Of a stretch of 64,000 nucleotides of DNA, positions 1 to 64,000 are shown one piece after another. Position 1 is the stretch's first letter. Every line of letters starts with the position of its first letter. This DNA comes from Klebsiella variicola (GTDB taxonomy: Bacteria > Pseudomonadota > Gammaproteobacteria > Enterobacterales > Enterobacteriaceae): positions 3,038,001-3,102,000 of the forward strand of contig NZ_CP010523.2 in NCBI RefSeq assembly GCF_000828055.2, in the 5' to 3' direction. A model generated the notes under the pieces. The model saw only the letters and a program-made list of their open reading frames with translations, was not told the DNA's origin and did no database searches. The translations under genes and the position numbers were made by a program.

Positions 1-1348
1 GCTCGCTGACCCGCGCCATCAATAAGCGCATCAGCCACCGATTGCGGCTGGTGGTATAGCCCGGCTGCGCCTGTAACCAGTTCAGCGCCGACTCAATACC
101 TTCATCGTCCGCGCGGGTGAGCACTTCTGGCTCCAGCGACAGCACCTCATCAGCGCTGGTCGCCGCCATTACCGGCTCATCTTGCCATCCGGCCATCTCA
201 TCCAGAACACGCTCGTTAAGCCAGTTGAGCGTTACTTCATCGGCGAATGGCGTACCATCGTTAAACGCCAGGGTTTCCAGCCCCGGCAGACGAGCCAGCA
301 GCCCTTTCATATCCCGGCACAGGATATCGGCACGTACACTGTCAGCATCCAGTTTCAGCAGCGCCTGCCAGGCGTACCACTGCACATCCAGCCACAGATG
401 GTTGACGCCTTGCGCCAACAGCGTGTCCGTATGCTCCAGCAGTTCCGACCAGCTTTTCTGTAAATACAACCGCTTAAGATGGGCTTTACTCTCAGGCTTG
501 GGAGGCAATAGCCGTGTCCGGCCGGAGGCATCCAGCGGCGGTAACTCCGTTAACGTATCCCAACGCACACTCTTCATCAGATGATGACCTGCCAGCCATC
601 CGCCGGGACACTCACGCAGATATTTCGCCAACACCTTAGCCTGATCGAGCAAATCACGACCTGACGTGACGGTATGCATTACCGGCGCGGTGTCTGCATG
701 TTGGGGTAGCAGATCGTGTTCTTCGCGGCTGGTCTGCGGCACCAGACTGTGGGCTCCGCCGCTTTGCACCAGGCGATTCTCCAGTATCTGATATAGCCCG
801 GAAAGATCGGGGCGAGATGCTTCAGCCAATCCGGCAAAAGAGGCTTCCGTCAGCAATAACGCCCCGATAATGACCTGCATAGTGGTCATGTCGACTTCCG
901 GATAAAGAGACAGACTGTCCGACATCCGGCGACTGCCAAGCCATTCCAGTGCCGATTTACAGCTACGTTCACGCTGGGGATGGAGCATAGCCCCAAACCG
1001 CTCAAGCATTGCCGCCAGCAGCGTAACGCCCTCCGCCAGACCGGTTTCGCCATCCCGCTGCAGACGCGCCCACACGTAAAAGGTGATCACGCGCAGATCC
1101 TTGCAGGTCTGAGTCAGCAGTTTTTCTGCCAGCTGGCAAATCAGCTCGGTATCGACACCGGAGATCTTATTGACCTCCTCGCGGATACGCTGAAAATCAT
1201 CGTCATAGCCCGGATCGCTCCCGGTGGGCTGGGTGTCACTGATTGGCGCAAGCCAGGACTGCCACTGCGCCTGGCGTGACCGGGCCTGCTGGCGCAGTAC
1301 GCTTTCATCCAACTGACTGGCGGCAACCAAATTTTGTAAAATACTCAT
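1..1348 (-). CDS. tssA: TssA, type VI secretion assembly/cap protein (3' part outside window)
   Basis: TssA proteins help build the T6SS baseplate and coordinate tail-sheath growth. The reading frame starts at the ATG at 1348, overlapping the tssM stop as ATGA, and stays open for about 449 codons to the window edge, so the C-terminus is missing. The N-terminal part (roughly residues 25-160) has the features of an ImpA-N domain, including the conserved Pro-Gly-Tyr-Asp-Asp-Asp-Phe segment and a following E-x-x-K helix. The length and the second helical region suggest the VasJ/VasL-like long class, but this cannot be settled without the C-terminus. It is the last T6SS gene visible. The domain call is from recognition, not a profile search. 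Confidence 0.85.
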   Translation of the reverse strand, partial: MSILQNLVAASQLDESVLRQQARSRQAQWQSWLAPISDTQPTGSDPGYDDDFQRIREEVNKISGVDTELICQLAEKLLTQTCKDLRVITFYVWARLQRDGETGLAEGVTLLAAMLERFGAMLHPQRERSCKSALEWLGSRRMSDSLSLYPEVDMTTMQVIIGALLLTEASFAGLAEASRPDLSGLYQILENRLVQSGGAHSLVPQTSREEHDLLPQHADTAPVMHTVTSGRDLLDQAKVLAKYLRECPGGWLAGHHLMKSVRWDTLTELPPLDASGRTRLLPPKPESKAHLKRLYLQKSWSELLEHTDTLLAQGVNHLWLDVQWYAWQALLKLDADSVRADILCRDMKGLLARLPGLETLAFNDGTPFADEVTLNWLNERVLDEMAGWQDEPVMAATSADEVLSLEPEVLTRADDEGIESALNWLQAQPGYTTSRNRWLMRLLMARVSE

Positions 1349-4300
1349 AATTCCATCTCATCCATGTCACTATTCCCTACCCCCGTCGTCAGGGCCTGTG
1401 CGCTCTCAGCCGCATCGACACTAAAAATCTGATCCGGCAGGGTCAATCCGCGCAGCGCCAGAAGCGCCAGCGGGCCGCTCCCAAGCTGGGAGCGCAATAC
1501 CCACTGCAGGGTGCGGCCATCCGGAGCGGTGAAGCTCATCATCCACTGGCTGCGTTCGAGTTGCTGGCGTTTACCCTGCTCCAGCCAGCGAATAAAGCCC
1601 CAGGTACCGCTGTAGTCACCAAACAGACGCGTGCCCGCATTGACGGTGGTCCAGGTCAGCAGAGTGCCGGGTTTATACGTCTCCCCCGGCCAGCGGAAAG
1701 TCTGCCAGTCGGCAATCTGATTGAAATAGCGCAGCTTTTGGCCGTCTATCGTCAGCTGTGTCTCCACAACCTCCGGGGCAGGCCTGGCCTGTAACTCAAA
1801 GCTGATCCCCTGGCTGCCGTCGGTAAAAAGAATGTCGGACAGCTGGCTTAGCTGGTTGATGGCGCGCAGAAAGGCCGGATTAAAGACCAGGCCGTGGCTG
1901 TTGACCTTATCCGGCACCCACTGACTGCCTTCTTTATGCAGGACACCGTTCAGCTCCGTCGTGAGAAAACGTTCGATCCGCCCGCTGTCCTTGCGCACAA
2001 ACTCAGCCAGCATCGGCAGCGAGGCGTCACTTTTGCTGGCGGCAAACGGAAAGCGTCCGTCAAAGGCGGTGTGCCAGTTGGCGACCACCGATCGGCGCCA
2101 TTTGTCATTCAGACTGGCCGCCGACGGCAGAAGCACGGTTTCCCAGGCCTGCGTCAGCGGCTGCACAAACAGAGTATTACCGAAGCCACTCCACTCTTCG
2201 CCAAGACTCGCCGAAATCAGGCTGCCATACTGTTGCGTGTCGGTCAGGTCGACGCTTTTCCCCTGGAAGACGGTCTGCGCCAGGGTTTGCATCATCTCCT
2301 GCGGATCGGAGGCATTCGCAACCTGCTGCAGGCGCAGGCGCACGCGGGTGATACGTGTCAGATAGGTTTGCAGGCTCAGGGTGCTATCGGCCGACATGAC
2401 GTTGCTGCCCGTGTTTTTCCCCATCAGCTGGAGCAGTGGGCCGAACGTGTCATCCAGAGGCCCCTGCGGGCCGGTTGCCGACTGGTCGATGACCGGCTTG
2501 TCTTTCCCGCCCACCAGGTCTTTGGCCGATTTAATAAGGCTGTCCGACAGCCCCTCCCTTTGTTGCCCCGCCTGCCCCTGCCAGGCAAGGGTATTCATCA
2601 GGGCAATCAGCGGCGACTGGCGGACATCGCTTATTAGCGTGAGCTGGTCGGTAACATCGGCGATATTGGTCGTCGGGTTGAGTCGCAGACTGTTGAGAAA
2701 ATTCAGCCAGCTGCCAGCGAAATCGGTGAAGTAGCGTCGGGTCAGACGCGCTTTCAGCGCCTCCGGCGACAGGTCTGTCGACACCGTTTTGCGCGAATCG
2801 CTCAGCACCCAGTCGATTTCCTCCCGGCGCGAGCTGGCTGCCTTATCAATGGCCTGCTGAATGCCGCCTTCCCATGCCTGGCGGGTAAACATCCCCGGGA
2901 CCACTTCATCGGTGGTAAACAGGCGGCGCGCGTCGGTGTCACTGGTCATGTCTTCCAGCGACACATCGGCAAAATTACGACGCACGGATTTGAGCATGTT
3001 CTCATATAAGGTGCTTTCGGCATTGCGGCGACCTAGCTGCTGCAACAGAACCTGACGGCTCTGACTCACCCGTTGCGCATCCGGGATGATCTTCCACTCT
3101 GGCCGCTCGGGCAGCAGGGAGAGATAAAAGGCCCACAAATCCGGCGCCAGACTTTGCCACAGACCGGTCGAGATCCCCATTCGCGTCGGCTGGACCGCTT
3201 TCATGGTCTGCGCGAAAAATGCGCCATCGGCTTTATCCGGACGAGCCATCATCAGCCAGGCTTTCAGCTGGTCATAGCCCGGTTTCGCCAGCTGGGCTCG
3301 TTGGTCGCTATTGGGGGCGGAGTTGACCAGCGCGCTGAGCGCCTGCTGCAACGCGGCATTGGCCGGGTCACGTATCAGGCGATGATTTGCCACACCGTAC
3401 CAGGGCAGGACGGCGTTTAATAGCTGCTGATGATGGTCCAGACCAAAGCGCCGATACCAGGGAGCGCCCTTCTGCCCATCGTGCACGAGACGGCCGGCCT
3501 CATTGCGCAGGGCATGGAGGGCCGTCAGTTGATAGTCAGAAACAGAGGGGTGGGCCACCAGGTCGCGGGCTTTTCCCGCGACTGTAGCAATCTGGCTGTA
3601 ATTAAGGGCAAAGGAGAGCAGCAGTCCCGCTGCCCACAGGCCGAGGATGGCCAGCAGACCGCACGCCAGGCCCCGCTCCCATGCCATTCCCACGTGATGC
3701 CCGCGTAAACGGCGGCAGTCATCGACGATCCCCTGCCAGGTCGCGGGCAGCGTCAGGAGATGAGGCTGGTTCGCAGGCAGGGCATCAGCTTCCTGATACG
3801 GATCTACGGTACGAGGCTCTGGCAGGCTAAACATCAGGCCACGCAGCGCAAGCCGCTGCCGCGAGGCGGTCAGCCACGGCGCCAGCTGCCAGCGCCATTG
3901 CGCGATCCCCCCGTCGATAAGCCGCTGCCCCAGACGCAGCAGAAAGTCGTGGCGGGTATCTGCTGCGATCTGGCGCATCCCCTGCTCCCGCAGCGTGGGC
4001 AACATCTGCGCAAGCTGACGGGCGACATCGTCCTCGGTAGCGCGTAACGGGAAGCTAACGCCTACCGCCTGCACCGCGCGGTCAGCCTGCGGCCACTCAC
4101 TATCGCACAGTTTCCACAGCCAGACCGGGGCGGCATAGCGCAGCAGTTCGCTGATTTTTTCCAGCCCACGCAGATCGCTCTCGCTTATCTGCGGCGTCAG
4201 GGTCAGAGACGACGGCATCACCCGCACAATCCCGTCCAGAGGACGGCCACGGCGCAGCTTGCGCAGCGCGGCGTATTTTTCTTGGTCGGGCTCTGTGATC

Positions 4301-4773
4301 AGGTTACCGCCGTAAATCAGCACAGTGCGGTTACCTTCAAGCCACTGCTGCTGACGCAGACCAGGCGCCAGTTGTTCGATTGCTGCATCGTCCCCGGTAA
4401 CCAGCAGCAGGCGGACTTTGCGGCGCCAGCGCAGGCGGTAACGTGCGTGAAGGTGCTTTTTCAGCGGGGCATAAAGGGCTTCGCGCCCGGCGGGCCTGGT
4501 GGGTTGCCGCACAGGCGCTGCTGAAGGCTTAACCTTATCTTTTATCAGCAGTCGAAAGGCCATAAACCCCAGTACCAGCAGGCTGAGTGCCATCCCCCAG
4601 ATAATAAAGCCCGTGGCGATAAGCGGGCGCAGCGTTTCCCACTGCGTGGCACGATCCATCGCCCACAGCCACCATGCCAGCCCGCCCAGGAGCACCAGAA
4701 GCGTGACCGCAGCAATACAGACGATAACCGTAGCCGCCACAGAGATAGCGGCAGGTTTATTGACGTTGTCCAT
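1345..4773 (-). CDS. tssM: TssM (IcmF-like), inner-membrane core of the T6SS
   Basis: TssM spans the inner membrane and with TssL and TssJ forms the envelope complex on which the T6SS tail is built. The product is 1142 aa. It has two N-terminal TM segments (about 13-38 and 50-77), a cytoplasmic part, a third TM (about 369-391) and a long periplasmic region. Where many TssM proteins have a Walker A loop before TM3 (here residues 124-134, Val-Thr-Gly-Asp-Asp-Ala-Ala), the Gly-Lys-Thr/Ser is absent, so this homologue probably does not bind ATP. The start overlaps the upstream 379-aa gene by 17 bp and the end overlaps tssA by ATGA, indicating coupled translation in one leftward operon. Confidence 0.93.
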   Translation of the reverse strand: MDNVNKPAAISVAATVIVCIAAVTLLVLLGGLAWWLWAMDRATQWETLRPLIATGFIIWGMALSLLVLGFMAFRLLIKDKVKPSAAPVRQPTRPAGREALYAPLKKHLHARYRLRWRRKVRLLLVTGDDAAIEQLAPGLRQQQWLEGNRTVLIYGGNLITEPDQEKYAALRKLRRGRPLDGIVRVMPSSLTLTPQISESDLRGLEKISELLRYAAPVWLWKLCDSEWPQADRAVQAVGVSFPLRATEDDVARQLAQMLPTLREQGMRQIAADTRHDFLLRLGQRLIDGGIAQWRWQLAPWLTASRQRLALRGLMFSLPEPRTVDPYQEADALPANQPHLLTLPATWQGIVDDCRRLRGHHVGMAWERGLACGLLAILGLWAAGLLLSFALNYSQIATVAGKARDLVAHPSVSDYQLTALHALRNEAGRLVHDGQKGAPWYRRFGLDHHQQLLNAVLPWYGVANHRLIRDPANAALQQALSALVNSAPNSDQRAQLAKPGYDQLKAWLMMARPDKADGAFFAQTMKAVQPTRMGISTGLWQSLAPDLWAFYLSLLPERPEWKIIPDAQRVSQSRQVLLQQLGRRNAESTLYENMLKSVRRNFADVSLEDMTSDTDARRLFTTDEVVPGMFTRQAWEGGIQQAIDKAASSRREEIDWVLSDSRKTVSTDLSPEALKARLTRRYFTDFAGSWLNFLNSLRLNPTTNIADVTDQLTLISDVRQSPLIALMNTLAWQGQAGQQREGLSDSLIKSAKDLVGGKDKPVIDQSATGPQGPLDDTFGPLLQLMGKNTGSNVMSADSTLSLQTYLTRITRVRLRLQQVANASDPQEMMQTLAQTVFQGKSVDLTDTQQYGSLISASLGEEWSGFGNTLFVQPLTQAWETVLLPSAASLNDKWRRSVVANWHTAFDGRFPFAASKSDASLPMLAEFVRKDSGRIERFLTTELNGVLHKEGSQWVPDKVNSHGLVFNPAFLRAINQLSQLSDILFTDGSQGISFELQARPAPEVVETQLTIDGQKLRYFNQIADWQTFRWPGETYKPGTLLTWTTVNAGTRLFGDYSGTWGFIRWLEQGKRQQLERSQWMMSFTAPDGRTLQWVLRSQLGSGPLALLALRGLTLPDQIFSVDAAESAQALTTGVGNSDMDEMEL

Positions 4774-5896
4774 CAGGTTTTACAATTCCAATTGCGAGGG
4801 TATTCAAGGGATCGCGGGCTAGCCAGCCACACGGTTGTTGGTAGTGCGCGGCGTAGATCGCCGCCAGCGACAGAACGGTCAAGCCTTCCATCTCGCCGAT
4901 GTCTCCCCAACAGGCATCCTGGCGATATAGGTTAATATCCCAACCGCTATGCGCCAGCGCTTCCAGTCCCGGCTGAAAAAACAGCGCACAGGCTTCCGGG
5001 GGGCCGCTCAGTTCGTTCTGCTCCAGCACACGAGCGGCTACAGCAGTCAGGGCCTCCCCTTTTTCTGCGCAATAGGTTTCCCCCCTGGTCAGGTGCACCG
5101 GACCGTCCCGTCCGGCGAGCCACAGTACCGCAGACTCTCCGGCGGGTTGCACCGCCCCCGTCCGGGCGACAACCACCTGACATCCGGCGATAAGCACAGT
5201 GTCATCGGGGTCAGCTTCCGCCAGAGTGTGTGCTATCTCCGCGAGGCTGGCCTCCCCACGCCAGGCATACGGGCGTGAGGGTAGTGTCATCTGCGCAACA
5301 GTGAGGGTCATCTGTGCACGAAACGCCTGCCAGGCGAGCTCCGTTCCCTGCCAGTAGCAACGCAGCGGCGGCGTAAGCGTTCTTTCACTGCGCTGTCGTT
5401 GCCATTCCATCACCAGTAGTTCCGCCAGCCGTTTTTCGCGGGCGATAGCCTCAGAAACTGAAAGGTATGGCGCTCGCAGCGCCCTGCCGCCGCCCTCGTT
5501 CTCTTCCTCTGGCGGACGCTGGTGACGGCTTAGCACCCGCAGCCAGTCAGTGGTCGTTTTGCCCATGGGCCCCAGCAACAGACCTTCCTGTAACCCGATC
5601 GGCTGCCGATGCTCCGCCCACCATTGCTGTTGTTCGTATGCTACCAGTTGGTCATAGAACCTGGCGTTATGCACGCTCATGCGGTAGTACAGCAGCCGGA
5701 TCAACCAGCCGGTACCCGCCAGCACCAGAGCCAACAGGATCCCGGTGGCGGCCAGGGCGCTTTTTCCTTCTGCCGAGGGAAGTAAAGCGCTGACCCCGCC
5801 GCTAAGCAGGACCAGCAGGGCCGAAGCCGATAGCCACCTGGCCGTACCAGGCGGTCGCGCGTCTCCGTACGGGGGATACTCCGGTACCGGCCTCAC
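4757..5896 (-). CDS. Two-TM T6SS-associated protein of unknown function (between PAAR and tssM)
   Basis: A 379-aa protein with a proline-rich N-terminus and two TM helices (about 20-40 and 46-68). A Tyr/Trp-rich stretch follows, then a large domain presumably outside the membrane. I recognise no catalytic motif. It is translationally coupled on both sides: its ATG overlaps the PAAR stop (ATGA at 5893-5896) and its 3' end overlaps tssM by 17 bp. A shorter two-TM protein sits in the same place after the second PAAR gene at 50.65 kb, so PAAR followed by a two-TM protein recurs here. It could be an accessory factor of the membrane complex or a cognate partner of the PAAR/effector cassette. Confidence 0.75.
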   Translation of the reverse strand: MRPVPEYPPYGDARPPGTARWLSASALLVLLSGGVSALLPSAEGKSALAATGILLALVLAGTGWLIRLLYYRMSVHNARFYDQLVAYEQQQWWAEHRQPIGLQEGLLLGPMGKTTTDWLRVLSRHQRPPEEENEGGGRALRAPYLSVSEAIAREKRLAELLVMEWQRQRSERTLTPPLRCYWQGTELAWQAFRAQMTLTVAQMTLPSRPYAWRGEASLAEIAHTLAEADPDDTVLIAGCQVVVARTGAVQPAGESAVLWLAGRDGPVHLTRGETYCAEKGEALTAVAARVLEQNELSGPPEACALFFQPGLEALAHSGWDINLYRQDACWGDIGEMEGLTVLSLAAIYAAHYQQPCGWLARDPLNTLAIGIVKPDGQRQ

Positions 5897-6150
5897 TGAT
5901 CAACCCCGCAGTCTGGGTTAGAGCTGACCAGCGTGCAGCCGCAGGCGCAGCGATGACCGTGCAGCGCAACCGGCTGGCCATCAATCGTGGTTCGTGCGCT
6001 GCCTTCAGCAATGGTCGTCATACCGTGTTTGTTACACTTGACCGGGTCGCCCTTGCAGGCGAATCCCAGACCAAAACACTGATAATGCCCCATCAGCACC
6101 CTGCCCCCATACTCCCGCAGGGTATCGCCTTTGCGAATGACTTTATTCAT
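5893..6150 (-). CDS. PAAR-domain T6SS spike tip protein
   Basis: An 85-aa protein, essentially a single PAAR domain with no fused toxin. PAAR proteins cap the VgrG trimer and sharpen the spike. Visible features are the N-terminal Gly-Asp and Gly-Gly turns, Cys residues in the Lys-Cys-Asn-Lys-His and Cys-Ala-Cys-Gly segments, and His-Gly-His near the C-terminus, consistent with a metal-binding cone tip. A good Shine-Dalgarno (GGAGG) lies 5 bases before the ATG. It follows tle1 copy A by about 20 bp and overlaps the next gene by ATGA. The sequence around its start codon forms the left boundary of the 3.6-kb tandem duplication. Confidence 0.9.
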   Translation of the reverse strand: MNKVIRKGDTLREYGGRVLMGHYQCFGLGFACKGDPVKCNKHGMTTIAEGSARTTIDGQPVALHGHRCACGCTLVSSNPDCGVDQ

Positions 6151-6170
6151 CGGATCCTCCTTATCCGCGT

Positions 6171-8612
6171 TCAGACCGTTGTCGTCAGAACGTCCTCCAG
6201 CCAGCTGGCCGGCAGCGCGGCTTGCCCCCGCGCCAGCTGCTCTTCCGCTTTCCGCGCCTTTTGCTGTGCGACAACGGTTCCCGGCTCGTGGGTAAATGCC
6301 CGCAGCTGCGCCCCTCCGGGCAGCTCCGGCAGCGCTTCCCCGGTTATCTTGTCCAGCACCGCCACCTCCAGCGAGCGCACGGCGCCTGTCGCGGCCAGCC
6401 CGGCCAGCTTGCCGGTCAGGCGCTTTTGCCGGAAACTGAGCACGACACCCGCGGTCACGGTCGCAAAACCCACCAGGTCTCCGGCGAGCACCAGCGGCGA
6501 GAGCGGTTTACTGCAGCGCTCGCTGAAGTAAATCATCCGGTAGCGGAAGTAGCCGGTCCACATCTCGCGCGTGCCGAGCGCGGCATACATAAACCAGGCG
6601 CGTGAATCATGCACCTGATCATCAAACAGCGCCCTCACCAGCCCGGCAGGCTGCTCCGCGTTGCTGGCCTCGCCGGCATCGGGAAAGAGGACGGCCACCC
6701 GGGCCTCTCCGTCACGCTTCATGCGCCGGTATTCCTGCGCTTCATCATCGGTATTGAGGACGAAAATCACCGGCTGCAGCACGGTATCCAGCACCAGCTG
6801 CGCCAGGTTATCCGGAATACGGTAACCGTCGTGGTAATCCTTTCCGAACTCCTTCGCCGCGTCGAACAGCTGGGTTTGATCCATCTTTGGGTCAAAATCC
6901 TTCACGCCCGGCTGCAGAACCAGCTCATCCATCCTGTCAGGAGGCTGGTTTGCTATCTGGTTCTGGCGAGCCCTGAGCACCGCCGCCTGTTTTTCATCAC
7001 GAACCTCTTCTGCCGCCTTACGCGCGGCAGGCAGCGCGTCGGTATTCGTGGCGCGCTGATAGAAGGGCGTTTTCAGCATCGAGCCTCTGGCATAGCGGTC
7101 GATGCGCCAGGCGGTGATCCAGGCCATCTGCTCAGCAATGACGGTTTCCAGACTGCCGCCGGCGGCAGGTGGTTCGTAGTGAGAGGTTGCTTCGGGATTG
7201 AACGTTTTCGGCGTGGTTTGACCCAGAGTGAGTTCGCGCCAGGCGTTGAAGCGGTTGACTAGTTTTTCATTAATTCCGTATTGCTCAATAAGTTCAGGAT
7301 GCATAGCACGCCATGCATCTTTTTTAAGATCGACAGGCAGCGTGTCAACAGGAACTTTCAGAGGGGCCCCAGCCTGGAAGCTGGCAGAGTAAAGATCATT
7401 TAAAACTATCTGCGAAAGCAATAGACGGTCATCACTACCATTCGCTTTCCCCTGATCCCCCGGCGGATATCCTCCACCAATATCCGAGTGCATCCCCGGG
7501 TAAACCACCTCTCTGGCACAGGGCGGGTATTTGCCGTTTGCCCGCCGCACCGAGTCCAGCGGAAAGCAGAGACGCTGCTCATGCCCGGAGACCAGGTGAA
7601 CACATTTTTTTATCAGCCCGCCATAGGTTTCATCATCCGGCAGCTCCATCGTGCCGTCTGCCCAGGACATATGCCCGTCGGCAACCGGCACCACATGCGC
7701 CACCCCGACGGAGGCCACCGTATCCAGCAGCCCGAGAAACTCCACGCTGACGGGCAGCTGCATCCCGCCTGTCTGCAGGCACTGCGGCGGTTTTTCACCT
7801 TCCGCCGCCGGCGGGGGCAGCAGTTCGCTCAGCCAGCGCACAAAGGTGCGCGCCGCTGCCGCGCCGCGGGAAAAACCATAGACATACAGCTTGATGCCTG
7901 TCAGTTTCGGCTTGCCCGGCTCAGGCTGAATCAGCATCGGCATCAGTTTCGGGGCAAGACCATTCAGCAAGCGAGTGAACTCTTCATAGCGGTTATGGCT
8001 GCCGCCAAACCACAGCCGGTTCCAGCTGGTGCTCATTTCTTTCAGTGAACGACGACTCTCTGCGGTGGTCAGCCATTTTTCGGTGGCACTAAACATCAGC
8101 ACATCGATTATGCGCAGCAGCGCCCAGTTAATCCGATCCTCCCCCTTAACTGCCCCCACCAGACCCATGGTGGAATAGTCCGGGTCATTCACTTCCGGGA
8201 AGGGGGTGCCCACGCCGGGCATATAGAATTTAAAATATTTCCCGTCTCCCCCGCCGTCATCATCAAACAGCTTGCTCTGATCGTCAGACGGCACCCCGCC
8301 AGCCGTTCCCGTTCCAATAGTCGCCCGAAACAGCCGGGCGATATTGGTCGGATGTTTCGGCTTCGCGATAAAAAAGTCATGATTTAAGTTATTGCCGGTA
8401 CCGTCGAAAAACAGACTGATGTGCAGCGTCTTGCAGCACGGCGGCTCCACGCGCCGTCCGGCAGCCAGGCACAGTTCCTGGTGATAGCGCCGCTCGTCGC
8501 TGTTCTGCTGATGGCAGTTCTGCCCAACCTGCAGCGCCCGGCCCGGCAGACGTCCCTGCGGCGGAAACGGCGGCGGGACCCAGGCGGCATGAATTTCGGT
8601 TATTTCGGACAT
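6171..8612 (-). CDS. tle1: Tle1-type DUF2235 phospholipase effector, copy A
   Basis: A predicted antibacterial T6SS lipase of 813 aa. The DUF2235 signature Leu-Phe-Phe-Asp-Gly-Thr-Gly-Asn-Asn starts near residue 67. The nucleophile elbow Gly-Phe-Ser-Arg-Gly (Ser248) is present. The Gly-Leu-Leu-Asp-Thr-Val Asp297 and the His-Ser-Asp-Ile-Gly-Gly-Gly motif (His375) are the likely acid and base. These match the Tle1 family, whose members attack phospholipids in the target periplasm. The start codon overlaps the stop of the upstream DUF3304 gene, so immunity is translated first and the lipase is coupled to it. It is about 90% identical to copy B, except for clusters of change near residues 100-125, 172-195, 217-230 and 388-450. 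Confidence 0.9.
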   Translation of the reverse strand: MSEITEIHAAWVPPPFPPQGRLPGRALQVGQNCHQQNSDERRYHQELCLAAGRRVEPPCCKTLHISLFFDGTGNNLNHDFFIAKPKHPTNIARLFRATIGTGTAGGVPSDDQSKLFDDDGGGDGKYFKFYMPGVGTPFPEVNDPDYSTMGLVGAVKGEDRINWALLRIIDVLMFSATEKWLTTAESRRSLKEMSTSWNRLWFGGSHNRYEEFTRLLNGLAPKLMPMLIQPEPGKPKLTGIKLYVYGFSRGAAAARTFVRWLSELLPPPAAEGEKPPQCLQTGGMQLPVSVEFLGLLDTVASVGVAHVVPVADGHMSWADGTMELPDDETYGGLIKKCVHLVSGHEQRLCFPLDSVRRANGKYPPCAREVVYPGMHSDIGGGYPPGDQGKANGSDDRLLLSQIVLNDLYSASFQAGAPLKVPVDTLPVDLKKDAWRAMHPELIEQYGINEKLVNRFNAWRELTLGQTTPKTFNPEATSHYEPPAAGGSLETVIAEQMAWITAWRIDRYARGSMLKTPFYQRATNTDALPAARKAAEEVRDEKQAAVLRARQNQIANQPPDRMDELVLQPGVKDFDPKMDQTQLFDAAKEFGKDYHDGYRIPDNLAQLVLDTVLQPVIFVLNTDDEAQEYRRMKRDGEARVAVLFPDAGEASNAEQPAGLVRALFDDQVHDSRAWFMYAALGTREMWTGYFRYRMIYFSERCSKPLSPLVLAGDLVGFATVTAGVVLSFRQKRLTGKLAGLAATGAVRSLEVAVLDKITGEALPELPGGAQLRAFTHEPGTVVAQQKARKAEEQLARGQAALPASWLEDVLTTTV

Positions 8613-9130
8613 ACGGCAGGCTCCTTCATCCTGACGGGCTCTTTTATCGGATAGTTCGCATTTCTCGGTGACCAGCAGCTGGTGGTCACCTTCACGTCAT
8701 CGCAGGGTAAAAAGTGCACCGTAATGCCGCACACATCCTGGCCGTTATAGTCGGGCAGCGGAACGGTTTTGCTGTGCTGCCTCTTTTGGGCATCAATCCC
8801 TTTTTTCCAGGCAAGGTATTTCGCCTCATCAGCAAACCCCGGGAAACCCGCGGATGAACCCTGCCCGGTTTCCCATTCAACGCGCACCGTCATACCCGGC
8901 GTCCAGCGGGCGGGCACGCTGAAGCAGCAGCCGCCTCCGCCCCCCTGAAACGGGCCTATTGAATCGATGCCCGACTGGCCATTGATACTGAAGTGGTTGA
9001 TTGCCCATTTTGTGTGGTTGATGGCTTTTATTGTTCCACCACCGCCGCCTCCGGCCTGTGCGGCAGGCTGCGCGCAGCCGGTTAACAGCAGCAGACCCGC
9101 CAGCAGCGGGCTGATTAATGCAAATTTCAT
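8600..9130 (-). CDS. DUF3304 lipoprotein, predicted Tle1 immunity protein 1
   Basis: A 176-aa lipoprotein. A hydrophobic signal peptide ends in a Leu-Thr-Gly-Cys lipobox (Cys19), followed by a Gly-rich linker and the DUF3304 domain. DUF3304 lipoproteins next to Tle1 lipases act as periplasmic immunity proteins (Tli1), protecting the producer from self or sister delivery; that role is inferred here from context. The stop codon overlaps the start of tle1 copy A. It is nearly identical to immunity protein 2, sharing the C-terminal Cys-Trp-Ser-Pro-Arg-Asn variant that proteins 3 and 4 lack. Confidence 0.85.
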   Translation of the reverse strand: MKFALISPLLAGLLLLTGCAQPAAQAGGGGGGTIKAINHTKWAINHFSINGQSGIDSIGPFQGGGGGCCFSVPARWTPGMTVRVEWETGQGSSAGFPGFADEAKYLAWKKGIDAQKRQHSKTVPLPDYNGQDVCGITVHFLPCDDVKVTTSCWSPRNANYPIKEPVRMKEPAVCPK

Positions 9131-9198
9131 CGGACTCTCCCTGTCGGTTTGAGGGTGATTAAGTGAGGGTGATGCCAGCCTGAATAAACGAAGGCGAG

Positions 9199-9729
9199 CT
9201 ACTTCGGACAGACGGCCGGCTCCTTCATCCTGACGGGCTCTTTTATCGGATAGTTCACATTTCTCGGTGACCAGCAGCTGGTAGTCACCTTCACGTCATC
9301 GCAGGGTAAAAAGTGCACCGTAATGCCGCACACATCCTGGCCGTTATAGTCGGGCAGCGGGACGGTTTTACTGTGCTGCCTCTTTTGGGCATCAATCCCT
9401 TTTTTCCAGGCAAGGTATTTCGCCTCATCAGCAAACCCCGGGAAACCCGCGGATGAACCCTGCCCGGTTTCCCAGTCAACGCGCACCGTCATACCCGGCG
9501 TCCAGCGGGCGGGCACGCTGAAGCAGCAGCCGCCTCCGCCCCCCTGAAACGGGCCTATTGAATCGATACCCGACTGGCCATTGATACTGAAGTGGTTAAT
9601 TGCCCATTTTGTGTGGTTGATGGCGTCAATGGTGCCGCCACCGCCGCCTCCGGCCTGTGCGGCAGGCTGTGCGCAGCCGGTTAACAGCAGCAGACCCGCC
9701 AGCAGCGGGCTGATTAATGCAGATTTCAT
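9199..9729 (-). CDS. DUF3304 lipoprotein, predicted Tle1 immunity protein 2
   Basis: A second DUF3304 lipoprotein of 176 aa with lipobox Cys19, almost identical to protein 1; the differences are a few substitutions such as Glu/Asp and Ala/Val. I chose the ATG at 9729, preceded by an AGGGAG ribosome site. An upstream in-frame ATG at 9747 exists only because the duplication joint fused the PAAR-type start region here. That ATG also has a strong GGAGG site, so a product with six extra N-terminal residues is possible. About 70 bp separate it from protein 1. It follows tle1 copy B by roughly 40 bp. Confidence 0.83.
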   Translation of the reverse strand: MKSALISPLLAGLLLLTGCAQPAAQAGGGGGGTIDAINHTKWAINHFSINGQSGIDSIGPFQGGGGGCCFSVPARWTPGMTVRVDWETGQGSSAGFPGFADEAKYLAWKKGIDAQKRQHSKTVPLPDYNGQDVCGITVHFLPCDDVKVTTSCWSPRNVNYPIKEPVRMKEPAVCPK

Positions 9730-9767
9730 CGGACTCTCCCTGTTCATCGGATCCTCCTTATCCGCGT

Positions 9768-12221
9768 TCAGACCGTTGTCGTCAGAACGTCCTCCAGCCA
9801 GCTGGCCGGCAGCGCGGCTTGCCCCCGCGCCAGTTGCTGTTCCGCTTTCCGCGCCTTTTGCTGTGCGACAACGGTTCCCGGCTCGTGGGTAAATGCCCGC
9901 AGCTGCTCCCCTCCGGGCAGCTCCGGCAGCGCTTCCCCGGTTATCTTGTCCAGCACCGCCACCTCCAGCGAGCGCACGGCGCCTGTCGCGGCCAGCCCGG
10001 CCAGCTTGCCGGTCAGGCGCTTTTGCCGGAAACTGAGCACGACACCCGCGGTCACGGTCGCAAAACCCACCAGGTCTCCGGCGAGCACCAGCGGCGAGAG
10101 CGGTTTACTGCAGCGCTCGCTGAAGTAAATCATCCGGTAGCGGAAGTAACCGGTCCACATCTCGCGCGTGCCGAGCGCGGCATACATAAACCAGGCGCGT
10201 GAGTCATGTATCTGGTCATCAAACAGCGCCCTCACCAGCCCGGCAGGCTGTTCCGCGTTGCTGGCCTCCCCGGCATCGGGAAAGAGGACGGCCACCCGGG
10301 CTTCTCCGTCACGCTTCATGCGCCGGTATTCCTGCGCTTCATCATCGGTATTGAGAACGAAAATCACCGGCTGCAGCACGGTATCCAGCACCAGCTGCGC
10401 CAGGTTATCCGGAATACGGTAACCGTCGTGGTAATCCTTTCCGAACTCCTTCGCCGCGTCGAACAGCTGGGTTTGATCCATCTTTGGGTCAAAATCCTTC
10501 ACACCCGGCTGCAGAACCAGTTCATCCATCCTGTCAGGAGGCTGGTTTGCTATCTGGTTCTGGCGAGCCCTGAGCACCGCCGCCTGTTTTTCATCACGAA
10601 TCTCTTCTGCCGCCTTACGCGCGGCAGGCAGCGCTTCGGTATTCGTGGCGCGCTGATAGAAGGGCGTTTTCAGCATCGAGCCTCTGGCATAGCGGTCGAT
10701 GCGCCAGGCGGTGATCCAGGCCATCTGCTCAGCAATGACGGTTTCCAGACTGCCGCCGGCGGCAGGTGGTTCGTAGTGAGAGGCTGCTTCGGGATCGAAC
10801 GTTTTCGGCGTGGTTTGGCCCAGAGTGAGTTCGCGCCAGGCGTTGAAGCGGTTGATAAGTTCAGGTGAAACAGCAAACTCCAATTGCATTGTTGGATCCA
10901 TAGCCCTCCAGTTAGCATTTTTCAAATTTTCTGGGAGCGATGGTTCTGGAACCTTTAATGGAGCACCTGCTTGAAATGCATTGGCATACATGTCATGAAG
11001 CGAGATCTGCGATAACAAAAATCGATCAAATTCATCGTTGCCTTTTCCTTGATCCCCCGGCGGATACCCTCCACCGATATCCGAATGCATCCCCGGGTAA
11101 ACCACCTCTCTGGCACAGGGCGGGTATTTGCCGTTTGCCCGCCGCACCGAGTCCAGCGGAAAGCAGAGACGCTGCTCATGCCCGGAGACCAGGTGAACAC
11201 ATTTTTTTATCAGCCCGCCATAGGTTTCATCATCCGGAAGCTCCATCGTGCCGTCTGCCCAGGACATATGCCCGTCGGCAACCGGCACCACATGCGCCAC
11301 CCCGACGGAGGCCACCGTATCCAGCAGCCCGAGAAACTCCACGCTGACGGGCAGCTGCATCCCGCCTGTCTGCAGGCACTGCGGCGGTTTTTCACCTTCC
11401 GCCGCCGGCGGGGGCAGCAGTTCGCTCAGCCAGCGCACAAAGGTGCGCGCCGCTGCCGCGCCGCGGGAAAAACCATAGACATACAGATTGATGCCTGTCA
11501 GTTTCGGCTTGCCCGGCTCAGGCTGAATAATCAGGGGCTTCAAATCAGAGGCCAAATCATTCAGCAAACGAGTGAACTCTTCATAGCGGTTGTGGCTGCC
11601 GCCAAACCACAGCCGGTTCCAGCTGGTACCCATTTTTTTGAGGGATTCACGGCTGGCTCCTTCGGACAGCTTTATGCTGTTGTTTTCCTTGTCCTTACTC
11701 AGGCGCATTAGCACATCAATAATCCGCAGCAGCGCCCAGTTAATCCGCTCCTCACCCTTAACTGCCCCCACCAGACCCATGGTGGAATAGTCCGGGTCAT
11801 TCACTTCCGGGAACGGGGTGCCCACACCGGGAATATAAAACTTGAAGTATTTTCCGCCACTGTCTTTTACCCCATCCAGCGGCATCTTTTTGGTATCAGT
11901 GACGCCGCCGGCGGTGCCGTCGCCAATGGTGGCACGAAACAAACGCGCGATATTGGTCGGGTGCTTCGGGTTCGCGATAAAAAAGTCATGATTTAAGTTA
12001 TTGCCGGTACCGTCGAAAAACAGGCTGATGTGCAGTGTCTTGCAGCACGGCGGCTCCACGCGCCGTCCGGCAGCCAGGCACAGTTCCTGGTGATAGCGCC
12101 GCTCGTCGCTGTTCTGCTGATGGCAGTTCTGCCCAACCTGCAGCGCCCGGCCCGGCAGACGTCCCTGCGGCGGAAACGGCGGCGGGACCCAGGCGGCATG
12201 GGTTTCGGTTATTTCGGACAT
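9768..12221 (-). CDS. tle1: Tle1-type DUF2235 phospholipase effector, copy B
   Basis: An 817-aa lipase with the same DUF2235 signature, Gly-Phe-Ser-Arg-Gly nucleophile elbow, Gly-Leu-Leu-Asp-Thr-Val and His-Ser-Asp-Ile-Gly-Gly-Gly motifs as copy A, so it is probably active. Differences from copy A are clustered rather than spread. One block is near residues 100-125, a second near 172-200 (with an insertion of charged residues), a third near 220-232 and a fourth near 390-455. The last 350 residues are almost identical. Its start overlaps the stop of immunity gene 3. The patchwork suggests gene conversion between copies together with selection on surface segments, perhaps those read by immunity proteins. 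Confidence 0.9.
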   Translation of the reverse strand: MSEITETHAAWVPPPFPPQGRLPGRALQVGQNCHQQNSDERRYHQELCLAAGRRVEPPCCKTLHISLFFDGTGNNLNHDFFIANPKHPTNIARLFRATIGDGTAGGVTDTKKMPLDGVKDSGGKYFKFYIPGVGTPFPEVNDPDYSTMGLVGAVKGEERINWALLRIIDVLMRLSKDKENNSIKLSEGASRESLKKMGTSWNRLWFGGSHNRYEEFTRLLNDLASDLKPLIIQPEPGKPKLTGINLYVYGFSRGAAAARTFVRWLSELLPPPAAEGEKPPQCLQTGGMQLPVSVEFLGLLDTVASVGVAHVVPVADGHMSWADGTMELPDDETYGGLIKKCVHLVSGHEQRLCFPLDSVRRANGKYPPCAREVVYPGMHSDIGGGYPPGDQGKGNDEFDRFLLSQISLHDMYANAFQAGAPLKVPEPSLPENLKNANWRAMDPTMQLEFAVSPELINRFNAWRELTLGQTTPKTFDPEAASHYEPPAAGGSLETVIAEQMAWITAWRIDRYARGSMLKTPFYQRATNTEALPAARKAAEEIRDEKQAAVLRARQNQIANQPPDRMDELVLQPGVKDFDPKMDQTQLFDAAKEFGKDYHDGYRIPDNLAQLVLDTVLQPVIFVLNTDDEAQEYRRMKRDGEARVAVLFPDAGEASNAEQPAGLVRALFDDQIHDSRAWFMYAALGTREMWTGYFRYRMIYFSERCSKPLSPLVLAGDLVGFATVTAGVVLSFRQKRLTGKLAGLAATGAVRSLEVAVLDKITGEALPELPGGEQLRAFTHEPGTVVAQQKARKAEQQLARGQAALPASWLEDVLTTTV

Positions 12222-12730
12222 ACGGCGGGCTCCTTCATCCTGACGGGCTCTTTTATCGGGTACGAAAGACTGCCGTAGGTGTAACAGCTGGTGGTCACCT
12301 TCACGTCATCGCAGGGTAAAAAGTGCACCGTAATGCCGCACACATCCTGGCCGTTATAGTCGGGCAGCGGGACAGTTTTGCTGTGCTGCCGATGACTGGC
12401 TTTTATTTTCTTTTCCCATTCAAGATATTTATTCCAGTTTTCATATCCCGGGAAATCATCAGTTGAAGCTTCCCCACTTTCCCAGTCAATGCGTACCGTC
12501 ATACCCGGCGTCCAGCGGGCGGGCACGCTGAAGCAGCAGCCGCCACCGCCACCCTGAAACGGGCCTATAATGTCGATCCCCGACTGGCCGTTGACACTGA
12601 AGTGGTTTATTGCCCATTTTGTGTGGTTGATGGCATCAATGGTGCCGCCGCCGGCCCGGGCGGCTGGCTGTGCGCAGCCAGTTAACAGCAGCAGACCCGC
12701 CAGCAGCGGGCTGATTAATGCAGACTTCAT
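12209..12730 (-). CDS. DUF3304 lipoprotein, predicted Tle1 immunity protein 3 (most divergent)
   Basis: A 173-aa lipoprotein with lipobox Cys19. I place the start at 12730, where the other three copies begin with the same ribosome site, not at an upstream in-frame ATG (12811) inside the spacer. The Gly run after the lipobox is shorter. The central segment (about residues 80-115) differs from the other copies, with many Glu, Lys and Trp residues. The C-terminal segment is the Cys-Tyr-Thr-Tyr-Gly-Ser variant shared with protein 4. Its stop overlaps the start of tle1 copy B. It is the best candidate for a distinct specificity. Confidence 0.85.
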   Translation of the reverse strand: MKSALISPLLAGLLLLTGCAQPAARAGGGTIDAINHTKWAINHFSVNGQSGIDIIGPFQGGGGGCCFSVPARWTPGMTVRIDWESGEASTDDFPGYENWNKYLEWEKKIKASHRQHSKTVPLPDYNGQDVCGITVHFLPCDDVKVTTSCYTYGSLSYPIKEPVRMKEPAVCPK

Positions 12731-12798
12731 CGGACTCTCCCTGTCGGTTTGAGGGTGATTAAGTGAGGGTGATGCCATCCTGGGGAAACGGAGGCGAG

Positions 12799-13329
12799 CT
12801 ACTCCGGACATACGGCGAGCTCCTTCATCCTGACAGGCTCTTTTATCGGGTACGACGGACTGCCGTAGGTGTAACAGCTGGTGGTCACCTTCACGTCATC
12901 GCAGGGTAAAAAGTGCACTGTAATGCCGCACACATCCTGGCCGTTATAGTCGGGCAGCGGAACGGTTTGGCTGTGCTGGCGTTTTTGGGCATCAATGTCT
13001 GCTATCCAGGCTTTATATTTAGCCCTGTCGGCAAACCCCGGGAAACCCGCGGATGAACCCTGCCCGGTTTCCCAGTCAACGCGCACCGTCATACCCGGCG
13101 TCCAGCGGGCGGGCACGCTGAAGCAGCAGCCGCCCCCGCCCCCCTGGAACGGGCCTATTGAATCGATGCCCGACTGGCCGTTGATACTGAAGTGGTTGAT
13201 CGCCCATTTTGTGTGGTTGATGGCTTTTATTGTTCCGCCACCACCGCCTCCAGCCTGTGCGGCAGGCTGTGCGCAGCCGGTTAACAGCAGCAGACCCGCC
13301 AGCAGCGGGCTGATTAATGCAGATTTCAT
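12799..13329 (-). CDS. DUF3304 lipoprotein, predicted Tle1 immunity protein 4
   Basis: A 176-aa lipoprotein with lipobox Cys19. The N-terminal half is nearly identical to proteins 1 and 2. A middle stretch (around residue 90-105) is its own. The C-terminal variant Cys-Tyr-Thr-Tyr-Gly-Ser matches protein 3, so it looks like a mosaic. It is the first immunity gene transcribed after the DUF4123 adaptor, about 60 bp downstream of it. Confidence 0.85.
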   Translation of the reverse strand: MKSALISPLLAGLLLLTGCAQPAAQAGGGGGGTIKAINHTKWAINHFSINGQSGIDSIGPFQGGGGGCCFSVPARWTPGMTVRVDWETGQGSSAGFPGFADRAKYKAWIADIDAQKRQHSQTVPLPDYNGQDVCGITVHFLPCDDVKVTTSCYTYGSPSYPIKEPVRMKELAVCPE

Positions 13330-13392
13330 CGGACTCTCCCTGTCGGTTTGAGGGTAATGAAGAGAGGGGTGTACTCAGCCAGACCAGGCTTT

Positions 13393-14172
13393 TCATTCTG
13401 AAGGTCTCTCACTGGTTTTTACGTCCGCAAACCACTTCTTCATTACCCAGTCTTCACGAGCGTCATCCAGAAGAAGACCCTGGCGTGTCGCCTCCACCAT
13501 GCCCTGGTAACAGGCCGAAAACAGTGACTGTCTTGAGTCAAACATGCCCGCAGGCGGAGCACAGTGCGACAACATGACGATGACATCGCTGATACACATC
13601 AGATGCTCAAGCTGGCGATCGCTGAGTTCTATTTTGGGCGCATTTTCATCGCGTTCCGGCGGGAGACCACTGCCTTTGATGCCTTTCGCCTGGCCGTCAA
13701 AATCCTGCCACGCCCAGAACAGGGCCGGACGCATCAATGGCTCTTGCTGCTCTTCACTGAGAATGTGTGTAAACAACAGCGGAAATACCCGGGTATCGTA
13801 AAAGCGTAAAATTCCGCTGCGCCCTTCCTGCAGAATATCCATACACTGCGTGAGCCAGTTCGCCAGCGCCGAAAAGGGCCAGTATGTGCAGAACAGGAGC
13901 AGCGGCGCCTGGATGGCAAGTTGCTGGCTGATATCCTGTAACCAGCGCATTTGCTCATGATCATCAAGCGTAAAGCGCGCCACCAGCGGAGCATCATCGA
14001 CAATAAATGCTTCCGGAAGTCCATGAAAAAGCGACTGCCACTCAACTGACAGCGAATTCAGCGCCGGAATAACGGAAAAATCCACCCCCGCCTGATCGAT
14101 AATGACATGCAGATAATCCGTTTCGAAAGCCCGACAGGTTCCGGCGACCTCTTCAATCCATTGTCTGGTCAT
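13393..14172 (-). CDS. DUF4123 T6SS effector adaptor/chaperone (Tap-like)
   Basis: DUF4123 proteins load particular effectors onto a partner VgrG. This 259-aa soluble protein has the DUF4123 pattern: an aromatic-rich N-terminal segment, a central stretch ending in Phe-Tyr-Asp-x-Arg-Val near the middle (the conserved R-Y/F-D-R-V-like motif), and a helical C-terminus. Its ATG directly abuts the vgrG stop with no gap, and the immunity/lipase modules follow. This suggests that it delivers the Tle1 lipases to this VgrG. The role is inferred from family and position. Confidence 0.85.
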   Translation of the reverse strand: MTRQWIEEVAGTCRAFETDYLHVIIDQAGVDFSVIPALNSLSVEWQSLFHGLPEAFIVDDAPLVARFTLDDHEQMRWLQDISQQLAIQAPLLLFCTYWPFSALANWLTQCMDILQEGRSGILRFYDTRVFPLLFTHILSEEQQEPLMRPALFWAWQDFDGQAKGIKGSGLPPERDENAPKIELSDRQLEHLMCISDVIVMLSHCAPPAGMFDSRQSLFSACYQGMVEATRQGLLLDDAREDWVMKKWFADVKTSERPSE

Positions 14173-16551
14173 CTATGCCTCCCGCGGCACGAAGCCCTGC
14201 GCCAGCGCCTGGGCTTTTTTAAGGCACTCTTTACACACCGATGCCGGTAGCTCAGGCAAGGGAAACGCCTCGCTGACCGGCCCCTGCAAATCATGCTGTC
14301 CCTTAAGGCTAATCACCCCCGGTCCGTGGATCTGTACCTCTCCCTGCGGGGTAAGACGGATATATGCGCCGCCGCAACCCAGGGTGATGCCATTTTTAGC
14401 CGTCAACTGCAGATGCCCCTGGGTTGACTGGACGGTGATATCTTTTAGCGCGGTCAGCGACAGAATCTCGCCGTGCGACTCTACTTCCAGCGGACCTTTG
14501 GCGGAGACCAGCCTCATCCCCTCCTGTTGCGCCAGCAGTGAAATAGCCTGGCTGGCATTCAGAGAACAGCGCTGTGCCGTGGTGATGTTGACCTCCCCCA
14601 GGCTCTGCAGATACAGCCCGTTACCGCTGTGCAGGAGGGTTGTTTCCGGCGTGACTGCGGCAATCCCCTGCGGGGCCGACATCAGCAATGTCGGCTGTTT
14701 AAGATCGCTGGTGCCTGTGGTCAGTGCGCTTAATGGGCCGGTGTCTGGGATAACATTATGATGGGTTTGCGTAATGCTTCCCCATTCCGTGACCTGATTC
14801 ACCGCACCTTTCAGCAAACTGACCGCCGTCTCCATCGCCAGCACCTGCCCCTGAGCCTGCGCCTGCCCGTCAGCGCTGATAAATATCCCTTTCTGTGCCC
14901 GGATAGCTCCCCAGCTGTCGGTTCTTAGCTCAAAACCGTCCCCGCGCTGCTGCTTTTCAGCATCCACGAGATGGCCGAGGTTCAGCTGGCTCTTGCCGCC
15001 ATACTCCGTCGACACCTTGATATGTTCTTTCCCGCGCTCATCGTCGAGGCGGATTTTGTTGTTGGCCGGGGTGCGCAGGACGTTACGTTTGTCATTGCGG
15101 ATGGTGACGTGGTCGCCGTGCGCCGAGTCGTGGAGGACGCCCGCGATATACGGCCGGTCAGGGTTACCATCCTCAAAGCCAATCGCCACCTCCGTCCCCG
15201 CCAGCAGCGGCAGGTGCAGACCGTAGGTGTCTCCGGCATACGGCCGCGACTGGCGGACCCACAGGCTCTCGAACCCGGTTTCCCAGCGCGCCCGGTCAAA
15301 CAGCATATTCACCCGGTAGCGCCCGTGTTTGTCGATATGCCCGTAGGTGTCGTTTTCCCGGGTGCTGGTCACGCGGGCCGGCAGCGTCCCGGCCATCACC
15401 GGACGCGCGCCGGGCTCAGGCCGGTAGCCGACGTCCGGGCTGTCCGGTATGCCGGCAAACTCCACCGCAAAGTCGGCATCGCGCCGGGCGTGGCTGTGCA
15501 TCGCCGTGACGAGCACGCCATCAGCAAACTCCCCGGCCACCTCCTCTCCGCCGGTGACCTTCAGCACCTGTCCCGGGCAGAGCGTCGGGCAGCTGGTGGT
15601 GGCCTGCATCCGGGTCTGGCCGTTCAGATAACGCTCATGCCGAAGCCGGGCGTAAAACGCCCCGGACTCCGGCGCCGGATGGCGGTCATGGACATTCCCC
15701 GCGGTCAGGTAGTTATCTCCCCAGTGGTAAGCCTCACCAAAGGTGGTGGTCTCCCCGCGGGTGACATCCACCTGCGCGTTCATGTCCGCCGTCGCCTCGC
15801 GGTAGTTGTAGTCGCGGGTACTGACCTGCTGCTCCACAACGCGGTGGCCACATGCCATCTCCCACACCGCGTCCACCCCGGCCGACTGCTGCCCTGACGG
15901 CGGGACCGAAGGCAACGTCAGCCCCTTCTCATAGCCCTGCTGACTGTCGCAGAACTCAGCGACGTCGATGTGCAGCCGCGTGTCGGCGGTAAAGCGAAAC
16001 CAGATCCCCACCTCACCCAGCAGCCGGGTGATAAAGCGCAGGTCATCCTCGCCGTACTGCATCACCTGCTCGCGGCGCGGATACGTTTTTGTCAGCGAGA
16101 ACAGAAAATCCTGACCGCGCAGGCCGTGGCGCTCGCGGAGGATTTTTTCCACAATCTGCGGAACGGACTGGTCCTGGTAAATGGCGTTCTGGTGCGAGCG
16201 GTTAAGCAGCGCCAGGCGCGGCTGAAGCGTCAGCGCGTAGTGCGTTTCATCCCTGGAGGTACTGAGCCGTTCAAACCCCGTCACCACGCCCTGGATCACC
16301 CGCACGGGTTGCTGAACATTGATGCCGAAGCCCTGAGCCACCGGCGCCTGCAGCGTCAGGGAGGCTGCCTTCATCAGCATCATCTCTTTGCTGATGGCAT
16401 GGTCTGCGCTGGTGAATTCGATACGGTAGCGGAACGGCTGGCTCAGGGCTTCATCGCCCTCGAAGGCCAGCACATCAAGCCCGGCTTCACATCCCTTCAC
16501 CGAAAGCAGGTGGTGGTTATGGCTGAACAACAACGATTTCACGCTACTCAT
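14173..16551 (-). CDS. vgrG: VgrG (TssI), T6SS spike protein
   Basis: VgrG trimers form the puncturing spike under the PAAR tip and carry effectors. I choose the ATG at 16551 (792 aa), preceded by AGGGGA and overlapping the clpV stop. A further in-frame ATG at 16572 would add seven residues. Order: gp27-like N-terminal half, gp5 OB-fold with the Val-Ala-Ile-Gly-Phe-Glu-Asp-Gly-Asn-Pro-Asp-Arg-Pro motif, then a DUF2345 needle region. The C-terminus ends in a short Cys-x-x-Cys tail with no obvious toxin domain, so this is a carrier VgrG working with the DUF4123 adaptor and separate lipases. Confidence 0.95.
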   Translation of the reverse strand: MSSVKSLLFSHNHHLLSVKGCEAGLDVLAFEGDEALSQPFRYRIEFTSADHAISKEMMLMKAASLTLQAPVAQGFGINVQQPVRVIQGVVTGFERLSTSRDETHYALTLQPRLALLNRSHQNAIYQDQSVPQIVEKILRERHGLRGQDFLFSLTKTYPRREQVMQYGEDDLRFITRLLGEVGIWFRFTADTRLHIDVAEFCDSQQGYEKGLTLPSVPPSGQQSAGVDAVWEMACGHRVVEQQVSTRDYNYREATADMNAQVDVTRGETTTFGEAYHWGDNYLTAGNVHDRHPAPESGAFYARLRHERYLNGQTRMQATTSCPTLCPGQVLKVTGGEEVAGEFADGVLVTAMHSHARRDADFAVEFAGIPDSPDVGYRPEPGARPVMAGTLPARVTSTRENDTYGHIDKHGRYRVNMLFDRARWETGFESLWVRQSRPYAGDTYGLHLPLLAGTEVAIGFEDGNPDRPYIAGVLHDSAHGDHVTIRNDKRNVLRTPANNKIRLDDERGKEHIKVSTEYGGKSQLNLGHLVDAEKQQRGDGFELRTDSWGAIRAQKGIFISADGQAQAQGQVLAMETAVSLLKGAVNQVTEWGSITQTHHNVIPDTGPLSALTTGTSDLKQPTLLMSAPQGIAAVTPETTLLHSGNGLYLQSLGEVNITTAQRCSLNASQAISLLAQQEGMRLVSAKGPLEVESHGEILSLTALKDITVQSTQGHLQLTAKNGITLGCGGAYIRLTPQGEVQIHGPGVISLKGQHDLQGPVSEAFPLPELPASVCKECLKKAQALAQGFVPREA

Positions 16552-19198
16552 CGGATATTGTCCCCTCGTCAAACGCCATCATGACGCCTTCCTCTTCGTG
16601 ATACCCCAGCGTCACCTGGCGCGGTTTCTGCCCCGCCGCCATATGGCTCAATAGCTGCTGACTCAGTGCCGGCAGGATCTGCTGATTGAGCAGACTGTCG
16701 ACGTTACGGGCGCCGGTATCCGGCAGCAGGCTGGCCTCGGTCAGCGCGTCGAACAGGCTCTCGCTGAGGGTGGTGGTGATTCCGTAATGGCAAGCCAGAC
16801 GCTGACTTACCTGCCCGAGCTTCATGCCGACAATGGCGCGCAGCGCTCCCGCCGGCAGCGGACGGTAAATCACCGTCTGGAAGCGGGCCAGCAGCGCCGG
16901 CTGGAAGTGGCCGCGCAGCACCGGGCGCAGCAGCTCGTGCAGGTCTGATTCGCTGGCCTGCGGCTGTTCATCCAGCAGCTGCATCAGGAGGTCGCTACCG
17001 AGGTTTGCGGTCATCAGGATCACGGTGTTGCGAAAGTCGATTTCACGCCCCTCGCCGTCGCGCATTACCCCCCGGTCGAAGACCTGGTAGAACAGGTTCA
17101 TCACATCGCGATGGGCCTTTTCCACCTCATCGAGCAGCACCACGCTGTAGGGGCGTTTGCGCACCGCCTCGGTCAGGATCCCGCCCTGGCCGTAGCCGAC
17201 GTAGCCGGGCGGAGAACCCTTCAGCTGGCTGACGGTGTGCGGCTCCTGGTACTCGGAGAGATTGATGGTCATCAGCGCTTTCTCGCCGCCGAACAGCGCA
17301 TCGGCGAGGGCGAGCGCCGTTTCCGTTTTGCCGGTGCCGCTCGGCCCGACCAGCAGGAACACCCCTTGCGGACCGTTCTCCGGCGTCAGGCCGGTTTTCG
17401 CGGCGCGCAGGCGCCGGGCAATAGCGCTCAGGGCCGCCTCCTGGCCAACCACCCGTTTGCCGAGACTCTCTTCCAGACTCAGCAGCTCCGTCTGCTCATC
17501 TTTCATTAGCGAGGAGAGCGGCACGCCGGTCCAGTCGGCAATCACCGTCGCCACGGTGCGGACGTCGACGTCCAGCCCGAGCAGCGGATTGCCCTGCTGG
17601 ACGGCAATAAGCGCGTTTTGCAGGTCGCTAATTTCCGCCTGGCGGGAGATATCGCGGCGACAGGCCAGCAGCGCCTCCGTCAGCTGCAGCTCCTGACCAT
17701 ACTGAGTTTCAAGGGTATCCAGCGCCAGAATAAGGCGGATCTCCTCCTGCTCAATGGCCGCCAGCCGTTCGCCGCGGGCGCTGTTGCCCAGCGCAATATC
17801 TTCCAGCAGCGCCTGTTTCTCCATCGCCAGCGCGGTGAGCTGTGCCTTCATGCGGGTCAGCGGCTCAGGCACGGTATCGAGACTCATACGCAGGCGGGCG
17901 GAAGCGGTGTCGAGTAAATCCACTGCCTTGTCCGGCAGCTGGCGGCCGGTGAGATAGCGTCGTGACAGCGTCACGGCGGCGCGCACCGCATCATCCGTGA
18001 TATGCACGCCGTGGTGGTCGGCATAGCGGGACTTCAGGCCGCGCAGCATCAGGCAGGCGGTGTCGTCGTCCGGCTCATCCACCTTGACCATCTGAAAGCG
18101 GCGCTCCAGCGCGGCGTCGCGCTCGAAGTACTGCTTGTATTCACTCCAGGTGGTGGCGGCGATGGTCCGCAGCTCGCCCCGGGCCAGCGCCGGCTTCAGC
18201 AGGTTGGCGGCATCCGCGCCGCCCGCCTGATTACCCGCGCCGATGATCGTGTGCGCCTCGTCGATAAACAGCAGCACCGGCGAAGGCGACTGCTGTACCG
18301 CCTCAATGATATTTTTCAGCCGCTGCTCGAACTCGCCTTTGACCCCGGCGCCGGCCTGCAGCAGACCGAGGTCGAGGGTGCGCACCGACACCGGCTTCAG
18401 CGCGTCGGGGACGTTGCCTTCGGCAATGCGCAGCGCCAGGCCTTCCACCAGCGCGGTCTTGCCCACGCCCGGCTCACCGACGAGGATCGGGTTGTTTTTA
18501 CGCCGACGGGAGAGAATATCCACCATCTGGCGGATTTCCGTGTCGCGTCCGAACACCGGGTCAATCTGGCCATCTCTGGCTTTGGCGGTGACGTCGAGAG
18601 TGAATTTGTCCAGCGCGTTCTGCAGCGCCGGGTTGAGCCCATCCGCATTCAGTTCGCTGCCCGCAGGACGCCCCACAAATTCCACGTCCCCGCCATGGCG
18701 CTGCGCCAGCGCCGCTTCCTGCTGCGCTGGCGGACGTTCGTCAGACAGGGCATCCAGCAAGGGGCGCAGGCGTTCCAGCTGACGCTGGCCCAGCGTTAAC
18801 AGCGGCCACAGGCCATCGCACTGGATCAGATTCTGTTTTTCAACCAGCGCCATCAGCAGGTGAACACTGCGGATCTGCGCTTCGCCGCTGAGCGAGGCAA
18901 TCAGCCAGGCCTCCTGCATCAGCCTCAGGGTATGGTCAGAGAGCTGGGGACGATGACGTACCGAGCGCGGCTGTTTATCCAGCCAGCTCAGCAGATCCTG
19001 CCACAGCGCATCCATATCCCATTCATAACGCCGCGCCAGCACCGTCAGATCGCCTTCCCCCTGTTCCAGCAGTTTAAGCAGCCAGTGCTCGGGCAGGATC
19101 TCGGCATGCGCCCGGGTCTGGCACAGGGAGGCCGCCCCCTCCATTGCGCGGGCACAGCAGGGATTAAGACGGCGTAACAGGCTGGCTGGATTTTCCAT
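16544..19198 (-). CDS. clpV: ClpV (TssH), AAA+ ATPase recycling the T6SS sheath
   Basis: An 884-aa Hsp100-type ATPase that disassembles the contracted TssB/TssC sheath. An N-terminal double Clp-N domain is present. The first AAA module has Walker A at 241-248 (Gly-Glu-Pro-Gly-Val-Gly-Lys-Thr) and Walker B around 311-314. The second AAA module has Walker A at 618-625 (Gly-Pro-Ser-Gly-Thr-Gly-Lys-Thr). The helical middle domain and C-terminal D2-small domain complete the expected length. It follows hcp after a 264-bp gap that holds a terminator-like hairpin, and it overlaps vgrG by 8 bp. Confidence 0.97.
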   Translation of the reverse strand: MENPASLLRRLNPCCARAMEGAASLCQTRAHAEILPEHWLLKLLEQGEGDLTVLARRYEWDMDALWQDLLSWLDKQPRSVRHRPQLSDHTLRLMQEAWLIASLSGEAQIRSVHLLMALVEKQNLIQCDGLWPLLTLGQRQLERLRPLLDALSDERPPAQQEAALAQRHGGDVEFVGRPAGSELNADGLNPALQNALDKFTLDVTAKARDGQIDPVFGRDTEIRQMVDILSRRRKNNPILVGEPGVGKTALVEGLALRIAEGNVPDALKPVSVRTLDLGLLQAGAGVKGEFEQRLKNIIEAVQQSPSPVLLFIDEAHTIIGAGNQAGGADAANLLKPALARGELRTIAATTWSEYKQYFERDAALERRFQMVKVDEPDDDTACLMLRGLKSRYADHHGVHITDDAVRAAVTLSRRYLTGRQLPDKAVDLLDTASARLRMSLDTVPEPLTRMKAQLTALAMEKQALLEDIALGNSARGERLAAIEQEEIRLILALDTLETQYGQELQLTEALLACRRDISRQAEISDLQNALIAVQQGNPLLGLDVDVRTVATVIADWTGVPLSSLMKDEQTELLSLEESLGKRVVGQEAALSAIARRLRAAKTGLTPENGPQGVFLLVGPSGTGKTETALALADALFGGEKALMTINLSEYQEPHTVSQLKGSPPGYVGYGQGGILTEAVRKRPYSVVLLDEVEKAHRDVMNLFYQVFDRGVMRDGEGREIDFRNTVILMTANLGSDLLMQLLDEQPQASESDLHELLRPVLRGHFQPALLARFQTVIYRPLPAGALRAIVGMKLGQVSQRLACHYGITTTLSESLFDALTEASLLPDTGARNVDSLLNQQILPALSQQLLSHMAAGQKPRQVTLGYHEEEGVMMAFDEGTISDE

Positions 19199-19328
19199 GA
19201 GATCCTCTCTTATTGGTTCCGGACACGCTACCGCCCGTCGCTGTTCCCGAACAGGAACCCACAGCGCACAGGGTCAGGCAGGCAGATTGTGTTTTTCTTT
19301 GCTGAGAACCCGTATCTCAGGCGCTCAG

Positions 19329-19360
19329 CAAAAAACGGCGGGCAGAGAAACGCTGCCCGC
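19329..19360 (-). terminator. Rho-independent terminator-like hairpin after hcp
   Basis: Read leftward, an 8-bp perfect GC stem (GCGGGCAG paired with CTGCCCGC) with a 7-base loop is followed by a run of six T. It lies about 100 bp past the hcp stop and before clpV. It could attenuate read-through so that the highly needed Hcp is made in excess of ClpV and downstream products. Confidence 0.75.
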
Positions 19361-19462
19361 ATCAGGCGATCGCCCGCAATAAACCCCGGTCGCAGCGATA
19401 ACGATGCGGCCGGGATGAGCGAACGTCGCCTGCGCGCCAGCGGCGCGAAATATGACGGGCAA

Positions 19463-19954
19463 TTACGCTGTGGCGCGTTCGTTCCAGCTATCGGAGTGAA
19501 TGATGTTGCCGTCTTTATAGGTCCAGGTGATCTTCTCGTAGCGCAGCTCAATCTGTTCCAGATGGTTGTGCTTCTCGTAGGCAGGGTTTTTGATGTCGTG
19601 CATCAGGGGATTCACTTTCACCACCTTGACGTTCTCAAGTTTGGTATTGAAATACTCCACTTCCTGGCCGGCATCGTTGATTCTGTACCACTTGAACTCA
19701 GCGGATTTCAGGGTCTGGCCGGTGGTCACTGCCTTGTACAGGTACGGGCTGGAGGAGTCGATCTCCTTGGTGAACAGGAACGGCGTATGGATACGCGTGC
19801 CGGTCAGTTTGCCGGTGTTGTTATCGGTCGGGATGTACAGGTTGTGCTCCTGAGCCACCACTTCGATACTGCCTTCACGATCCTGAACGTCGACAGACCC
19901 TTTAATGTCCGCGCCGCCGTCGTCTTTCAGCCAAAGATAAACAGGAATTGCCAT
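19463..19954 (-). CDS. hcp: Hcp (TssD), T6SS inner tube protein
   Basis: Hcp hexamers stack into the tube that is fired by sheath contraction. The 163-aa product has the classic opening Met-Ala-Ile-Pro-Val-Tyr-Leu and the Asp-Asp-Gly-Gly-Ala-Asp-Ile-Lys-Gly segment. The ATG at 19954 is chosen because a GGAGAG site precedes it (inside the end of the OmpA-like gene) and because of the family-typical N-terminus. It lies 4 bp after the upstream gene. A terminator-like hairpin follows. Confidence 0.97.
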   Translation of the reverse strand: MAIPVYLWLKDDGGADIKGSVDVQDREGSIEVVAQEHNLYIPTDNNTGKLTGTRIHTPFLFTKEIDSSSPYLYKAVTTGQTLKSAEFKWYRINDAGQEVEYFNTKLENVKVVKVNPLMHDIKNPAYEKHNHLEQIELRYEKITWTYKDGNIIHSDSWNERATA

Positions 19955-19958
19955 GGAA

Positions 19959-21662
19959 TTACTCTCCATTGTGTAGTGAAGCGCCATCATCCTGGGATGA
20001 CGCAGAGGGTTGGTCCGGTAACCGGCAGGCGTCTACCTGCGGCACCAGACTGATTTCGACACGACGGTTCAGCGCACGGCCCTCCGGCGTATCGTTTGTT
20101 GCAATTGGTCGGCTTTCGCCATAGCCCTGAACGGCAAAGCAGCTGTCCGGCACGTCGCCGGTATCGCGCATCCAGTCGCGGACCGATTCCGCACGTTTCA
20201 GCGACAATAGCTGGTTGGCTTTTTCCTCACCGACGCTGTCGGTGTGGCCCGCCACCACGATCAGCCACCCGGGCCTGGCCTTAATGTCCATCAGCGAGTT
20301 GACCAGCCGCTTTGTCGAACCAGGCTTCAGTACCCATTTCCCGGTATCGAATAGCGACATGCTGTCAAGGCGGATGACGTCCGGCGCGACGCGCTGCACC
20401 GGCCTGGGTGGCGGAGGCGGCACGTAACCGCGAATCGCCTCCAGCAACGGCAGGCGAATCTGCTCCCCGCGATACAAGCCCAGACTCAGGCGCAGCGGGA
20501 CGCCGTTACGCGCCCAGCTATCGAGCAGCGCGGCATCTTCACGCAGCACCCTGACAGCGCTGGCTTTTGGCCGATAATCATCCATCGCAATCCGCTCATA
20601 ACGGGCAATATCGACGCCCACGCGCTGCAGCAGTTGTCGATTGTTCCAGCCACTGCTGAGCAGCGCGGCGACAGCGGCGAGGGTGAAAATCGCAAGCGCC
20701 GCGCGCCAGGCCCTGCCTCGTGGCGTGAGTCCCCGTCCCGCCGGTAACTGCGGCAGGATGAATTCCGGCAACGCTGAAGCGTCCTCGGTGTCGCTCTCAT
20801 CTGGCTGCCAGCCAGCTACCCGCGACAGGCCGCTATGTCGGGATAACCACGTCGTCCAGGCCGACGACGCCAGACTTCCAGGCAGCGAGGGCCCGAGCCC
20901 CCACAGCACGGCCGCTGGGGTCAGAGGCGGCAGGTCGGTATTTTCTTCCGTCAACACGGCATGGACGTGCTGTTCAAACCAGCCCATCAGGCTGTTCATC
21001 AGCACCTGCTGCTCCAGCGCGGCCGCCCCGCCGGCGCTTACCCAGGCCGGTACGGAACAGGGGGCGCAGGAGGGCTGCCAGACTTTCACCGCTTCGCCCG
21101 GCATCGCCGCCTGCCACAACAGGTCGCGACTCATCGCGCTGCCCACCTGCCCCTGCAGCGCCAGCGGTACGGCATACCCCGTCTGCTGACGCAGCTGGCT
21201 GAGTTGCCAGCGCAGGGCCAGCAGAGCGCTGGTCAGCGCATCGCTTTGCACATGCCGCTGCGGGCAGACGCAGAGCAGCACCGACAGCTGAGGCCCCCAT
21301 TCCGGCCGCTGGCTCAATACCTGGCGCGCGACCTGCTGCAGCTCCTCCGTCTTTTCCACGCGGATCCAGCAGCCCTGTTTGACGACTCGCACCGGTGACG
21401 CTGGCGGCCAGACACTCGGCAGGTCGCCGCAAACGAGGACCACCGGCTGGCGATAAGCGCCCTCCGGGAGAGGGGCCAGGGTTGATGCGACGTTACGTCC
21501 GGTACGACGACTGGCGATGCGCCAGATCCCGATGATCAGGGCCAGCGTGACCAGCAGAATGAGCCACGCCCCCCAGCGGGGAACCGGCAAAAATAGCAGG
21601 CACACCAGCGCACTCAGCAGGCTGGTCCACAGCGCCAGCCCACGCTGCTGCGCGGGGCTCAT
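19959..21662 (-). CDS. T6SS-associated OmpA-family membrane protein
   Basis: A 567-aa protein starting at 21662, where its ATG overlaps the tssL stop (ATGA). Two adjacent TM helices near residues 10-50 are followed by a cytoplasmic-type domain of about 250 residues. A third TM lies near 315-335. A proline run precedes a C-terminal OmpA-like peptidoglycan-binding domain with the Gly-His-Thr-Asp-Ser-Val-Gly and Asn-Arg-Arg-Val-Glu-Ile motifs. In systems where TssL lacks a periplasmic OmpA domain, as here, a separate protein of this kind probably anchors the membrane complex to the cell wall. That role is inferred. Confidence 0.9.
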   Translation of the reverse strand: MSPAQQRGLALWTSLLSALVCLLFLPVPRWGAWLILLVTLALIIGIWRIASRRTGRNVASTLAPLPEGAYRQPVVLVCGDLPSVWPPASPVRVVKQGCWIRVEKTEELQQVARQVLSQRPEWGPQLSVLLCVCPQRHVQSDALTSALLALRWQLSQLRQQTGYAVPLALQGQVGSAMSRDLLWQAAMPGEAVKVWQPSCAPCSVPAWVSAGGAAALEQQVLMNSLMGWFEQHVHAVLTEENTDLPPLTPAAVLWGLGPSLPGSLASSAWTTWLSRHSGLSRVAGWQPDESDTEDASALPEFILPQLPAGRGLTPRGRAWRAALAIFTLAAVAALLSSGWNNRQLLQRVGVDIARYERIAMDDYRPKASAVRVLREDAALLDSWARNGVPLRLSLGLYRGEQIRLPLLEAIRGYVPPPPPRPVQRVAPDVIRLDSMSLFDTGKWVLKPGSTKRLVNSLMDIKARPGWLIVVAGHTDSVGEEKANQLLSLKRAESVRDWMRDTGDVPDSCFAVQGYGESRPIATNDTPEGRALNRRVEISLVPQVDACRLPDQPSASSQDDGASLHNGE

Positions 21663-22348
21663 TTCACCGTCCCCGGTAACAGGGTCAGCAGCAGGTGATC
21701 GAGCCAGTGGTTCAGCCCCCACCACAGGACGAGTACCACCATCACGCTCAGGCCAATTCGCACGGGCCAGGAGGCCAGCCAGCCGCTTATCCCCAGTCCG
21801 GCGCGATTCTCTACCAGTACGGGAGCGGTTGACGGGCATTGAAAAGGTGGGACATGCTCACTGAGCGCGTTGATCAGCTTCAGGCGCTCGGGATCGTTGA
21901 GGGAGCGAAAGCTGCCAACAAAACCCAGCAGCATCACCCGCTGAAAACAGGTGACCACGGCCAGGTCTGGCGCCGGTTCACGCAGCACATCACGCATCCG
22001 ATCGCACAGCGTATCACCGGCATCCATGGTGCCGAGGAAGTGCCCCTGCAGCGGAATGTCATACCACTGCAGGCAGGCCTCATCCTCCACGCCGCGCCCT
22101 TTCACGGCTTCATCGAGCAGCGCGCACTGGGCGGTGAGAATATGCTGACAGCTGGCGTCATCAAGCCCGCTCGCCTTCAGCTCATGTTGCACGCGCTCGA
22201 CATCAGCAATACAGCGCTGCCATAGCGTGTACCCTTCCTCATCGCGGAACTGCGGGCCGTGGCGCAGGCTGATAACCTGCAGCCAGGTGTTCTGCAGCAG
22301 CGCATCAATATCAATGGACGCGGCGTTACCGCGTTTAGGCTCATTCAC
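21659..22348 (-). CDS. tssL: TssL (DotU/IcmH), T6SS inner-membrane protein
   Basis: A 229-aa tail-anchored inner-membrane protein that binds TssM. It has the DotU-type helical cytoplasmic domain with the Cys-Ala-Leu-Leu-Asp-Glu-Ala segment near residue 75 and one C-terminal TM (about 195-215). There is no periplasmic OmpA extension, matching a short TssL whose cell-wall anchor is encoded by the next gene. It overlaps tssK by 4 bp and the OmpA-like gene by ATGA. Confidence 0.95.
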   Translation of the reverse strand: MNEPKRGNAASIDIDALLQNTWLQVISLRHGPQFRDEEGYTLWQRCIADVERVQHELKASGLDDASCQHILTAQCALLDEAVKGRGVEDEACLQWYDIPLQGHFLGTMDAGDTLCDRMRDVLREPAPDLAVVTCFQRVMLLGFVGSFRSLNDPERLKLINALSEHVPPFQCPSTAPVLVENRAGLGISGWLASWPVRIGLSVMVVLVLWWGLNHWLDHLLLTLLPGTVK

Positions 22349-23688
22349 GTTCGTAGTACCGCAAAAAGTTCAAGTTCAGGCTCACCGAGCATCCCCGGGA
22401 CGTAAAACATACAGGTGCCGCTCTGCAGCATTTCCGTCGCCAGAGGGTGGGACACATCGAGGCTGAAATACTGATTTTCCAGACGCAGCGGGATCGCCGC
22501 CGGCACATGACGCAATGGCGTGAGGGGCACCCCTGTCCGCGAGGAGTTGACGATGGCTTTGACATGATCCGGACTGCCCACTTTGCACTGTCGCGGAAAC
22601 TGCTCCTGCAGTCGGGCGACCGGTACCGAAGAACGAACCGACAGGTAGTAGTCAGCCCCTTCCCGCAGCCGGGCATCGTGCAGACGCGCCTGCCAGAAGT
22701 GCAGCCGGGCATCATGCTCCAGCGCAATCGCCACCACCCGCGACGGCAGGCTCGCCTCCAGCAGGTCGCTCAGTAAATCAAACAGCGGCGGAAAAACCGC
22801 GTTCAGCTGGTCATGCTGATAGATCGGGACGGCATTCGCCTGATGGGTAAGCGAAAAGGTCAGCAGGCTGCCAGCCAGGCGCGCCAGCTCCGGATAGAGG
22901 CGTTCCGGCGGGCTCTGTTGGTCACGCAGAAAGTACCCCAGCACCGGCTCGGCGCTGTTCAGCGCGTTCAGCAACCAGAACAGAGAGACATCGGCCACGG
23001 CAAAATCAGCCATCCGTTCATTGCTCTCGCGACGCATGGCCATCAGGCGCGTCAGACGAGCCCGAAGCTGAGTAAGCAGTTGTTCAAGCTGCGTCGCCAG
23101 CCAGCGGCTGCCCTGGATCTGCAGCAGCGGCGGGAGAAACGTCTCGTCGATAAGCCAGGCCCCCTGCGAGTCCCGCTGCAGGCGAACAAGCGGGCAGGTC
23201 AGGTAATCGCTGTTGTCCTGATGGGCGAAGCGGAGGGTCAGCTCCGGCTGCATGACGGCAATCTGCCGGGTATCATCCCCGAACTGGTTGCGGACATCAC
23301 GCCAGCGCTGCCGGAAGCGCACCGGCCTTTCGGCCACCTCCTCCGGCTTCAGACAGTTGCCGCCATTCGCCTGCATCAGGGGCAGCGCCAGCACGATCAC
23401 CGCCTCGCCGGACGCGCCGTCCAGTGACAGCGCGGACGGCAGCGCATCGGCATTGTCCGTATCAATCATCGTGCCATCCTGGAACCGGACCTGCAGCCTG
23501 TGAGCCTGCAGGCGGCCCAGTTTGAGCATCTCTGGTTCGAAGGTCGCCTCCATCACTCCCCAGGGGTGGTTAAGCCCCATCCGGGCAATCACTTCCGCAG
23601 TCCAGGCTGCATACGCAGCCTGCTGTTGAAAATGCTGGGGCGACACCATAATGCCCCGGCCCCACAACGGACGTTCCGTTTTCATCAT
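22345..23688 (-). CDS. tssK: TssK, T6SS baseplate-to-membrane connector
   Basis: A 447-aa cytoplasmic protein that links the baseplate to the TssL/TssM complex. The N-terminal Trp-Gly-Arg-Gly-Ile-x-x-x-Pro-Gln-His-Phe-Gln motif is characteristic of TssK, and the length fits the family (about 440-450). It lies 9 bp after tssC and overlaps tssL by ATGA. Confidence 0.96.
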   Translation of the reverse strand: MMKTERPLWGRGIMVSPQHFQQQAAYAAWTAEVIARMGLNHPWGVMEATFEPEMLKLGRLQAHRLQVRFQDGTMIDTDNADALPSALSLDGASGEAVIVLALPLMQANGGNCLKPEEVAERPVRFRQRWRDVRNQFGDDTRQIAVMQPELTLRFAHQDNSDYLTCPLVRLQRDSQGAWLIDETFLPPLLQIQGSRWLATQLEQLLTQLRARLTRLMAMRRESNERMADFAVADVSLFWLLNALNSAEPVLGYFLRDQQSPPERLYPELARLAGSLLTFSLTHQANAVPIYQHDQLNAVFPPLFDLLSDLLEASLPSRVVAIALEHDARLHFWQARLHDARLREGADYYLSVRSSVPVARLQEQFPRQCKVGSPDHVKAIVNSSRTGVPLTPLRHVPAAIPLRLENQYFSLDVSHPLATEMLQSGTCMFYVPGMLGEPELELFAVLRT

Positions 23689-23697
23689 CGTCCGAAC

Positions 23698-25248
23698 CTA
23701 CGCCTTCGCCTTTGGCATCTGGCTAACCAGCGACAGATTGACGTCCATCCCCTCGACCTGGAAGTGCGGCACCGCGTACAGCTTCACGCGGAAGAAGCCC
23801 GGGTTATCCTCAATATCTTCCACCACCACGCTGGCATCGCGCAGCGGATGGGAGGCCTGCAGCTCGTCGCCGGGGTCGGTCATTTCAGTCACCAGGCTCC
23901 GCACCCAGGTGTTCAGCTCCAGCTCCAGCAGCCGCCGGTCCTTGGTGGTGCCGATATTCTCGCGCTGGATCATCTTCAGGTAGTGCGCGATGCGCGACAG
24001 CAGGAAGATATAAGGCAGACGCGCGTTGATGCGGCTGTTGGCGGTGGCGTCAGCGGTATCGTACAGCGCCGGTTTCTGCGCGGAGTTGGCCGAGAAGAAA
24101 CAGGCGTAATCGCGATTTTTGTAGTACGACAGCGGGATAAAGCCCAGGCTGGCGAACTCAAACTCCCGCGTTTCCGGGATCATCACCTCGGAAGGAATTT
24201 TCACCTGGTTGCCGGTGCCCAGATCGTACAGATGGATGGGCAGATCTTTCACCGCGCCGCCGGCCTGCGGACCGCGAATTTGCACGCACCAGCCGTTATT
24301 GACAAAGCTCTTCACCATATTGGAAGCGAAGGAGAACGCCGCGCTGGTCCACAGATACTTTTCGTGGTCCGGACCTTTCACCTGCTCGACATAGTTGAAG
24401 CTGCGCACCGGCACGGTGTCGGGACCGTACGGCAGACGACCCAGCACGCGCGGCATCACCAGGCCGATGTAGCGGGCATCGTCGGTTTCACGAAATGATT
24501 TCCAGCGGATATATTCCGCGCGATCGAAGTAGTTGCCGATATCCTTAATAGCAGCCACCTCTTCCATGGTCTCTTTCAGGAAGAAGGCCGGGCCGACGGC
24601 GCCGATAAACGGCATATGGGCGGCCGCAGAGACGCGGGAGATATTGCGCAGGAGCGCCACATCCTGCGGGCTGGCGTCGAACTCATAGGCCGAGATCACC
24701 GAGCCGATCGGCTCGCCGCCGGGAGTGTCATACTCCGCGGTATAGGTGTGCCAGTAGAGGCCGCTCTGGATAAGCTCCGGCGCGTCCTCAAAGTCCTGGC
24801 GCAGATCGTCTTTGGCGACGTCCAGGATCTCCGTTTTGACGTTCTGCCGATAGTCGGTGTTGTCCACCAGCTGTTTGAGGCCGCGCCACAGGGATTCGAC
24901 CTGCTGAAACTCCTGATGGTGCATCACCGCGTCCAGCTGACGGCTTATCTGGAAATCCAGTTCGGCGATATGGTGGTCAATCAGCGTTTTGTCGAGCTTT
25001 TCCACCCGCTGACCGGACTGACGGATGCGATCCATAAACACCTGCATCGCCGCGGTGAGACGCTCCGCCGCCGGCGCTTCGGAGAGCGCGGCATCGTCCA
25101 GAAAGTCGTTGATATCCCCGAGGTGAGACGCCGGGGCGAGATTAATTTTTTCAAACAGCGAGGCGTAAACGCCCTCGCCCGCCCTATTTTCCTGCAGCGT
25201 GGTTTGCCCCTGAACAGGGGCGTTTTCTGTGGTAACAGACATTAGCAT
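23698..25248 (-). CDS. tssC: TssC (VipB), large sheath subunit
   Basis: TssC forms the contractile sheath with TssB. The 516-aa product has the conserved Leu-Trp-Arg-Gly-Leu and Glu-Phe-Asp sheath motifs and full family length. The start may be at 25248 or at a second in-frame ATG two codons later (25242); both have the same weak upstream purines. It follows tssB by 36 bp. The first 28 codons recur at 53.0 kb in a collapsed second locus. Confidence 0.97.
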   Translation of the reverse strand: MLMSVTTENAPVQGQTTLQENRAGEGVYASLFEKINLAPASHLGDINDFLDDAALSEAPAAERLTAAMQVFMDRIRQSGQRVEKLDKTLIDHHIAELDFQISRQLDAVMHHQEFQQVESLWRGLKQLVDNTDYRQNVKTEILDVAKDDLRQDFEDAPELIQSGLYWHTYTAEYDTPGGEPIGSVISAYEFDASPQDVALLRNISRVSAAAHMPFIGAVGPAFFLKETMEEVAAIKDIGNYFDRAEYIRWKSFRETDDARYIGLVMPRVLGRLPYGPDTVPVRSFNYVEQVKGPDHEKYLWTSAAFSFASNMVKSFVNNGWCVQIRGPQAGGAVKDLPIHLYDLGTGNQVKIPSEVMIPETREFEFASLGFIPLSYYKNRDYACFFSANSAQKPALYDTADATANSRINARLPYIFLLSRIAHYLKMIQRENIGTTKDRRLLELELNTWVRSLVTEMTDPGDELQASHPLRDASVVVEDIEDNPGFFRVKLYAVPHFQVEGMDVNLSLVSQMPKAKA

Positions 25249-25284
25249 TTTCCCGGTTAATCCATTAACAGACTTGCCCCGCCA

Positions 25285-25776
25285 TTATTTCGGGGCAAGC
25301 GCACTCATTTCGTCGCGTAATTCCTGGGACAGCGCCGGATCTTTCAGGATTGCCTCAAGCTCTTTTCTGAAAGTGGCGTTATCAAGCAGATTGGATTTGA
25401 GATCGCGTAATAAATTACGCATCGCCAGCATGGCGCGGAGTTGCGGTATTTGCCGGGCAACCTGCTCCGGTTCAAAATCTTTGATGTCGGTAAAACGCAG
25501 TCTGACATTCTCCTCTTCACCATTACCGGCCAGCGTATTCGGCACCGAGAGGTTAACTTCCGGGCTAAATTCCGAAAGTACGCTGTTAAAGTTATTTTTA
25601 TTGACGTTGATTTTTTCTCTTTCCGATAAAGGCCGGTTTTCCTTACCATGACTAAAATCGCCAATGGTAAGCAACTTCAGCGGTAGCTCGACCTTCTTCT
25701 GCGCGCCGCCGGTATGAAGAGATAATTTGAGATTAATGCGCGCCCTGGGGACTTCATTCTGGAACGTATCAGCCAT
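25285..25776 (-). CDS. tssB: TssB (VipA), small sheath subunit, copy 1
   Basis: A 163-aa sheath subunit that pairs with TssC. The opening Met-Ala-Asp-Thr-Phe-Gln and the central Leu-Thr-Ile-Gly-Asp-Phe motif are typical of VipA. This is the first gene of the leftward T6SS operon, with an AAGGAA ribosome site and a long AT-rich region upstream. A second, nearly identical tssB lies at 53066-53557. Confidence 0.97.
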   Translation of the reverse strand: MADTFQNEVPRARINLKLSLHTGGAQKKVELPLKLLTIGDFSHGKENRPLSEREKINVNKNNFNSVLSEFSPEVNLSVPNTLAGNGEEENVRLRFTDIKDFEPEQVARQIPQLRAMLAMRNLLRDLKSNLLDNATFRKELEAILKDPALSQELRDEMSALAPK

Positions 25777-26402
25777 AGCAGTTCCTTTCCTTAAGGAATA
25801 ATTATTGAAGAGTTGACGATAAAAACCGGATGATAATAGAGCAAAAACAGATTATCGATCAACTTAACAAGAATATTTCTTTAATGCATTCACAAGGCAA
25901 ACAAGTTTATTTTAATAGTAACAACAATGAATGACTTACAGCCAAATATAAAGTCCAAAGCCAACACCCTCAATTAACATTGAACACATGAATATTCACA
26001 TCACATATCATCAAGGCGATAAAAAAATAGATTAAATGAATATGATAGCGGCAATTCCCGTGAATGATATTGTCATGAGATAATTGATATTATCGTTAGC
26101 AGATCAAGCACGCATTTAAGCCACTTCTCCTGTTTTCGTCCACGCTGAACCGTCAGCAGCCCTGGCACACAGGCCTGCGGAACCCGCGATATTTTCCACC
26201 ACAGACAGCCGTCAGTAGCTGAAAAAGGCTATTTCCCCGGGTGACTGACCACACGGCGATGTCGGCAAAAGTTGTCGTTACCAGAAAAAACATGACCCCG
26301 ATAGCAAGATGCACACGCTACCGTCTTCGGCATCCTGAGGGGGTCGCATTCTGCGGATCGCCAGGCTATATCTAAGACACCTTTCTCCCACAACGAGTAA
26401 AA
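25777..26402 (-). promoter_or_regulatory. AT-rich upstream region of the T6SS operon
   Basis: No credible gene. The first 300 bp upstream of tssB are strongly AT-rich with many A and T tracts, as expected for a silencer-bound (H-NS-type) promoter of an acquired operon. The first 130 bp or so align with the upstream region of tssB copy 2 at 53558 onward. From about 26110 the sequence becomes GC-richer. At 26341-26400 there is a 60-bp segment shared with 54051-54110. I could not assign a confident -35/-10 pair. Confidence 0.5.
26341..26400. repeat. 60-bp dispersed repeat, copy 1 (upstream of T6SS locus 1)
   Basis: The segment matches 54051-54110 at roughly 52 of 60 positions with no gaps, in the same orientation. 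Both copies lie about 0.5 kb upstream of a tssB gene. Read forward, copy 2 in one frame encodes Phe-Cys-Gly-Ser-Pro-Gly-Tyr-Ile-Gln-Asp, and copy 1 carries a stop where copy 2 has Gln, so it may be a worn gene fragment. Confidence 0.7.
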
Positions 26403-26972
26403 ATGATGAGCAAGAAGATCCTGATGCTGGTCGGCGATTATGCCGAAGATTACGAAACGATGGTCCCTTTTCAGGCACTGCAGATGATTGGCCACCAGGT
26501 CGATGCCGTCTGCCCGGATAAAGCCGCTGGCGACTATGTCATGACCGCGATCCATGACTTTGACGGCGCCCAGACTTATAGCGAAAAGCCGGGGCACCGC
26601 TTCACCCTGAACGCCAATTTTGCCGCGGTGAAGGCCGAGGACTATGACGCGCTAGTGATCCCCGGTGGCCGGGCGCCGGAGTATCTGCGCCTGAACGAGG
26701 AGGTTATTAAACTGGTACAGGCATTCGACGCCGCGCGTAAACCTATCGCCGCCGTCTGCCACGGCCCGCAACTGCTGGCCGCCGCTGGTATTCTCCAGGG
26801 CCGCACTTGCAGCGCTTATCCCGCCTGTGCCCCGGAAGTGCGCCTGAGCGGTGGGCACTATGCGGATATTGGTATCGACCAGGCGCATGTTGACGGCAAT
26901 CTGGTCACCGCCCCCGCCTGGCCGGCCCACCCGCAGTGGCTGGCGAAATTCGCCGCCCTGCTGGCGGAATAA
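26403..26972 (+). CDS. DJ-1/PfpI family protein
   Basis: A 189-aa class I glutamine-amidotransferase-like protein. The nucleophile elbow Ala-Val-Cys-His-Gly-Pro (Cys119, His120) and the N-terminal Asp-Tyr-Ala-Glu-Asp-Tyr-Glu segment, which supplies the acidic residue, match PfpI/DJ-1 members. Those act as glyoxalases, deglycases or stress proteins; the exact reaction cannot be read from sequence. The start could also be the second ATG at 26406. It is transcribed away from the T6SS operon and converges on the SDR gene. Downstream, at 26981-26998, a weak AT-rich hairpin may end transcription. Confidence 0.85.
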
Positions 26973-27129
26973 CGGCCTGTAGAGAAAGCGTTTTCTCTGG
27001 CGAAGGGAATTGGCCATCGCCGCGCTGGTGCTCTCCTTCCCACCGGCACGGCGCTGTTTGATCAGCCGTTCCCGCAGCAGCTTAACCTGACTCAACTCAG
27101 CAAAACGTTGGCCGGATAGTCCCCTCGCT

Positions 27130-27891
27130 TCAGATCCGCATTCCCCCGGAAACCTCAATGCGCTGGGCATTCACCCAGCGATGATCATCGGATAACAGCG
27201 AGGCGATCATCGGCCCGATATCCTCTGGCACCCCCGGTCGTCCCAGCGCCGTCATGTTCGCCACCGCCTGAGCGACCTGCGGGTTATCCCGCACCACCCC
27301 GCCGCTGAAATCGGTGGCGATGGCGCCGGGCGCCACGCAGTTCACCGTAATTGCGCGACTGCCCAGCTCAAACGCCATATAGCGGGTCAGGGTTTCCACC
27401 GCGGACTTCATGATCGCATAGGGCGCCCGGTTCGCCATCACGATACGGGTTAGCCCGGACGAGACATTCACTATCCGTCCGCCATCGGCCAGCAGCGGCA
27501 ACAGTTTTTGGCTGAGGAAAAAAACGCCCTTCACGTGGATACGATACAGCGCATCGAATTCCGCTTCCGTGGCGTTAAGAAAACCCATGCCGCTGGCATT
27601 GCCGGCATTATTGACCAGGTAATGAAACCGATCGGCCCCCAGCTCCGCCAGCGCCTCCTGAAAGGCGCTGACAAATCCGTCAAAGGTATCGGTTTCGCCG
27701 GCGCTGAAGGGCAACGCAATCGCCCGGGCGCCCAGTGCTTCAACACGTTTAACCACCTCGTTCGCCTCGGCAAAATACGCGTTATAGGTCAATACCACAT
27801 TCACGCCGCGCTGAGCCAGCGCTTCAACGGTCGCGCGCCCCAGGCCGCGGCTGCCGCCTGTCACCAGGGCAATTTTTGCGCTATTGTTCAT
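27130..27891 (-). CDS. SDR family oxidoreductase
   Basis: A 253-aa classical short-chain dehydrogenase/reductase. It has the cofactor motif Thr-Gly-Gly-Ser-Arg-Gly-Leu-Gly at 11-18, Asn-Asn-Ala-Gly at 94-97, catalytic Ser144/145, Tyr158 and Lys162, and a C-terminal Gly-Gly strand. A likely NADP preference is suggested by the Arg in the Gly motif; the substrate is unknown. The start at 27891 is preceded by a GGGGGAA site; an upstream in-frame ATG (27921) is less likely. It is divergent from a LysR gene, the usual layout for a regulator and its target, though that regulator carries a stop codon here. Confidence 0.92.
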   Translation of the reverse strand: MNNSAKIALVTGGSRGLGRATVEALAQRGVNVVLTYNAYFAEANEVVKRVEALGARAIALPFSAGETDTFDGFVSAFQEALAELGADRFHYLVNNAGNASGMGFLNATEAEFDALYRIHVKGVFFLSQKLLPLLADGGRIVNVSSGLTRIVMANRAPYAIMKSAVETLTRYMAFELGSRAITVNCVAPGAIATDFSGGVVRDNPQVAQAVANMTALGRPGVPEDIGPMIASLLSDDHRWVNAQRIEVSGGMRI

Positions 27892-27999
27892 GTTTCCCCC
27901 TTTTCTCTCTGCTGAAAACATGAGCGATTATAGGCTTCTGCATGCCGACGATAAGATCGCATTGCCCGACAGGATTGTTTTGCCAGCTGGAACAATGTC

Positions 28000-28914
28000 A
28001 TGGATAAACTGGATACCCTGACCCTGTTCGTGCGCATCGTCGAACGAGGTTCGTTCAGCGCCGCCGCCGCGGATCTGGGTTTTTCCCGGCCGGTGGCGAC
28101 CGCGGCCATTAAGGCGCTGGAGGCCAGTCTCGGGGCGCGGCTGCTGCAGCGCACCACCCGGCACGTACGACCGACGGCGGAGGGCTAGCTGTATTATCAG
28201 CGCTGCGTGGCTATTCTGGCGGCCCTTGAGGAGGCCAACCGCAGCGCCGGGGGGAGCATTGCCGGTATTATCCGCGTGGACGTGGCGGGCAATCTGGCGC
28301 GAACCCTGCTGCTGCCCGCGCTGCCACAGTTTCTCGCCCGCTATCCTGCCATGACGCTGCAGATCGGTGAAAGCGAGCGCGACGTCGATCTGGTTCGCGA
28401 AGGGGTCGACTGCGTCATTCGCGGCGGCCATCTCCCCGACAGCGAGATGATTTGCCGGCCGCTCGCCAGGCTGCAGGAAATCACCTGCGCCAGTCCGGCC
28501 TACCTCGTCCGGTACGGTACCCCGCATACGATTGAAGGACTGACGGGCCACGTGATGATCGGGTTTGTTTCATCGCGCACGCAACGTACCTTGCCGCTGA
28601 GCTTTACCCAGGATGGCCGCCAGAGCGAGGTCAGTTTGCCCTGTCGGCTGCTGACCTCCGATGCCGACGTTGGCGCCGAAGCGGCAAGGCTTGGCTTTGG
28701 CCTGTATCAGGCCCCCTTGCCCCGCCTTGAGGCCGATCTGGCGTCGGGCGCGTTAACGGAAGTGCTGGCCGATTTTCGCCCTGCGCCGCTCCCGCTCTCC
28801 CTGCTCTATCCCAGTAATCGGCAGCTCTCTGCCCGGGTACAGGTATTTATCGACTGGGTGACGGCGCTGATGAAGCCTCCCCTGGCGCAGCAGGCATCCG
28901 GAAGGCTAAAATAA
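28000..28914 (+). pseudogene. LysR-type regulator interrupted by an in-frame stop
   Basis: Two same-frame segments make one LysR protein. Codons 1-62 are the winged helix-turn-helix (opening Met-Asp-Lys-Leu-Asp-Thr-Leu, ending Pro-Thr-Ala-Glu-Gly). A TAG at 28186-28188 stands where the family usually has Glu. The substrate-binding domain then continues without a frameshift to 28914. A single G-to-T change (GAG to TAG) would explain it. As read, the gene is broken, unless restart, suppression or a sequencing error applies. It is divergent from the SDR gene it probably controlled. Confidence 0.88.
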
Positions 28915-29216
28915 TATTTGCTATTATTTGCGGCTCGTGCGTTAATCGTTAAGTCGATTTACCAGACGAAAAGTTATTATCTAAGTACGCGTTCTCATCT
29001 CCAGGCGTTATCCCTGATACCACCTTCCTTTGAGCAGTCCCGTTAGTATTTTGCTTTTTCTGTAAACAGGCTCTGTCAGATCCCTGTTGGCTCGTTAATA
29101 AAGCCCTCCGACTGACGCAATACCCGGCTTACCACTAACAAAAATCAGCCGCGTTAATTTTCCTGAAAACGACCTTTGTCTTTTCAACAGAACATTACCC
29201 ATACAAGGTTTACATT
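28915..29216 (+). promoter_or_regulatory. Noncoding leader region upstream of ymcF-like gene
   Basis: About 300 bp with no credible gene. An AT-rich inverted repeat lies right after the LysR frame (near 28913-28940). The rest has no strong coding signal and leads into an AAGG site 8 bases before the small cold-shock-type gene. Cold-shock transcripts often carry long structured 5' leaders, so part of this stretch may be an untranslated leader; no cold box could be confirmed by eye. Confidence 0.35.
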
Positions 29217-29405
29217 ATGATTGAACATATCCATTTTAGATGCCCATGCTGCCATGGCTCCCAGTACAGAACGTCCCAGTTTGATGTGACGGAAAAAAAT
29301 CCCTTTGGTGCGAAATGCATTTTCTGCAAATCGGCGATGATGACATTTGATGCTATCCGCCCTCGTCATCTGGGCGCGCAGTCTACTGCGCAGGCACAAC
29401 AATAA
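29217..29405 (+). CDS. ymcF: YmcF-like small cold-shock protein (zinc-ribbon-like)
   Basis: A 62-aa protein resembling the E. coli small cold-shock proteins YmcF and YnfQ, as far as I recall them. It has Cys-Pro-Cys-Cys-His near residue 9-13 and Cys-Ile-Phe-Cys near residue 35-38, giving two Cys pairs that could hold one zinc. Its molecular role is not known. It stands alone between a broken LysR gene and the partner-switching genes on the other strand. A small hairpin followed by T residues lies 27 bp past its stop. Confidence 0.75.
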   Translation: MIEHIHFRCPCCHGSQYRTSQFDVTEKNPFGAKCIFCKSAMMTFDAIRPRHLGAQSTAQAQQ

Positions 29406-29431
29406 GTATGCGCGGGTAAAGCATGCCTGTT

Positions 29432-29458
29432 ATCCGCCAGGCGGATGACGTCTTTTTC
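29432..29458 (+). terminator. Possible terminator after ymcF-like gene
   Basis: A 6-bp GC stem (ATCCGC/GCGGAT, 3-base loop) is followed, after GACG, by a T-rich run. It ends exactly where the opposing kinase gene stops, so it may serve convergent transcripts. The stem is short. Confidence 0.4.
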
Positions 29459-29929
29459 TCAACCGCCGTTTTTGTCGGCTGAATAATTAACAGCGGGATC
29501 AGGCAACGCTTTTATCAGGGTGGTAATATTTTTCCCTGCATTCATTTCAACGTCAAAAAAGTCCACCGCACGCAGAATAAGCCGCAAGCCTCTACCGCTT
29601 TCCGCTAACGGATCGACATCGAAATGCTCATTACCACGCGCCAGCGCCAGGCGCTCGGCGGGAAAGGTTTCCCCCGAGTCGGTAAAGCGCAGCGTCACCC
29701 GTCGGTCCGCGACCCTAAACTCCACACCAAAACGACTTTCCCGATCCTCATGCAGCGCATAGCGAATAATATTCGTTGCCGTTTCACAAGCGGCGAGATC
29801 GAGCGCGAAACGCCACTCCTCCCCGACAGGCAGCGAAGCCATTTGCTGGGCAAGCCACTCCGCCAGCGGTGAAAGCGAGGTGAGTTCGGCAGGAAACATC
29901 ATGTTGCTATTCACGGGCACGTCACTCAT
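29459..29929 (-). CDS. RsbW-like anti-sigma/serine kinase (HATPase)
   Basis: A 156-aa single-domain GHKL ATPase of the RsbW/SpoIIAB type. The N box holds Glu49 and Asn53 (Cys-Glu-Thr-Ala-Thr-Asn), the G1 box is Asp-Ser-Gly near 88-90, and a Gly-Arg-Gly-Leu-Arg-Leu motif follows. Such proteins bind and phosphorylate a STAS partner and release a target when the STAS protein is dephosphorylated. The STAS and PP2C genes lie immediately upstream (8-bp and 11-bp overlaps), so all three parts of a partner switch are present. No sigma factor is adjacent, so the target is unknown. Confidence 0.88.
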   Translation of the reverse strand: MSDVPVNSNMMFPAELTSLSPLAEWLAQQMASLPVGEEWRFALDLAACETATNIIRYALHEDRESRFGVEFRVADRRVTLRFTDSGETFPAERLALARGNEHFDVDPLAESGRGLRLILRAVDFFDVEMNAGKNITTLIKALPDPAVNYSADKNGG

Positions 29930-30260
29930 TTAACTGCGCAAGTGCCGAGGTGCGATCCTCGCAAATGCGGAAAATACGATCCATACGGGTCAGCGTGAAC
30001 ATATTGCGGATGCCAGGATTCAGCGCGCACAGCGTCATCTCCCCTTTCCCGTTCATCATCTTCATCAGAGAAACCAGGGTTCCCAGACCGCTACTGTCGA
30101 TAAAATCAATTTCGCTGAAATCAACAATCAGATCGCCGGGCGCTTCGCCTATCTCCTGGGCGATTGCCGATTTAAAGGCTACTGCGACGGAAGCATCCAG
30201 CCGACGCACCGCCGGCGTCAGGATCGTCACCGAGGCCTGCCGTTCGGTTTCAATTTTCAT
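29922..30260 (-). CDS. STAS-domain anti-sigma-factor antagonist
   Basis: A 112-aa STAS protein starting at the ATG at 30260, inside the end of the phosphatase gene. The phosphorylation site lies in Asp-Ser-Ser-Gly-Leu-Gly (Ser56/57), preceded by Ile-Asp-Phe-Ile. In partner switching, the unphosphorylated form binds the RsbW-like kinase. The gene order phosphatase, STAS, kinase is a complete switch. A longer start at 30281 is possible but lacks the family N-terminus. Confidence 0.9.
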   Translation of the reverse strand: MKIETERQASVTILTPAVRRLDASVAVAFKSAIAQEIGEAPGDLIVDFSEIDFIDSSGLGTLVSLMKMMNGKGEMTLCALNPGIRNMFTLTRMDRIFRICEDRTSALAQLNE

Positions 30261-31464
30261 CACTGTCCCCTGTACGTTCAATAATCAAGAGTGAAACATC
30301 ATCGGCCATCGCCTGGGTCTCCTGCGCGTCGCCATTGCGCCAGTGGATCAAGTGCCGGGCAAACCGCGGCAGCAGCGCGGGCAGCGGCTGCGTCACACTG
30401 TCCTGCAGCCACGCTTGTAAACGCGCTTCGCCAAACTGTTCACCGCTCCGGTTTTCACATTCGGTGATACCGTCGCTGAACAGGCAAAGCCGCTCTCCTG
30501 GCGCCAGCGAGAAACTGACATCTGCCCATGAGAGATGGTTTATCAACCCCACCGGCGCCCCACCGCTACCGGCCGAGCGCACACTTCCATCAACGGTGAC
30601 GATAAACGGCGTGGGATGCCCGGCCTGACACAGTTTCCCCTCACCGGTTGTGAGGTCGATGACGCCATAGATCAGGGTGAAATAGCTGACAATCTCTGCC
30701 TCGTCGCTACAAAAACGACCATTCAGGATCTGCACTACCTCGGCAGGTGATGCCGGCTGGTTATCAGCAGAGAAAAGAAAACGCTCAACCGCCCTGCCAT
30801 GTAGAAACTGGCGGGCGACGGCAAGCGACATCATCGCCGCCCCCACGCCGTGCCCGGAGACATCCACGCAGTAAAATCCGAGATGCTCCCCCAGCGGGAA
30901 AACATTAAAAATATCCCCCGATACCCAGGCCGACGGCAGGAAAATCCAGTCGGAGAAAAAACCCTGATAGCACAGCTGATGAGCCGGGAGAACCGACTGC
31001 TGAATGCGCGCCGCCAGCTCCAGATCCTGTTCAATCTGCCGCAGCGCTTCACTTAGCCGCGTATTGCGCGCGGCGAGGTCGGCTTCAAGGGAGAGGATCC
31101 GCGCCCCGGCGTGCAGTCGCGCCCGCAGTTCACTCTGCTCCACCGGCTTACTGAGAAAATCATCGGCCCCTGCCGCAAACCCTTGCGTTAAATCGCCCGG
31201 ATTTTCGCGAGCGGTGAGCAATATCAGATAAACGTAGTGACCAAACTGGCGACGGCGAACTTCCCGGCACAGCGTCAGGCCATTCATCTCCGGCATTTCC
31301 CAGTCGCTAATCACCAGGCTGACGGGCTGGTTTTCGAGGATCGCCAGCGCGGCGACGCCGTTTTCCGCCTCACTGACGATATAGCCCCACTGCGTCAACA
31401 TTCGGCTCAAGAGCCGACGATAAACCAGCGAATCTTCAACAATCAGGACGTGCTGTGCCGACAT
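30250..31464 (-). CDS. Response regulator with PP2C (SpoIIE/RsbU-like) phosphatase output
   Basis: A 404-aa protein. An N-terminal receiver domain has the acidic pair Glu10/Asp11, phospho-acceptor Asp54 and Lys106. A coiled-coil linker (about 120-155) follows, then a PP2C phosphatase with metal-binding Asp184 (Val-Ser-Gly-Asp) and Asp201 (Asp-Val-Ser-Gly-His-Gly). It should dephosphorylate the adjacent STAS protein when its receiver is phosphorylated. The hybrid kinase at 40.4-43.1 kb is a candidate source of the phosphate; this link is inferred. The layout resembles the REC-PP2C regulators HsbR and SypE, which control biofilm or polysaccharide traits in other bacteria. Confidence 0.92.
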   Translation of the reverse strand: MSAQHVLIVEDSLVYRRLLSRMLTQWGYIVSEAENGVAALAILENQPVSLVISDWEMPEMNGLTLCREVRRRQFGHYVYLILLTARENPGDLTQGFAAGADDFLSKPVEQSELRARLHAGARILSLEADLAARNTRLSEALRQIEQDLELAARIQQSVLPAHQLCYQGFFSDWIFLPSAWVSGDIFNVFPLGEHLGFYCVDVSGHGVGAAMMSLAVARQFLHGRAVERFLFSADNQPASPAEVVQILNGRFCSDEAEIVSYFTLIYGVIDLTTGEGKLCQAGHPTPFIVTVDGSVRSAGSGGAPVGLINHLSWADVSFSLAPGERLCLFSDGITECENRSGEQFGEARLQAWLQDSVTQPLPALLPRFARHLIHWRNGDAQETQAMADDVSLLIIERTGDSDEN

Positions 31465-31472
31465 CGCGCCTC

Positions 31473-32372
31473 CTAAATCGGCAAGAACCAGATAAGGCTG
31501 ATCGTGCCTTCACGAAACTTGCCGCTGCCGCTGTCGTGCCCCGGATAGCGGGTACCGGCATAGTTGGCATACTGCACAGAGAACGATCCTGGCGTATAGC
31601 CCGCGTAACCGAAGCTGTAGCTGTAGTCGCCATTCCACGGTTGCTGCTGGCTGCTGTCGGGGTACCAGAACGCCGTCGCACGGATAAAGAAATGTTGCTT
31701 AAAGGTATATCCGCACCCCCCGAGCAGTACGTTTTTGTTTTTGCGTATATCGTCACTCTCCAGATCGTAATAACGCGGCACCCAACTGTAGCCCACCTGG
31801 CACATGATGGCGTCGCCTTTGTTGATCAGCAGCGTATTCTCCATGGGCTTCGGCAGGGAAAATTTATATGCCAGAGTGATGGCTCCCTGCTCAAAATAGG
31901 TGTGACGCTTGCTGCCTGAGGTCCAGAAGTGGTTATCGCCATAGTTACTGTAAACCAGGCTGACGGTATTGGCATGCCAGTCGTCGTAGCCAAAACTATA
32001 GCGAAAATCGGCGGTATAGCGGCTGGTATCAGTCACCGGTAAACGGGATGTCACGTTGGCGAACCAGAAGCTGTAAGGCGAGTATTGCAGGCTGAGGTTC
32101 AGCGTCTGATTATATTTTTTCTTCTGTTCTGCGCTGTCTGAGCTGTTGGGGACGGTCATCCACTGCTCTTTTAAACCCGAACTAAAGCTCAGCGCTCCCG
32201 AAAACACCTTGTCATTCCCGGAAAAAAGCCGTCCCCAGCGGCTGGTAAACACGCCGGCCTGCACCGGTTCACCATTTTTATCACGCAGCGGTTGTGCGTC
32301 GTTATTCTCTGCTCCTTCCGCACCTGCGATGGCGCACCATAGCGCGCAGGCCAGCATATACTTCTCCCGCAT
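31473..32372 (-). CDS. Predicted outer-membrane beta-barrel protein of the polysaccharide locus
   Basis: A 299-aa protein with an N-terminal signal peptide (cleavage near residue 18-21) and many alternating aromatic strands (Tyr/Phe/Trp every second residue), ending in a C-terminal strand rich in Trp and Phe, all typical of an outer-membrane barrel. I do not recognise the family with certainty. It lies 10 bp after the OpgC-like gene and 8 bp before the REC-PP2C gene, so it is co-transcribed with them. It may be a pore for an exported glycan or a surface anchor for it. Confidence 0.75.
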   Translation of the reverse strand: MREKYMLACALWCAIAGAEGAENNDAQPLRDKNGEPVQAGVFTSRWGRLFSGNDKVFSGALSFSSGLKEQWMTVPNSSDSAEQKKKYNQTLNLSLQYSPYSFWFANVTSRLPVTDTSRYTADFRYSFGYDDWHANTVSLVYSNYGDNHFWTSGSKRHTYFEQGAITLAYKFSLPKPMENTLLINKGDAIMCQVGYSWVPRYYDLESDDIRKNKNVLLGGCGYTFKQHFFIRATAFWYPDSSQQQPWNGDYSYSFGYAGYTPGSFSVQYANYAGTRYPGHDSGSGKFREGTISLIWFLPI

Positions 32373-32382
32373 TTGCCCTTCC

Positions 32383-33600
32383 TTAGTTAGGTATCCAGCG
32401 TGCGGCGACGCGGTATTTGGCCATCAGCCACAGTACGCCCAGCGCGGCGGCATGGATCAAGGTGTTCACTATCCACGCCTGGTGCCACAGATCGAAGGTG
32501 ACCAACTGGCTTACGGCGAGCACGATATAAACATGCAAAATGAAGGTGTAGAGCGAACGCTGCCCGAGCGGGATCAGGAACCAGCCAGCCAGCCAGTTCA
32601 GGGGACGCCAACACCAGGTCAATAACAGATAAATAGTGACCATCAGACTGATATCATTGAGGATCCGTACCGGCCCGAGGCCGTTTTTCGCCGCCCAGGT
32701 ATGATAAAAGGCGTTAAACTCCGCCGGAGGGATCACGTGCATCAGCAGCGCGGGCGGCATAAAAGGATTGGTATGGTTCTGGGCGACAAACGCAAGGATA
32801 AGCGCGATGAACACCAGCGCCGCGACGGCGACTTTGCCGGGTGGCGTGCGGGCGAAAGAGATCAGTTCCGCTTTGTACCAGCCGCAGCACATTCCCAGCA
32901 CAAAGATAAATTGCCAGGCCAGCAGGGGAAAGGCGAATTCAAATTCGCAGGGCGTCACCCGTACCGGCCAGCGTTGCCAGCAGCCGTAGATCAGCAGCGA
33001 GACGCCCAGTAAGGGGTAGACGTGACCCTTTTGCAGCATTCCCAGAAACAACGGGCTGAGTAACAACAGAAAAATATAGAGACCGAGGATCTGCGTTTGG
33101 TGTGGGCCAATCTGCAGATAGAGGATAATGTTAAACCACGTCTCTTTTATTTGCGGGGTGAGTGGATAGAGCGACCAGCTGGTCCCGGAAAAACGATCGG
33201 TAAAGTGAGTGACTTCAAAGGCATTAATAAACGGAAAATATCTCAGCAAAAGAAAAGAGACAATAATAATAATATTAACCTGATATATTTTCCATGCGCG
33301 CAGATAAAGTCCCCAGCCCACCGTCAGTAATACAGCTTTTTGTAATCTGACACGATTTAGCATCCCTAACATAAAGCCCGACAGGATCACAAAACCCTCG
33401 GCGCCAGTGGTCAAACCAAAACGCTCCCAGCTGAAAATATTAAATATCGACATCACTTCCGTATGCGCCACCACCATCATAACGAGAGCAATGCCGCGCA
33501 TAAAGTCGATACGCAGGTCGCGTTCACCCGCCAGAGAATAACGCCAGACTATTGATTTATCAGTTTCTTTTTGCGAAATCGCTGAGGCAACCTGGCTCAT
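32383..33600 (-). CDS. OpgC-like membrane acyltransferase
   Basis: A 405-aa polytopic membrane protein with about 10 TM helices. The N-terminal Arg-Asp-Leu-Arg-Ile-Asp-Phe-Met-Arg-Gly-Ile-Ala segment and the Gly-Ala-Glu-Gly-Phe-Val-Ile-Leu-Ser-Gly-Phe motif are the OpgC signature. OpgC adds succinyl groups to osmoregulated periplasmic glucans. Here no opgG/opgH lies nearby, but a glycosyltransferase operon is divergent from it. It probably modifies the glycan made by that operon (inference). Confidence 0.88.
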   Translation of the reverse strand: MSQVASAISQKETDKSIVWRYSLAGERDLRIDFMRGIALVMMVVAHTEVMSIFNIFSWERFGLTTGAEGFVILSGFMLGMLNRVRLQKAVLLTVGWGLYLRAWKIYQVNIIIIVSFLLLRYFPFINAFEVTHFTDRFSGTSWSLYPLTPQIKETWFNIILYLQIGPHQTQILGLYIFLLLLSPLFLGMLQKGHVYPLLGVSLLIYGCWQRWPVRVTPCEFEFAFPLLAWQFIFVLGMCCGWYKAELISFARTPPGKVAVAALVFIALILAFVAQNHTNPFMPPALLMHVIPPAEFNAFYHTWAAKNGLGPVRILNDISLMVTIYLLLTWCWRPLNWLAGWFLIPLGQRSLYTFILHVYIVLAVSQLVTFDLWHQAWIVNTLIHAAALGVLWLMAKYRVAARWIPN

Positions 33601-33876
33601 GGAGGATCCTGTCGTCTACCCTGCAACATTTATTACAAATTATTTAGATAGTGTAGAATGCGCTATCTTGCAATGCCCTTTTTATAAATTCCCCCTGCAT
33701 GCATCACACTATGTTAAGCTATCCAGGCACTTCTCAATTCACGCTGTTGAAATTTTTACGCCGCCATCTACACTCATTTTACTGTTATTTACCTGCCATA
33801 ATGCGTCCTGCTGAATGCACCAGGTCGATAACAGACCTGTCACTCAAACTCAGCGCGGAATCAGGATATCCTTGCT
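33601..33876. promoter_or_regulatory. Divergent promoter region of the polysaccharide locus
   Basis: A 276-bp AT-rich gap separates the leftward acyltransferase/partner-switch operon from the rightward glycosyltransferase operon. No credible gene. It must carry both promoters. TTATTTAGATA-like and TATAAATT-like stretches occur, but I cannot fix the start sites by eye. Confidence 0.6.
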
Positions 33877-35694
33877 ATGGATTTTTATTTTTCCCGTTTT
33901 GAACATCGTCGACCGCCTGAGCCGCTCAGCACTCCGAGCTGGGTAAGAATGATCTGGCAGGTATTCGCTGTGGCCGCCCTGGTTCTTGGTGCCAATTATA
34001 TTTACTGGCGCTGGACCGCGTCCTTAAACACTGACGCACTGTGGTATGCAATCCCTCTGGTGCTGGCGGAAACCCTGGCGTGGATTGGCACAGTTCTGTT
34101 CACCATTAATTTATGGCAGGAAAAAGATCCTCCGCCAGGCGTCCCCCCGACGGAGATCAACGACTGTCTGCGAGCGGATGAAGCGGTGGAGTCGAGGCCG
34201 ATTAAAGTCGATCTGTTTATCGCCACCTATTCCGAAGACGTGGAACTGGTCAGGCTGTCGATCCGTGACGCCATGCAGATGACCTATCCCGGTCCGCTCG
34301 ACTATAAGGTGCATGTCCTTGACGACGGGCGTCGCCCGGAAATGAAGGCGGTCTGCGAGCAGGAGGGGGCGAACTACATCACCCGTCAGAGTAATATCGG
34401 CTATAAAGCCGGTAACCTGCGCAACGGGCTGGAACATACCGATGGCGACTTTCTGATCATCTGTGATGCCGATACCCGCGTTTTCCCAACCCTGCTGAGC
34501 CACACGCTCGGCTACTTTCGCGATCCGGACGTCGCCTGGGTGCAGACCCCGCAGTGGTTTTTCGATCTCCCTGAGGGGGAGGATCTGGCATGCTGGCTGC
34601 GGCGTAAAGCTGGCGGCGCAGGCTACGGGGTGGGCTGGCTGGCGCAGAAAATCGTCGGTCCGGTGACCATCGGTCGCGATCCGTTTTTCAACGATCCGCG
34701 CATGTTTTACGACGTGATTTTACGGCGCCGTAACTGGGCTAACGCCGCGTTCTGCTGTGGTGCCGCCTCCGTTCACCGACGGGAAGCGGTGATGCAGGCG
34801 GCACTGCGCAGCTACGTCTGGAGCGTTGACGCCGAGATCGACCGTCATACGCGGGATATTCGCGACCCGGTAACGCGGGAAGCGCTGCAGGACGCCATGC
34901 GCCCCCACGTGGCCTTTGATACTGAACTGACGCCCTATAAGTTCCACGTCTCAGAAGATATTTATACCTCCATCCTGCTGCACGGCGACGCTGCTCGCCG
35001 CTGGCGCTCAGTAATGCACCCGCGGATCGAGTCCAAAATGCTCTCTCCGCAGGATATGCTGACGTGGATGATCCAGCGCTTTAAGTATGCCGCCGGATCG
35101 CTGGATATCCTGTTCCATGACAACATCTTCAGCCGACGCCGCTTTAAACTCTCGCTGCCGCAAACGCTGATGTACGCGACCACCTTCTGGTCCTATCTGG
35201 CCTGCGTGTGGAACACCGTGTTCCTGATCTCGCCTGTTATCTATCTCTTCACCGGCATTCCCCCAGTGTCGGCGTGGTCTACCCCTTTCTATCTGCACTT
35301 TTTACCCTTTTTTATTGCCTCCGAACTGGCCTTTATGTTCGGCACCTGGGGCATTTCTGCCTGGGACGGCCGGGCCTCTTACCTCTCCTTTTTCTCGATG
35401 AATCTGCGGGCGCTGGACACCGTTTTGCGCGGGGAGCAGATCAAATTTCACGTTACGCCGAAAGAGCGACAGACGGGCCGTTTTCTCTATCTCGTCAAGC
35501 CGCAAATTGCCATCGTTTTGCTCACCCTGACAGGGCTGATATGGGGCGGCATTCAGGTGGCGCGCGGTGAGGTTGACGACCCCTCCGGGTACGTCATCAA
35601 CATTTTCTGGGGCGCGGTGAATATTGCCGCCATGCTGCCGTTGATTTTCGCCGCCATGTGGACGCCCCCCGAAGAGCAGGAGGCGAGCCGATGA
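33877..35694 (+). CDS. BcsA-like family 2 glycosyltransferase (processive beta-glycan synthase)
   Basis: A 605-aa inner-membrane synthase. Two N-terminal TM helices (about 26-46 and 57-80) are followed by the GT-A domain with Asp-Asp-Gly (149-151), Asp-Ala-Asp (197-199) and the catalytic Ser-Glu-Asp (359-361). A Gln-Arg-Phe-Lys-Tyr stretch (400-404) stands where cellulose synthases have Gln-x-x-Arg-Trp. At least four C-terminal TM helices follow. There is no PilZ domain, so c-di-GMP control of the cellulose-synthase type is not expected. It starts a seven-gene rightward operon and overlaps the next gene by ATGA. The polymer could be a beta-glucan or mannan. Confidence 0.9.
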   Translation: MDFYFSRFEHRRPPEPLSTPSWVRMIWQVFAVAALVLGANYIYWRWTASLNTDALWYAIPLVLAETLAWIGTVLFTINLWQEKDPPPGVPPTEINDCLRADEAVESRPIKVDLFIATYSEDVELVRLSIRDAMQMTYPGPLDYKVHVLDDGRRPEMKAVCEQEGANYITRQSNIGYKAGNLRNGLEHTDGDFLIICDADTRVFPTLLSHTLGYFRDPDVAWVQTPQWFFDLPEGEDLACWLRRKAGGAGYGVGWLAQKIVGPVTIGRDPFFNDPRMFYDVILRRRNWANAAFCCGAASVHRREAVMQAALRSYVWSVDAEIDRHTRDIRDPVTREALQDAMRPHVAFDTELTPYKFHVSEDIYTSILLHGDAARRWRSVMHPRIESKMLSPQDMLTWMIQRFKYAAGSLDILFHDNIFSRRRFKLSLPQTLMYATTFWSYLACVWNTVFLISPVIYLFTGIPPVSAWSTPFYLHFLPFFIASELAFMFGTWGISAWDGRASYLSFFSMNLRALDTVLRGEQIKFHVTPKERQTGRFLYLVKPQIAIVLLTLTGLIWGGIQVARGEVDDPSGYVINIFWGAVNIAAMLPLIFAAMWTPPEEQEASR

Positions 35695-37022
35695 GGATCC
35701 GCGACGCCCTGCTCTCCGCCCGCAGCTATCTCACCATCCTCATTGGCTTCCTGCTGGGTTTTGCGATTGTCGTATGGGTGGAAAAACAAATGCCTGCGCG
35801 CGTCGAGAGCAGCGGTGGGATGACGTTGAGCCAGGATTTTCCGCCGCTCCCTGCCCCGCGCGAGCTGACCTTTGACGAGGCGATCTGGGCGCGAGTGGCC
35901 TGGCAGTATTATGTGAATAATACTCAGCCAAACGGTCTGGCCAATGCGCACGATGACGAACCCTGGCTTAGCCTGTGGAGCGTCGGCAGCTATCTTTTCG
36001 CCGTGGTCGCCGCAGAGCAGCTGCATATTGTGACCGCCGCCGAAGGCGATGAGCGCATTGCCGCCGCCCTGTTTACGCTCGGTCAACTGCCCCTCAACGC
36101 CCAGGGATTGCCCGCCGCTCAGTACCATGCCGACACGCTGCAGATCCTCGGCAACCCGGACTCCTCCGCCATCGGTATGGGACGCCTGCTCACCGCCCTG
36201 CAAACGCTGCTCTGGCGCTATCCTCAGCACGCCGCCGCGGTGCGGGATCTGTTTAATCAGTGGCGGGTCGGCGCGCTCATCAGCAACAGCCCCGCCAGCC
36301 AGGCCGCGGCGCCGCTGCACCACTGGGCGCTGGCGGCGGATGAACCGCGGGACAGCTTTGGCTACCGGCTGTATGCCAGCCATACGCTGCGGCTGATCGA
36401 CAGCGCCGCGGGGCTGGCGGTGACCAACCCGCCGCAGGGGCAGCAGATGATCGACATCGACGGCATCATGGTGCCCGACGAGGGGCTGCGCACGCCGTGG
36501 GGGCGGCAACCTTCGCTGATCAGCCTGCCGTACCTGCTCACCGGGCTTGAGCTGGGCTTTGACGCGCAGAGTGCGGAGATCGCCTGGCGCATCATGCAAA
36601 TCCAGCAGCGCCGTCATAGCCTGAGGGTCAGCAAGCCGCCGATCAGCACCGACTACGCCGAGCCCGCGCCGGATTATGCCAGCGCGCTGGCGGACCGGCA
36701 GCCGCAGAGCGCCTTCGCCCCGCGCAGTGCCACCCCGGAGCAAACGGCGATCACCTCTACCCGCACCGCCTTTGCCTGGTACGCCCTGTTCCGCAATAGC
36801 TGGAGCGAAGCGCTGCGCCAGCAGGTCCAGACGCTGCAGGTCCCGGGCAAGGGCTGGCAGCGTGGGTTAAATCTCAACCGCAGCGTCAACGACGTTGTTG
36901 ACGGCGATACCAACGCGATCGTGCTGGAAAGCCTGGCCTACATTTCCCGGGGGCAGATGCTGTGTCTGGCCTGCCTGAGCCCTGCCCCTCTACCCTCGTC
37001 CTCAGCAGGAGCAACGCCATGA
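35691..37022 (+). CDS. DUF3131 protein 1, membrane-anchored
   Basis: A 443-aa protein with one N-terminal TM helix (about 14-34) and a DUF3131 domain outside the membrane, carrying the Trp-x-Tyr-x-x-Asn-Asn-Thr-Gln-Pro-x-Gly-Leu motif near residue 70-82. The DUF3131 fold is alpha-helical and resembles an alpha/alpha-barrel, as in some glycan-acting enzymes; its activity is not known to me. Its ATG overlaps the glycosyltransferase stop, and its stop overlaps the next start. The C-terminal third includes a low-complexity Ala/Pro/Gln-rich stretch. It is probably a periplasmic partner of the synthase. Confidence 0.85.
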   Translation: MRIRDALLSARSYLTILIGFLLGFAIVVWVEKQMPARVESSGGMTLSQDFPPLPAPRELTFDEAIWARVAWQYYVNNTQPNGLANAHDDEPWLSLWSVGSYLFAVVAAEQLHIVTAAEGDERIAAALFTLGQLPLNAQGLPAAQYHADTLQILGNPDSSAIGMGRLLTALQTLLWRYPQHAAAVRDLFNQWRVGALISNSPASQAAAPLHHWALAADEPRDSFGYRLYASHTLRLIDSAAGLAVTNPPQGQQMIDIDGIMVPDEGLRTPWGRQPSLISLPYLLTGLELGFDAQSAEIAWRIMQIQQRRHSLRVSKPPISTDYAEPAPDYASALADRQPQSAFAPRSATPEQTAITSTRTAFAWYALFRNSWSEALRQQVQTLQVPGKGWQRGLNLNRSVNDVVDGDTNAIVLESLAYISRGQMLCLACLSPAPLPSSSAGATP

Positions 37023-38566
37023 AGCTGACCTATTTTTCCCGTTTTCCCCTGCTGGCCGGACTCATGGCGCTGTGGCTCTCACTCTCCGGCGCGCAGGCCA
37101 CGACCGGTCTGCCGGCTGCGGAATACGCCCCGCGTAGCGGGGAGCTGACGCCGAGGGAGATGACTATCGCCAGAAATGCCTGGCAATATTTCGTCGCCAA
37201 CTTTCAGCCCACCACCGGGCTGGTCAATGCGGTAAACAAATACCCCTCGACCACCATGTGGGACAGCGCCTCCTATCTGGCCGCCATGACCGCGGCCCGT
37301 GAGCTGGGAATTATTGACAAGGCGGAGTTCGACCGTCGGATGCTGAAGTTTCTCGCCACGCTGAATAAGCTCGATTTATTCCGTAACGAATTACCTAACA
37401 AAGCCTATAACACCGTGAGCGGACAAAAGGTGAACTACCAGAATAAACCGGGTGAAATCGGCTATTCGGCGCTGGATATCGGCAGAATGCTGGTCTGGCT
37501 GAAGGTGATCAAGGAGCGCTATCCGGAATACAGCAACAGCATCGATAACGTGGTGCTGGGGTGGGATTTCAGCCATGTGGTCGACCCCTGCGGCACGCTG
37601 TATGGGGCTTATCTGGAAAACGGCCAGCCCAAATACGTTCAGGAAGGACGCCTCGGCTACGAGGAGTACGGCGCGGCGGGCTTTCAACTGTGGGGATTTA
37701 ATACCTGTCAGGCCAGCCGGCCCCAGCCTTATGAGCTGGCGGAAATTTACTGCGTGATGGTCCCCTATGATTCTCGCGACCCGCGGCAAACCAGCCAGCA
37801 TAACTATGTGGTCAGTGAATCTTACGTGCTGTATGGCATGGAGTTTGGCTTTGATAATCCTGCTGACCGGAACGATAGCCCGCGCGAGTACTCCCATCCA
37901 TGGATGAAAAACTTTGCCGACCGGGTCTACCAGGCCCAGGAGAATCGCTACGCCATCACTGGGATCCTCACCGCTCGCTCCGAGCATCAGCTCGATAAAT
38001 CCCCGTACTTTGTCTATGACACCGTGTTCAGCGACGGTTTTAACTGGAACACCATAACCGACAAAGGCCAGTTCGTACCGAACAGCGCCGCGGTGTCGCT
38101 CAAAGCGGCGATGGGGATGTGGGTGCTGTGGAACTCGCCCTATACCGATCGTTTGCTGGACGCCATTGAAAATGCGAACGAAGCGGGAAAAGGCTATTAC
38201 GAGGGACTGTATGAAAACGGCGACGGGCCAATCAATGAGTTCACCGCCAACAATAACGGCATCATGCTGGAAGCGCTGCTGTTTAAAAAAGAAGGCAAAC
38301 TGCTGCAGTTTTCCAGCGACAATCCGAAAAACCGCGATTTCGCGCCGTCGCTGTGGGACAAAAAGCTGGTGGATCTCTTTGAGCCCAATAACGGCCCGCG
38401 CAACCGCCCCTTCCTGAGCAATACCCCTGCCGTCAAGACATGGTGCGAACAGACCGGAACCACGCAGCGCACCCAACCCGCCTGCCAGGCCTGCCAGTGC
38501 GCCGCCTGCAAGGCTGACGAGCCCGTTAAACTTCCGCCGGTGACCGCGCAATGCTTAAAACCCTAG
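37019..38566 (+). CDS. DUF3131 protein 2, secreted
   Basis: A 515-aa protein starting at 37019 (ATGA overlap). A cleavable signal peptide ends near Ala-Gln-Ala (residue 25 or so), and a full DUF3131 domain has the Asn-Phe-Gln-Pro-Thr-Thr-Gly-Leu-Val-Asn motif. The C-terminal 45 residues hold a cluster of Cys (Cys-Gln-Ala-Cys-Gln-Cys-Ala-Ala-Cys) unusual for a periplasmic enzyme, perhaps disulfides or metal. It overlaps the next gene by 16 bp. It is the largest of the three paralogues, which share the same core and probably act on the same polymer. Confidence 0.86.
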   Translation: MKLTYFSRFPLLAGLMALWLSLSGAQATTGLPAAEYAPRSGELTPREMTIARNAWQYFVANFQPTTGLVNAVNKYPSTTMWDSASYLAAMTAARELGIIDKAEFDRRMLKFLATLNKLDLFRNELPNKAYNTVSGQKVNYQNKPGEIGYSALDIGRMLVWLKVIKERYPEYSNSIDNVVLGWDFSHVVDPCGTLYGAYLENGQPKYVQEGRLGYEEYGAAGFQLWGFNTCQASRPQPYELAEIYCVMVPYDSRDPRQTSQHNYVVSESYVLYGMEFGFDNPADRNDSPREYSHPWMKNFADRVYQAQENRYAITGILTARSEHQLDKSPYFVYDTVFSDGFNWNTITDKGQFVPNSAAVSLKAAMGMWVLWNSPYTDRLLDAIENANEAGKGYYEGLYENGDGPINEFTANNNGIMLEALLFKKEGKLLQFSSDNPKNRDFAPSLWDKKLVDLFEPNNGPRNRPFLSNTPAVKTWCEQTGTTQRTQPACQACQCAACKADEPVKLPPVTAQCLKP

Positions 38567-39945
38567 CTCGCTGGCTGACCGTCGCCATCCTCCTGCTGCT
38601 TATCGCCCTGGCGCTGTTCAGTCGCGAAGGCGCGGGGTGGCGCTGGCTGACCAAAGGCGGCTGGCACACCACCGCCCGTATCAGCAGCCTGACGCCGCAG
38701 GAGCGGACGTGGGCGCAGATCGCCTGGCGGTACGTCGAGAACAATACCCAGCCGCAAACCGGCCTGGTCAACGGCAGCGACAAACAGCCGCGCGCGACGC
38801 TGTGGCAGATGGGCGACACCCTTATCGCCCTGCTCGCCGCCAGAGAGCTGGGGTTGGTAAAGGAAGCGGAATTCGACGCCCGCCTGACGCCCCTGCTCGG
38901 CACCCTCAATCGCCTGACGCTGACCGACGGCGGTTCGCCGGGCAGGCTATACTCCACTCAGACGGCGACCCCTGTCGACTTCAGCGGCAAACCGGCGGCC
39001 AGCGGCTGGTCAGCAAAAGATATGGCCCGACTCATGCTCGCCCTGCGGCTCACCGCCGAACGCGCGCCGCAGTACGGCGAGTACATTGATAAAATTATCC
39101 TGCGCTGGAACTTCTGTCCGGTGATCGATAAAGACGGAGAGCTGTGGTCCGCCTCACTGCAGAACGGCCAGCGGACGATCCGCGAGGAGCTTCGGCTGGG
39201 AGACAGTGAATACGCCGCCAGCGCGTTTCGCCTGTGGGGATTCCCGGCCGGCAAGGCCTTCTCTCCCCCAGCGCGGAATGTGATTATGTATCAGCGTCGC
39301 CTCGCCGTTGACGACCGCGACCCGCGAACCACCTGGCAACCCGTGGTGCTCTCCACTCTGCCCGCCATGCTACCGGGACTGGAGTTCGGCTGGCAGCCGC
39401 CCGGCGTGCCGGAAGAGGTACAAAAAGCCATGCGCGAACGGGCGGAAGGGATATGGCTCAGCCAGAAAACGCGCTGGACACAGGATAAAGTGCTAACCGC
39501 CCGGGCCGATTTTTCGCTTACCCAGGCGCCCTGGCACGTGGAAGACACCGTCTGGGGGAATGGCTACGCCTGGAATACGCTCGGGGACGACGGGAAGTAC
39601 TACCCCCGGCTGGCGCAGGTGACCACCAAAGCGGTCTTTGTCTTGTGGACGCTGTGGGAAACCGAGTATACCGATGCGCTGATGGCGGTCACTACCCATC
39701 TTAACGACTCGCAGCGCGGCTGGTTTGAAGGACGGGTCGAGGCCACCGGCGACGTCAACGCCACCCTCACCCTCTCCACTAACGCTATGGTGCTGGAGGC
39801 GCTGTTTTACAAACACAACGCCGGGCCGTTGTTCAAAAACGGCCTCGCGGATGACAACAGCTACTTTGCCCACCGCGCGACGGACGAATTTAACCCGCCC
39901 CGCCGCTGCCTGCCGGGCGAACGGGTCATTAGGAGCGCACCATGA
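38551..39945 (+). CDS. DUF3131 protein 3, membrane-anchored
   Basis: A 464-aa protein with an N-terminal TM helix (about 6-25) and a DUF3131 domain with the Asn-Asn-Thr-Gln-Pro-Gln-Thr-Gly-Leu-Val-Asn-Gly motif. It aligns with protein 2 through most of its length, including Arg-Asp-Pro-Arg-x-Thr and the final Asn-Ala-Met-Val-Leu-Glu-Ala-Leu segment, so the pair arose by duplication. It overlaps protein 2 at the start and the globin-like gene by ATGA at the end. Confidence 0.85.
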   Translation: MLKTLARWLTVAILLLLIALALFSREGAGWRWLTKGGWHTTARISSLTPQERTWAQIAWRYVENNTQPQTGLVNGSDKQPRATLWQMGDTLIALLAARELGLVKEAEFDARLTPLLGTLNRLTLTDGGSPGRLYSTQTATPVDFSGKPAASGWSAKDMARLMLALRLTAERAPQYGEYIDKIILRWNFCPVIDKDGELWSASLQNGQRTIREELRLGDSEYAASAFRLWGFPAGKAFSPPARNVIMYQRRLAVDDRDPRTTWQPVVLSTLPAMLPGLEFGWQPPGVPEEVQKAMRERAEGIWLSQKTRWTQDKVLTARADFSLTQAPWHVEDTVWGNGYAWNTLGDDGKYYPRLAQVTTKAVFVLWTLWETEYTDALMAVTTHLNDSQRGWFEGRVEATGDVNATLTLSTNAMVLEALFYKHNAGPLFKNGLADDNSYFAHRATDEFNPPRRCLPGERVIRSAP

Positions 39946-40376
39946 AGTTTTATCGCGATCTTTTTGAAGCCAGTCTGAATCGTGTCGTACCGGAGCACGA
40001 CAAACAGCGCTTCTTCCAGGCCTTCTACAGCACCTTTATCCATATGTCACCGGAAACCGAGCAGCACTTCTCCCAACGCTCCGGCGAGGAAGGCCAGCAG
40101 ATGATCTTTAAAAGCTTTTTCGCCATGCTGGCGGTCAACGGCGACCTCTTCGTACCCGATTTTCTGGAACGGCTGGCACGCGAGCAGAGCGAGGAAGGCC
40201 TGCGTCTACCGCCGCGGTTTTTTGCCCTCTGGCGGGAAGCGATGCTCAAAACCGTCCGCGCCAGCGATCCACTGTGCGATGAAGAGATCCTCACTGCATG
40301 GGCAATGGCGATCGCCCCTGGTCTTGAGTATCTGCGCCGCCAGGCGGAGCTCCACTATCAAACTGTTGGCCAGTAA
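39942..40376 (+). CDS. Globin-like sensor protein with substituted proximal His
   Basis: A 144-aa all-helical protein whose pattern fits a bacterial globin. The F-helix-like segment [10 protein letters not shown] (78-87) aligns by eye with the usual Leu-Gly-Arg-x-His-x-x-x-Gly-Val, which would place Gln82 where the heme-binding His should be. If right, it may not bind heme, like the globin-fold domains of stressosome RsbR proteins. It lies between DUF3131 protein 3 (ATGA overlap) and the hybrid kinase (2-bp gap), suggesting an input module for that kinase. The family call is moderate. Confidence 0.55.
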
Positions 40377-40378
40377 TC

Positions 40379-43072
40379 ATGCATGCCGCTAACCGTACCG
40401 ACCTCAACCTCCTGCCCTCAGCGGTGATGATCTACGATGATCGCGAACGGCTGCAGGCCTGGAATGATAAGGTGGCGCTGTTTTATCCAACGATCGCACC
40501 CTGGCTCGCCGTCGGCGCCACTCTTGAGAGCCTGGCCGAGAAGTTTATCGATGCCGGATATAACATCGACCCAGGCCGGCAACAGACGCTGCGCGAGGCG
40601 ATTATCCGCAACTGCCGCCAGACGAACCACTGCGAGGTCCGCCAGTCGGGCAACCGCCGGATTTACATTCAGCATCAGCGGCTGGCGGATGGCGGGATTG
40701 TCAGCCTGCATACCGACATCACCGAGCTTGACGAGGCCCGGCGCTCACGTCACCAGCTTCATGACGACTTTTTATTCACCGCGGAGTCGATCCAGATCGG
40801 TATCTGGGACTGGCAGGTCTCCCACGACAACCTGCAGGTGAATGACACCCTGCTGGCGATGGTCGGCCAGTCGCGGGCCCAGTGGCGCTATCCGCTGCGT
40901 TTTATGCTCAATCTGGTCCACGAGGACGATCGCACTACCCTGCAACAGGCGATGATCGCCTCGCAAAACGAGCATATGCCGGTTTTTGAATGTGAACTTC
41001 GTGTCCAGCACCCGACGCAGGGCTGGCGCTGGATGCTGCTCTCAGGGCAGATCGTCACCCTCAACATGCAGCAGCAGGCAGAGCGGGTGATCGGCACCTT
41101 GCAGGATATTACCCGGCGCAAAGCCGCAGAGCTGCTGGCCATTGAGGCGGCGAAGGAGGCCCGCGAGGCGAACGAAGCGAAAAGCGCCTTCCTCGCCAAT
41201 ATGAGCCACGAAATCCGCACCCCGATGAACGGCATTCTCGGCATGACGCAGCTCTGCCTCGATACGCCGCTGACCGCGGAGCAGCGGGAGTACCTTTCGC
41301 TGGTGATGAGCTCAGCCCAGTCGCTGCTGCACATTATTAACGACATTCTTGATTTCTCACGCATTGAGTCGGGCAAGATGCAGGTGGACGAAGAGCCGCT
41401 GGAGATCCGCCCCTTTATCCAGTCGCTGATCCGCCCGCATATGCCTGCCGCCAGCGAAAAGGGCATTGAGCTGCTGGTGGACATCTCACCTGCGGTACCG
41501 GAGGTGCTGACCGTCGATGGCCCCCGGCTGCGGCAAATCCTGACTAACCTGTTGGGTAATGCGCTGAAGTTCACACATCAGGGGGAGGTTCTGCTGGCGA
41601 TTGCGCCGGCCGACGACGAAAGCCGCTGGCGCTTTCGCATACGCGATACCGGCATCGGCATCGCCCCGGAGAAGCAAAAGGCGATCTTCGAGGCCTTCAG
41701 CCAGGCCGATAGCTCTACCACCCGCCGCTACGGCGGCACCGGGCTGGGGTTAACCATTTCGGCCCGCCTGGTCAGCCTGATGGGCGGCGAGCTGATGGTG
41801 GAGAGCCAGCCCGGGGCGGGCAGCGAATTTGCCTTCACCCTGCCGCTGGAAGGCCTGCACGCCGCGGCCTCCGGTAGCGCTCCGCTGAGCCGCTTCAACA
41901 ACCAGCGGGTGCTGGTGGTTGACGACAACAGCACCAACCTGCGCCTGCTCGACACCATGCTTCGCCAGATGGGGCTGATGCCAAGCTGCGTGGACAACGC
42001 CGGCGAGGCGCTACGCCGGGCCGCCGAAGGGCCGCCCTGGCCGCTGATCCTGCTCGACGCGCAGATGCCGGATATGGACGGCGTATCCCTGGCGCTGGAG
42101 CTCTCCGCCCTGCCCGAGGCCCGGCAGAGCCAGATCATTATGCTCAGCTCCATGAGCCGCCATTTTGACGCCAATATGCTTAAGCGCATCGGTATCGCCC
42201 ACTATCTGCATAAACCGGTGGCGCAGCGCGAACTGCATCAGGTTATCGCCGGTATTCTCCTTCCCACGCCGGTGGTGGCGACAGCGCCAGCCCCCGTTGC
42301 GGAACCGGTCAGGGACCAGACCGGGCTGCATATCCTGCTGGCTGAGGACAACCTGGTTAATCAAAAGGTCGCCAGACGGCTGCTGGAGCAGTTGGGTCAC
42401 CGCTGCGAGGTGGTGAGCAACGGCCGGGAGGCGCTGGAGCGCTGGCGCGCAGCCTGCTGGGATCTCCTGCTGATCGATCTGCAAATGCCGGAGATGGACG
42501 GTGAAACCGCCATCCGTCTGCTGCGCGAAGAGACGCCGGCGCTGGGCAGGCAACATCAGCCCGCGATGGCCATGACCGCCCATGCCATGCAGGGCGATAG
42601 AGAGCGCTGTCTGGCGATGGGCTTCGACGGCTATATCGCCAAACCAGTGAGTCTTGAGGCGCTACGGGAAGCCATCGCCCGCGTCGGCGCAGCGGAAGAT
42701 AGCGATTTGGAGGAAGAGAAAGGCCTGCCGGACGAGGCCCACCTGCTAAAACAGTGCGCAGACGATCCTGAGCTGGTCGAGGAGCTGCTGGGACTCTTCG
42801 CTGAAGGGCTTGATGCTGCGATCATCGCCCTCACCCACGCCATTGATACTAATGACCGGGAGACGTGGCGCCGTATCGCCCACAAACTGCGCGGCGAGGC
42901 GGTCACCCTCGGCTTTCAACGCCTTGCCGGGGTGCTCCAGCAAATGGAGAGCCGGGCGACGTCGCCCGGCCAGACCGTGCCAGATGACCTGCGCGACGCG
43001 CTGGCCGAGGCAACCACAGGCTGCCACCGGTGGCTACATCGCAGATCGCAGGAGGTCCTCCGTGATCGTTAA
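40379..43072 (+). CDS. Soluble hybrid sensor histidine kinase (PAS-PAS-HK-REC-REC-HPt)
   Basis: An 897-aa protein without TM helices. Two PAS-like domains (about 10-115 and 130-245), a short coiled coil, HisKA with His277 in Ser-His-Glu-Ile-Arg-Thr-Pro, HATPase (N box Asn394, G1 Asp423-Thr-Gly), receiver 1 (Asp560, Lys612), receiver 2 (Asp700, Lys755) and a C-terminal HPt domain with His835 (Ala-His-Lys-Leu). The complete phosphorelay could feed an external response regulator. The REC-PP2C protein 10 kb away, in the divergent operon, is the obvious candidate. It overlaps the GH2 gene by 11 bp. Confidence 0.95.
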
Positions 43073-45260
43073 ACGCCTTCTGCTGCTGATGGTTTGCCTG
43101 CCGCTGGCGCATGCCGGTTCTGCGCCGGTGACCTGGTCACTGGCCGGACAATGGCGGGTGCATGACGCTAACGACAGCGCCTTCGACGGCGCGCAGGCTT
43201 CGGATGGCGACTGGCGCACGCTGCGAGTACCGGCAAACTGGTACAGCGCTGGATACGATCATCAGGGCGCCCTGTGGTATCGCCATCAGTTTACCCTGCA
43301 TGGCCTGTCGCCGGATGCCATGGCTACCCTGGTGTTTGACGGCGTCGATTACTTTGCCGAGGTGGCGCTCAACGGCAAGACGCTGGCCCGACACGAGGGC
43401 TATTTTCAGCGCTTCCCGGTGGACATCAGCGGGGCCGTACGCCGCCATAATCAGCTCGCCGTGCGGGTCGACAGCCCCTATGAAGACCCGCAAAAGATCT
43501 GGCCGCTGCACAAAACGCTGATGAAAGGGATCCTGAATCAGCACGACACCCGCCCGGGCGGCGCCTGGTCGGTTCAGGGGCAGGATGCCAACTCCGGGGG
43601 GATCTGGGCGCCAGTGAAGCTCCATCTGAGCCGCGGCGTCACCATCGACGAGGTGATCCTGCGCCCGGACTGGCAACAGGGGCTGGAGCAGCCCATGCTG
43701 CGTGCCGAAATCCGCTATCGGGCTGTGACGCCCGGCCCCGTCACGCTACGCCTGACGGCTACCCCGGACAATTTTTCCGGCCCACGTTTTCACCAGGCCT
43801 TCGCGGTCACTCTGGAGAAAACCGCAGGCGTCCTGCACGTCTCGCTACCCATGCCGTCCGCGAAGCTCTGGTGGCCCGTGGGCGCAGGCAAGCCGAACCT
43901 CTACCGGGTGCGCGCCACCCTAACGGATAACCGGGGGATGATGGATACCGCCGTCACCCGCACCGGATTACGTAAGGTGGAAGCGCTGGCGGATAATCAG
44001 GGCTGGCGCATCAACGACAGACGGCTGTTCATTAAGGGCAGCAACTATATTGGCTCCCCATGGCTAAGCACCATGACGCGGAAAAAGTACCGTCGGGATT
44101 TCAGGCTTGTCACGGCGATGAACGCCAACGCCATCCGCGTTCACGGCCACGTGGCGGGGCGCGCGCTGTATGAGGTGGCCGATGAGATGGGACTGATGAT
44201 CTGGCAGGATGTCCCCCTGCAATGGGGTTACGATGACAGCGCCGCCTTCGCCGAGAACGCTGTGCGCCAGACCCGGGCGATGATGGACCAGTTCGGCAAT
44301 TCACCGGCGATTATTGTCTGGGGCGGCCACAACGAGCCGCCGTGGAACTCGCCGTGGATGGAAAAACGCTTCCCCGACTGGCATAAAACCTTAAACCAGA
44401 CCCTAACACAGCGGGTAGGCGATGCGCTGGCGGAAGACACCTCCCGCATTGTGCATCGTTTTTCCGCCGTCGAAGAACACTACTGGGCGGGGTGGTATTT
44501 CGGCACCCTGCGCGACCTGCTCGCCCCGGCGAAGACCGGGATTATTACCGAGTTTGGCGCCCAGGCGCTGCCCCGGCTCTCCACCCTGAAGACCATTATC
44601 CCGGCTCATCTGCTGTGGCCGAAAACGACCGCCGCTGACGACCCCGGCTGGGTGCGATGGAAGTACCATAATTTTCAGCCTTTCCAGACCTTTAAATTTG
44701 CCGGTATTCCACGAGGCAACAATATTCAGGAGATGATTGAAAACACCCAGGCATATCAGGCCAGACTGGTGGCGCTGGCGGCGGAGAGCTATCGCCGCCA
44801 GCGTTATCAGCCGGTGACCGCCCTGTTCCACTTTATGTTTGTCGAGACATGGCCCTCCATCAACTGGGGGGTGGTGGATTATCTGCGCCAGCCGAAGGCC
44901 GGTTACTATGCCCTGCAGCGCGCCTATCAGCCGATCCTGCCGTCCATCGAGCCGGTGACCGCCAGCTGGCGTCAGGGAAGCCCGGCGACGGTGCGCCTGT
45001 GGGCGGTTAACGATACCTGGGCAGCCTGCGAGGATTGCCGCCTGACCTGGCAGGTCAGGCAAAATGGCCAGATGCTCGCTCAGGGAGAAACCTCGCTGAC
45101 CCTGCCGCCCGACGCTGGCCAAATGGTCAGGGAGTTGACCGTCACCCCCGCCGGCCCGCAGCCCGTGACGATCGACTACCGCATTGACAACCGTCGCGGC
45201 AAACGCGTGGGCGCTAATCAGCATACCGAGCCCGTCGCCGCGGCGCAGGCGGGGAGATGA
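43062..45260 (+). CDS. Secreted family 2 glycoside hydrolase (beta-mannosidase-like)
   Basis: A 732-aa protein read from a GTG at 43062, preceded by a strong AGGAGG six bases upstream; this start gives a clean signal peptide (cleavage near Ala-His-Ala, residue 18). Domains: GH2 jelly roll, Ig-like sandwich, TIM barrel with acid/base Glu425 (His-Asn-Glu-Pro) and nucleophile Glu497 (Thr-Glu-Phe-Gly), then C-terminal sandwiches. Family members cleave beta-mannosides, beta-galactosides or beta-glucuronides. As the last gene of the glycan operon it probably trims or degrades the polymer in the periplasm, as BcsZ does for cellulose (inference). Confidence 0.92.
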
Positions 45261-45284
45261 AGATGGAGCCAATCGGTGCCGCGG

Positions 45285-46154
45285 TCAGTCGTGGATTTTC
45301 ACCCCCAGACAGCCACGAACGAATTCAGGATTAAAGTGTTTTACCGCTTCGCCGACATAGCCTAAATCCAGGGCGCCGATTTGCGCCATTTCGCTCGCGG
45401 TGAGCGAGAAATCCCAGATGGCAAAGTTCTCTTCAATACGCTCCTGGCGGGTGGATTTAGGGATCACCGTGACGCCACGCTGCACGTTCCAGCGCAGGAT
45501 AACCTGCGCAATGGTTTTTTGATGGGCATCGGCAATCCCCTGCAGCATCGCCTCTTGATACGGATTATGTCTGCCACCGCCTAACGGCGCCCACGCTTCC
45601 GGCTGAACGTGATAATGCTTCATGGTTTCCAGCGCCGCAGGCTGCGCGAAATAAGGATGCAGTTCAACCTGGTTCACCATCGGCCTGATTCTGACGGTTT
45701 CGCAGAAGTTAGCTAACACATGGGGGTAGAAATTGGAGACGCCAATCGCTTTCAGCTTCCCGGCTTCATACGCGTCTTCCAGCGCACGCCAGGCGCTGAA
45801 ATAATCGCCCATCGCCTGATGCAACAGATAGAGATCGAAATATTCCAGCCCGGATTTTTTTAAGGACGCGGCAATCCCGGCTTTCGCCATCCCGGTGTTG
45901 GCCATGTCCTGGACCCACAGTTTGGAGGTTATAAACAGCGCCTCACGGGTACACAGACCTTCGGCGATGGCTTCGCGAACGGCTTCACCCACCGCATCTT
46001 CATTATCGTAGACGGCAGCGGTATCGATAAGGCGGTAGCCGGTACGAATGGCGTTCAGCACTGACTGCTTACACTCTGCTTTATCGGTCACCTTAAAAAC
46101 GCCAAAACCCAGCATCGGCATTTTAAGGTTGTTACTTAATACAGAATATTCCAC
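45285..46154 (-). CDS. Aldo/keto reductase
   Basis: A 289-aa NADPH-dependent carbonyl reductase of the AKR superfamily. Tetrad residues Asp44, Tyr49, Lys78 and His112 are in place, and the C-terminal Ile-Pro-Lys-Ser-Thr cofactor motif is present. It resembles the 2,5-diketo-D-gluconate reductase (DkgA-like) branch, but the substrate is not certain. It is last in a leftward group with the MFS exporter (79-bp gap). It converges on the glycan operon, with only 24 bp between stop codons. Confidence 0.93.
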   Translation of the reverse strand: MEYSVLSNNLKMPMLGFGVFKVTDKAECKQSVLNAIRTGYRLIDTAAVYDNEDAVGEAVREAIAEGLCTREALFITSKLWVQDMANTGMAKAGIAASLKKSGLEYFDLYLLHQAMGDYFSAWRALEDAYEAGKLKAIGVSNFYPHVLANFCETVRIRPMVNQVELHPYFAQPAALETMKHYHVQPEAWAPLGGGRHNPYQEAMLQGIADAHQKTIAQVILRWNVQRGVTVIPKSTRQERIEENFAIWDFSLTASEMAQIGALDLGYVGEAVKHFNPEFVRGCLGVKIHD

Positions 46155-46232
46155 GGTAAAGCTCCCCTCTTGTTAAAACATCATGGTAAGACAAGAACGC
46201 GGTCACGATTAGCCTGTCATTCCTGATTTGAC

Positions 46233-47435
46233 TTATGCATTCAATTCATTAATCGCAGTGCGCTGAGATGATCTGATTTTGACAGAGAGCAGAAAAGTCC
46301 CCCCTGCCGCGCCCAGCAATAACAGACCGCTCAGTGCAAACGTGCTGTGCCATCCCAGACTATCAAACACCAGGCCGCCTGCCGTTGACCCGAGGGCAAT
46401 CGATAGCTGGATCACAGCAACCATAAGACCACCGCCCGCCTCCGCATCTTCGGGCAGCGTCCGCGCAATCCATGTCCACCAGCCGGTGGGCGCCGCCGTC
46501 GCCAGCAGGCCCCACAGGCTTAACAGTACGGTGACAGCACCGGTATGGTGCCCGGCCAGCAAAAGCGCTCCGACAATCGCAGCCATAATCAAAGGGATAG
46601 CCACCAGAGTCAGATAAAACCGGGCGTGCAGAACGGTCGAAATGAGCAGCGTGCCGACAAAACCAGCGACGCCAATCGCCAGTAATATCAGGGGCAGACC
46701 AGAAGAACTGACCCGGGTCACCGTCTCCAGAAACGGTCGCACATAGGTAAATAAGGTAAACTGCCCCATAAAGAACAGCCCGCAGGCCAGCAATCCAAGG
46801 GATACCGTCGAGCGGCGGAGCAGACGCAGCACGGTTCCCTGCCGCTGTGGTGCGCGCTGGCTTTTCATCGACGGCAGGCTAACGCATTGCCAGATGAAGG
46901 CTACCATCGCCAGCGGAACAAGACATAAAAAGGCACCGCGCCAGCCGACGGTGGCCCCCAGGTAGCTGCCCAGCGGCGCTGCCACAACGGTGGCCAGCGC
47001 GTTACCGCCGTTAAAGATGGCCAGTGCGCGGGGGACCTGGCGTTGCGGCACCAGCCGAATGGCCGTTGCCGCCGACATCGACCAGAAGCCGCCGATGACG
47101 ATCCCGATGAGCGCTCTGCCCAGCATATAAACCGGGAAACTGGACGCCAGGGCAATCATCAATCCTGAGGCCGCCATCAACGCCGTGAGCCCCAGCAACA
47201 GCCATTTACGGTCCAGCGACCCGGTAAGACGGGAAATCGTCAGGCTGGTCAATACCGCCAGTGCGCCAGAAAGCGCGATCCCCTGGCCTGCTAATCCCTC
47301 GGTAATGTGTAAATCACCCGCGATGGGTGTCAACAGACTGACCGGCATAAACTCTGAGGCAATGAGCACAAATACGCAGAGCGTCATCGCCAGGACGCCG
47401 CTCCAGTATGCGCGGGTGTTATGTAATCCAGACAT
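46233..47435 (-). CDS. MFS drug:H+ antiporter-like exporter
   Basis: A 400-aa transporter with 12 TM helices and the DHA1 motif pattern (Leu-x-x-Arg-Leu-Thr-Gly-Ser-Leu-Asp-Arg-Lys between TM2 and TM3, and Gly-Arg-Ala-Leu-Ile-Gly in TM4). It resembles the sugar/nucleoside-efflux branch (YdhP/SotB/NepI). It lies downstream of the hydrolase gene, past a strong hairpin, and upstream of the reductase. Confidence 0.9.
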   Translation of the reverse strand: MSGLHNTRAYWSGVLAMTLCVFVLIASEFMPVSLLTPIAGDLHITEGLAGQGIALSGALAVLTSLTISRLTGSLDRKWLLLGLTALMAASGLMIALASSFPVYMLGRALIGIVIGGFWSMSAATAIRLVPQRQVPRALAIFNGGNALATVVAAPLGSYLGATVGWRGAFLCLVPLAMVAFIWQCVSLPSMKSQRAPQRQGTVLRLLRRSTVSLGLLACGLFFMGQFTLFTYVRPFLETVTRVSSSGLPLILLAIGVAGFVGTLLISTVLHARFYLTLVAIPLIMAAIVGALLLAGHHTGAVTVLLSLWGLLATAAPTGWWTWIARTLPEDAEAGGGLMVAVIQLSIALGSTAGGLVFDSLGWHSTFALSGLLLLGAAGGTFLLSVKIRSSQRTAINELNA

Positions 47436-47454
47436 TATTTATCTCCGACAAAAC

Positions 47455-47476
47455 AAAGCCGCCTGCAGGCGGCTTT
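47455..47476 (-). terminator. Perfect inverted repeat between hydrolase and MFS genes
   Basis: A 22-bp perfect palindrome (9 bp stem, AAAGCCGCC, 4-base loop TGCA) followed leftward by GTTTTG. It lies 24 bp past the hydrolase stop and 20 bp before the MFS start, so it may end or attenuate the hydrolase transcript; the T run is modest. Confidence 0.65.
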
Positions 47477-47500
47477 GGGGATGTCTCCGGCACAGGAGAG

Positions 47501-48640
47501 CTATTGCAGGTTGGTTTTGAAAAATTGAGTGAATGTAGCAAAGGGAATTTTGCCCGCGACGTTGTCATAGAGATCGACGTGGTTTGCGCCAGGGACAATC
47601 ACCAGCGCTTTCTCTTTACTGCCGATCGCCTTAAAGGCATCTTCGGCAAAATAGCGTGAATGGGCTTGTTCGCCGGTCACAATAAGCGTCGGAATAGTCA
47701 CTTCGCTGGCGTAACTCAGCAGCGGCATATTCATAAACGACAGCGGCATCGTCGCATTCCAAGCCCCGGTTGAATTAACCGAACGCGCATGGAAACCTCG
47801 CGGCATACGGTAATAATCGAAGAACTCTTTCAGGACCGGATTGGGGTTGGCGGGCAAGGTTTCCGGCAAAATACGATCGGCAGCGCTGACGTTGCCTTTC
47901 TCATCAACATATATGTCATGCCCACCGGGGGCGGAAGTGCCGTTTGCCGCATCCTTCCAGCGCTGCGCGTTCAAGTACTGCAGTACCGCTCGGCGGTCGG
48001 CTGTCGTGTAGCGGTCTTTGCCATCGCCTACCCCATGACCCATCGCGCGGCTCATGTCATACATGACGCTGGTCGCCACCGCTTTGACGCGGGTATCCAT
48101 CGCCGCGTCGTTTAGGGCCATACCGCCCCAGCCGCAAATGCCGAGCAAACCGATACGGTTGCGATCCACCTCTTTTTGCAGGCCCAGAAAGTCCACCGCG
48201 GCACTGAAATCCTCGGTATTGATATCCGGTGAGGCCATGTTGCGTGGGTAGCCACCGCTTTCGCCCGTATAGGATGGGTCAAACGCCAGGGTGACAAACC
48301 CCTGTTCGGCCAGCGTCTGGGCATACAGGCCGCTGGACTGCTCTTTTACCGCGCCGAAGGGACCGCTCACGGCAATAGCTGCCAGTTTGCGCTCACCGCG
48401 ATCCTTCGGCAGGTAGAGATCGCCAACTAAGGTTATCCCGTAGCGGTTCTGGAAGGTCACCTTACGGTGATCCACTTTCAAACTCTCAGCAAACGTTTTA
48501 TCCCATTTTTCAATCAGTGAAACAGGCGCATTCGGGTTAATTGTCTCAGCATAGCTCATCGTTGTCACTCCAGTTAATGAGGCGCAAAGCAGCATGGCGG
48601 GTATCGCGGCTGTCAGTTTTTTGGTGAAAACCGTCATCAA
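47501..48640 (-). CDS. Exported alpha/beta hydrolase (dienelactone-hydrolase-like)
   Basis: A 379-aa protein with a signal peptide (cleavage near Ser-Tyr-Ala, residue 31) and an alpha/beta-hydrolase fold. The nucleophile elbow is Gly-Ile-Cys-Gly-Trp-Gly (Cys169), i.e. Cys instead of Ser, as in dienelactone hydrolases. A conserved Asn-His-Val-Asp-Leu-Tyr near the C-terminus supplies the His. The substrate is unknown. It is divergent from a LysR gene 169 bp away, which probably controls it. It could be in the same family as E. coli YcjY, which also lies near mppA, but I cannot establish orthology. Confidence 0.88.
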   Translation of the reverse strand: MMTVFTKKLTAAIPAMLLCASLTGVTTMSYAETINPNAPVSLIEKWDKTFAESLKVDHRKVTFQNRYGITLVGDLYLPKDRGERKLAAIAVSGPFGAVKEQSSGLYAQTLAEQGFVTLAFDPSYTGESGGYPRNMASPDINTEDFSAAVDFLGLQKEVDRNRIGLLGICGWGGMALNDAAMDTRVKAVATSVMYDMSRAMGHGVGDGKDRYTTADRRAVLQYLNAQRWKDAANGTSAPGGHDIYVDEKGNVSAADRILPETLPANPNPVLKEFFDYYRMPRGFHARSVNSTGAWNATMPLSFMNMPLLSYASEVTIPTLIVTGEQAHSRYFAEDAFKAIGSKEKALVIVPGANHVDLYDNVAGKIPFATFTQFFKTNLQ

Positions 48641-48809
48641 AATTCCCCTAAATAAACGTGATCAATGCAAGTCTCCAGTAGACAATGCAGCTGTGCTTTA
48701 TTGTCGTGCGCTTAGTGTAGCCAGCAGTAATGGTTCTTATTAGGGGGTGAAAAATGCTAAGATTAATACCATATTGTTCTAAATGGCATGCAGGTGACGA
48801 GGCGGGAGA

Positions 48810-49694
48810 ATGGCGAAACGGGAAAACTATAATGACCTTTATCTGTTTATGCAGGTGGTGCGGGAAGGCAGTTTTACCGCCGCAGCGCAACGACTTGGCC
48901 TGGCGCAGTCCGGGGTAAGCCGTGCGGTTCGCGAACTCGAAGAGCGGCTGGGCGTTCAGCTTCTGGTGCGCACCACCCGCCGGTTGTCGCTCACTCAGGC
49001 GGGTGAGCAGCTCTATCACAATGTCGAATCCGGTTTCGACGCCTTAGATATGGGACTCGCCACGCTGGCCCACTATCGTCAAACGCCCTCCGGTACGGTA
49101 CGCATCAATGCCAGCCAGCATGCCATTGATAAAGTCCTGCTGCCGAAGCTGGCAGTATTTAAACACCGCTATCCCGATATCAGACTGGAACTGATCAGCG
49201 AAAGCCGGTTTGTCGATATTATTGCGGAGCGATTCGATGCGGGCGTGCGTCTGGGCCCGGAAGTCGGGAGTGGTATGATTGCGGTACGCATTTCGCCCGA
49301 TATGGAGATGGCTGTTGTCGGTACCCCGGAACATTTTCGCCGCTACGGCTTTCCACAAACGCCCGCCGATTTAGTCGCCCACCCCTGCATCGCTTATCAG
49401 TTCGGCGACGGCAGCCTTTACGCCTGGGAACTTAATGTGGATGGCAAAAAAATCACCCACCCGCCTCAGGGACAGTGGGCTTTCGCCGATAGCTATATGG
49501 AGGCCAAAGCGGCGAGGCTCGGTCTGGGGCTGGCCTATGTCCCGGAAGAGCTGATTACCGACGATCTAGCCCAGGGCACACTTATCCGGGTGCTCCAGCG
49601 TTATAGCCAGCGTCTGGAAGGTTCATTTCTCTATTACCCGCACCGCAATGTGTCGCCCGCGCTGAGAGCGGTCATTGATACATTGCGAATGTAG
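48810..49694 (+). CDS. LysR-type transcriptional regulator
   Basis: A 294-aa regulator. The N-terminal winged helix-turn-helix has Gly-Ser-Phe-Thr-Ala-Ala-Ala-Gln-Arg-Leu-Gly and Arg-Thr-Thr-Arg-Arg-Leu, and a substrate-binding domain of the usual size follows. It is divergent from the hydrolase-MFS-reductase group, with the shared promoter at 48641-48809. It probably senses a compound handled by those genes. Family assignment is firm, the ligand unknown. Confidence 0.94.
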   Translation: MAKRENYNDLYLFMQVVREGSFTAAAQRLGLAQSGVSRAVRELEERLGVQLLVRTTRRLSLTQAGEQLYHNVESGFDALDMGLATLAHYRQTPSGTVRINASQHAIDKVLLPKLAVFKHRYPDIRLELISESRFVDIIAERFDAGVRLGPEVGSGMIAVRISPDMEMAVVGTPEHFRRYGFPQTPADLVAHPCIAYQFGDGSLYAWELNVDGKKITHPPQGQWAFADSYMEAKAARLGLGLAYVPEELITDDLAQGTLIRVLQRYSQRLEGSFLYYPHRNVSPALRAVIDTLRM

Positions 49695-50209
49695 CTGAGG
49701 TTGCCTGCAGGCAGCAGGCAACTGGTAGTGGCCGGTGACTGGCGCTGTGCTCAGCATTTTCACTCATTTCCGACCCAGGCCACACAGGCCAGGCTGATGC
49801 CGCTGGCGGAACATAAACTCCTGCTCTGCACCGTACTGCAACGTCCGTTCGCGGCCCCGCCGTTGCATTATCCAGCGGAGACTGTTGGGGGACTGACCGG
49901 GATATTTATCCTGCAGCATTGCCAACAGCGTCGTTGGCATAAGCGCTGGTCTCGCCTTCAGCCGGCTAATACATGCTGTCCCCTGCTGCTTCAGGAGGAT
50001 CTTTGTGCGTCCGCCAGTGACGTACAGCGGCTTTTGACCCCCTGTTTTTTATCGAACCGGCTGCCGGCGCGGACAGAGGCACAGGGGGCAGGATATCAGC
50101 CGAAGTCTACAGACAGAGCGTCACGCTGCTCGTAAAGAAAAACAGGGGTAAACCGGATAGTAAAGGCAAGCCTGAGCAGCAAGATAATGCTGCTGTTTAA
50201 GATGACGTA
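49695..50209. other. Unassigned stretch between LysR and the T6SS relic
   Basis: About 515 bp without a gene I can support. A GC-rich inverted repeat right after the LysR stop (near 49700-49730) may end that transcript. One 144-codon forward frame (49701-50135) is open, but its amino-acid make-up (many Cys, Arg and Gln) and lack of a ribosome site argue against a working gene. It may be worn coding DNA, perhaps the decayed end of the neighbouring T6SS cassette. Confidence 0.4.
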
Positions 50210-50650
50210 TCAGCCCGCGTCCTTCAGGGATAAATTCCTTGCCGTCGCGTTCCAGGTCTGTTCCCCTTCCTGCGTATTTGCAAGCCGACCTAACAATCCC
50301 GTATCGGCAGTGATGAAAACATGGCTGAGAATGACAAGATGCTGTTGTGCACGTAAACGCCACTTCAGACGCATGTTCCTGCACCACTCATTCCAGTTCC
50401 AGACACGAATTGCTAGCATTTCCTGGCTGAAAGTATAGACCGCGATGGCTGCCGAAATTCCCGCAAAGGTCTTGATCGTCAGTGGTAACCAAGCCCCACT
50501 GCTCAATGAAAGTAACCCTGTCGTTAGTGATTTCAGCACCGCAATAAGCAGCCCAGTGAAAAGTCCGAGAATAATAATCAACAGACAGATCCACGGTGAC
50601 CAGGATGGTGCCTGATCTTTTTCAGGCACTTCCGGCAGAGACCATCCCAT
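50210..50650 (-). CDS. Two-TM protein after PAAR, probably truncated
   Basis: A 146-aa protein starting at 50650, overlapping the PAAR stop as TGATG. Two TM helices (about 19-41 and 49-70) are followed by a Trp- and Arg-rich stretch (Val-Trp-Asn-Trp-Asn-Glu-Trp). The frame then ends abruptly. The 379-aa protein after PAAR 1 has the same position and topology but a large extra domain, so this looks like the N-terminal remainder of a longer protein. Function is unknown. Confidence 0.6.
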   Translation of the reverse strand: MGWSLPEVPEKDQAPSWSPWICLLIIILGLFTGLLIAVLKSLTTGLLSLSSGAWLPLTIKTFAGISAAIAVYTFSQEMLAIRVWNWNEWCRNMRLKWRLRAQQHLVILSHVFITADTGLLGRLANTQEGEQTWNATARNLSLKDAG

Positions 50651-50913
50651 CAGCCAACCTCCATATCCGGCATGCTTGCGATGACACTCGCACCACACTG
50701 TGTCTTGCAGCCATGCAATACAATCCCACGCCCGTTTTCTTCATACGCAGAAACATCGCATTCAATAATTTTATTCGTACTGTGTTTCGGGCAACTTACG
50801 GTATCATTCAAAAGTGCGGCATTATTACCGAATATATCGAAGCTGGATGAGGCTGATGTGACTTTGCCACCGTGCGAAGTCACGTCCCCTAAAACGACGA
50901 CAAACTTCCCCAT
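50650..50913 (-). CDS. PAAR-domain T6SS tip protein, relic locus
   Basis: An 87-aa PAAR protein different in sequence from the one at 5893. It has the Gly-Asp-x-Thr-Ser-His-Gly-Gly start segment, Cys-Pro-Lys-His in the middle and His-Gly-Cys-Lys-Thr-x-Cys-Gly-Ala near the end. The frame is intact. It overlaps the ruined lipase frame by 89 bp and has a weak AAGGA ribosome site. It may still be usable as a tip by the intact T6SS (inference). Confidence 0.88.
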   Translation of the reverse strand: MGKFVVVLGDVTSHGGKVTSASSSFDIFGNNAALLNDTVSCPKHSTNKIIECDVSAYEENGRGIVLHGCKTQCGASVIASMPDMEVG

Positions 50914-51307
50914 TTGTTAATCCTTTATTTAGGTGAGGAATACCCCCAGTAAAACGAATAACTGGAGACTTATTTTTATCAACTTCAGGTAAATCTCGAA
51001 ACACTAGAGGTTCAGAATTTATTTTATCGTCAGAAAGATATTTGTTGGCCTCCAGTTTATAATCTGTCCCGTTTAATCCAAGCCTCTTATTCAGGCCTTC
51101 GCAAAGTTTATTCTCCGCAATTGAAAACCACTCTCCTGTCGAGTTTACACCGTGTACAAGTATAATAATACCAGGCAAATGTGGTGGTAAATCACAATCG
51201 CCTCTGATCTGGCAATTTTTATGAGATGGAAATGAGTACCAGGACGGATGCCAATTATCATCAAATTTACATTCAAGTTCCCGGATGGGTTCAGAATCAC
51301 TGTTCAT
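50825..51307 (-). pseudogene. Tle3-like lipase effector, truncated N-terminal fragment
   Basis: The first 115 or so residues match the N-terminus of Tle3-type (DUF3274) T6SS lipases: Leu-Pro-Gly-Ile-Ile-Ile-Leu-Val-His-Gly-Val-Asn-Ser-Thr-Gly-Glu-Trp near 43-59. After Pro-Val-Ile-Arg-Phe the frame loses similarity. Adding one T at the T4 run (50951-50954) would restore Phe-Tyr-Trp-Gly-Tyr, the expected family motif, but a stop (50925-50927) follows four codons later. So there is a likely 1-bp deletion, and the catalytic Ser domain is missing altogether. It overlaps the PAAR gene downstream and the immunity gene upstream. Confidence 0.82.
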
Positions 51308-52346
51308 TTTTTACCACCTCCTTTTTCCCATTTGACTCATTGGTATATGTGATGATTTTAGCTTCAATGCTTTTATTACATAGATATTTAGCATCGATAC
51401 TTTTCGTTGAAAGTTTCGGAAAATCAATCCTGTGACTATAAACCTCATCCTCAATCCTGATTCGAATATCTGACAATTCATTTGCCATCAAATTACTCTC
51501 CTCATGAGTTTTAGGAGGTGTTAATTTTCTGATATAGTCGAATATATGAAATGTGGGTCCATAATCATTTGCATAAGGCATTTTTTTTCTTATCAGTTCT
51601 TTTCTCACTAACTCATGAACTTTTTTCTGCCAATCATCATAAACACTGATTAATTTTCCGTCTGAAAATCTTAATTTATTCACTGAATGAAGATCGCGAA
51701 GACCTATAGGGTGAGAAAATACACTCTCTGTTTGAGACTCATCTTTTAAATAAACCCCATCATTAGCCACTACCACTTTAAGCTTACTGAACCGTTCAGG
51801 GGTACTGTACTCCTCAGCTATAATTTTATAGATAAAGGTTTTTCCATGATCTGCTGAAAAGAAGAAAAACAAAGGACAACCTCGCTCTGACCTTCCACTA
51901 CCACAATATTGTCTGGTAGATGCGCCGGGGAGTGCCAGATAACCATTATCTGCCCCATTAATAACAGAGCCTTTATAAGCTACTAAATTATTTCCCCGGC
52001 GATAGGAAAAATCATAAAATTCAATATCCCATCCCAGGTGTGTTTTTATTCCCCGCTGAGAGTCATTGTAATATACCTGTCCACCCTTATCACAGGATAT
52101 GTAGTTTTCCAGCGTCAAGTATCGATTTTTATCTATGCGATAAATAATTTGTGGCGGAGCATCCGTTTCAACTTTCCGCGACACTTCAACCTTTTGAGAG
52201 CCACTCATTCCTCCCAGGCCCACTCCAAAACTGGCCCCCATACTGGCCCCTGCCAGGAACTGCAAGCCTTTATAAATGACATAGAGGAGCACACCGACAA
52301 TGGCTATAATTGTAAGCACTTTTCTGTCTGACTGATTCCATCTCAT
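51297..52346 (-). CDS. Predicted Tli3-family immunity protein (orphan)
   Basis: A 349-aa protein with an N-terminal membrane anchor (about 11-33), a short Gly-rich linker and a large extracytoplasmic domain. The segment Tyr-Arg-Ile-Asp-Lys-Asn-Arg-Tyr-Leu-Thr-Leu-Glu and the following Cys-Asp-Lys-Gly-Gly resemble the Tli3 immunity family that pairs with Tle3 lipases, and the Tle3-like fragment is the next gene (11-bp overlap). The frame is intact although its toxin is broken, so it may still protect against Tle3 attackers. The DNA is noticeably AT-rich compared with the flanks. Confidence 0.72.
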   Translation of the reverse strand: MRWNQSDRKVLTIIAIVGVLLYVIYKGLQFLAGASMGASFGVGLGGMSGSQKVEVSRKVETDAPPQIIYRIDKNRYLTLENYISCDKGGQVYYNDSQRGIKTHLGWDIEFYDFSYRRGNNLVAYKGSVINGADNGYLALPGASTRQYCGSGRSERGCPLFFFFSADHGKTFIYKIIAEEYSTPERFSKLKVVVANDGVYLKDESQTESVFSHPIGLRDLHSVNKLRFSDGKLISVYDDWQKKVHELVRKELIRKKMPYANDYGPTFHIFDYIRKLTPPKTHEESNLMANELSDIRIRIEDEVYSHRIDFPKLSTKSIDAKYLCNKSIEAKIITYTNESNGKKEVVKNEQ

Positions 52347-52347
52347 C

Positions 52348-52953
52348 TTAATTCGCCTTAACCAAGCTGATAATCATATTGTCGATAACATCAGATGAAT
52401 TGAGTGACGTCGCTCCAGAATCATCTGTCACACCGGAAATAACAGAACCATCTGGCATAGTGATTTTGTATGCCCTGCCAGGCATGGGTTCTTTTGTTAG
52501 CGCATTTCTGATTATAAATTTCTCATCAAATGTTGAAGGCTCAAACGACTTCATCACCCCCTGCATATTGCCAGTGCCCGCTTTCCTGATGCCCGTATTC
52601 TTAAACAGCAGTTTGCCCGGTCCACCAATCTCAACATTCCCGCCTTTGATTTTGATATAGCAGCCTCCACAGACCAGCGTCAGTTCATCCTGTGCCGTAA
52701 CGACCAGTTTCTTGCCACTCGAAATATGCGTGTCCTGTGTCGACCAAGTGGTGATATTTTCACCCTGAGCCTGAATATCAATATCGTTTTGCGAGCTGAA
52801 CGGTTTTGCCCCTTCACGGCTGTACAGGCTGAGTTGTTTACCGGCCGCCAGCGTAAAGTCCTTCTGCACACCGACATCTAGCTGTTTACCCGCCGTCAGC
52901 GTCATATTATTACTGGCTGATAGCTGCATATCTTCGCCGCTCACTAGTACCAT
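52348..52953 (-). pseudogene. C-terminal VgrG fragment (DUF2345 needle plus extension)
   Basis: A 201-codon open frame matching only the end of a VgrG: repeated beta-helix-like Leu-Thr-Ala-Gly-Lys-Gln units of DUF2345, the Gly-Gly-Cys-Tyr-Ile-Lys-Ile motif, then a transthyretin-like C-terminal extension (Pro-Met-Pro-Gly-Arg-Ala-Tyr). The gp27 and gp5 parts are gone. It is fused directly behind a tssC remnant. The C-terminal extension differs from the intact vgrG and would have been the docking site for the Tle3-like cargo. Confidence 0.9.
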
Positions 52954-53030
52954 GCCTCTCCCGCCGTGTTTTCCTGTAGCGTGGTTTGCCCCTGGACAGG
53001 GCTGTTTTCTGTGGTAACAGACATTAGCAT
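52944..53030 (-). pseudogene. tssC: tssC remnant (first 26 codons) fused to vgrG end
   Basis: From the ATG at 53030, codons 1-25 match tssC at 25248 with two changes. The match ends at Gly-Glu, and the next bases belong to the vgrG end, giving a stop two codons later. It keeps the same weak ribosome site as tssC 1. The joint near 52950 marks a deletion of everything from tssC through most of vgrG. Confidence 0.9.
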
Positions 53031-53065
53031 TTTCCCGGTTAATCCATTAACAGACGCGCCCCCGG

Positions 53066-53557
53066 TTATTTCGGGGCAAGCGCACTCATTTCGCCGCGTA
53101 ATTCCTGGGACAGCGGCGGATCTTTCAGGATTGTCTCGAGCTCTTTTCTGAAAGTGGCGTTATCGAGCAGATTGGATTTGAGATCGCGTAATAAGTTACG
53201 CGTCGCCAGGATGGCGCGGAGCTGCGGAATTTTCCGGGCAATCTGCTCCGGTTCAAAATCTTTGATATCGGTAAAACGCAGTCTGACGTTCTCCTCTTCA
53301 CCATTGCCGGCCAGCGTATTTGGCACCGAGAGGTTTACTTCCGGGCTAAATTCCGAAAGTACGCTGTTAAAACTATTTTTATTGACGTGGATTTTTTCTC
53401 TTTCCGATAAAGGCCGGTTCTCCTTCCCATGACTAAAATCGCCGATGGTAAGCAGCTTGAGTGGTAGTTCAACCTTCTTTTGCGCTCCGCCGGTATGAAG
53501 TGATAATTTGAGATTAATACGCGCTTTGGGCACTTCGTTCTGGAACGTATCAGCCAT
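53066..53557 (-). CDS. tssB: TssB (VipA), copy 2, intact in a collapsed locus
   Basis: A 163-aa sheath subunit with the same start and full length as TssB 1; the two differ at only a handful of positions (for example Arg/Lys near residue 8 and Asn/His near residue 59). An upstream in-frame ATG at 53644 is unlikely to be used, since the AAGGAA ribosome site sits just before 53557. With tssC 2 gone it could only pair with TssC 1. Confidence 0.95.
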   Translation of the reverse strand: MADTFQNEVPKARINLKLSLHTGGAQKKVELPLKLLTIGDFSHGKENRPLSEREKIHVNKNSFNSVLSEFSPEVNLSVPNTLAGNGEEENVRLRFTDIKDFEPEQIARKIPQLRAILATRNLLRDLKSNLLDNATFRKELETILKDPPLSQELRGEMSALAPK

Positions 53558-54192
53558 AGCAGTTCCTTTCCTTGAGGAAGGATCATTGAATATTAGCAGG
53601 AATAAAACGGGATGATGATAAAACAAAAGTAGATTACCGATCAACTTAACAGGTTAAGAATTTAATTTATTCACCAAGTCAACAATTCAATTCAAAAGAT
53701 AGAGCATCATGAATATTCAATACCGGAACCTATATCACCCACCAATGATTATTTTGATAAATAATGTAAGATAAATATGTACACCTGATATCCCTGCAAC
53801 GAAAAAAAATAAAATGCATCACTGAATAAATTTTACACCAGCGTCGCGATGGAGCAATCACATTTATCACTGTAGCGGGATAAATTATTCAGAGGACAAC
53901 TATCAGGGAACCATCATGTTCGCTGTTTGCGCTCAACGTACATGGCCGGGAGCCTGACGCATGCTCCTCCCTCTCCTACGCCGCTGCGCATCGTTGCCAC
54001 ATGACGCTATTTTCCGCCGCGCTGGCGTCAGCGTCCCTGGCATCACGGCCGGTTCGCATTCTGCGGATCGCCGGGCTATATCCAGGACAGCTTTCTCGCA
54101 CAACGAGTCAATGTCCTCATGCGGATGGTTTCAATGCCAGTAACAGCTCCTTCGACACTGATCCCTTTTTTATCAACTTCAGGGGGTCAGCC
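53558..54192 (-). promoter_or_regulatory. AT-rich upstream region of tssB copy 2
   Basis: No credible gene in about 630 bp. The 130 bp next to tssB 2 align with those upstream of tssB 1, including GATCAACTTAACA. The middle is AT-rich; the distal part holds the second copy of the 60-bp repeat (54051-54110) and leads into the DUF3577 pseudogene, with a strong GGGGG site just before its ATG. Confidence 0.5.
54051..54110. repeat. 60-bp dispersed repeat, copy 2
   Basis: The partner of 26341-26400, about 52 of 60 positions identical, same orientation and about 0.5 kb upstream of tssB 2. One forward frame is open across it here and closed in copy 1. Confidence 0.7.
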
Positions 54193-54671
54193 ATGGCAAC
54201 CTCAACGCCCCCTGCGCCGTACTTTACCCTGCAAATTAACGGTCTGGACTATCTCCGCCGCATCCGCGACGTGCACCCTAAAAAAGGCGACAGCTTCCTT
54301 GCGTGCGCCATCGCGGCACTGAACGGTCCTACCACCAAACCGGAATATCGCTATTTTGATATTCGGGTTTCAGGCGATGAGGCGTAACATCTGATCCGCC
54401 GCTACAATGATGCCGTTGACGCCGGGAAAAAAGTGCTGATTGGCTTTAGTCTCGGCGATTTGTGGACCGATATTTATACCCATACCAAAGGGAAATATTC
54501 CAGGAAGCAGGATGTAAGCCCGAAGGCCTGGCTATCTTTATCCACTGGATTAAAATCGATGGCCAGGAGGGTTATCAGGCGAAGTCCAAATCATCTGAAC
54601 AGGCTGAAGACACGTCGCCGGAAGCTCCAGCATCGATGGCATATCCAGATTCAACGTCCAATATGTGTTGA
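54193..54671 (+). pseudogene. DUF3577 (STY4534-family ICE protein) pseudogene
   Basis: Codons 1-64 read as the DUF3577 N-terminus (Leu-Arg-Arg-Ile-Arg-Asp-Val, Lys-Lys-Gly-Asp, Phe-Asp-Ile-Arg-Val-Ser-Gly). A TAA at 54385-54387 stands where Gln is usual. The same frame continues with Lys-Lys-Val-Leu-Ile-Gly-Phe-x-Leu-Gly-Asp-Leu-Trp-Thr-Asp. A frameshift near 54505-54525 then moves the last part (Ile-His-Trp-Ile-Lys-Ile-Asp-Gly) to another frame ending at 54671. DUF3577 proteins are markers of SPI-7/PFGI-1-type integrative conjugative elements. Two lesions show it is dead. Confidence 0.85.
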
Positions 54672-54674
54672 CAG

Positions 54675-55019
54675 TCAGGCTCCTTTGGAAGCGGGATTTT
54701 TTAATATATCTTCTGCACTTTCAATAGGATAACGGGTATAACCACCATCTTTCTTACACACCACAGCAGTCACATGAACAGAATTGTTTTCAATATATAT
54801 CGCTCTATAATTATTTGGTGTGTCCATCAGATATCTGGCTTCTCTACCTAATTCAGGAATAATCCAGTATTTATCATTACATTGAAAAGAGCTTCTGGTA
54901 TCATAACGGTAAACTTCTTTCGCCACAGCATTAAACAATCCACCAGCGCTAATGAAATAGGAAGTATAACCGATAATTAAAAAAACACCTGACAGACAAA
55001 GAATTGAAGTATGCACCAT
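54675..55019 (-). CDS. Small hypothetical membrane protein in AT-rich cargo
   Basis: A 114-aa protein with one N-terminal TM helix (about 5-27) and a domain outside the membrane with Cys residues near 47 and 88 that could form a disulfide. I recognise no family. Its start lies inside the end of the upstream 236-aa gene (43-bp overlap). The DNA is AT-rich. It might be an immunity or surface protein, but nothing in the sequence decides this. Confidence 0.55.
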   Translation of the reverse strand: MVHTSILCLSGVFLIIGYTSYFISAGGLFNAVAKEVYRYDTRSSFQCNDKYWIIPELGREARYLMDTPNNYRAIYIENNSVHVTAVVCKKDGGYTRYPIESAEDILKNPASKGA

Positions 55020-55687
55020 CGAAGGTATTTTAATTTTTTAACCCGCGATGAATCAGTTACCGCCCCTATAGCCATACAACTAAAATAGGAAGCAATCACA
55101 AAAAATGGGATAGAAAATAAGATTGAAAAAGCCCACCCAACATAAGAAATTTTAGCAACACTAATATCAAAGACTTCATTTACAAAACCATTCGTTAACA
55201 TCTTCGAAATAAACAATATGATTGAACACAGAATTAAAAGAGCTCGATTTATTTTTTTAACAGTATTTTCTCGTAGCCTTGACATGCATAAAAAATAATA
55301 ATTACAAAACAGTAATGAGAAAAAAATTGCCGGAACACCAAGCAAGAAAATACCATAATTGAAACCAACACCTGAAATCGCCGTCGCCGCGGCGATAAAA
55401 AATATTACGATTAACGTGCTTGAATCACTAATGATTCCTTTCAGTTTACCTCTTCGTCCAGGAAATACACCTCTGAGGCGTTTTCTCTCTGTACTCGCAA
55501 AAGTAACAGAAGAAAAACACCCGATAATATACCCGGATACCATCACCATGCTGATAAATGTTATGATAATGAGTAGACTAGTCCCCGTATGATTTCTGGC
55601 ATACACCAAGCTGAACATAATGACTGGGCACCAAATAAAACTTATCCAGAACACAACAGGGACTGAACGAAAAAACTTTCCCATCAT
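54977..55687 (-). CDS. Hypothetical polytopic membrane protein in AT-rich cargo
   Basis: A 236-aa protein with about six TM helices and a positively charged loop (Lys-Arg-Leu-Arg-Gly near 70). I see no enzyme or transporter motif. It pairs with the 114-aa gene downstream. Both sit between two dead ICE genes and share low GC, so they probably came together. Multi-TM immunity proteins to membrane toxins look like this, but so do many unrelated proteins. Confidence 0.55.
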   Translation of the reverse strand: MMGKFFRSVPVVFWISFIWCPVIMFSLVYARNHTGTSLLIIITFISMVMVSGYIIGCFSSVTFASTERKRLRGVFPGRRGKLKGIISDSSTLIVIFFIAAATAISGVGFNYGIFLLGVPAIFFSLLFCNYYFLCMSRLRENTVKKINRALLILCSIILFISKMLTNGFVNEVFDISVAKISYVGWAFSILFSIPFFVIASYFSCMAIGAVTDSSRVKKLKYLRWCILQFFVCQVFF

Positions 55688-55891
55688 TAATTTCCGGCCT
55701 TTCCATATAACAATTCAGGTAGTTATAACAGGTCTATCTCCTACATGTCTATCAATCAGACAACAGATGAGTAAAAAGGCTGTGTTAGTCACCACACGGT
55801 TAAAAACGACTGCCCACTGCCCCCTATTTTCGGCCGTCCGAGAGTCACGCTACTTGCAGGATGAACTCCATTTTCTGCCGGACGCCTCGCC

Positions 55892-56325
55892 ATGAAGAAT
55901 GACGCTCTGTGTTTACTGTATGTTTTCGCCCTGTTTATTAGCGACTGCGCTCTACGCCAGAAACCGTTGCCTGTTTCCGCCAATACCGGTGTAGCCCCCT
56001 TTACGCCGCAATTTACCGAGCGCCAGCAGCGCTACACTCTAGTAGAACTCAAACCGAAACCGGCCGGATGAGCCTGCTGCTACAGCCCGTCGAAATTAAC
56101 CTTCCCGATACGGTTGGCGCCGCAATGCGCCAGACGGGCTTTAGTCTGTGTACCGCCGCCGAACGTTCATCGCTCTATATGCTTCCGCTGCCCGCCACCC
56201 ACCGACACAGCAGGCGAATACCGCTGCGCGACGCCCTACAGAAGGAAAAACTGGCGCGGCAAGACGCGCCAGCTCTGGGTTTATACGTGGTTACCTTGCG
56301 TTATCAGGAAACCAGTGCCGGTTAG
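55892..56325 (+). pseudogene. PilL-like ICE type IV pilus lipoprotein remnant
   Basis: A 59-codon frame from 55892 has a short signal with a lipobox-like Ile-Ser-Asp-Cys (Cys19) and ends in Gln-Arg-Tyr-Thr-Leu-Val-Glu-Leu, the hallmark of the PilL N-terminal region in SPI-7/PFGI-1-type elements. The sequence then shifts frame at 56068, continuing with Ile-Asn-Leu-Pro-Asp-Thr-Val-Gly-x-Ala-Met and Gly-Phe-Ser-Leu-Cys, again PilL-like. The tail runs over the mppA terminator. It is broken and shortened. Confidence 0.75.
56246..56272 (-). terminator. Rho-independent terminator of mppA
   Basis: Read leftward, an 8-bp stem (CTGGCGCG/CGCGCCAG, 6-base loop) is followed by five T, about 50 bp past the mppA stop. 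A strong, canonical terminator. Confidence 0.88.
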
Positions 56326-57938
56326 TGCTTCACGATATACATGGTACGACTGTAGGCCACATCTTCCGGGTTGGTGATCGGGTAGCCTTTCAGCCACGGC
56401 TTAATCAGCCGGCCGTTAGTGTACTGGTAGATCGGCGCAATCGGCGCTTTGACCATAATGATCTTCTCCGCCGCGTTGTAATCGTCGTTACGCGCTTTGG
56501 CCGAATTCTCCACCGCCGCCTGGGCGAGGATTTTGTCGTACGCCGGATCGTTAAAGCGCGAGATATTTCCGCTGTGGGTGGAGGTCAGCAGCGACAGGAA
56601 GGTGGACGGCTCGTTGTAGTCCCCTACCCACGAAGCGCGGATCACGTCGAAATTGCCGGTGTTACGGCTGTCGATATAGGTTTTCCACTCCTGGTTTTGC
56701 AACTTCACTTCCACGCCGAGGTTTTTCTTCCACATCGACGCCACCGCGATGGCAATCTTCTGGTGATTCTCAGAGGTGTTATACAGCAGCGTCAGCTTCA
56801 GCGGACGATTCGGGCCATAGCCGGCGGCAGCCAGCAGGGCTTTCGCCTGGGCATTAAGTTCGGCCTGACTCATACTCTCAAACTGCGACGGCTGGGGGGT
56901 GAAGCCCGCCGTCACGTCCGGCGTGAAACGCCAGGCCGGTTTTTCCCCGGTTCCCAGTACTTTCTCCGCCATCACCCGGCGATCGATGGTCATGCTCAGC
57001 GCCAGTCGCACCCGCTCGTCCGCCGTCGGCCCCTTTTGGGTATTGAAAGCGTAATAGTAGGTACCCAGCTGCGGCGGGGTATATACCTGCCCCGGAATAT
57101 CCTTCAGTAGCTTCTGATACATATTTTTCGGGAAAGATTCGGTGATATCGATATCGCCAGCGAGATAGCGCTTGGTGGCGGCGGACTCCTGGTTGATCGG
57201 CACAAAGGTGACCTGCTGGATCACCGTTTTGGCGTTATCCCAGTAGTGCGTGTTCGGCACCACCACCAGCTTTTCATTGACCACGCGATCTTTCAGAACA
57301 TAGGCGCCGTTGCCCACCAGGCTGCCGGGCCGCGTCCAGTTCGCGCCGCTGTCGACATTCGCCTTCTGTACCGGGTAGAAGGCAAAGCTGGCGGTCAGGT
57401 TGCTGAACCACGGCAGTGGTTTATCCAGCTGCACCCGCAGAGTGTGGGCATCGACGGCGGTAACCCCCAGGGTCTCCGGCGCGGCTTTGCCGTCGATAAT
57501 GTTCTGCGCGTTGGCGATCCCCGCCAGCGCCGCGAACCAGGCGAACGGCGAAGTGGTTTTCGGATCCACCAGACGCTGCCAGCTATAGACGAAATCCTCG
57601 GCGGTAACCGGCGTGCCGTCGGACCAGCGCGCGTCATCGCGCAGGGTAAAGGTCCAGACGCGGTTATCGTTGCTCTGCCAGCGGGTCGCCACGCCTGGAA
57701 CCAGGTTGCCTTTCGCATCCTGATTGACTAAACCTTCAAACAGATCGCGGATCACCTGGATTTCCGGCAGGCCCACCGCTTTGGCGGGATCTAACGAGGC
57801 GGGTTCATCTTTGATATGGCGTACTAACAGCTGTTTTTCCGCCAGTACCGTGCCCGGCGGTACGTCCGCCGCCCAGGCTAAAGAAGATACGCTGGCTAAC
57901 CACAGCGCGCCGCATGTCAAAGCGACAGGATACTTCAT
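56322..57938 (-). CDS. mppA: MppA, periplasmic murein-peptide-binding protein
   Basis: A 538-aa ABC-type solute-binding protein (OppA family). The signal peptide is cleaved near Ala-Trp-Ala (residue 23). Murein tripeptide (L-Ala-D-Glu-mDap) bound by MppA is imported through the OppBCDF permease for cell-wall recycling. Length and motifs such as Ala-Ser-Leu-Asp-Pro near residue 47 fit. The identification as MppA rather than OppA rests on the neighbours mpaA and ycjG, which act on the same peptide. It is divergent from mpaA, with the shared promoters at 57939-58123. Confidence 0.92.
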   Translation of the reverse strand: MKYPVALTCGALWLASVSSLAWAADVPPGTVLAEKQLLVRHIKDEPASLDPAKAVGLPEIQVIRDLFEGLVNQDAKGNLVPGVATRWQSNDNRVWTFTLRDDARWSDGTPVTAEDFVYSWQRLVDPKTTSPFAWFAALAGIANAQNIIDGKAAPETLGVTAVDAHTLRVQLDKPLPWFSNLTASFAFYPVQKANVDSGANWTRPGSLVGNGAYVLKDRVVNEKLVVVPNTHYWDNAKTVIQQVTFVPINQESAATKRYLAGDIDITESFPKNMYQKLLKDIPGQVYTPPQLGTYYYAFNTQKGPTADERVRLALSMTIDRRVMAEKVLGTGEKPAWRFTPDVTAGFTPQPSQFESMSQAELNAQAKALLAAAGYGPNRPLKLTLLYNTSENHQKIAIAVASMWKKNLGVEVKLQNQEWKTYIDSRNTGNFDVIRASWVGDYNEPSTFLSLLTSTHSGNISRFNDPAYDKILAQAAVENSAKARNDDYNAAEKIIMVKAPIAPIYQYTNGRLIKPWLKGYPITNPEDVAYSRTMYIVKH

Positions 57939-58123
57939 AAGATCCCCTTTAAAATGAAAAAAATACCGCCAACAGAGCGATAATTATTTGTTTCATCACC
58001 TGAAATTGCAAACGACATATGATAGAAAGTTGATGTGTCGTCGGATTTCACGCCTCAGGGAATGGGTTTGATCCCGACACGCTTTTCGCCAACACTGAAT
58101 AATAACGACACACAGGAAGCCCT

Positions 58124-58831
58124 ATGTCTATTTCACGCCCTCGCCCCCAGCGCGGCGACTTTCCGCCGGGAACCCGGCAGTACGGCAGCTCGGAACTGGG
58201 CGCGCCGCTGCTGTGGTTTCCTGCGCCGCAGGCCGACAGCCGTAGCGGCCTGATTATTGCCGGCACCCACGGTGATGAAAATTCGTCGATTGTGACCCTC
58301 TCCTGCGCCCTGCGCACTCTGAAACCCGAGCTGCGCCGTCACCACGTGGTGCTAACGGTCAACCCTGACGGCTGTCAGCTCGGGCTGCGTGCCAATGCCC
58401 GCGGCGTTGACCTCAACCGTAACTTTCCGGCCGCTAACTGGAAACAAGGGGAAACGGTTTATCGCTGGAACAGCGCGGCAGAGGAGCGCGACGTGGTGCT
58501 GTTGACCGGCGAGCAGCCGGGTTCGGAGCGGGAGACCCAGGCCCTGTGTCAGTTGATCCACCAGATCCATCCGGCGTGGGTGGTCTCCTTTCACGATCCG
58601 CTGGCCTGTATCGAAGACCCGGGCCACAGCCCGCTGGGGCACTGGCTGGCCGACGCCTTCTCCCTGCCGCTGGTGGGCAGCGTGGGCTACGACACGCCGG
58701 GCTCCTTTGGCAGCTGGTGCGCGGATATCGGGCTCCCCTGCATCACCGCCGAGTTCCCACCGGTCTCCGCCGACGAGGCAACGGAGCGTTACCTGCCGGC
58801 GATGACCGATCTGCTGCGCTGGCAGGCTTAA
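58124..58831 (+). CDS. mpaA: MpaA, murein tripeptide amidase A
   Basis: A 235-aa cytoplasmic zinc carboxypeptidase (M14 family) that removes meso-diaminopimelate from murein tripeptide. Zinc ligands His49 and Glu52 (Gly-Thr-His-Gly-Asp-Glu) and His157 (Ser-Phe-His-Asp), the substrate-binding Asp-Leu-Asn-Arg-Asn-Phe-Pro segment (96-102) and catalytic Glu210 (Thr-Ala-Glu-Phe) are all present. The stop overlaps the end of the opposing ycjG by 4 bp. Confidence 0.94.
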   Translation: MSISRPRPQRGDFPPGTRQYGSSELGAPLLWFPAPQADSRSGLIIAGTHGDENSSIVTLSCALRTLKPELRRHHVVLTVNPDGCQLGLRANARGVDLNRNFPAANWKQGETVYRWNSAAEERDVVLLTGEQPGSERETQALCQLIHQIHPAWVVSFHDPLACIEDPGHSPLGHWLADAFSLPLVGSVGYDTPGSFGSWCADIGLPCITAEFPPVSADEATERYLPAMTDLLRWQA

Positions 58832-59793
58832 AGATGAAGCACGCCGGTGCTGAACCGCAGCGCCGGCTCAACGTCCACCGCCAGCCATGTCGGGCCGTCG
58901 AGGTCAGCGAAGCGCGCCATCGGCGCCAGGGGGAGTGCGGCGGCGATCCCGCGCGAGGTGCAGAGCATACAGCCCAGCATCCGCGCATACCCCTGCCGTT
59001 CCGCCTCCCCGGCCAGAGCCAGCGCTTCGGTCAGACCGCCCGTTTTATCCAGTTTGATATTGACCATCTCATAGCGCCCGCGCAGCCGCGGCAGGCTCTC
59101 CCGGGTATGGCAGCTCTCGTCGGCGCAAATCGGCAGCGGATGAACGAAGTTTTCCAGCGCCGAGTCGTCATCGGCGGGGAGCGGCTGCTCAAGCATCGCC
59201 ACACCGAGGTCCGCCAGCAGCTGACAGCGCGCCGCCAGCCCCTCGCTGTGCCAGGATTCATTGGCGTCGACAATCAGCGTAGCCTCCGGCGCCGCCTGGC
59301 GGATAGCGATTAGCCGCTCGCTGATCAGTCGATCGTCGAGCTTCACTTTCAACAGCTGAGCCCCTGCCTGCCACAGCGCCGCGGCGCTGGCCGCCATCTG
59401 ATCCGCCGTACCAATGACCACCGTTTGGGCGGTGATCACCCGGTTGGGCAACGCCACGCCCAGCAACTGGGACAAGGTTTTGCCTTCGCGCCGCGCCTGC
59501 AGATCCCACAGCGCGCAGTCAACGGCATTGCGCGCGGCGCCTGCCGGCAGCAGCCGCTGCAGCTGTTCGCGGGTGAGGCCCGCTTCCAGCTGCTCGCCGA
59601 TCGCCATTACCTGGGCCATGACCGAAGCGATGCTCTCGCCATAGCGGGGATAAGGTGTGCATTCGCCCACCCCTTTCACACCGTCCTCCTCCAGTTCCAC
59701 CACCACCACTTTTGCCTCGCTGCGGCTGCCGCGGGCGATCACAAAAGGGGTATGTAGCGGCCAGGCTTCCTCATACACTCGCACGTTGCGCAT
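58828..59793 (-). CDS. ycjG: YcjG, L-Ala-D/L-Glu epimerase
   Basis: A 321-aa enolase-superfamily enzyme that epimerises the dipeptide left by MpaA, finishing murein-peptide breakdown. Catalytic Lys-x-Lys (Leu-Lys-Val-Lys-Leu) and the second catalytic Lys (Ile-Lys-Leu-Asp-Lys-Thr-Gly-Gly) flank metal ligands Asp (Val-Asp-Ala-Asn-Glu), Glu (Leu-Glu-Gln-Pro) and Asp (Ala-Asp-Glu-Ser). I start at 59793, giving the usual Met-Arg N-terminus with an AGGA site; the in-frame ATG at 59856 would add 21 residues. Confidence 0.94.
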   Translation of the reverse strand: MRNVRVYEEAWPLHTPFVIARGSRSEAKVVVVELEEDGVKGVGECTPYPRYGESIASVMAQVMAIGEQLEAGLTREQLQRLLPAGAARNAVDCALWDLQARREGKTLSQLLGVALPNRVITAQTVVIGTADQMAASAAALWQAGAQLLKVKLDDRLISERLIAIRQAAPEATLIVDANESWHSEGLAARCQLLADLGVAMLEQPLPADDDSALENFVHPLPICADESCHTRESLPRLRGRYEMVNIKLDKTGGLTEALALAGEAERQGYARMLGCMLCTSRGIAAALPLAPMARFADLDGPTWLAVDVEPALRFSTGVLHL

Positions 59794-59895
59794 TCCCTTG
59801 TCCTCTCTGGTCAATGTTAAATAGGGTTTGCCGTGTAGCTGGCGGATGTCATACACTACTCGTGACGTTAACTATATGTAAACAGGAAGATAACC

Positions 59896-60402
59896 ATGTC
59901 ACAAACCGTGCATTTCCAGGGCAACCCCGTTTCTGTTCAGGGCACCATTCCGCAGGCAGGCGCTAAAGCGCAGCCGTTTACGCTGGTCGCCAAAGATCTC
60001 TCTGACGTCGCGCTGAGCCAGTACGCCGGCAAACGTAAAGTACTAAATATTTTCCCGAGCATTGATACCGGCGTGTGTGCCGCATCAGTGCGTAAATTCA
60101 ACCAGCTGGCCGCTGAACTGGACAACACCGTGGTGCTGTGCATTTCCGCTGATCTGCCGTTCGCCCAGTCCCGCTTCTGCGGCGCGGAAGGCCTGAGCAA
60201 CGTGGTGACCCTTTCCACGCTGCGCGGCGCGTCGTTCCTCGCTGACTACGGCGTCGCCATCGCTGCCGGTCCGCTGGCTGGCCTGGCCGCTCGCGCCGTG
60301 GTCGTTATCGATGAAAACGATCAGGTCGTCTACAGCCAGCTGGTGAATGAAATCACCGAAGAGCCGGACTACGACGCCGCGCTGGCCGCCCTGAAAGCCT
60401 GA
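59896..60402 (+). CDS. tpx: Tpx, thiol peroxidase
   Basis: A 168-aa atypical 2-Cys peroxiredoxin reducing lipid and alkyl peroxides. The peroxidatic Cys61 (Pro-Ser-Ile-Asp-Thr-Gly-Val-Cys) and resolving Cys95 are in place. It ends at a strong terminator and stands divergent from ycjG. Confidence 0.97.
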
Positions 60403-60450
60403 TAACAGATTGCCCGGGCGCATCACGCCCGCGGACATTCTATGTACTCA

Positions 60451-60476
60451 GCCCCCGCTCTGCGGGGGCTTTTTTA
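60451..60476 (+). terminator. Rho-independent terminator of tpx
   Basis: A 7-bp GC stem (GCCCCCG/CGGGGGC) with a short CTCTG loop and six or more T, 48 bp past the tpx stop, overlapping the end of the opposing abrB gene. Confidence 0.93.
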
Positions 60477-61526
60477 TTGCCGTGGCGCATAGCGGGAGAT
60501 AGCCCGCGCCATCGCCGGGCCGGTCAGTAAAATGGTAAACAGCCGCAACGTCTGTAGCGCCATAATGAACGACATATCCGCCCGGGTGCCGGCGGCGATA
60601 ATCGCCACCGTGTCCAGGCCGCCAGGGCTGGTGGCCAGATAGGCGGTCATAAAGTCCATCTGCAGAATGTGGGTCAGGGCAAGGGCCATCAGGGCGCACA
60701 TCAGGATCAGCCCAAGAATAGAGGCGATAATCTGCGGCAGCGTCTTCAGCGCCAGCAGAAAAATGGCTTTATTAAACTGCAGCCCCACCGTCCAGCCCAG
60801 CACCGCATAGGCCATCGCCAGCAGCCACTCCGGCAGCTCCAGCATCATCCAGCCGCTGCCCTGGACCAGCGCGCCGAGCAGCATCGGCAACAGCATGGCC
60901 CCGGAGGGGATGCGCAGCCGCATGCCCAGCCAACAGGCTAGCGCCGTCAGCAGCAGCGTGAAAGGGAAATTCAGGGTCAACGATGGAAACCAGACAATAT
61001 CCTGAGTCATTTCCTGCGCTTCATTGCCCAACGCATAGCGCACCACCAGCGCCGCCGCGCCGACGACAAACAGCACCCGCAGATACTGCATCAGCGCCAC
61101 CAGCCGCACATCGGCCCCGTACTCCTGGGCCATCACCACCATTGCCGACGCGCCGCCGGGAGAGCTTCCCCAGGCGCCGGTGGCGCCCGGCAGCGCGCTG
61201 TAGCGAACCAGCAACCAGCCGGTGAGGCCGCTAATCGCCAGGGTGGTCAACAGGATCGCCAGCACCAGCGCCCAGTTGTTGAACAGCACGCCAAAAACAG
61301 AGGGATTAATCGCCCGGGCGATCATGCAGCCGACGATGGCCTGCGCCGCCAGATAACAGGGACGAGGGATGCTCAGCTTCACCCCGCGCAGGCTCAAAAT
61401 GAGACCGGCGATCAGCGGCCCCAGCAGTAGCGCTGCCGGCAAATGAAGGCGTAACAGCAGCGAGGAAAAGAGAACAGAGAGCAGCAGCAATGTCAGCCAG
61501 TGCCCGATCGCGCGACGCGACGCCAA
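60474..61526 (-). CDS. abrB: AbrB-family inner-membrane protein
   Basis: A 350-aa polytopic protein with two halves of similar structure (Leu-Pro-Ala-Ala-Leu-Leu-Leu-Gly-Pro, and Arg-Ile-Pro-Ser-Gly-Ala-Met-Leu-Leu-Pro), each ending in a Ser-Pro-Gly-Gly motif. This is the E. coli AbrB type, once called a regulator; transport or regulatory activity is unsettled. The start appears to be TTG at 61526 with a GGGGTGG site just upstream, because no ATG gives the expected N-terminus. It converges on tpx. Confidence 0.86.
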   Translation of the reverse strand: MASRRAIGHWLTLLLLSVLFSSLLLRLHLPAALLLGPLIAGLILSLRGVKLSIPRPCYLAAQAIVGCMIARAINPSVFGVLFNNWALVLAILLTTLAISGLTGWLLVRYSALPGATGAWGSSPGGASAMVVMAQEYGADVRLVALMQYLRVLFVVGAAALVVRYALGNEAQEMTQDIVWFPSLTLNFPFTLLLTALACWLGMRLRIPSGAMLLPMLLGALVQGSGWMMLELPEWLLAMAYAVLGWTVGLQFNKAIFLLALKTLPQIIASILGLILMCALMALALTHILQMDFMTAYLATSPGGLDTVAIIAAGTRADMSFIMALQTLRLFTILLTGPAMARAISRYAPRQ

Positions 61527-61626
61527 GATGCACCACCCCGGAAAAAGGATTAAAAAACCAGTATATACAGGTTTGGCCCGCTTTGCAGGCCGAATGCCGG
61601 CGACGTGGGTCGCCGGCCTGGCGGGA

Positions 61627-63168
61627 TTATTCGTCGCCCTTTTTCTGACTCAGACCATATTCACGCAGTTTATTGGCGATGGCGGTATGCGACACCCCCA
61701 GCCGCTTCGCCAGCTTACGGGTGCTGGGGTAGCTGCGATAGAGCTGGGTCAGCACCGAGCGCTCAAAGCGCCGGGTGATGTCGTCCAGCGACCCTTCCAT
61801 GGCCTCCTCGCCCACCGGCAGCGACGCGACGTCATGGTCCGGCAGCAGAATGTCCTGTGGACGCAGCTCAAATCCCTCCAGTTGGGTCAGCGCGCGATAG
61901 ACAGCATTCTTCAACTGGCGAACGTTGCCGGGCCAGCTGTAGCGGGTGAGCACCGTACTGAGATCGGCGGAGAGCTTCGGCCGCGGGACGCCCTGCTCAT
62001 CAGCAAAGCGGGCCACGAACAGCTCCGTCAGCGGCATAATGTCCTGCGGGCAGTCGCGCAGCGGCGGCAGATACAGCGTCAGGACGTTGAGGCGATAGTA
62101 GAGATCTTCGCGGAACAGCCCTTTCTGCACCAGTTCGACCAGGTTTTTCTGCGTCGCGCAGATCACCCGCACATCGACGTGCACTTCATGATCCTCGCCA
62201 ACTCGGCGGAAGGTGCCGTCGTTGAGGAAGCGCAGCAGCTTAGTCTGCATTCGCGGCGACATCTCGCCAATTTCATCCAGCAGCACCGAGCCGCCGTTGG
62301 CCTGCTCGAAGAAGCCCTTCTTACCCTGCAGCGCGTCGCCAAACAGCTCGCTCTCGACCGCGTCCTCGGGAATGGAGCCGCAGTTGAGCGCCAGATAAGG
62401 TTTGCCCGCCCGCGGGCTGGCCAGATGGCAGGCATGGGCCAGCAGATCTTTGCCGGTACCTGTGTCGCCGACAATCAGCAGCGGCGCGCTGAGCATCGCC
62501 AGCTTGCGCGCTTGCTCCACCACGTGGCGCATTTTCGGCCCCACCGCGAGGATCTGGCTGAAGGCGCTAGTGTCCTGGCTGGTCATGGTCTGCAGCTGGC
62601 GTCCCATGCGCACGGTTGAGCGCAGCATCGCTACGGCGCCGGTCAGCACCCGTTCGTTATGCTCCCCTTCCAGATAGACCGGGGTCACTTCCAGCAGATA
62701 GTTCTGTCCATTCACCACCACATGCTCCGCATGCGTCTCCTGCGGGCTGCTCTCCAGCCAGCGCTGAACGTTAAAATCGGCGATCAACTGGGCCACCGGA
62801 TGGTTGCGCAGCTTCGCCTGGCTTTGGCCAAACAGCAGGCAGCTGGCGGGGTTGGCCAGTTCCACCCTGCCTTTGGTATCCAGCGACAGCACCGGCTCCG
62901 GCATCGCCACCAGCAGCGCGCTGAGCGCCAGGTGTTCACGCTCAGACGGCATCCACGGCACGGTGCGCACGTCTGTCACGCCGGCGATACGGCGGATCTC
63001 TGCCATCAGGCTGCTGAACGTGGCGAACTCCAGTTCGGCAAAATTGAGGTAAATTCGGCCTATAGGGTCAATATCGATACCACGTAGATCAATGCCGCGC
63101 AGCACCAGCAAATCGAGCAATTCACGAGTCAGACCGAGACGGTCTTCACAAAAGACTTCAAGACGCAT
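61627..63168 (-). CDS. tyrR: TyrR, aromatic amino-acid transcriptional regulator
   Basis: A 513-aa regulator controlling aromatic amino-acid synthesis and transport genes with Tyr, Phe or Trp as effectors. An N-terminal ACT domain starts Met-Arg-Leu-Glu-Val-Phe, a PAS domain lies near 80-180, and the sigma54-type ATPase has Walker A Gly-Asp-Thr-Gly-Thr-Gly-Lys-Asp. The C-terminal helix-turn-helix is Arg-Leu-Gly-Val-Ser-His-Thr-Ala-Ile-Ala-Asn. I start at 63168, matching the E. coli protein; a GTG at 63180 would add four residues. A stem-loop without T run lies 9 bp past the stop (61596-61617). Confidence 0.96.
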   Translation of the reverse strand: MRLEVFCEDRLGLTRELLDLLVLRGIDLRGIDIDPIGRIYLNFAELEFATFSSLMAEIRRIAGVTDVRTVPWMPSEREHLALSALLVAMPEPVLSLDTKGRVELANPASCLLFGQSQAKLRNHPVAQLIADFNVQRWLESSPQETHAEHVVVNGQNYLLEVTPVYLEGEHNERVLTGAVAMLRSTVRMGRQLQTMTSQDTSAFSQILAVGPKMRHVVEQARKLAMLSAPLLIVGDTGTGKDLLAHACHLASPRAGKPYLALNCGSIPEDAVESELFGDALQGKKGFFEQANGGSVLLDEIGEMSPRMQTKLLRFLNDGTFRRVGEDHEVHVDVRVICATQKNLVELVQKGLFREDLYYRLNVLTLYLPPLRDCPQDIMPLTELFVARFADEQGVPRPKLSADLSTVLTRYSWPGNVRQLKNAVYRALTQLEGFELRPQDILLPDHDVASLPVGEEAMEGSLDDITRRFERSVLTQLYRSYPSTRKLAKRLGVSHTAIANKLREYGLSQKKGDE

Positions 63169-63238
63169 GGGAGTGTTCACCCTAAAAGTGCCAATGACGG
63201 GAGAATAATAGGACAGGAATGAGTTTTCGGGAAGCTAA

Positions 63239-63258
63239 CTGTCAACAATTATTGACAG
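63239..63258. promoter_or_regulatory. Probable TyrR box upstream of tyrR
   Basis: A perfect 20-bp inverted repeat with half sites CTGTCAA and TTGACAG around CAATTA. It fits the TyrR box TGTAAA-N6-TTTACA, except for C/G at one symmetric position, and lies 70 bp upstream of tyrR, as expected for autoregulation. Confidence 0.65.
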
Positions 63259-63340
63259 CATGGCGGAAAAATGGGCGTTGTGCCGTAAAGTCAGGCGGTC
63301 AGTGGTTAAATGAACGCCTGGGCGAGCCGGGATCCAACCT

Positions 63341-63379
63341 GCCCGGTAGGCCGGGCAAGGCGAAGCCGCCGCCCGGCAA
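63341..63379. repeat. REP-like palindromic element
   Basis: An imperfect GC-rich inverted repeat between ycjF and tyrR: GCCGGGC and GCCCGGC arms around AAGGCGAAGCCGCC. The sequence and the intergenic position fit the REP elements of enteric bacteria. It may shield the 3' end of the ycjF transcript. Confidence 0.7.
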
Positions 63380-63395
63380 TGTCTCTGAGCGGAGG

Positions 63396-64000
63396 TTACT
63401 TCTCCGGACTGGTTTTGCTTTTCTGCAGGGTCTCTTTCAGCTGCCCAATCAGCTCGCGACGAAAATCGCCGAGCCGCGGTTTATCATCGGCAATCCACGG
63501 TAGCGGGCGGCACAGCTCCATCGCCTTGATCCCGAGGCGGGCGGTCAGCAGTCCGGCACCGATGCCCTGTGCGGCGCGCGCCGACAGCCGGGCCGCCAGA
63601 TCCTGCGACATCCAGTCCATCCCCACCTCGCGCACCAGTTCGCTGGCGCCAGCGAAAGCGATATTCAGCAACACCAGGCGAAACAGTCGCAGACGACTGT
63701 AATACCCGAGCTCAATGCCGTACAACGTGGCAATTCGGTTGATCAGCCGCAGGTTACGCCAGGCGATAAACGCCATATCCACCAGCGCCAGCGGGCTGAC
63801 GGCAATCATCAGCGTCGACTCCGCCGCAGAACGGCTGATTTCCCGCCGCGCCTGGGCATCCAGCACCGGCTGCACCAGCTGCGCATAAAGGCTCACCACT
63901 TCCCGGTCGCTTTGCGTTTCGTGGATCGCGGCATACCAGCGCTGCAGCGCCGGATGCGACTGATCCAGACCCGCCTGCTGCGCCAGCTTTTCACAAAAGG
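63396..64000 (-). CDS. ycjF: YcjF-like DUF697 membrane protein (5' part outside window)
   Basis: The frame is open from the right window edge to the stop at 63396, about 201 codons of the C-terminal part. It includes [14 protein letters not shown] and the DUF697 helices (hydrophobic segment near Leu-Met-Ile-Ala-Val-Ser-Pro-Leu-Ala). YcjF lies beside tyrR in E. coli, usually with ycjX upstream, which would be outside the window. Its function is unknown; expression is tied to phage-shock-type envelope stress in E. coli. Confidence 0.9.

Follow-up and report, generated by a model that had tools for sequence, protein, structure and literature searches.

The window analysed here is a stretch of 64,000 nucleotides from Klebsiella variicola (NZ_CP010523.2), and positions 29459-45260 within it carry 12 genes in two divergent, packed operons. 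On the minus strand lie the genes for an RsbW/SpoIIAB-like serine-kinase-type ATPase (29459-29929; HATPase_c_2, 5.7e-18; N-box ETATN), a single-domain STAS protein of the RsbV/SpoIIAA type (29922-30260; 4.2e-16; DSSGLG motif), a REC-PP2C phosphatase of the SpoIIE type (30250-31464; Response_reg 2.2e-28, SpoIIE 1.3e-35; SGD and DVSGHG motifs), an outer-membrane beta-barrel candidate that is a probable glycan export pore (31473-32372; without a Pfam family, signal peptide by eye), and an OpgC-family acyltransferase (32383-33600; PF10129, 2.9e-48). The operons are separated by an intergenic region of 276 bp (33601-33876), a candidate shared control region, in which the block around CATCTACACT is similar across 9 aligned close relatives. 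The plus strand encodes a processive GT2 that lacks PilZ and belongs to the cellulose-synthase superfamily (33877-35694); three DUF3131 proteins, namely D1 (35691-37022; 1.1e-65; single N-terminal hydrophobic segment), D2 (37019-38566; 1.9e-130; N-terminus signal-peptide-like by eye) and D3 (38551-39945; 5.7e-94; single N-terminal hydrophobic segment); a 144-aa globin relative and candidate non-haem sensor (39942-40376); a hybrid histidine kinase with the Pfam domains PAS-PAS-HisKA-HATPase-REC-REC-Hpt (40379-43072); and a GH2 enzyme (43062-45260; signal-like hydrophobic start; both catalytic-site motifs, NE and TEFG), which starts at 43062 with a GTG codon preceded by AGGAGG.

Every gene named in the first-pass annotation proved to be an open reading frame with the coordinates given here, and these coordinates confirm the two divergent, tightly packed operons that it described. 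Its inventory missed the 144-aa globin relative. The full PP2C/STAS/RsbW switch and the phosphorelay kinase that it reported were found, as families and motifs, by Pfam scan and alignment; its description of the switch as split did not hold, since the switch genes are contiguous on the minus strand and only the hybrid kinase belongs to the other operon.

Gene order was compared among 27 Enterobacterales relatives, in which 22 loci were divergent, 2 were unidirectional, 2 (Edwardsiella) were without the switch and 1 was cut off. GT2, D1 and D2 were present in 27/27 loci, D3, GH2 and the barrel candidate in 26/27, OpgC, PP2C, STAS and the hybrid kinase in 24/27, and RsbW in 23/27, with about half of the absences being contig ends. 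Relatives with 67-93% identity in the best segments of GT2 and the central DUF3131 still share this gene order, which is more than chance would give. The unity of the two operons, originally proposed from position, is supported by this synteny and by one-direction versions of the locus (L022, L023 and L069, the last a single gene run); the operons are not routinely apart, as 22 of the 27 loci keep the divergent layout. Most parts also occur in Vibrio-type, Rhodobacterales and f57 loci, and partially and more loosely in Nostoc. Complete E. coli genomes searched with positions 30250-42000 gave no close matches.

The first-pass annotation had put forward co-occurrence of the GT2, DUF3131 and REC-PP2C genes as a check, and sampled genomes support co-occurrence of the GT2 with DUF3131 and the switch. 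Among 398 genomes, 14 had both a GT2 and a full-length DUF3131, 1 had the GT2 alone, 6 had DUF3131 alone and 377 had neither (Fisher p 2.5e-20, kinship ignored). Of 15 sampled genomes, 11 had a partner-switch gene close to the GT2, among them G384, where DUF3131 had no match. Against this, no such gene turned up around the GT2 of G632 and G450, and neither Edwardsiella locus had the switch within 10 kb.

The gene content also bears out the earlier statement that this is not the bcs, pga, syp or opg locus. Pfam scans of all 12 proteins detected no PilZ, BcsB, BcsC, PgaB or OpgG/H domains. The locus is thus without the BcsA with PilZ, BcsB and BcsC of a bcs locus; it is likewise without the PgaC, PgaB deacetylase and PgaA of pga, with no PgaA or PgaB match and a PgaC model score of 32.6 bits (cut-off 422). 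Of the opgGH components, OpgG and OpgH are not in the locus, whereas an OpgC acyltransferase is. The cellulose (Bcs) and PNAG (Pga) systems share a GT2, periplasmic factors, a glycosidase and, in the form of the barrel candidate, a putative outer-membrane exporter with this locus, but it has three DUF3131 proteins and a partner switch instead of their PilZ, BcsB, BcsC and PgaB domains. As 2 full bcsA genes and 2 MdoG-family genes sit elsewhere in the same genome, the locus is additional to these genes.

Gene content, conserved synteny, family relations and the presence of signature residues in the switch and GH2 were established directly. Beyond these, we consider it rather likely from the sequences that the locus specifies a distinct type of synthase-dependent system for polysaccharide secretion. 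Its product would be a beta-glycan, probably a glucan, that is acylated and exported, and a partner switch would control it. The GT2 would polymerise the beta-linked chain, which is most likely a beta-glucan, and thread it through the inner membrane, where the membrane-anchored D1 and D3 and the periplasmic D2 would receive it. D2 and D3 would process the chain enzymatically and D1 would act as a scaffold, while OpgC would acylate the glycan, the barrel would export it and GH2 would trim it. The hybrid kinase, with a globin-like partner, may pass phosphate to the REC-PP2C protein, which would dephosphorylate STAS; STAS and its kinase would then switch glycan synthesis on and off, probably via protein contact with the synthesis apparatus. 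No demonstration of a glycan from this locus was found in the literature searched, which covered few subscription journals.

The families and motifs of a PP2C phosphatase, a STAS protein and an RsbW-type kinase are all present in the window, forming a predicted partner switch, with the G2-box pattern of RsbW fitting only 18 of 36 proteins. The hybrid kinase has one marginal hydrophobic stretch only (622-640). In the 144-aa protein, a Gln is aligned to the proximal haem His in 13 of 14 relatives and a His in 1, so that the protein does not have the proximal His of a haem globin. RsbW/STAS/PP2C trios classically target sigma factors. The polysaccharide machine could therefore be real and its switch an ordinary transcriptional one, in which RsbW binds a sigma factor or a different regulator outside the locus, with the glycan genes merely among the targets; the shared intergenic block, similar among relatives, permits such control. 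We regard this as unlikely, as there is no sigma-factor gene among the 12 genes and related loci point to synthesis proteins. STAS is fused to an NTP_transferase (sugar nucleotidyltransferase) next to the GT2 in G356 and G419, and an NTP_transferase gene lies between STAS and RsbW in four loci (L022, L039, L043 and L114). Further, the STAS gene overlaps the GT2 by one base in L060 and a GT2-adjoining GH2 gene in L058. Speaking against a partner-switch-controlled system, three f57 loci have a STAS protein without the DSS motif (DST, NSS and DAS), and neither RsbW nor PP2C turned up in them.

All 42 GT2s examined have QR[FYL]KY in place of QxxRW (QRFKY in the K. variicola protein). The LDDG, DxD, ED, KAG and QxPQ/H motifs are present in 42/42 and FxVTxK in 34/42. 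In a phylogenetic tree these proteins formed their own clade, separate from the synthases of cellulose and of mixed-linkage glucan. They grouped on the side of BcsA/BgsA rather than with OpgH and two Cgs regions; the OpgH and Cgs rows are long-branched, and no QxxRW was found in the Cgs region, whose limits were set by position. L084, which we take to be BgsA, lies outside the clade, has the canonical QRERW, and has no DUF3131 or switch among its annotated neighbours within 4 kb.

As QRxKY occupies the acceptor-stacking site, the divergent GT2 could make a polymer other than glucan, such as a beta-mannan, a glucosamine polymer or a mixed one. The nearest solved structures to GH2 by sequence are beta-mannosidases, and the nucleotidyltransferases of related loci best match mannose-1-phosphate guanylyltransferase, with 177 and 168 bits, far under the cut-off of 440. 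We find a non-glucan product similarly doubtful: the remaining glucan-synthase motifs are retained, GH2 family membership leaves the identity of the sugar unfixed, and GH16 and GH9 genes beside the Vibrio-type members suggest 1,3/1,4 linkages. GH16, GH9 and GH2 genes recur near the GT2 loci of relatives; 3' of D3 in G141, no GH16 was seen among open reading frames of at least 200 aa.

The genome has no DUF3131 genes besides these three, and the family matched in 0 of 14 control genomes. D2 retains the conserved acidic residues, and D3 retains counterparts of E209, D254, E395 and E399, with D82 and E215 missing; both would probably cut, transfer or remodel the chain. D1 is without most of the acidic residues conserved in D2 and looks like a degenerate scaffold. 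The cyclisation domain of cyclic glucan synthase (GH189; 8WY1) is homologous to the first ~120 residues of DUF3131 only, short of the whole domain with two catalytic Glu that defines GH189. Beyond these residues no alignment was obtained. Comparing the catalytic half of DUF3131 to Cgs in three crops yielded no significant match, and none of the catalytic residues could be transferred. Cyclic glucan synthase is one giant protein, and the locus has separate genes. An E-x-R-L look-alike motif in DUF3131 and Cgs was seen by eye only and is not claimed.

This partial homology bears on whether the locus might instead make a new osmoregulated periplasmic or cyclic glucan that is not exported. The locus would then be a split cyclic glucan synthase in which the DUF3131 proteins cyclise or cut and OpgC adds succinyl. 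The OpgC-family gene (PF10129, 165 bits, cut-off 21.4), which has no second copy in the genome, and a DUF3131 cluster that a Shewanella study places in a salt-shock network module (PMC8371737) are both in keeping with such a product. We nevertheless judge it distinctly unlikely. The homology to GH189 is partial, the GT2 groups away from OpgH and Cgs (with the long branches and positional cut noted above), the GH16 and GH9 neighbours suggest 1,3/1,4 linkages, and 26 of the 27 Enterobacterales loci retain the barrel candidate. Rhodobacterales and f57 loci encode longer proteins whose C-terminal part is related to this barrel, and the short-barrel profile matched the C-termini of 5 of 8 such proteins tested (hhalign 90-99%). 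A C-terminal Phe is present in 16 of 30 short barrel relatives. A PDB search with the barrel profile gave no match up to E 10, and no relation was detected between the short barrel and the PgaA-type barrel of L074 or the L064 and L065 proteins. TPR proteins with a PgaA_barrel match adjoin the GT2 in L074 (above cut-off) and L111 (below cut-off).

That this is merely an unusual cellulose locus is very improbable, for although the best NCBIfam and PDB matches of the GT2 are cellulose synthases, the NCBIfam score is 198 bits against a cut-off of 699, the PilZ, BcsB and BcsC domains are missing, two full bcsA genes are present elsewhere, and the GT2 belongs to a separate clade with QRxKY.

The reading as a partner-switch-controlled secretion system can be taken further, though we hold the extended form only tentatively and with less than even confidence. 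The locus would represent an uncharacterised secretion class reaching from enterics to Rhodobacterales and perhaps cyanobacteria. The acceptor site of the QRxKY GT2 clade would be rebuilt, and the clade would synthesise a new beta-glycan. DUF3131 would be a new periplasmic glycan-cutting or -transferring family, kin to the beta-1,2-glucanase clan, and the phosphatase-STAS-kinase switch would gate synthesis at the protein level, replacing c-di-GMP. If the secretion-system reading is right, this would be an accessory, sometimes plasmid-borne surface-polymer machine of enteric bacteria so far without a name or product. DUF3131 would gain a role, a GT2 clade departing from the QxxRW rule would be added, and the locus would offer a testable example of a partner switch whose target is polysaccharide synthesis rather than a sigma factor.

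The first-pass annotation called the system undescribed, which is only half right because a Klebsiella pneumoniae accessory 'block 3b' with the same kinds of genes, likened here by description only, has been listed (PMC12974863, 2026). That listing is a population-genetics gene list without a function, and its relevant passages do not mention the barrel, GH2 or globin. BgsA, the mixed-linkage beta-glucan synthase of Sinorhizobium, is described as belonging to the same GT2 superfamily and likewise as being without PilZ, and has a c-di-GMP-binding C-terminus (PMC5567048). In the syp literature on Vibrio fischeri, a multi-domain response regulator, SypE, and a STAS protein, SypA, control biofilm polysaccharide, with the mode of SypA control reported as unknown in a 2015 abstract (PMC4517449, PMC3610818). 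The syp locus comprises 18 genes, whereas the locus described here has DUF3131 proteins, a single processive GT2, and a PP2C and an RsbW-like protein encoded separately.

Window positions 29459-45260 of the complete 5.52-Mb genome G000 (window G000:C1:3038001-3102000) carry twelve genes, packed tightly into two divergent operons 276 bp apart. From the divide outward, the minus-strand operon encodes OpgC, an outer-membrane barrel candidate, a REC-PP2C phosphatase, a STAS protein and an RsbW-like kinase. The plus-strand operon encodes, in order, GT2, three DUF3131 proteins (D1, D2 and D3), a 144-aa protein, a hybrid histidine kinase and GH2. A block around CATCTACACT in the divergent intergenic region (window 33601-33876) was similar in nine aligned close relatives and is a candidate regulator site.

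The first-pass annotation had treated the two operons as one unit, and they were not found to be routinely apart. Relatives (n=27) were gathered from the genome collection with D2 as the query; as this was a single sequence, they are close relatives only, and we take all of their genera to belong to the Enterobacterales. The window-type layout was kept in 22/27, all genes ran in a single direction in Yersinia nurmii (L022) and Budvicia (L023), and the layout of L013 was cut off where that stretch ends before the divide. GT2, D1 and D2 were present in all 27 relatives, D3, GH2 and the barrel in 26, OpgC, PP2C, STAS (one truncated by a contig end) and the kinase in 24, RsbW in 23 and the 144-aa gene in 14. 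Contig ends explained the gaps in L009, L013 and L014, or about half of all absences. OpgC was not found in the Yersinia nurmii and Budvicia stretches, and PP2C, STAS, RsbW and kinase were jointly missing from both Edwardsiella stretches (L024, L026). In both of these, OpgC and the barrel were retained, the barrel gene being located downstream from GH2; in L024, OpgC and GT2 are also separated by two other genes. Separately, one or more genes were split over at least two frames in each of L009, L010, L014, L018, L028 (Leclercia, many genes) and L045 (GH2), as assembly error or decay alike could produce.

Co-occurrence was assessed in a sample of 398 genomes from the phylum. GT2, counted at ≥450 bits (G539, at 107 bits, was dropped), was present in 15. 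PF11329 matched in 36 genomes, of which 20 were taken as having DUF3131 proteins proper, including G525 (partial, at a contig end) and G507 (in pieces); in 15, the match was confined to profile positions 1-136 and fell in ORFs of ~2,800-3,000 aa, and in one (G106) it was partial, in a 572-aa ORF. Both genes were present in 14 genomes, GT2 only in one (G384), DUF3131 only in six and neither in 377 (Fisher p = 2.5e-20, with shared descent ignored). The six were G345, G372, G402, G478, G507 and G588. The G478 gene lies on a 3.1-kb contig, and the proteins of G345, G372, G402 and G588 are longer (816-936 aa) and may represent a different class. Longer DUF3131 proteins (816-943 aa), whose N-terminal part is long, also form a second class in loci L054, L055, L056, L057 and L073, which may be a separate glycan system; that of L073 adjoins a GT2 gene and scores just below the cut-off for DUF2334.

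A partner-switch gene was located near GT2 in 11 of the 15 genomes (G000, G021, G141, G154, G342, G356, G384, G392, G419, G447 and G484), the evidence in G356, G392 and G447 being weak STAS matches only. Neighbourhoods were covered for all of the 15 but G525. None was found near GT2 in G450 or G632; the G369 contig is just 3.2 kb. G384 is telling, as it combines GT2 (720 bits, QRFKYAGG) and a complete PP2C/STAS/RsbW switch with no DUF3131 match across the genome. Divergent from its GT2 is a 909-aa TPR protein scoring just under the PgaA_barrel cut-off (25.2 vs 27 bits).

The locus belongs to the accessory genome, with some copies plasmid-borne. The middle DUF3131 (D2) was found in 1/20 genomes of the window's genus, the host genome itself, and full-length DUF3131 in 10/295 genomes sampled from the order (12 matched, two just partially). 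Among the matches listed, D2 identity of plasmid copies was 92% in Salmonella (two) and 78-87% in Pantoea (eight). Most parts were also present in Rhodobacteraceae SC52 and two Paracoccus plasmids. In SC52, a single strand carries an uninterrupted run of genes for PP2C, STAS, ATPase, a response-regulator kinase, DUF3131, acyltransferase, GT2 and another DUF3131; two hypothetical genes come next, the C-terminus of the second being related to the barrel. The gene order PP2C, STAS, RsbW, GT2 and three DUF3131 was shared by eight Vibrio-type genomes: Vibrio sp. THAF190c (L068) and seven from the taxonomic order (G199, G182, G049, G154, G141, G157 and G021). In G049 and G157, GH2 and one further gene (a GH9) are inserted ahead of GT2, after RsbW. 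The barrel adjoins PP2C divergently in seven of the eight and lies beyond the DUF3131 genes in G182. A fourth DUF3131 gene occurred within ~20 kb in the seven G-numbered genomes, and the THAF190c record has four DUF3131-matching places. A Nostoc plasmid carries DUF3131 genes, GT2 and ORFs resembling STAS, PP2C, receiver and RsbW.

The solved structures closest to GT2 by sequence were BcsA, and its score against the CelA model was 198 bits (cut-off 699). A 54-row maximum-likelihood tree, with OpgH, PgaC-like, Cgs, BcsA, BgsA-like and Nostoc rows among them, united the 42 proteobacterial GT2s of the system in one clade (99/100). The BcsA and BgsA-like rows grouped with each other outside it (98/99), and the Nostoc GT2 was outside as well; long branches were mainly those of the OpgH, PgaC-like, Cgs, BgsA-like and Nostoc rows. 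The limits of the two Cgs regions were set by position, and neither of those proteins showed a QxxRW motif. L084 was presumed to be BgsA from its length and neighbouring adaptor gene. All 42 GT2s had QR[FYL]KY in place of the QxxRW seen in BcsA, BgsA-like and Nostoc rows (QRLRW in Nostoc); this is a count of sequences, not of independent events, as the set was collected by way of DUF3131 or of similarity to the window, with Enterobacterales supplying 26. LDDG, DxD, ED, KAG and QxPQ/H were retained in 42/42 and FxVTxK in 34/42. PMC6821405 reports full conservation of QxxRW in the GT2 set of that study, with the Trp of the motif stacking against the acceptor glucose.

A profile of 52 DUF3131 members matched three solved sequences (E up to 0.001), with 8wy1, a cyclisation domain, at 7.7e-7. 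Alignment of 162 DUF3131 sequences with eight Cgs cyclisation regions by hhalign gave 97% probability (E = 3.9e-11, 120 columns, 23% identity). In all eight regions, Glu and His residues were invariant with the spacing (+44, +86, +180) of TiCGS E1356, E1400, E1442 and H1536, numbered as in PMC10834661, a pattern that would be expected of GH189 members. Past the first ~120 residues, no significant alignment of DUF3131 with Cgs was obtained; DUF3131 is thus a relative of part of the cyclisation-domain fold, and may have enzyme activity. In the 52-member alignment, D2 proteins kept D82, E209, E215, E216, D254, E395 and E399 in 25/25. D3 proteins (n=13) kept D254, E395 and E399 in 13, E209 in 11, E216 in 10, and D82 and E215 in none. 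Counts for D1 (n=14) were three for D82 and E209, two for E215 and E399, one for E395 and none for E216 and D254. As residue retention differs and D1 and D3 each have one N-terminal hydrophobic segment, we propose that D1 would serve as a scaffold and D2 and D3 as enzymes.

Among the switch proteins, DSS was present in 37/40 aligned STAS rows, the exceptions being loci L058, L059 and L060 (group f57), in which neither RsbW nor PP2C was found. PP2C kept [SGA]GD and DV[SA]GHG in most rows covered by the alignment, and RsbW the N-box in 36/36, G1 in 34/36 and G2 in 18/36. Nucleotidyltransferases gave the best hint of switch action at the synthesis level. Natural fusions of STAS with a hexapeptide-repeat nucleotidyltransferase lie beside GT2 in two genomes, G419 (STAS 24.0 bits) and G356 (STAS 21.2 bits, just under the cut-off of 22.6), the fused genes being those at L064:14481-15980 and L065:13181-15010; a similar gene is interposed between STAS and RsbW in L022, L039, L043 and L114. 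As no nucleotidyltransferase gene was found among the window's twelve, the target there may be GT2 or the DUF3131 complex.

Sequence searches against Pfam and PDB gave no relative for the barrel candidate. A short-barrel profile matched the C-terminal parts of proteins from L069, L070, L058, L060 and L113 (probability 90-99%) and did not match those from L074, L064 and L065. GH2 proteins retained NE in 29/29 and a TEFG-type motif in 28/29. Of the eight Vibrio-type genomes, all but G182 were covered for GH16. Six have a confirmed gene (L040, L043, L047, L050, L068 and L114), in each case beside or one gene away from a DUF3131 gene; none was found downstream of D3 in G141. L074 has two GH16 genes, adjoining OpgC and STAS, and GH9 was present in L044 and L051. 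RTX-repeat proteins of ~1,620 aa were confirmed at L039:9356-14236, L043:10868-15727 and L049:945-5807, with the extra DUF3131 gene on one side and the barrel gene on the other in these Vibrio-type loci. Nearby genes for ABC transporters (confirmed in L039 only) and adaptor-like proteins are probable type I secretion genes, and this neighbourhood suggests a biofilm-matrix setting.

The first-pass annotation did not list the 144-aa plus-operon gene, whose product matches the solved globin PA3967 (1tu9; E = 5.7e-11). Its Salmonella plasmid copy is annotated 'globin'. The reference His is the residue presumed to bind haem on the proximal side in both 1tu9 and a flavohaemoprotein. As Gln aligned to this presumed position in 13/14 relatives, with His in one, the protein is probably a non-haem globin.

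In the literature searched, which had few subscription journals, no functional study of such a locus was found. Three papers in it mention DUF3131: PMC12974863, which lists a K. pneumoniae block 3b made up of the same kinds of gene and assigns it no function; PMC8371737, with four genes labelled 'DUF3131' in a salt-shock module; and PMC6382750. We rate the locus as a form of synthase-dependent polysaccharide secretion that is new as a variant.

Elsewhere in G000:C1, two full-length bcsA genes were observed 15 kb apart, at 231415-233439 (L092) and 246562-248610 (L091); therefore, two loci for cellulose are probably present in the strain in addition to the system at window 29459-45260. Finally, minus-strand ORFs in the window matched VipA of type VI secretion (53066-53644), DUF2345 (52348-52953), which we take to be the C-terminal part of VgrG, and the start of a Tle3 phospholipase effector domain (50825-51307; 75 of 321 positions). 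They sit in, and just before, a 0.445-GC stretch (52001-56000), and window 50825-53644 is probably the remains or edge of a type VI secretion locus.
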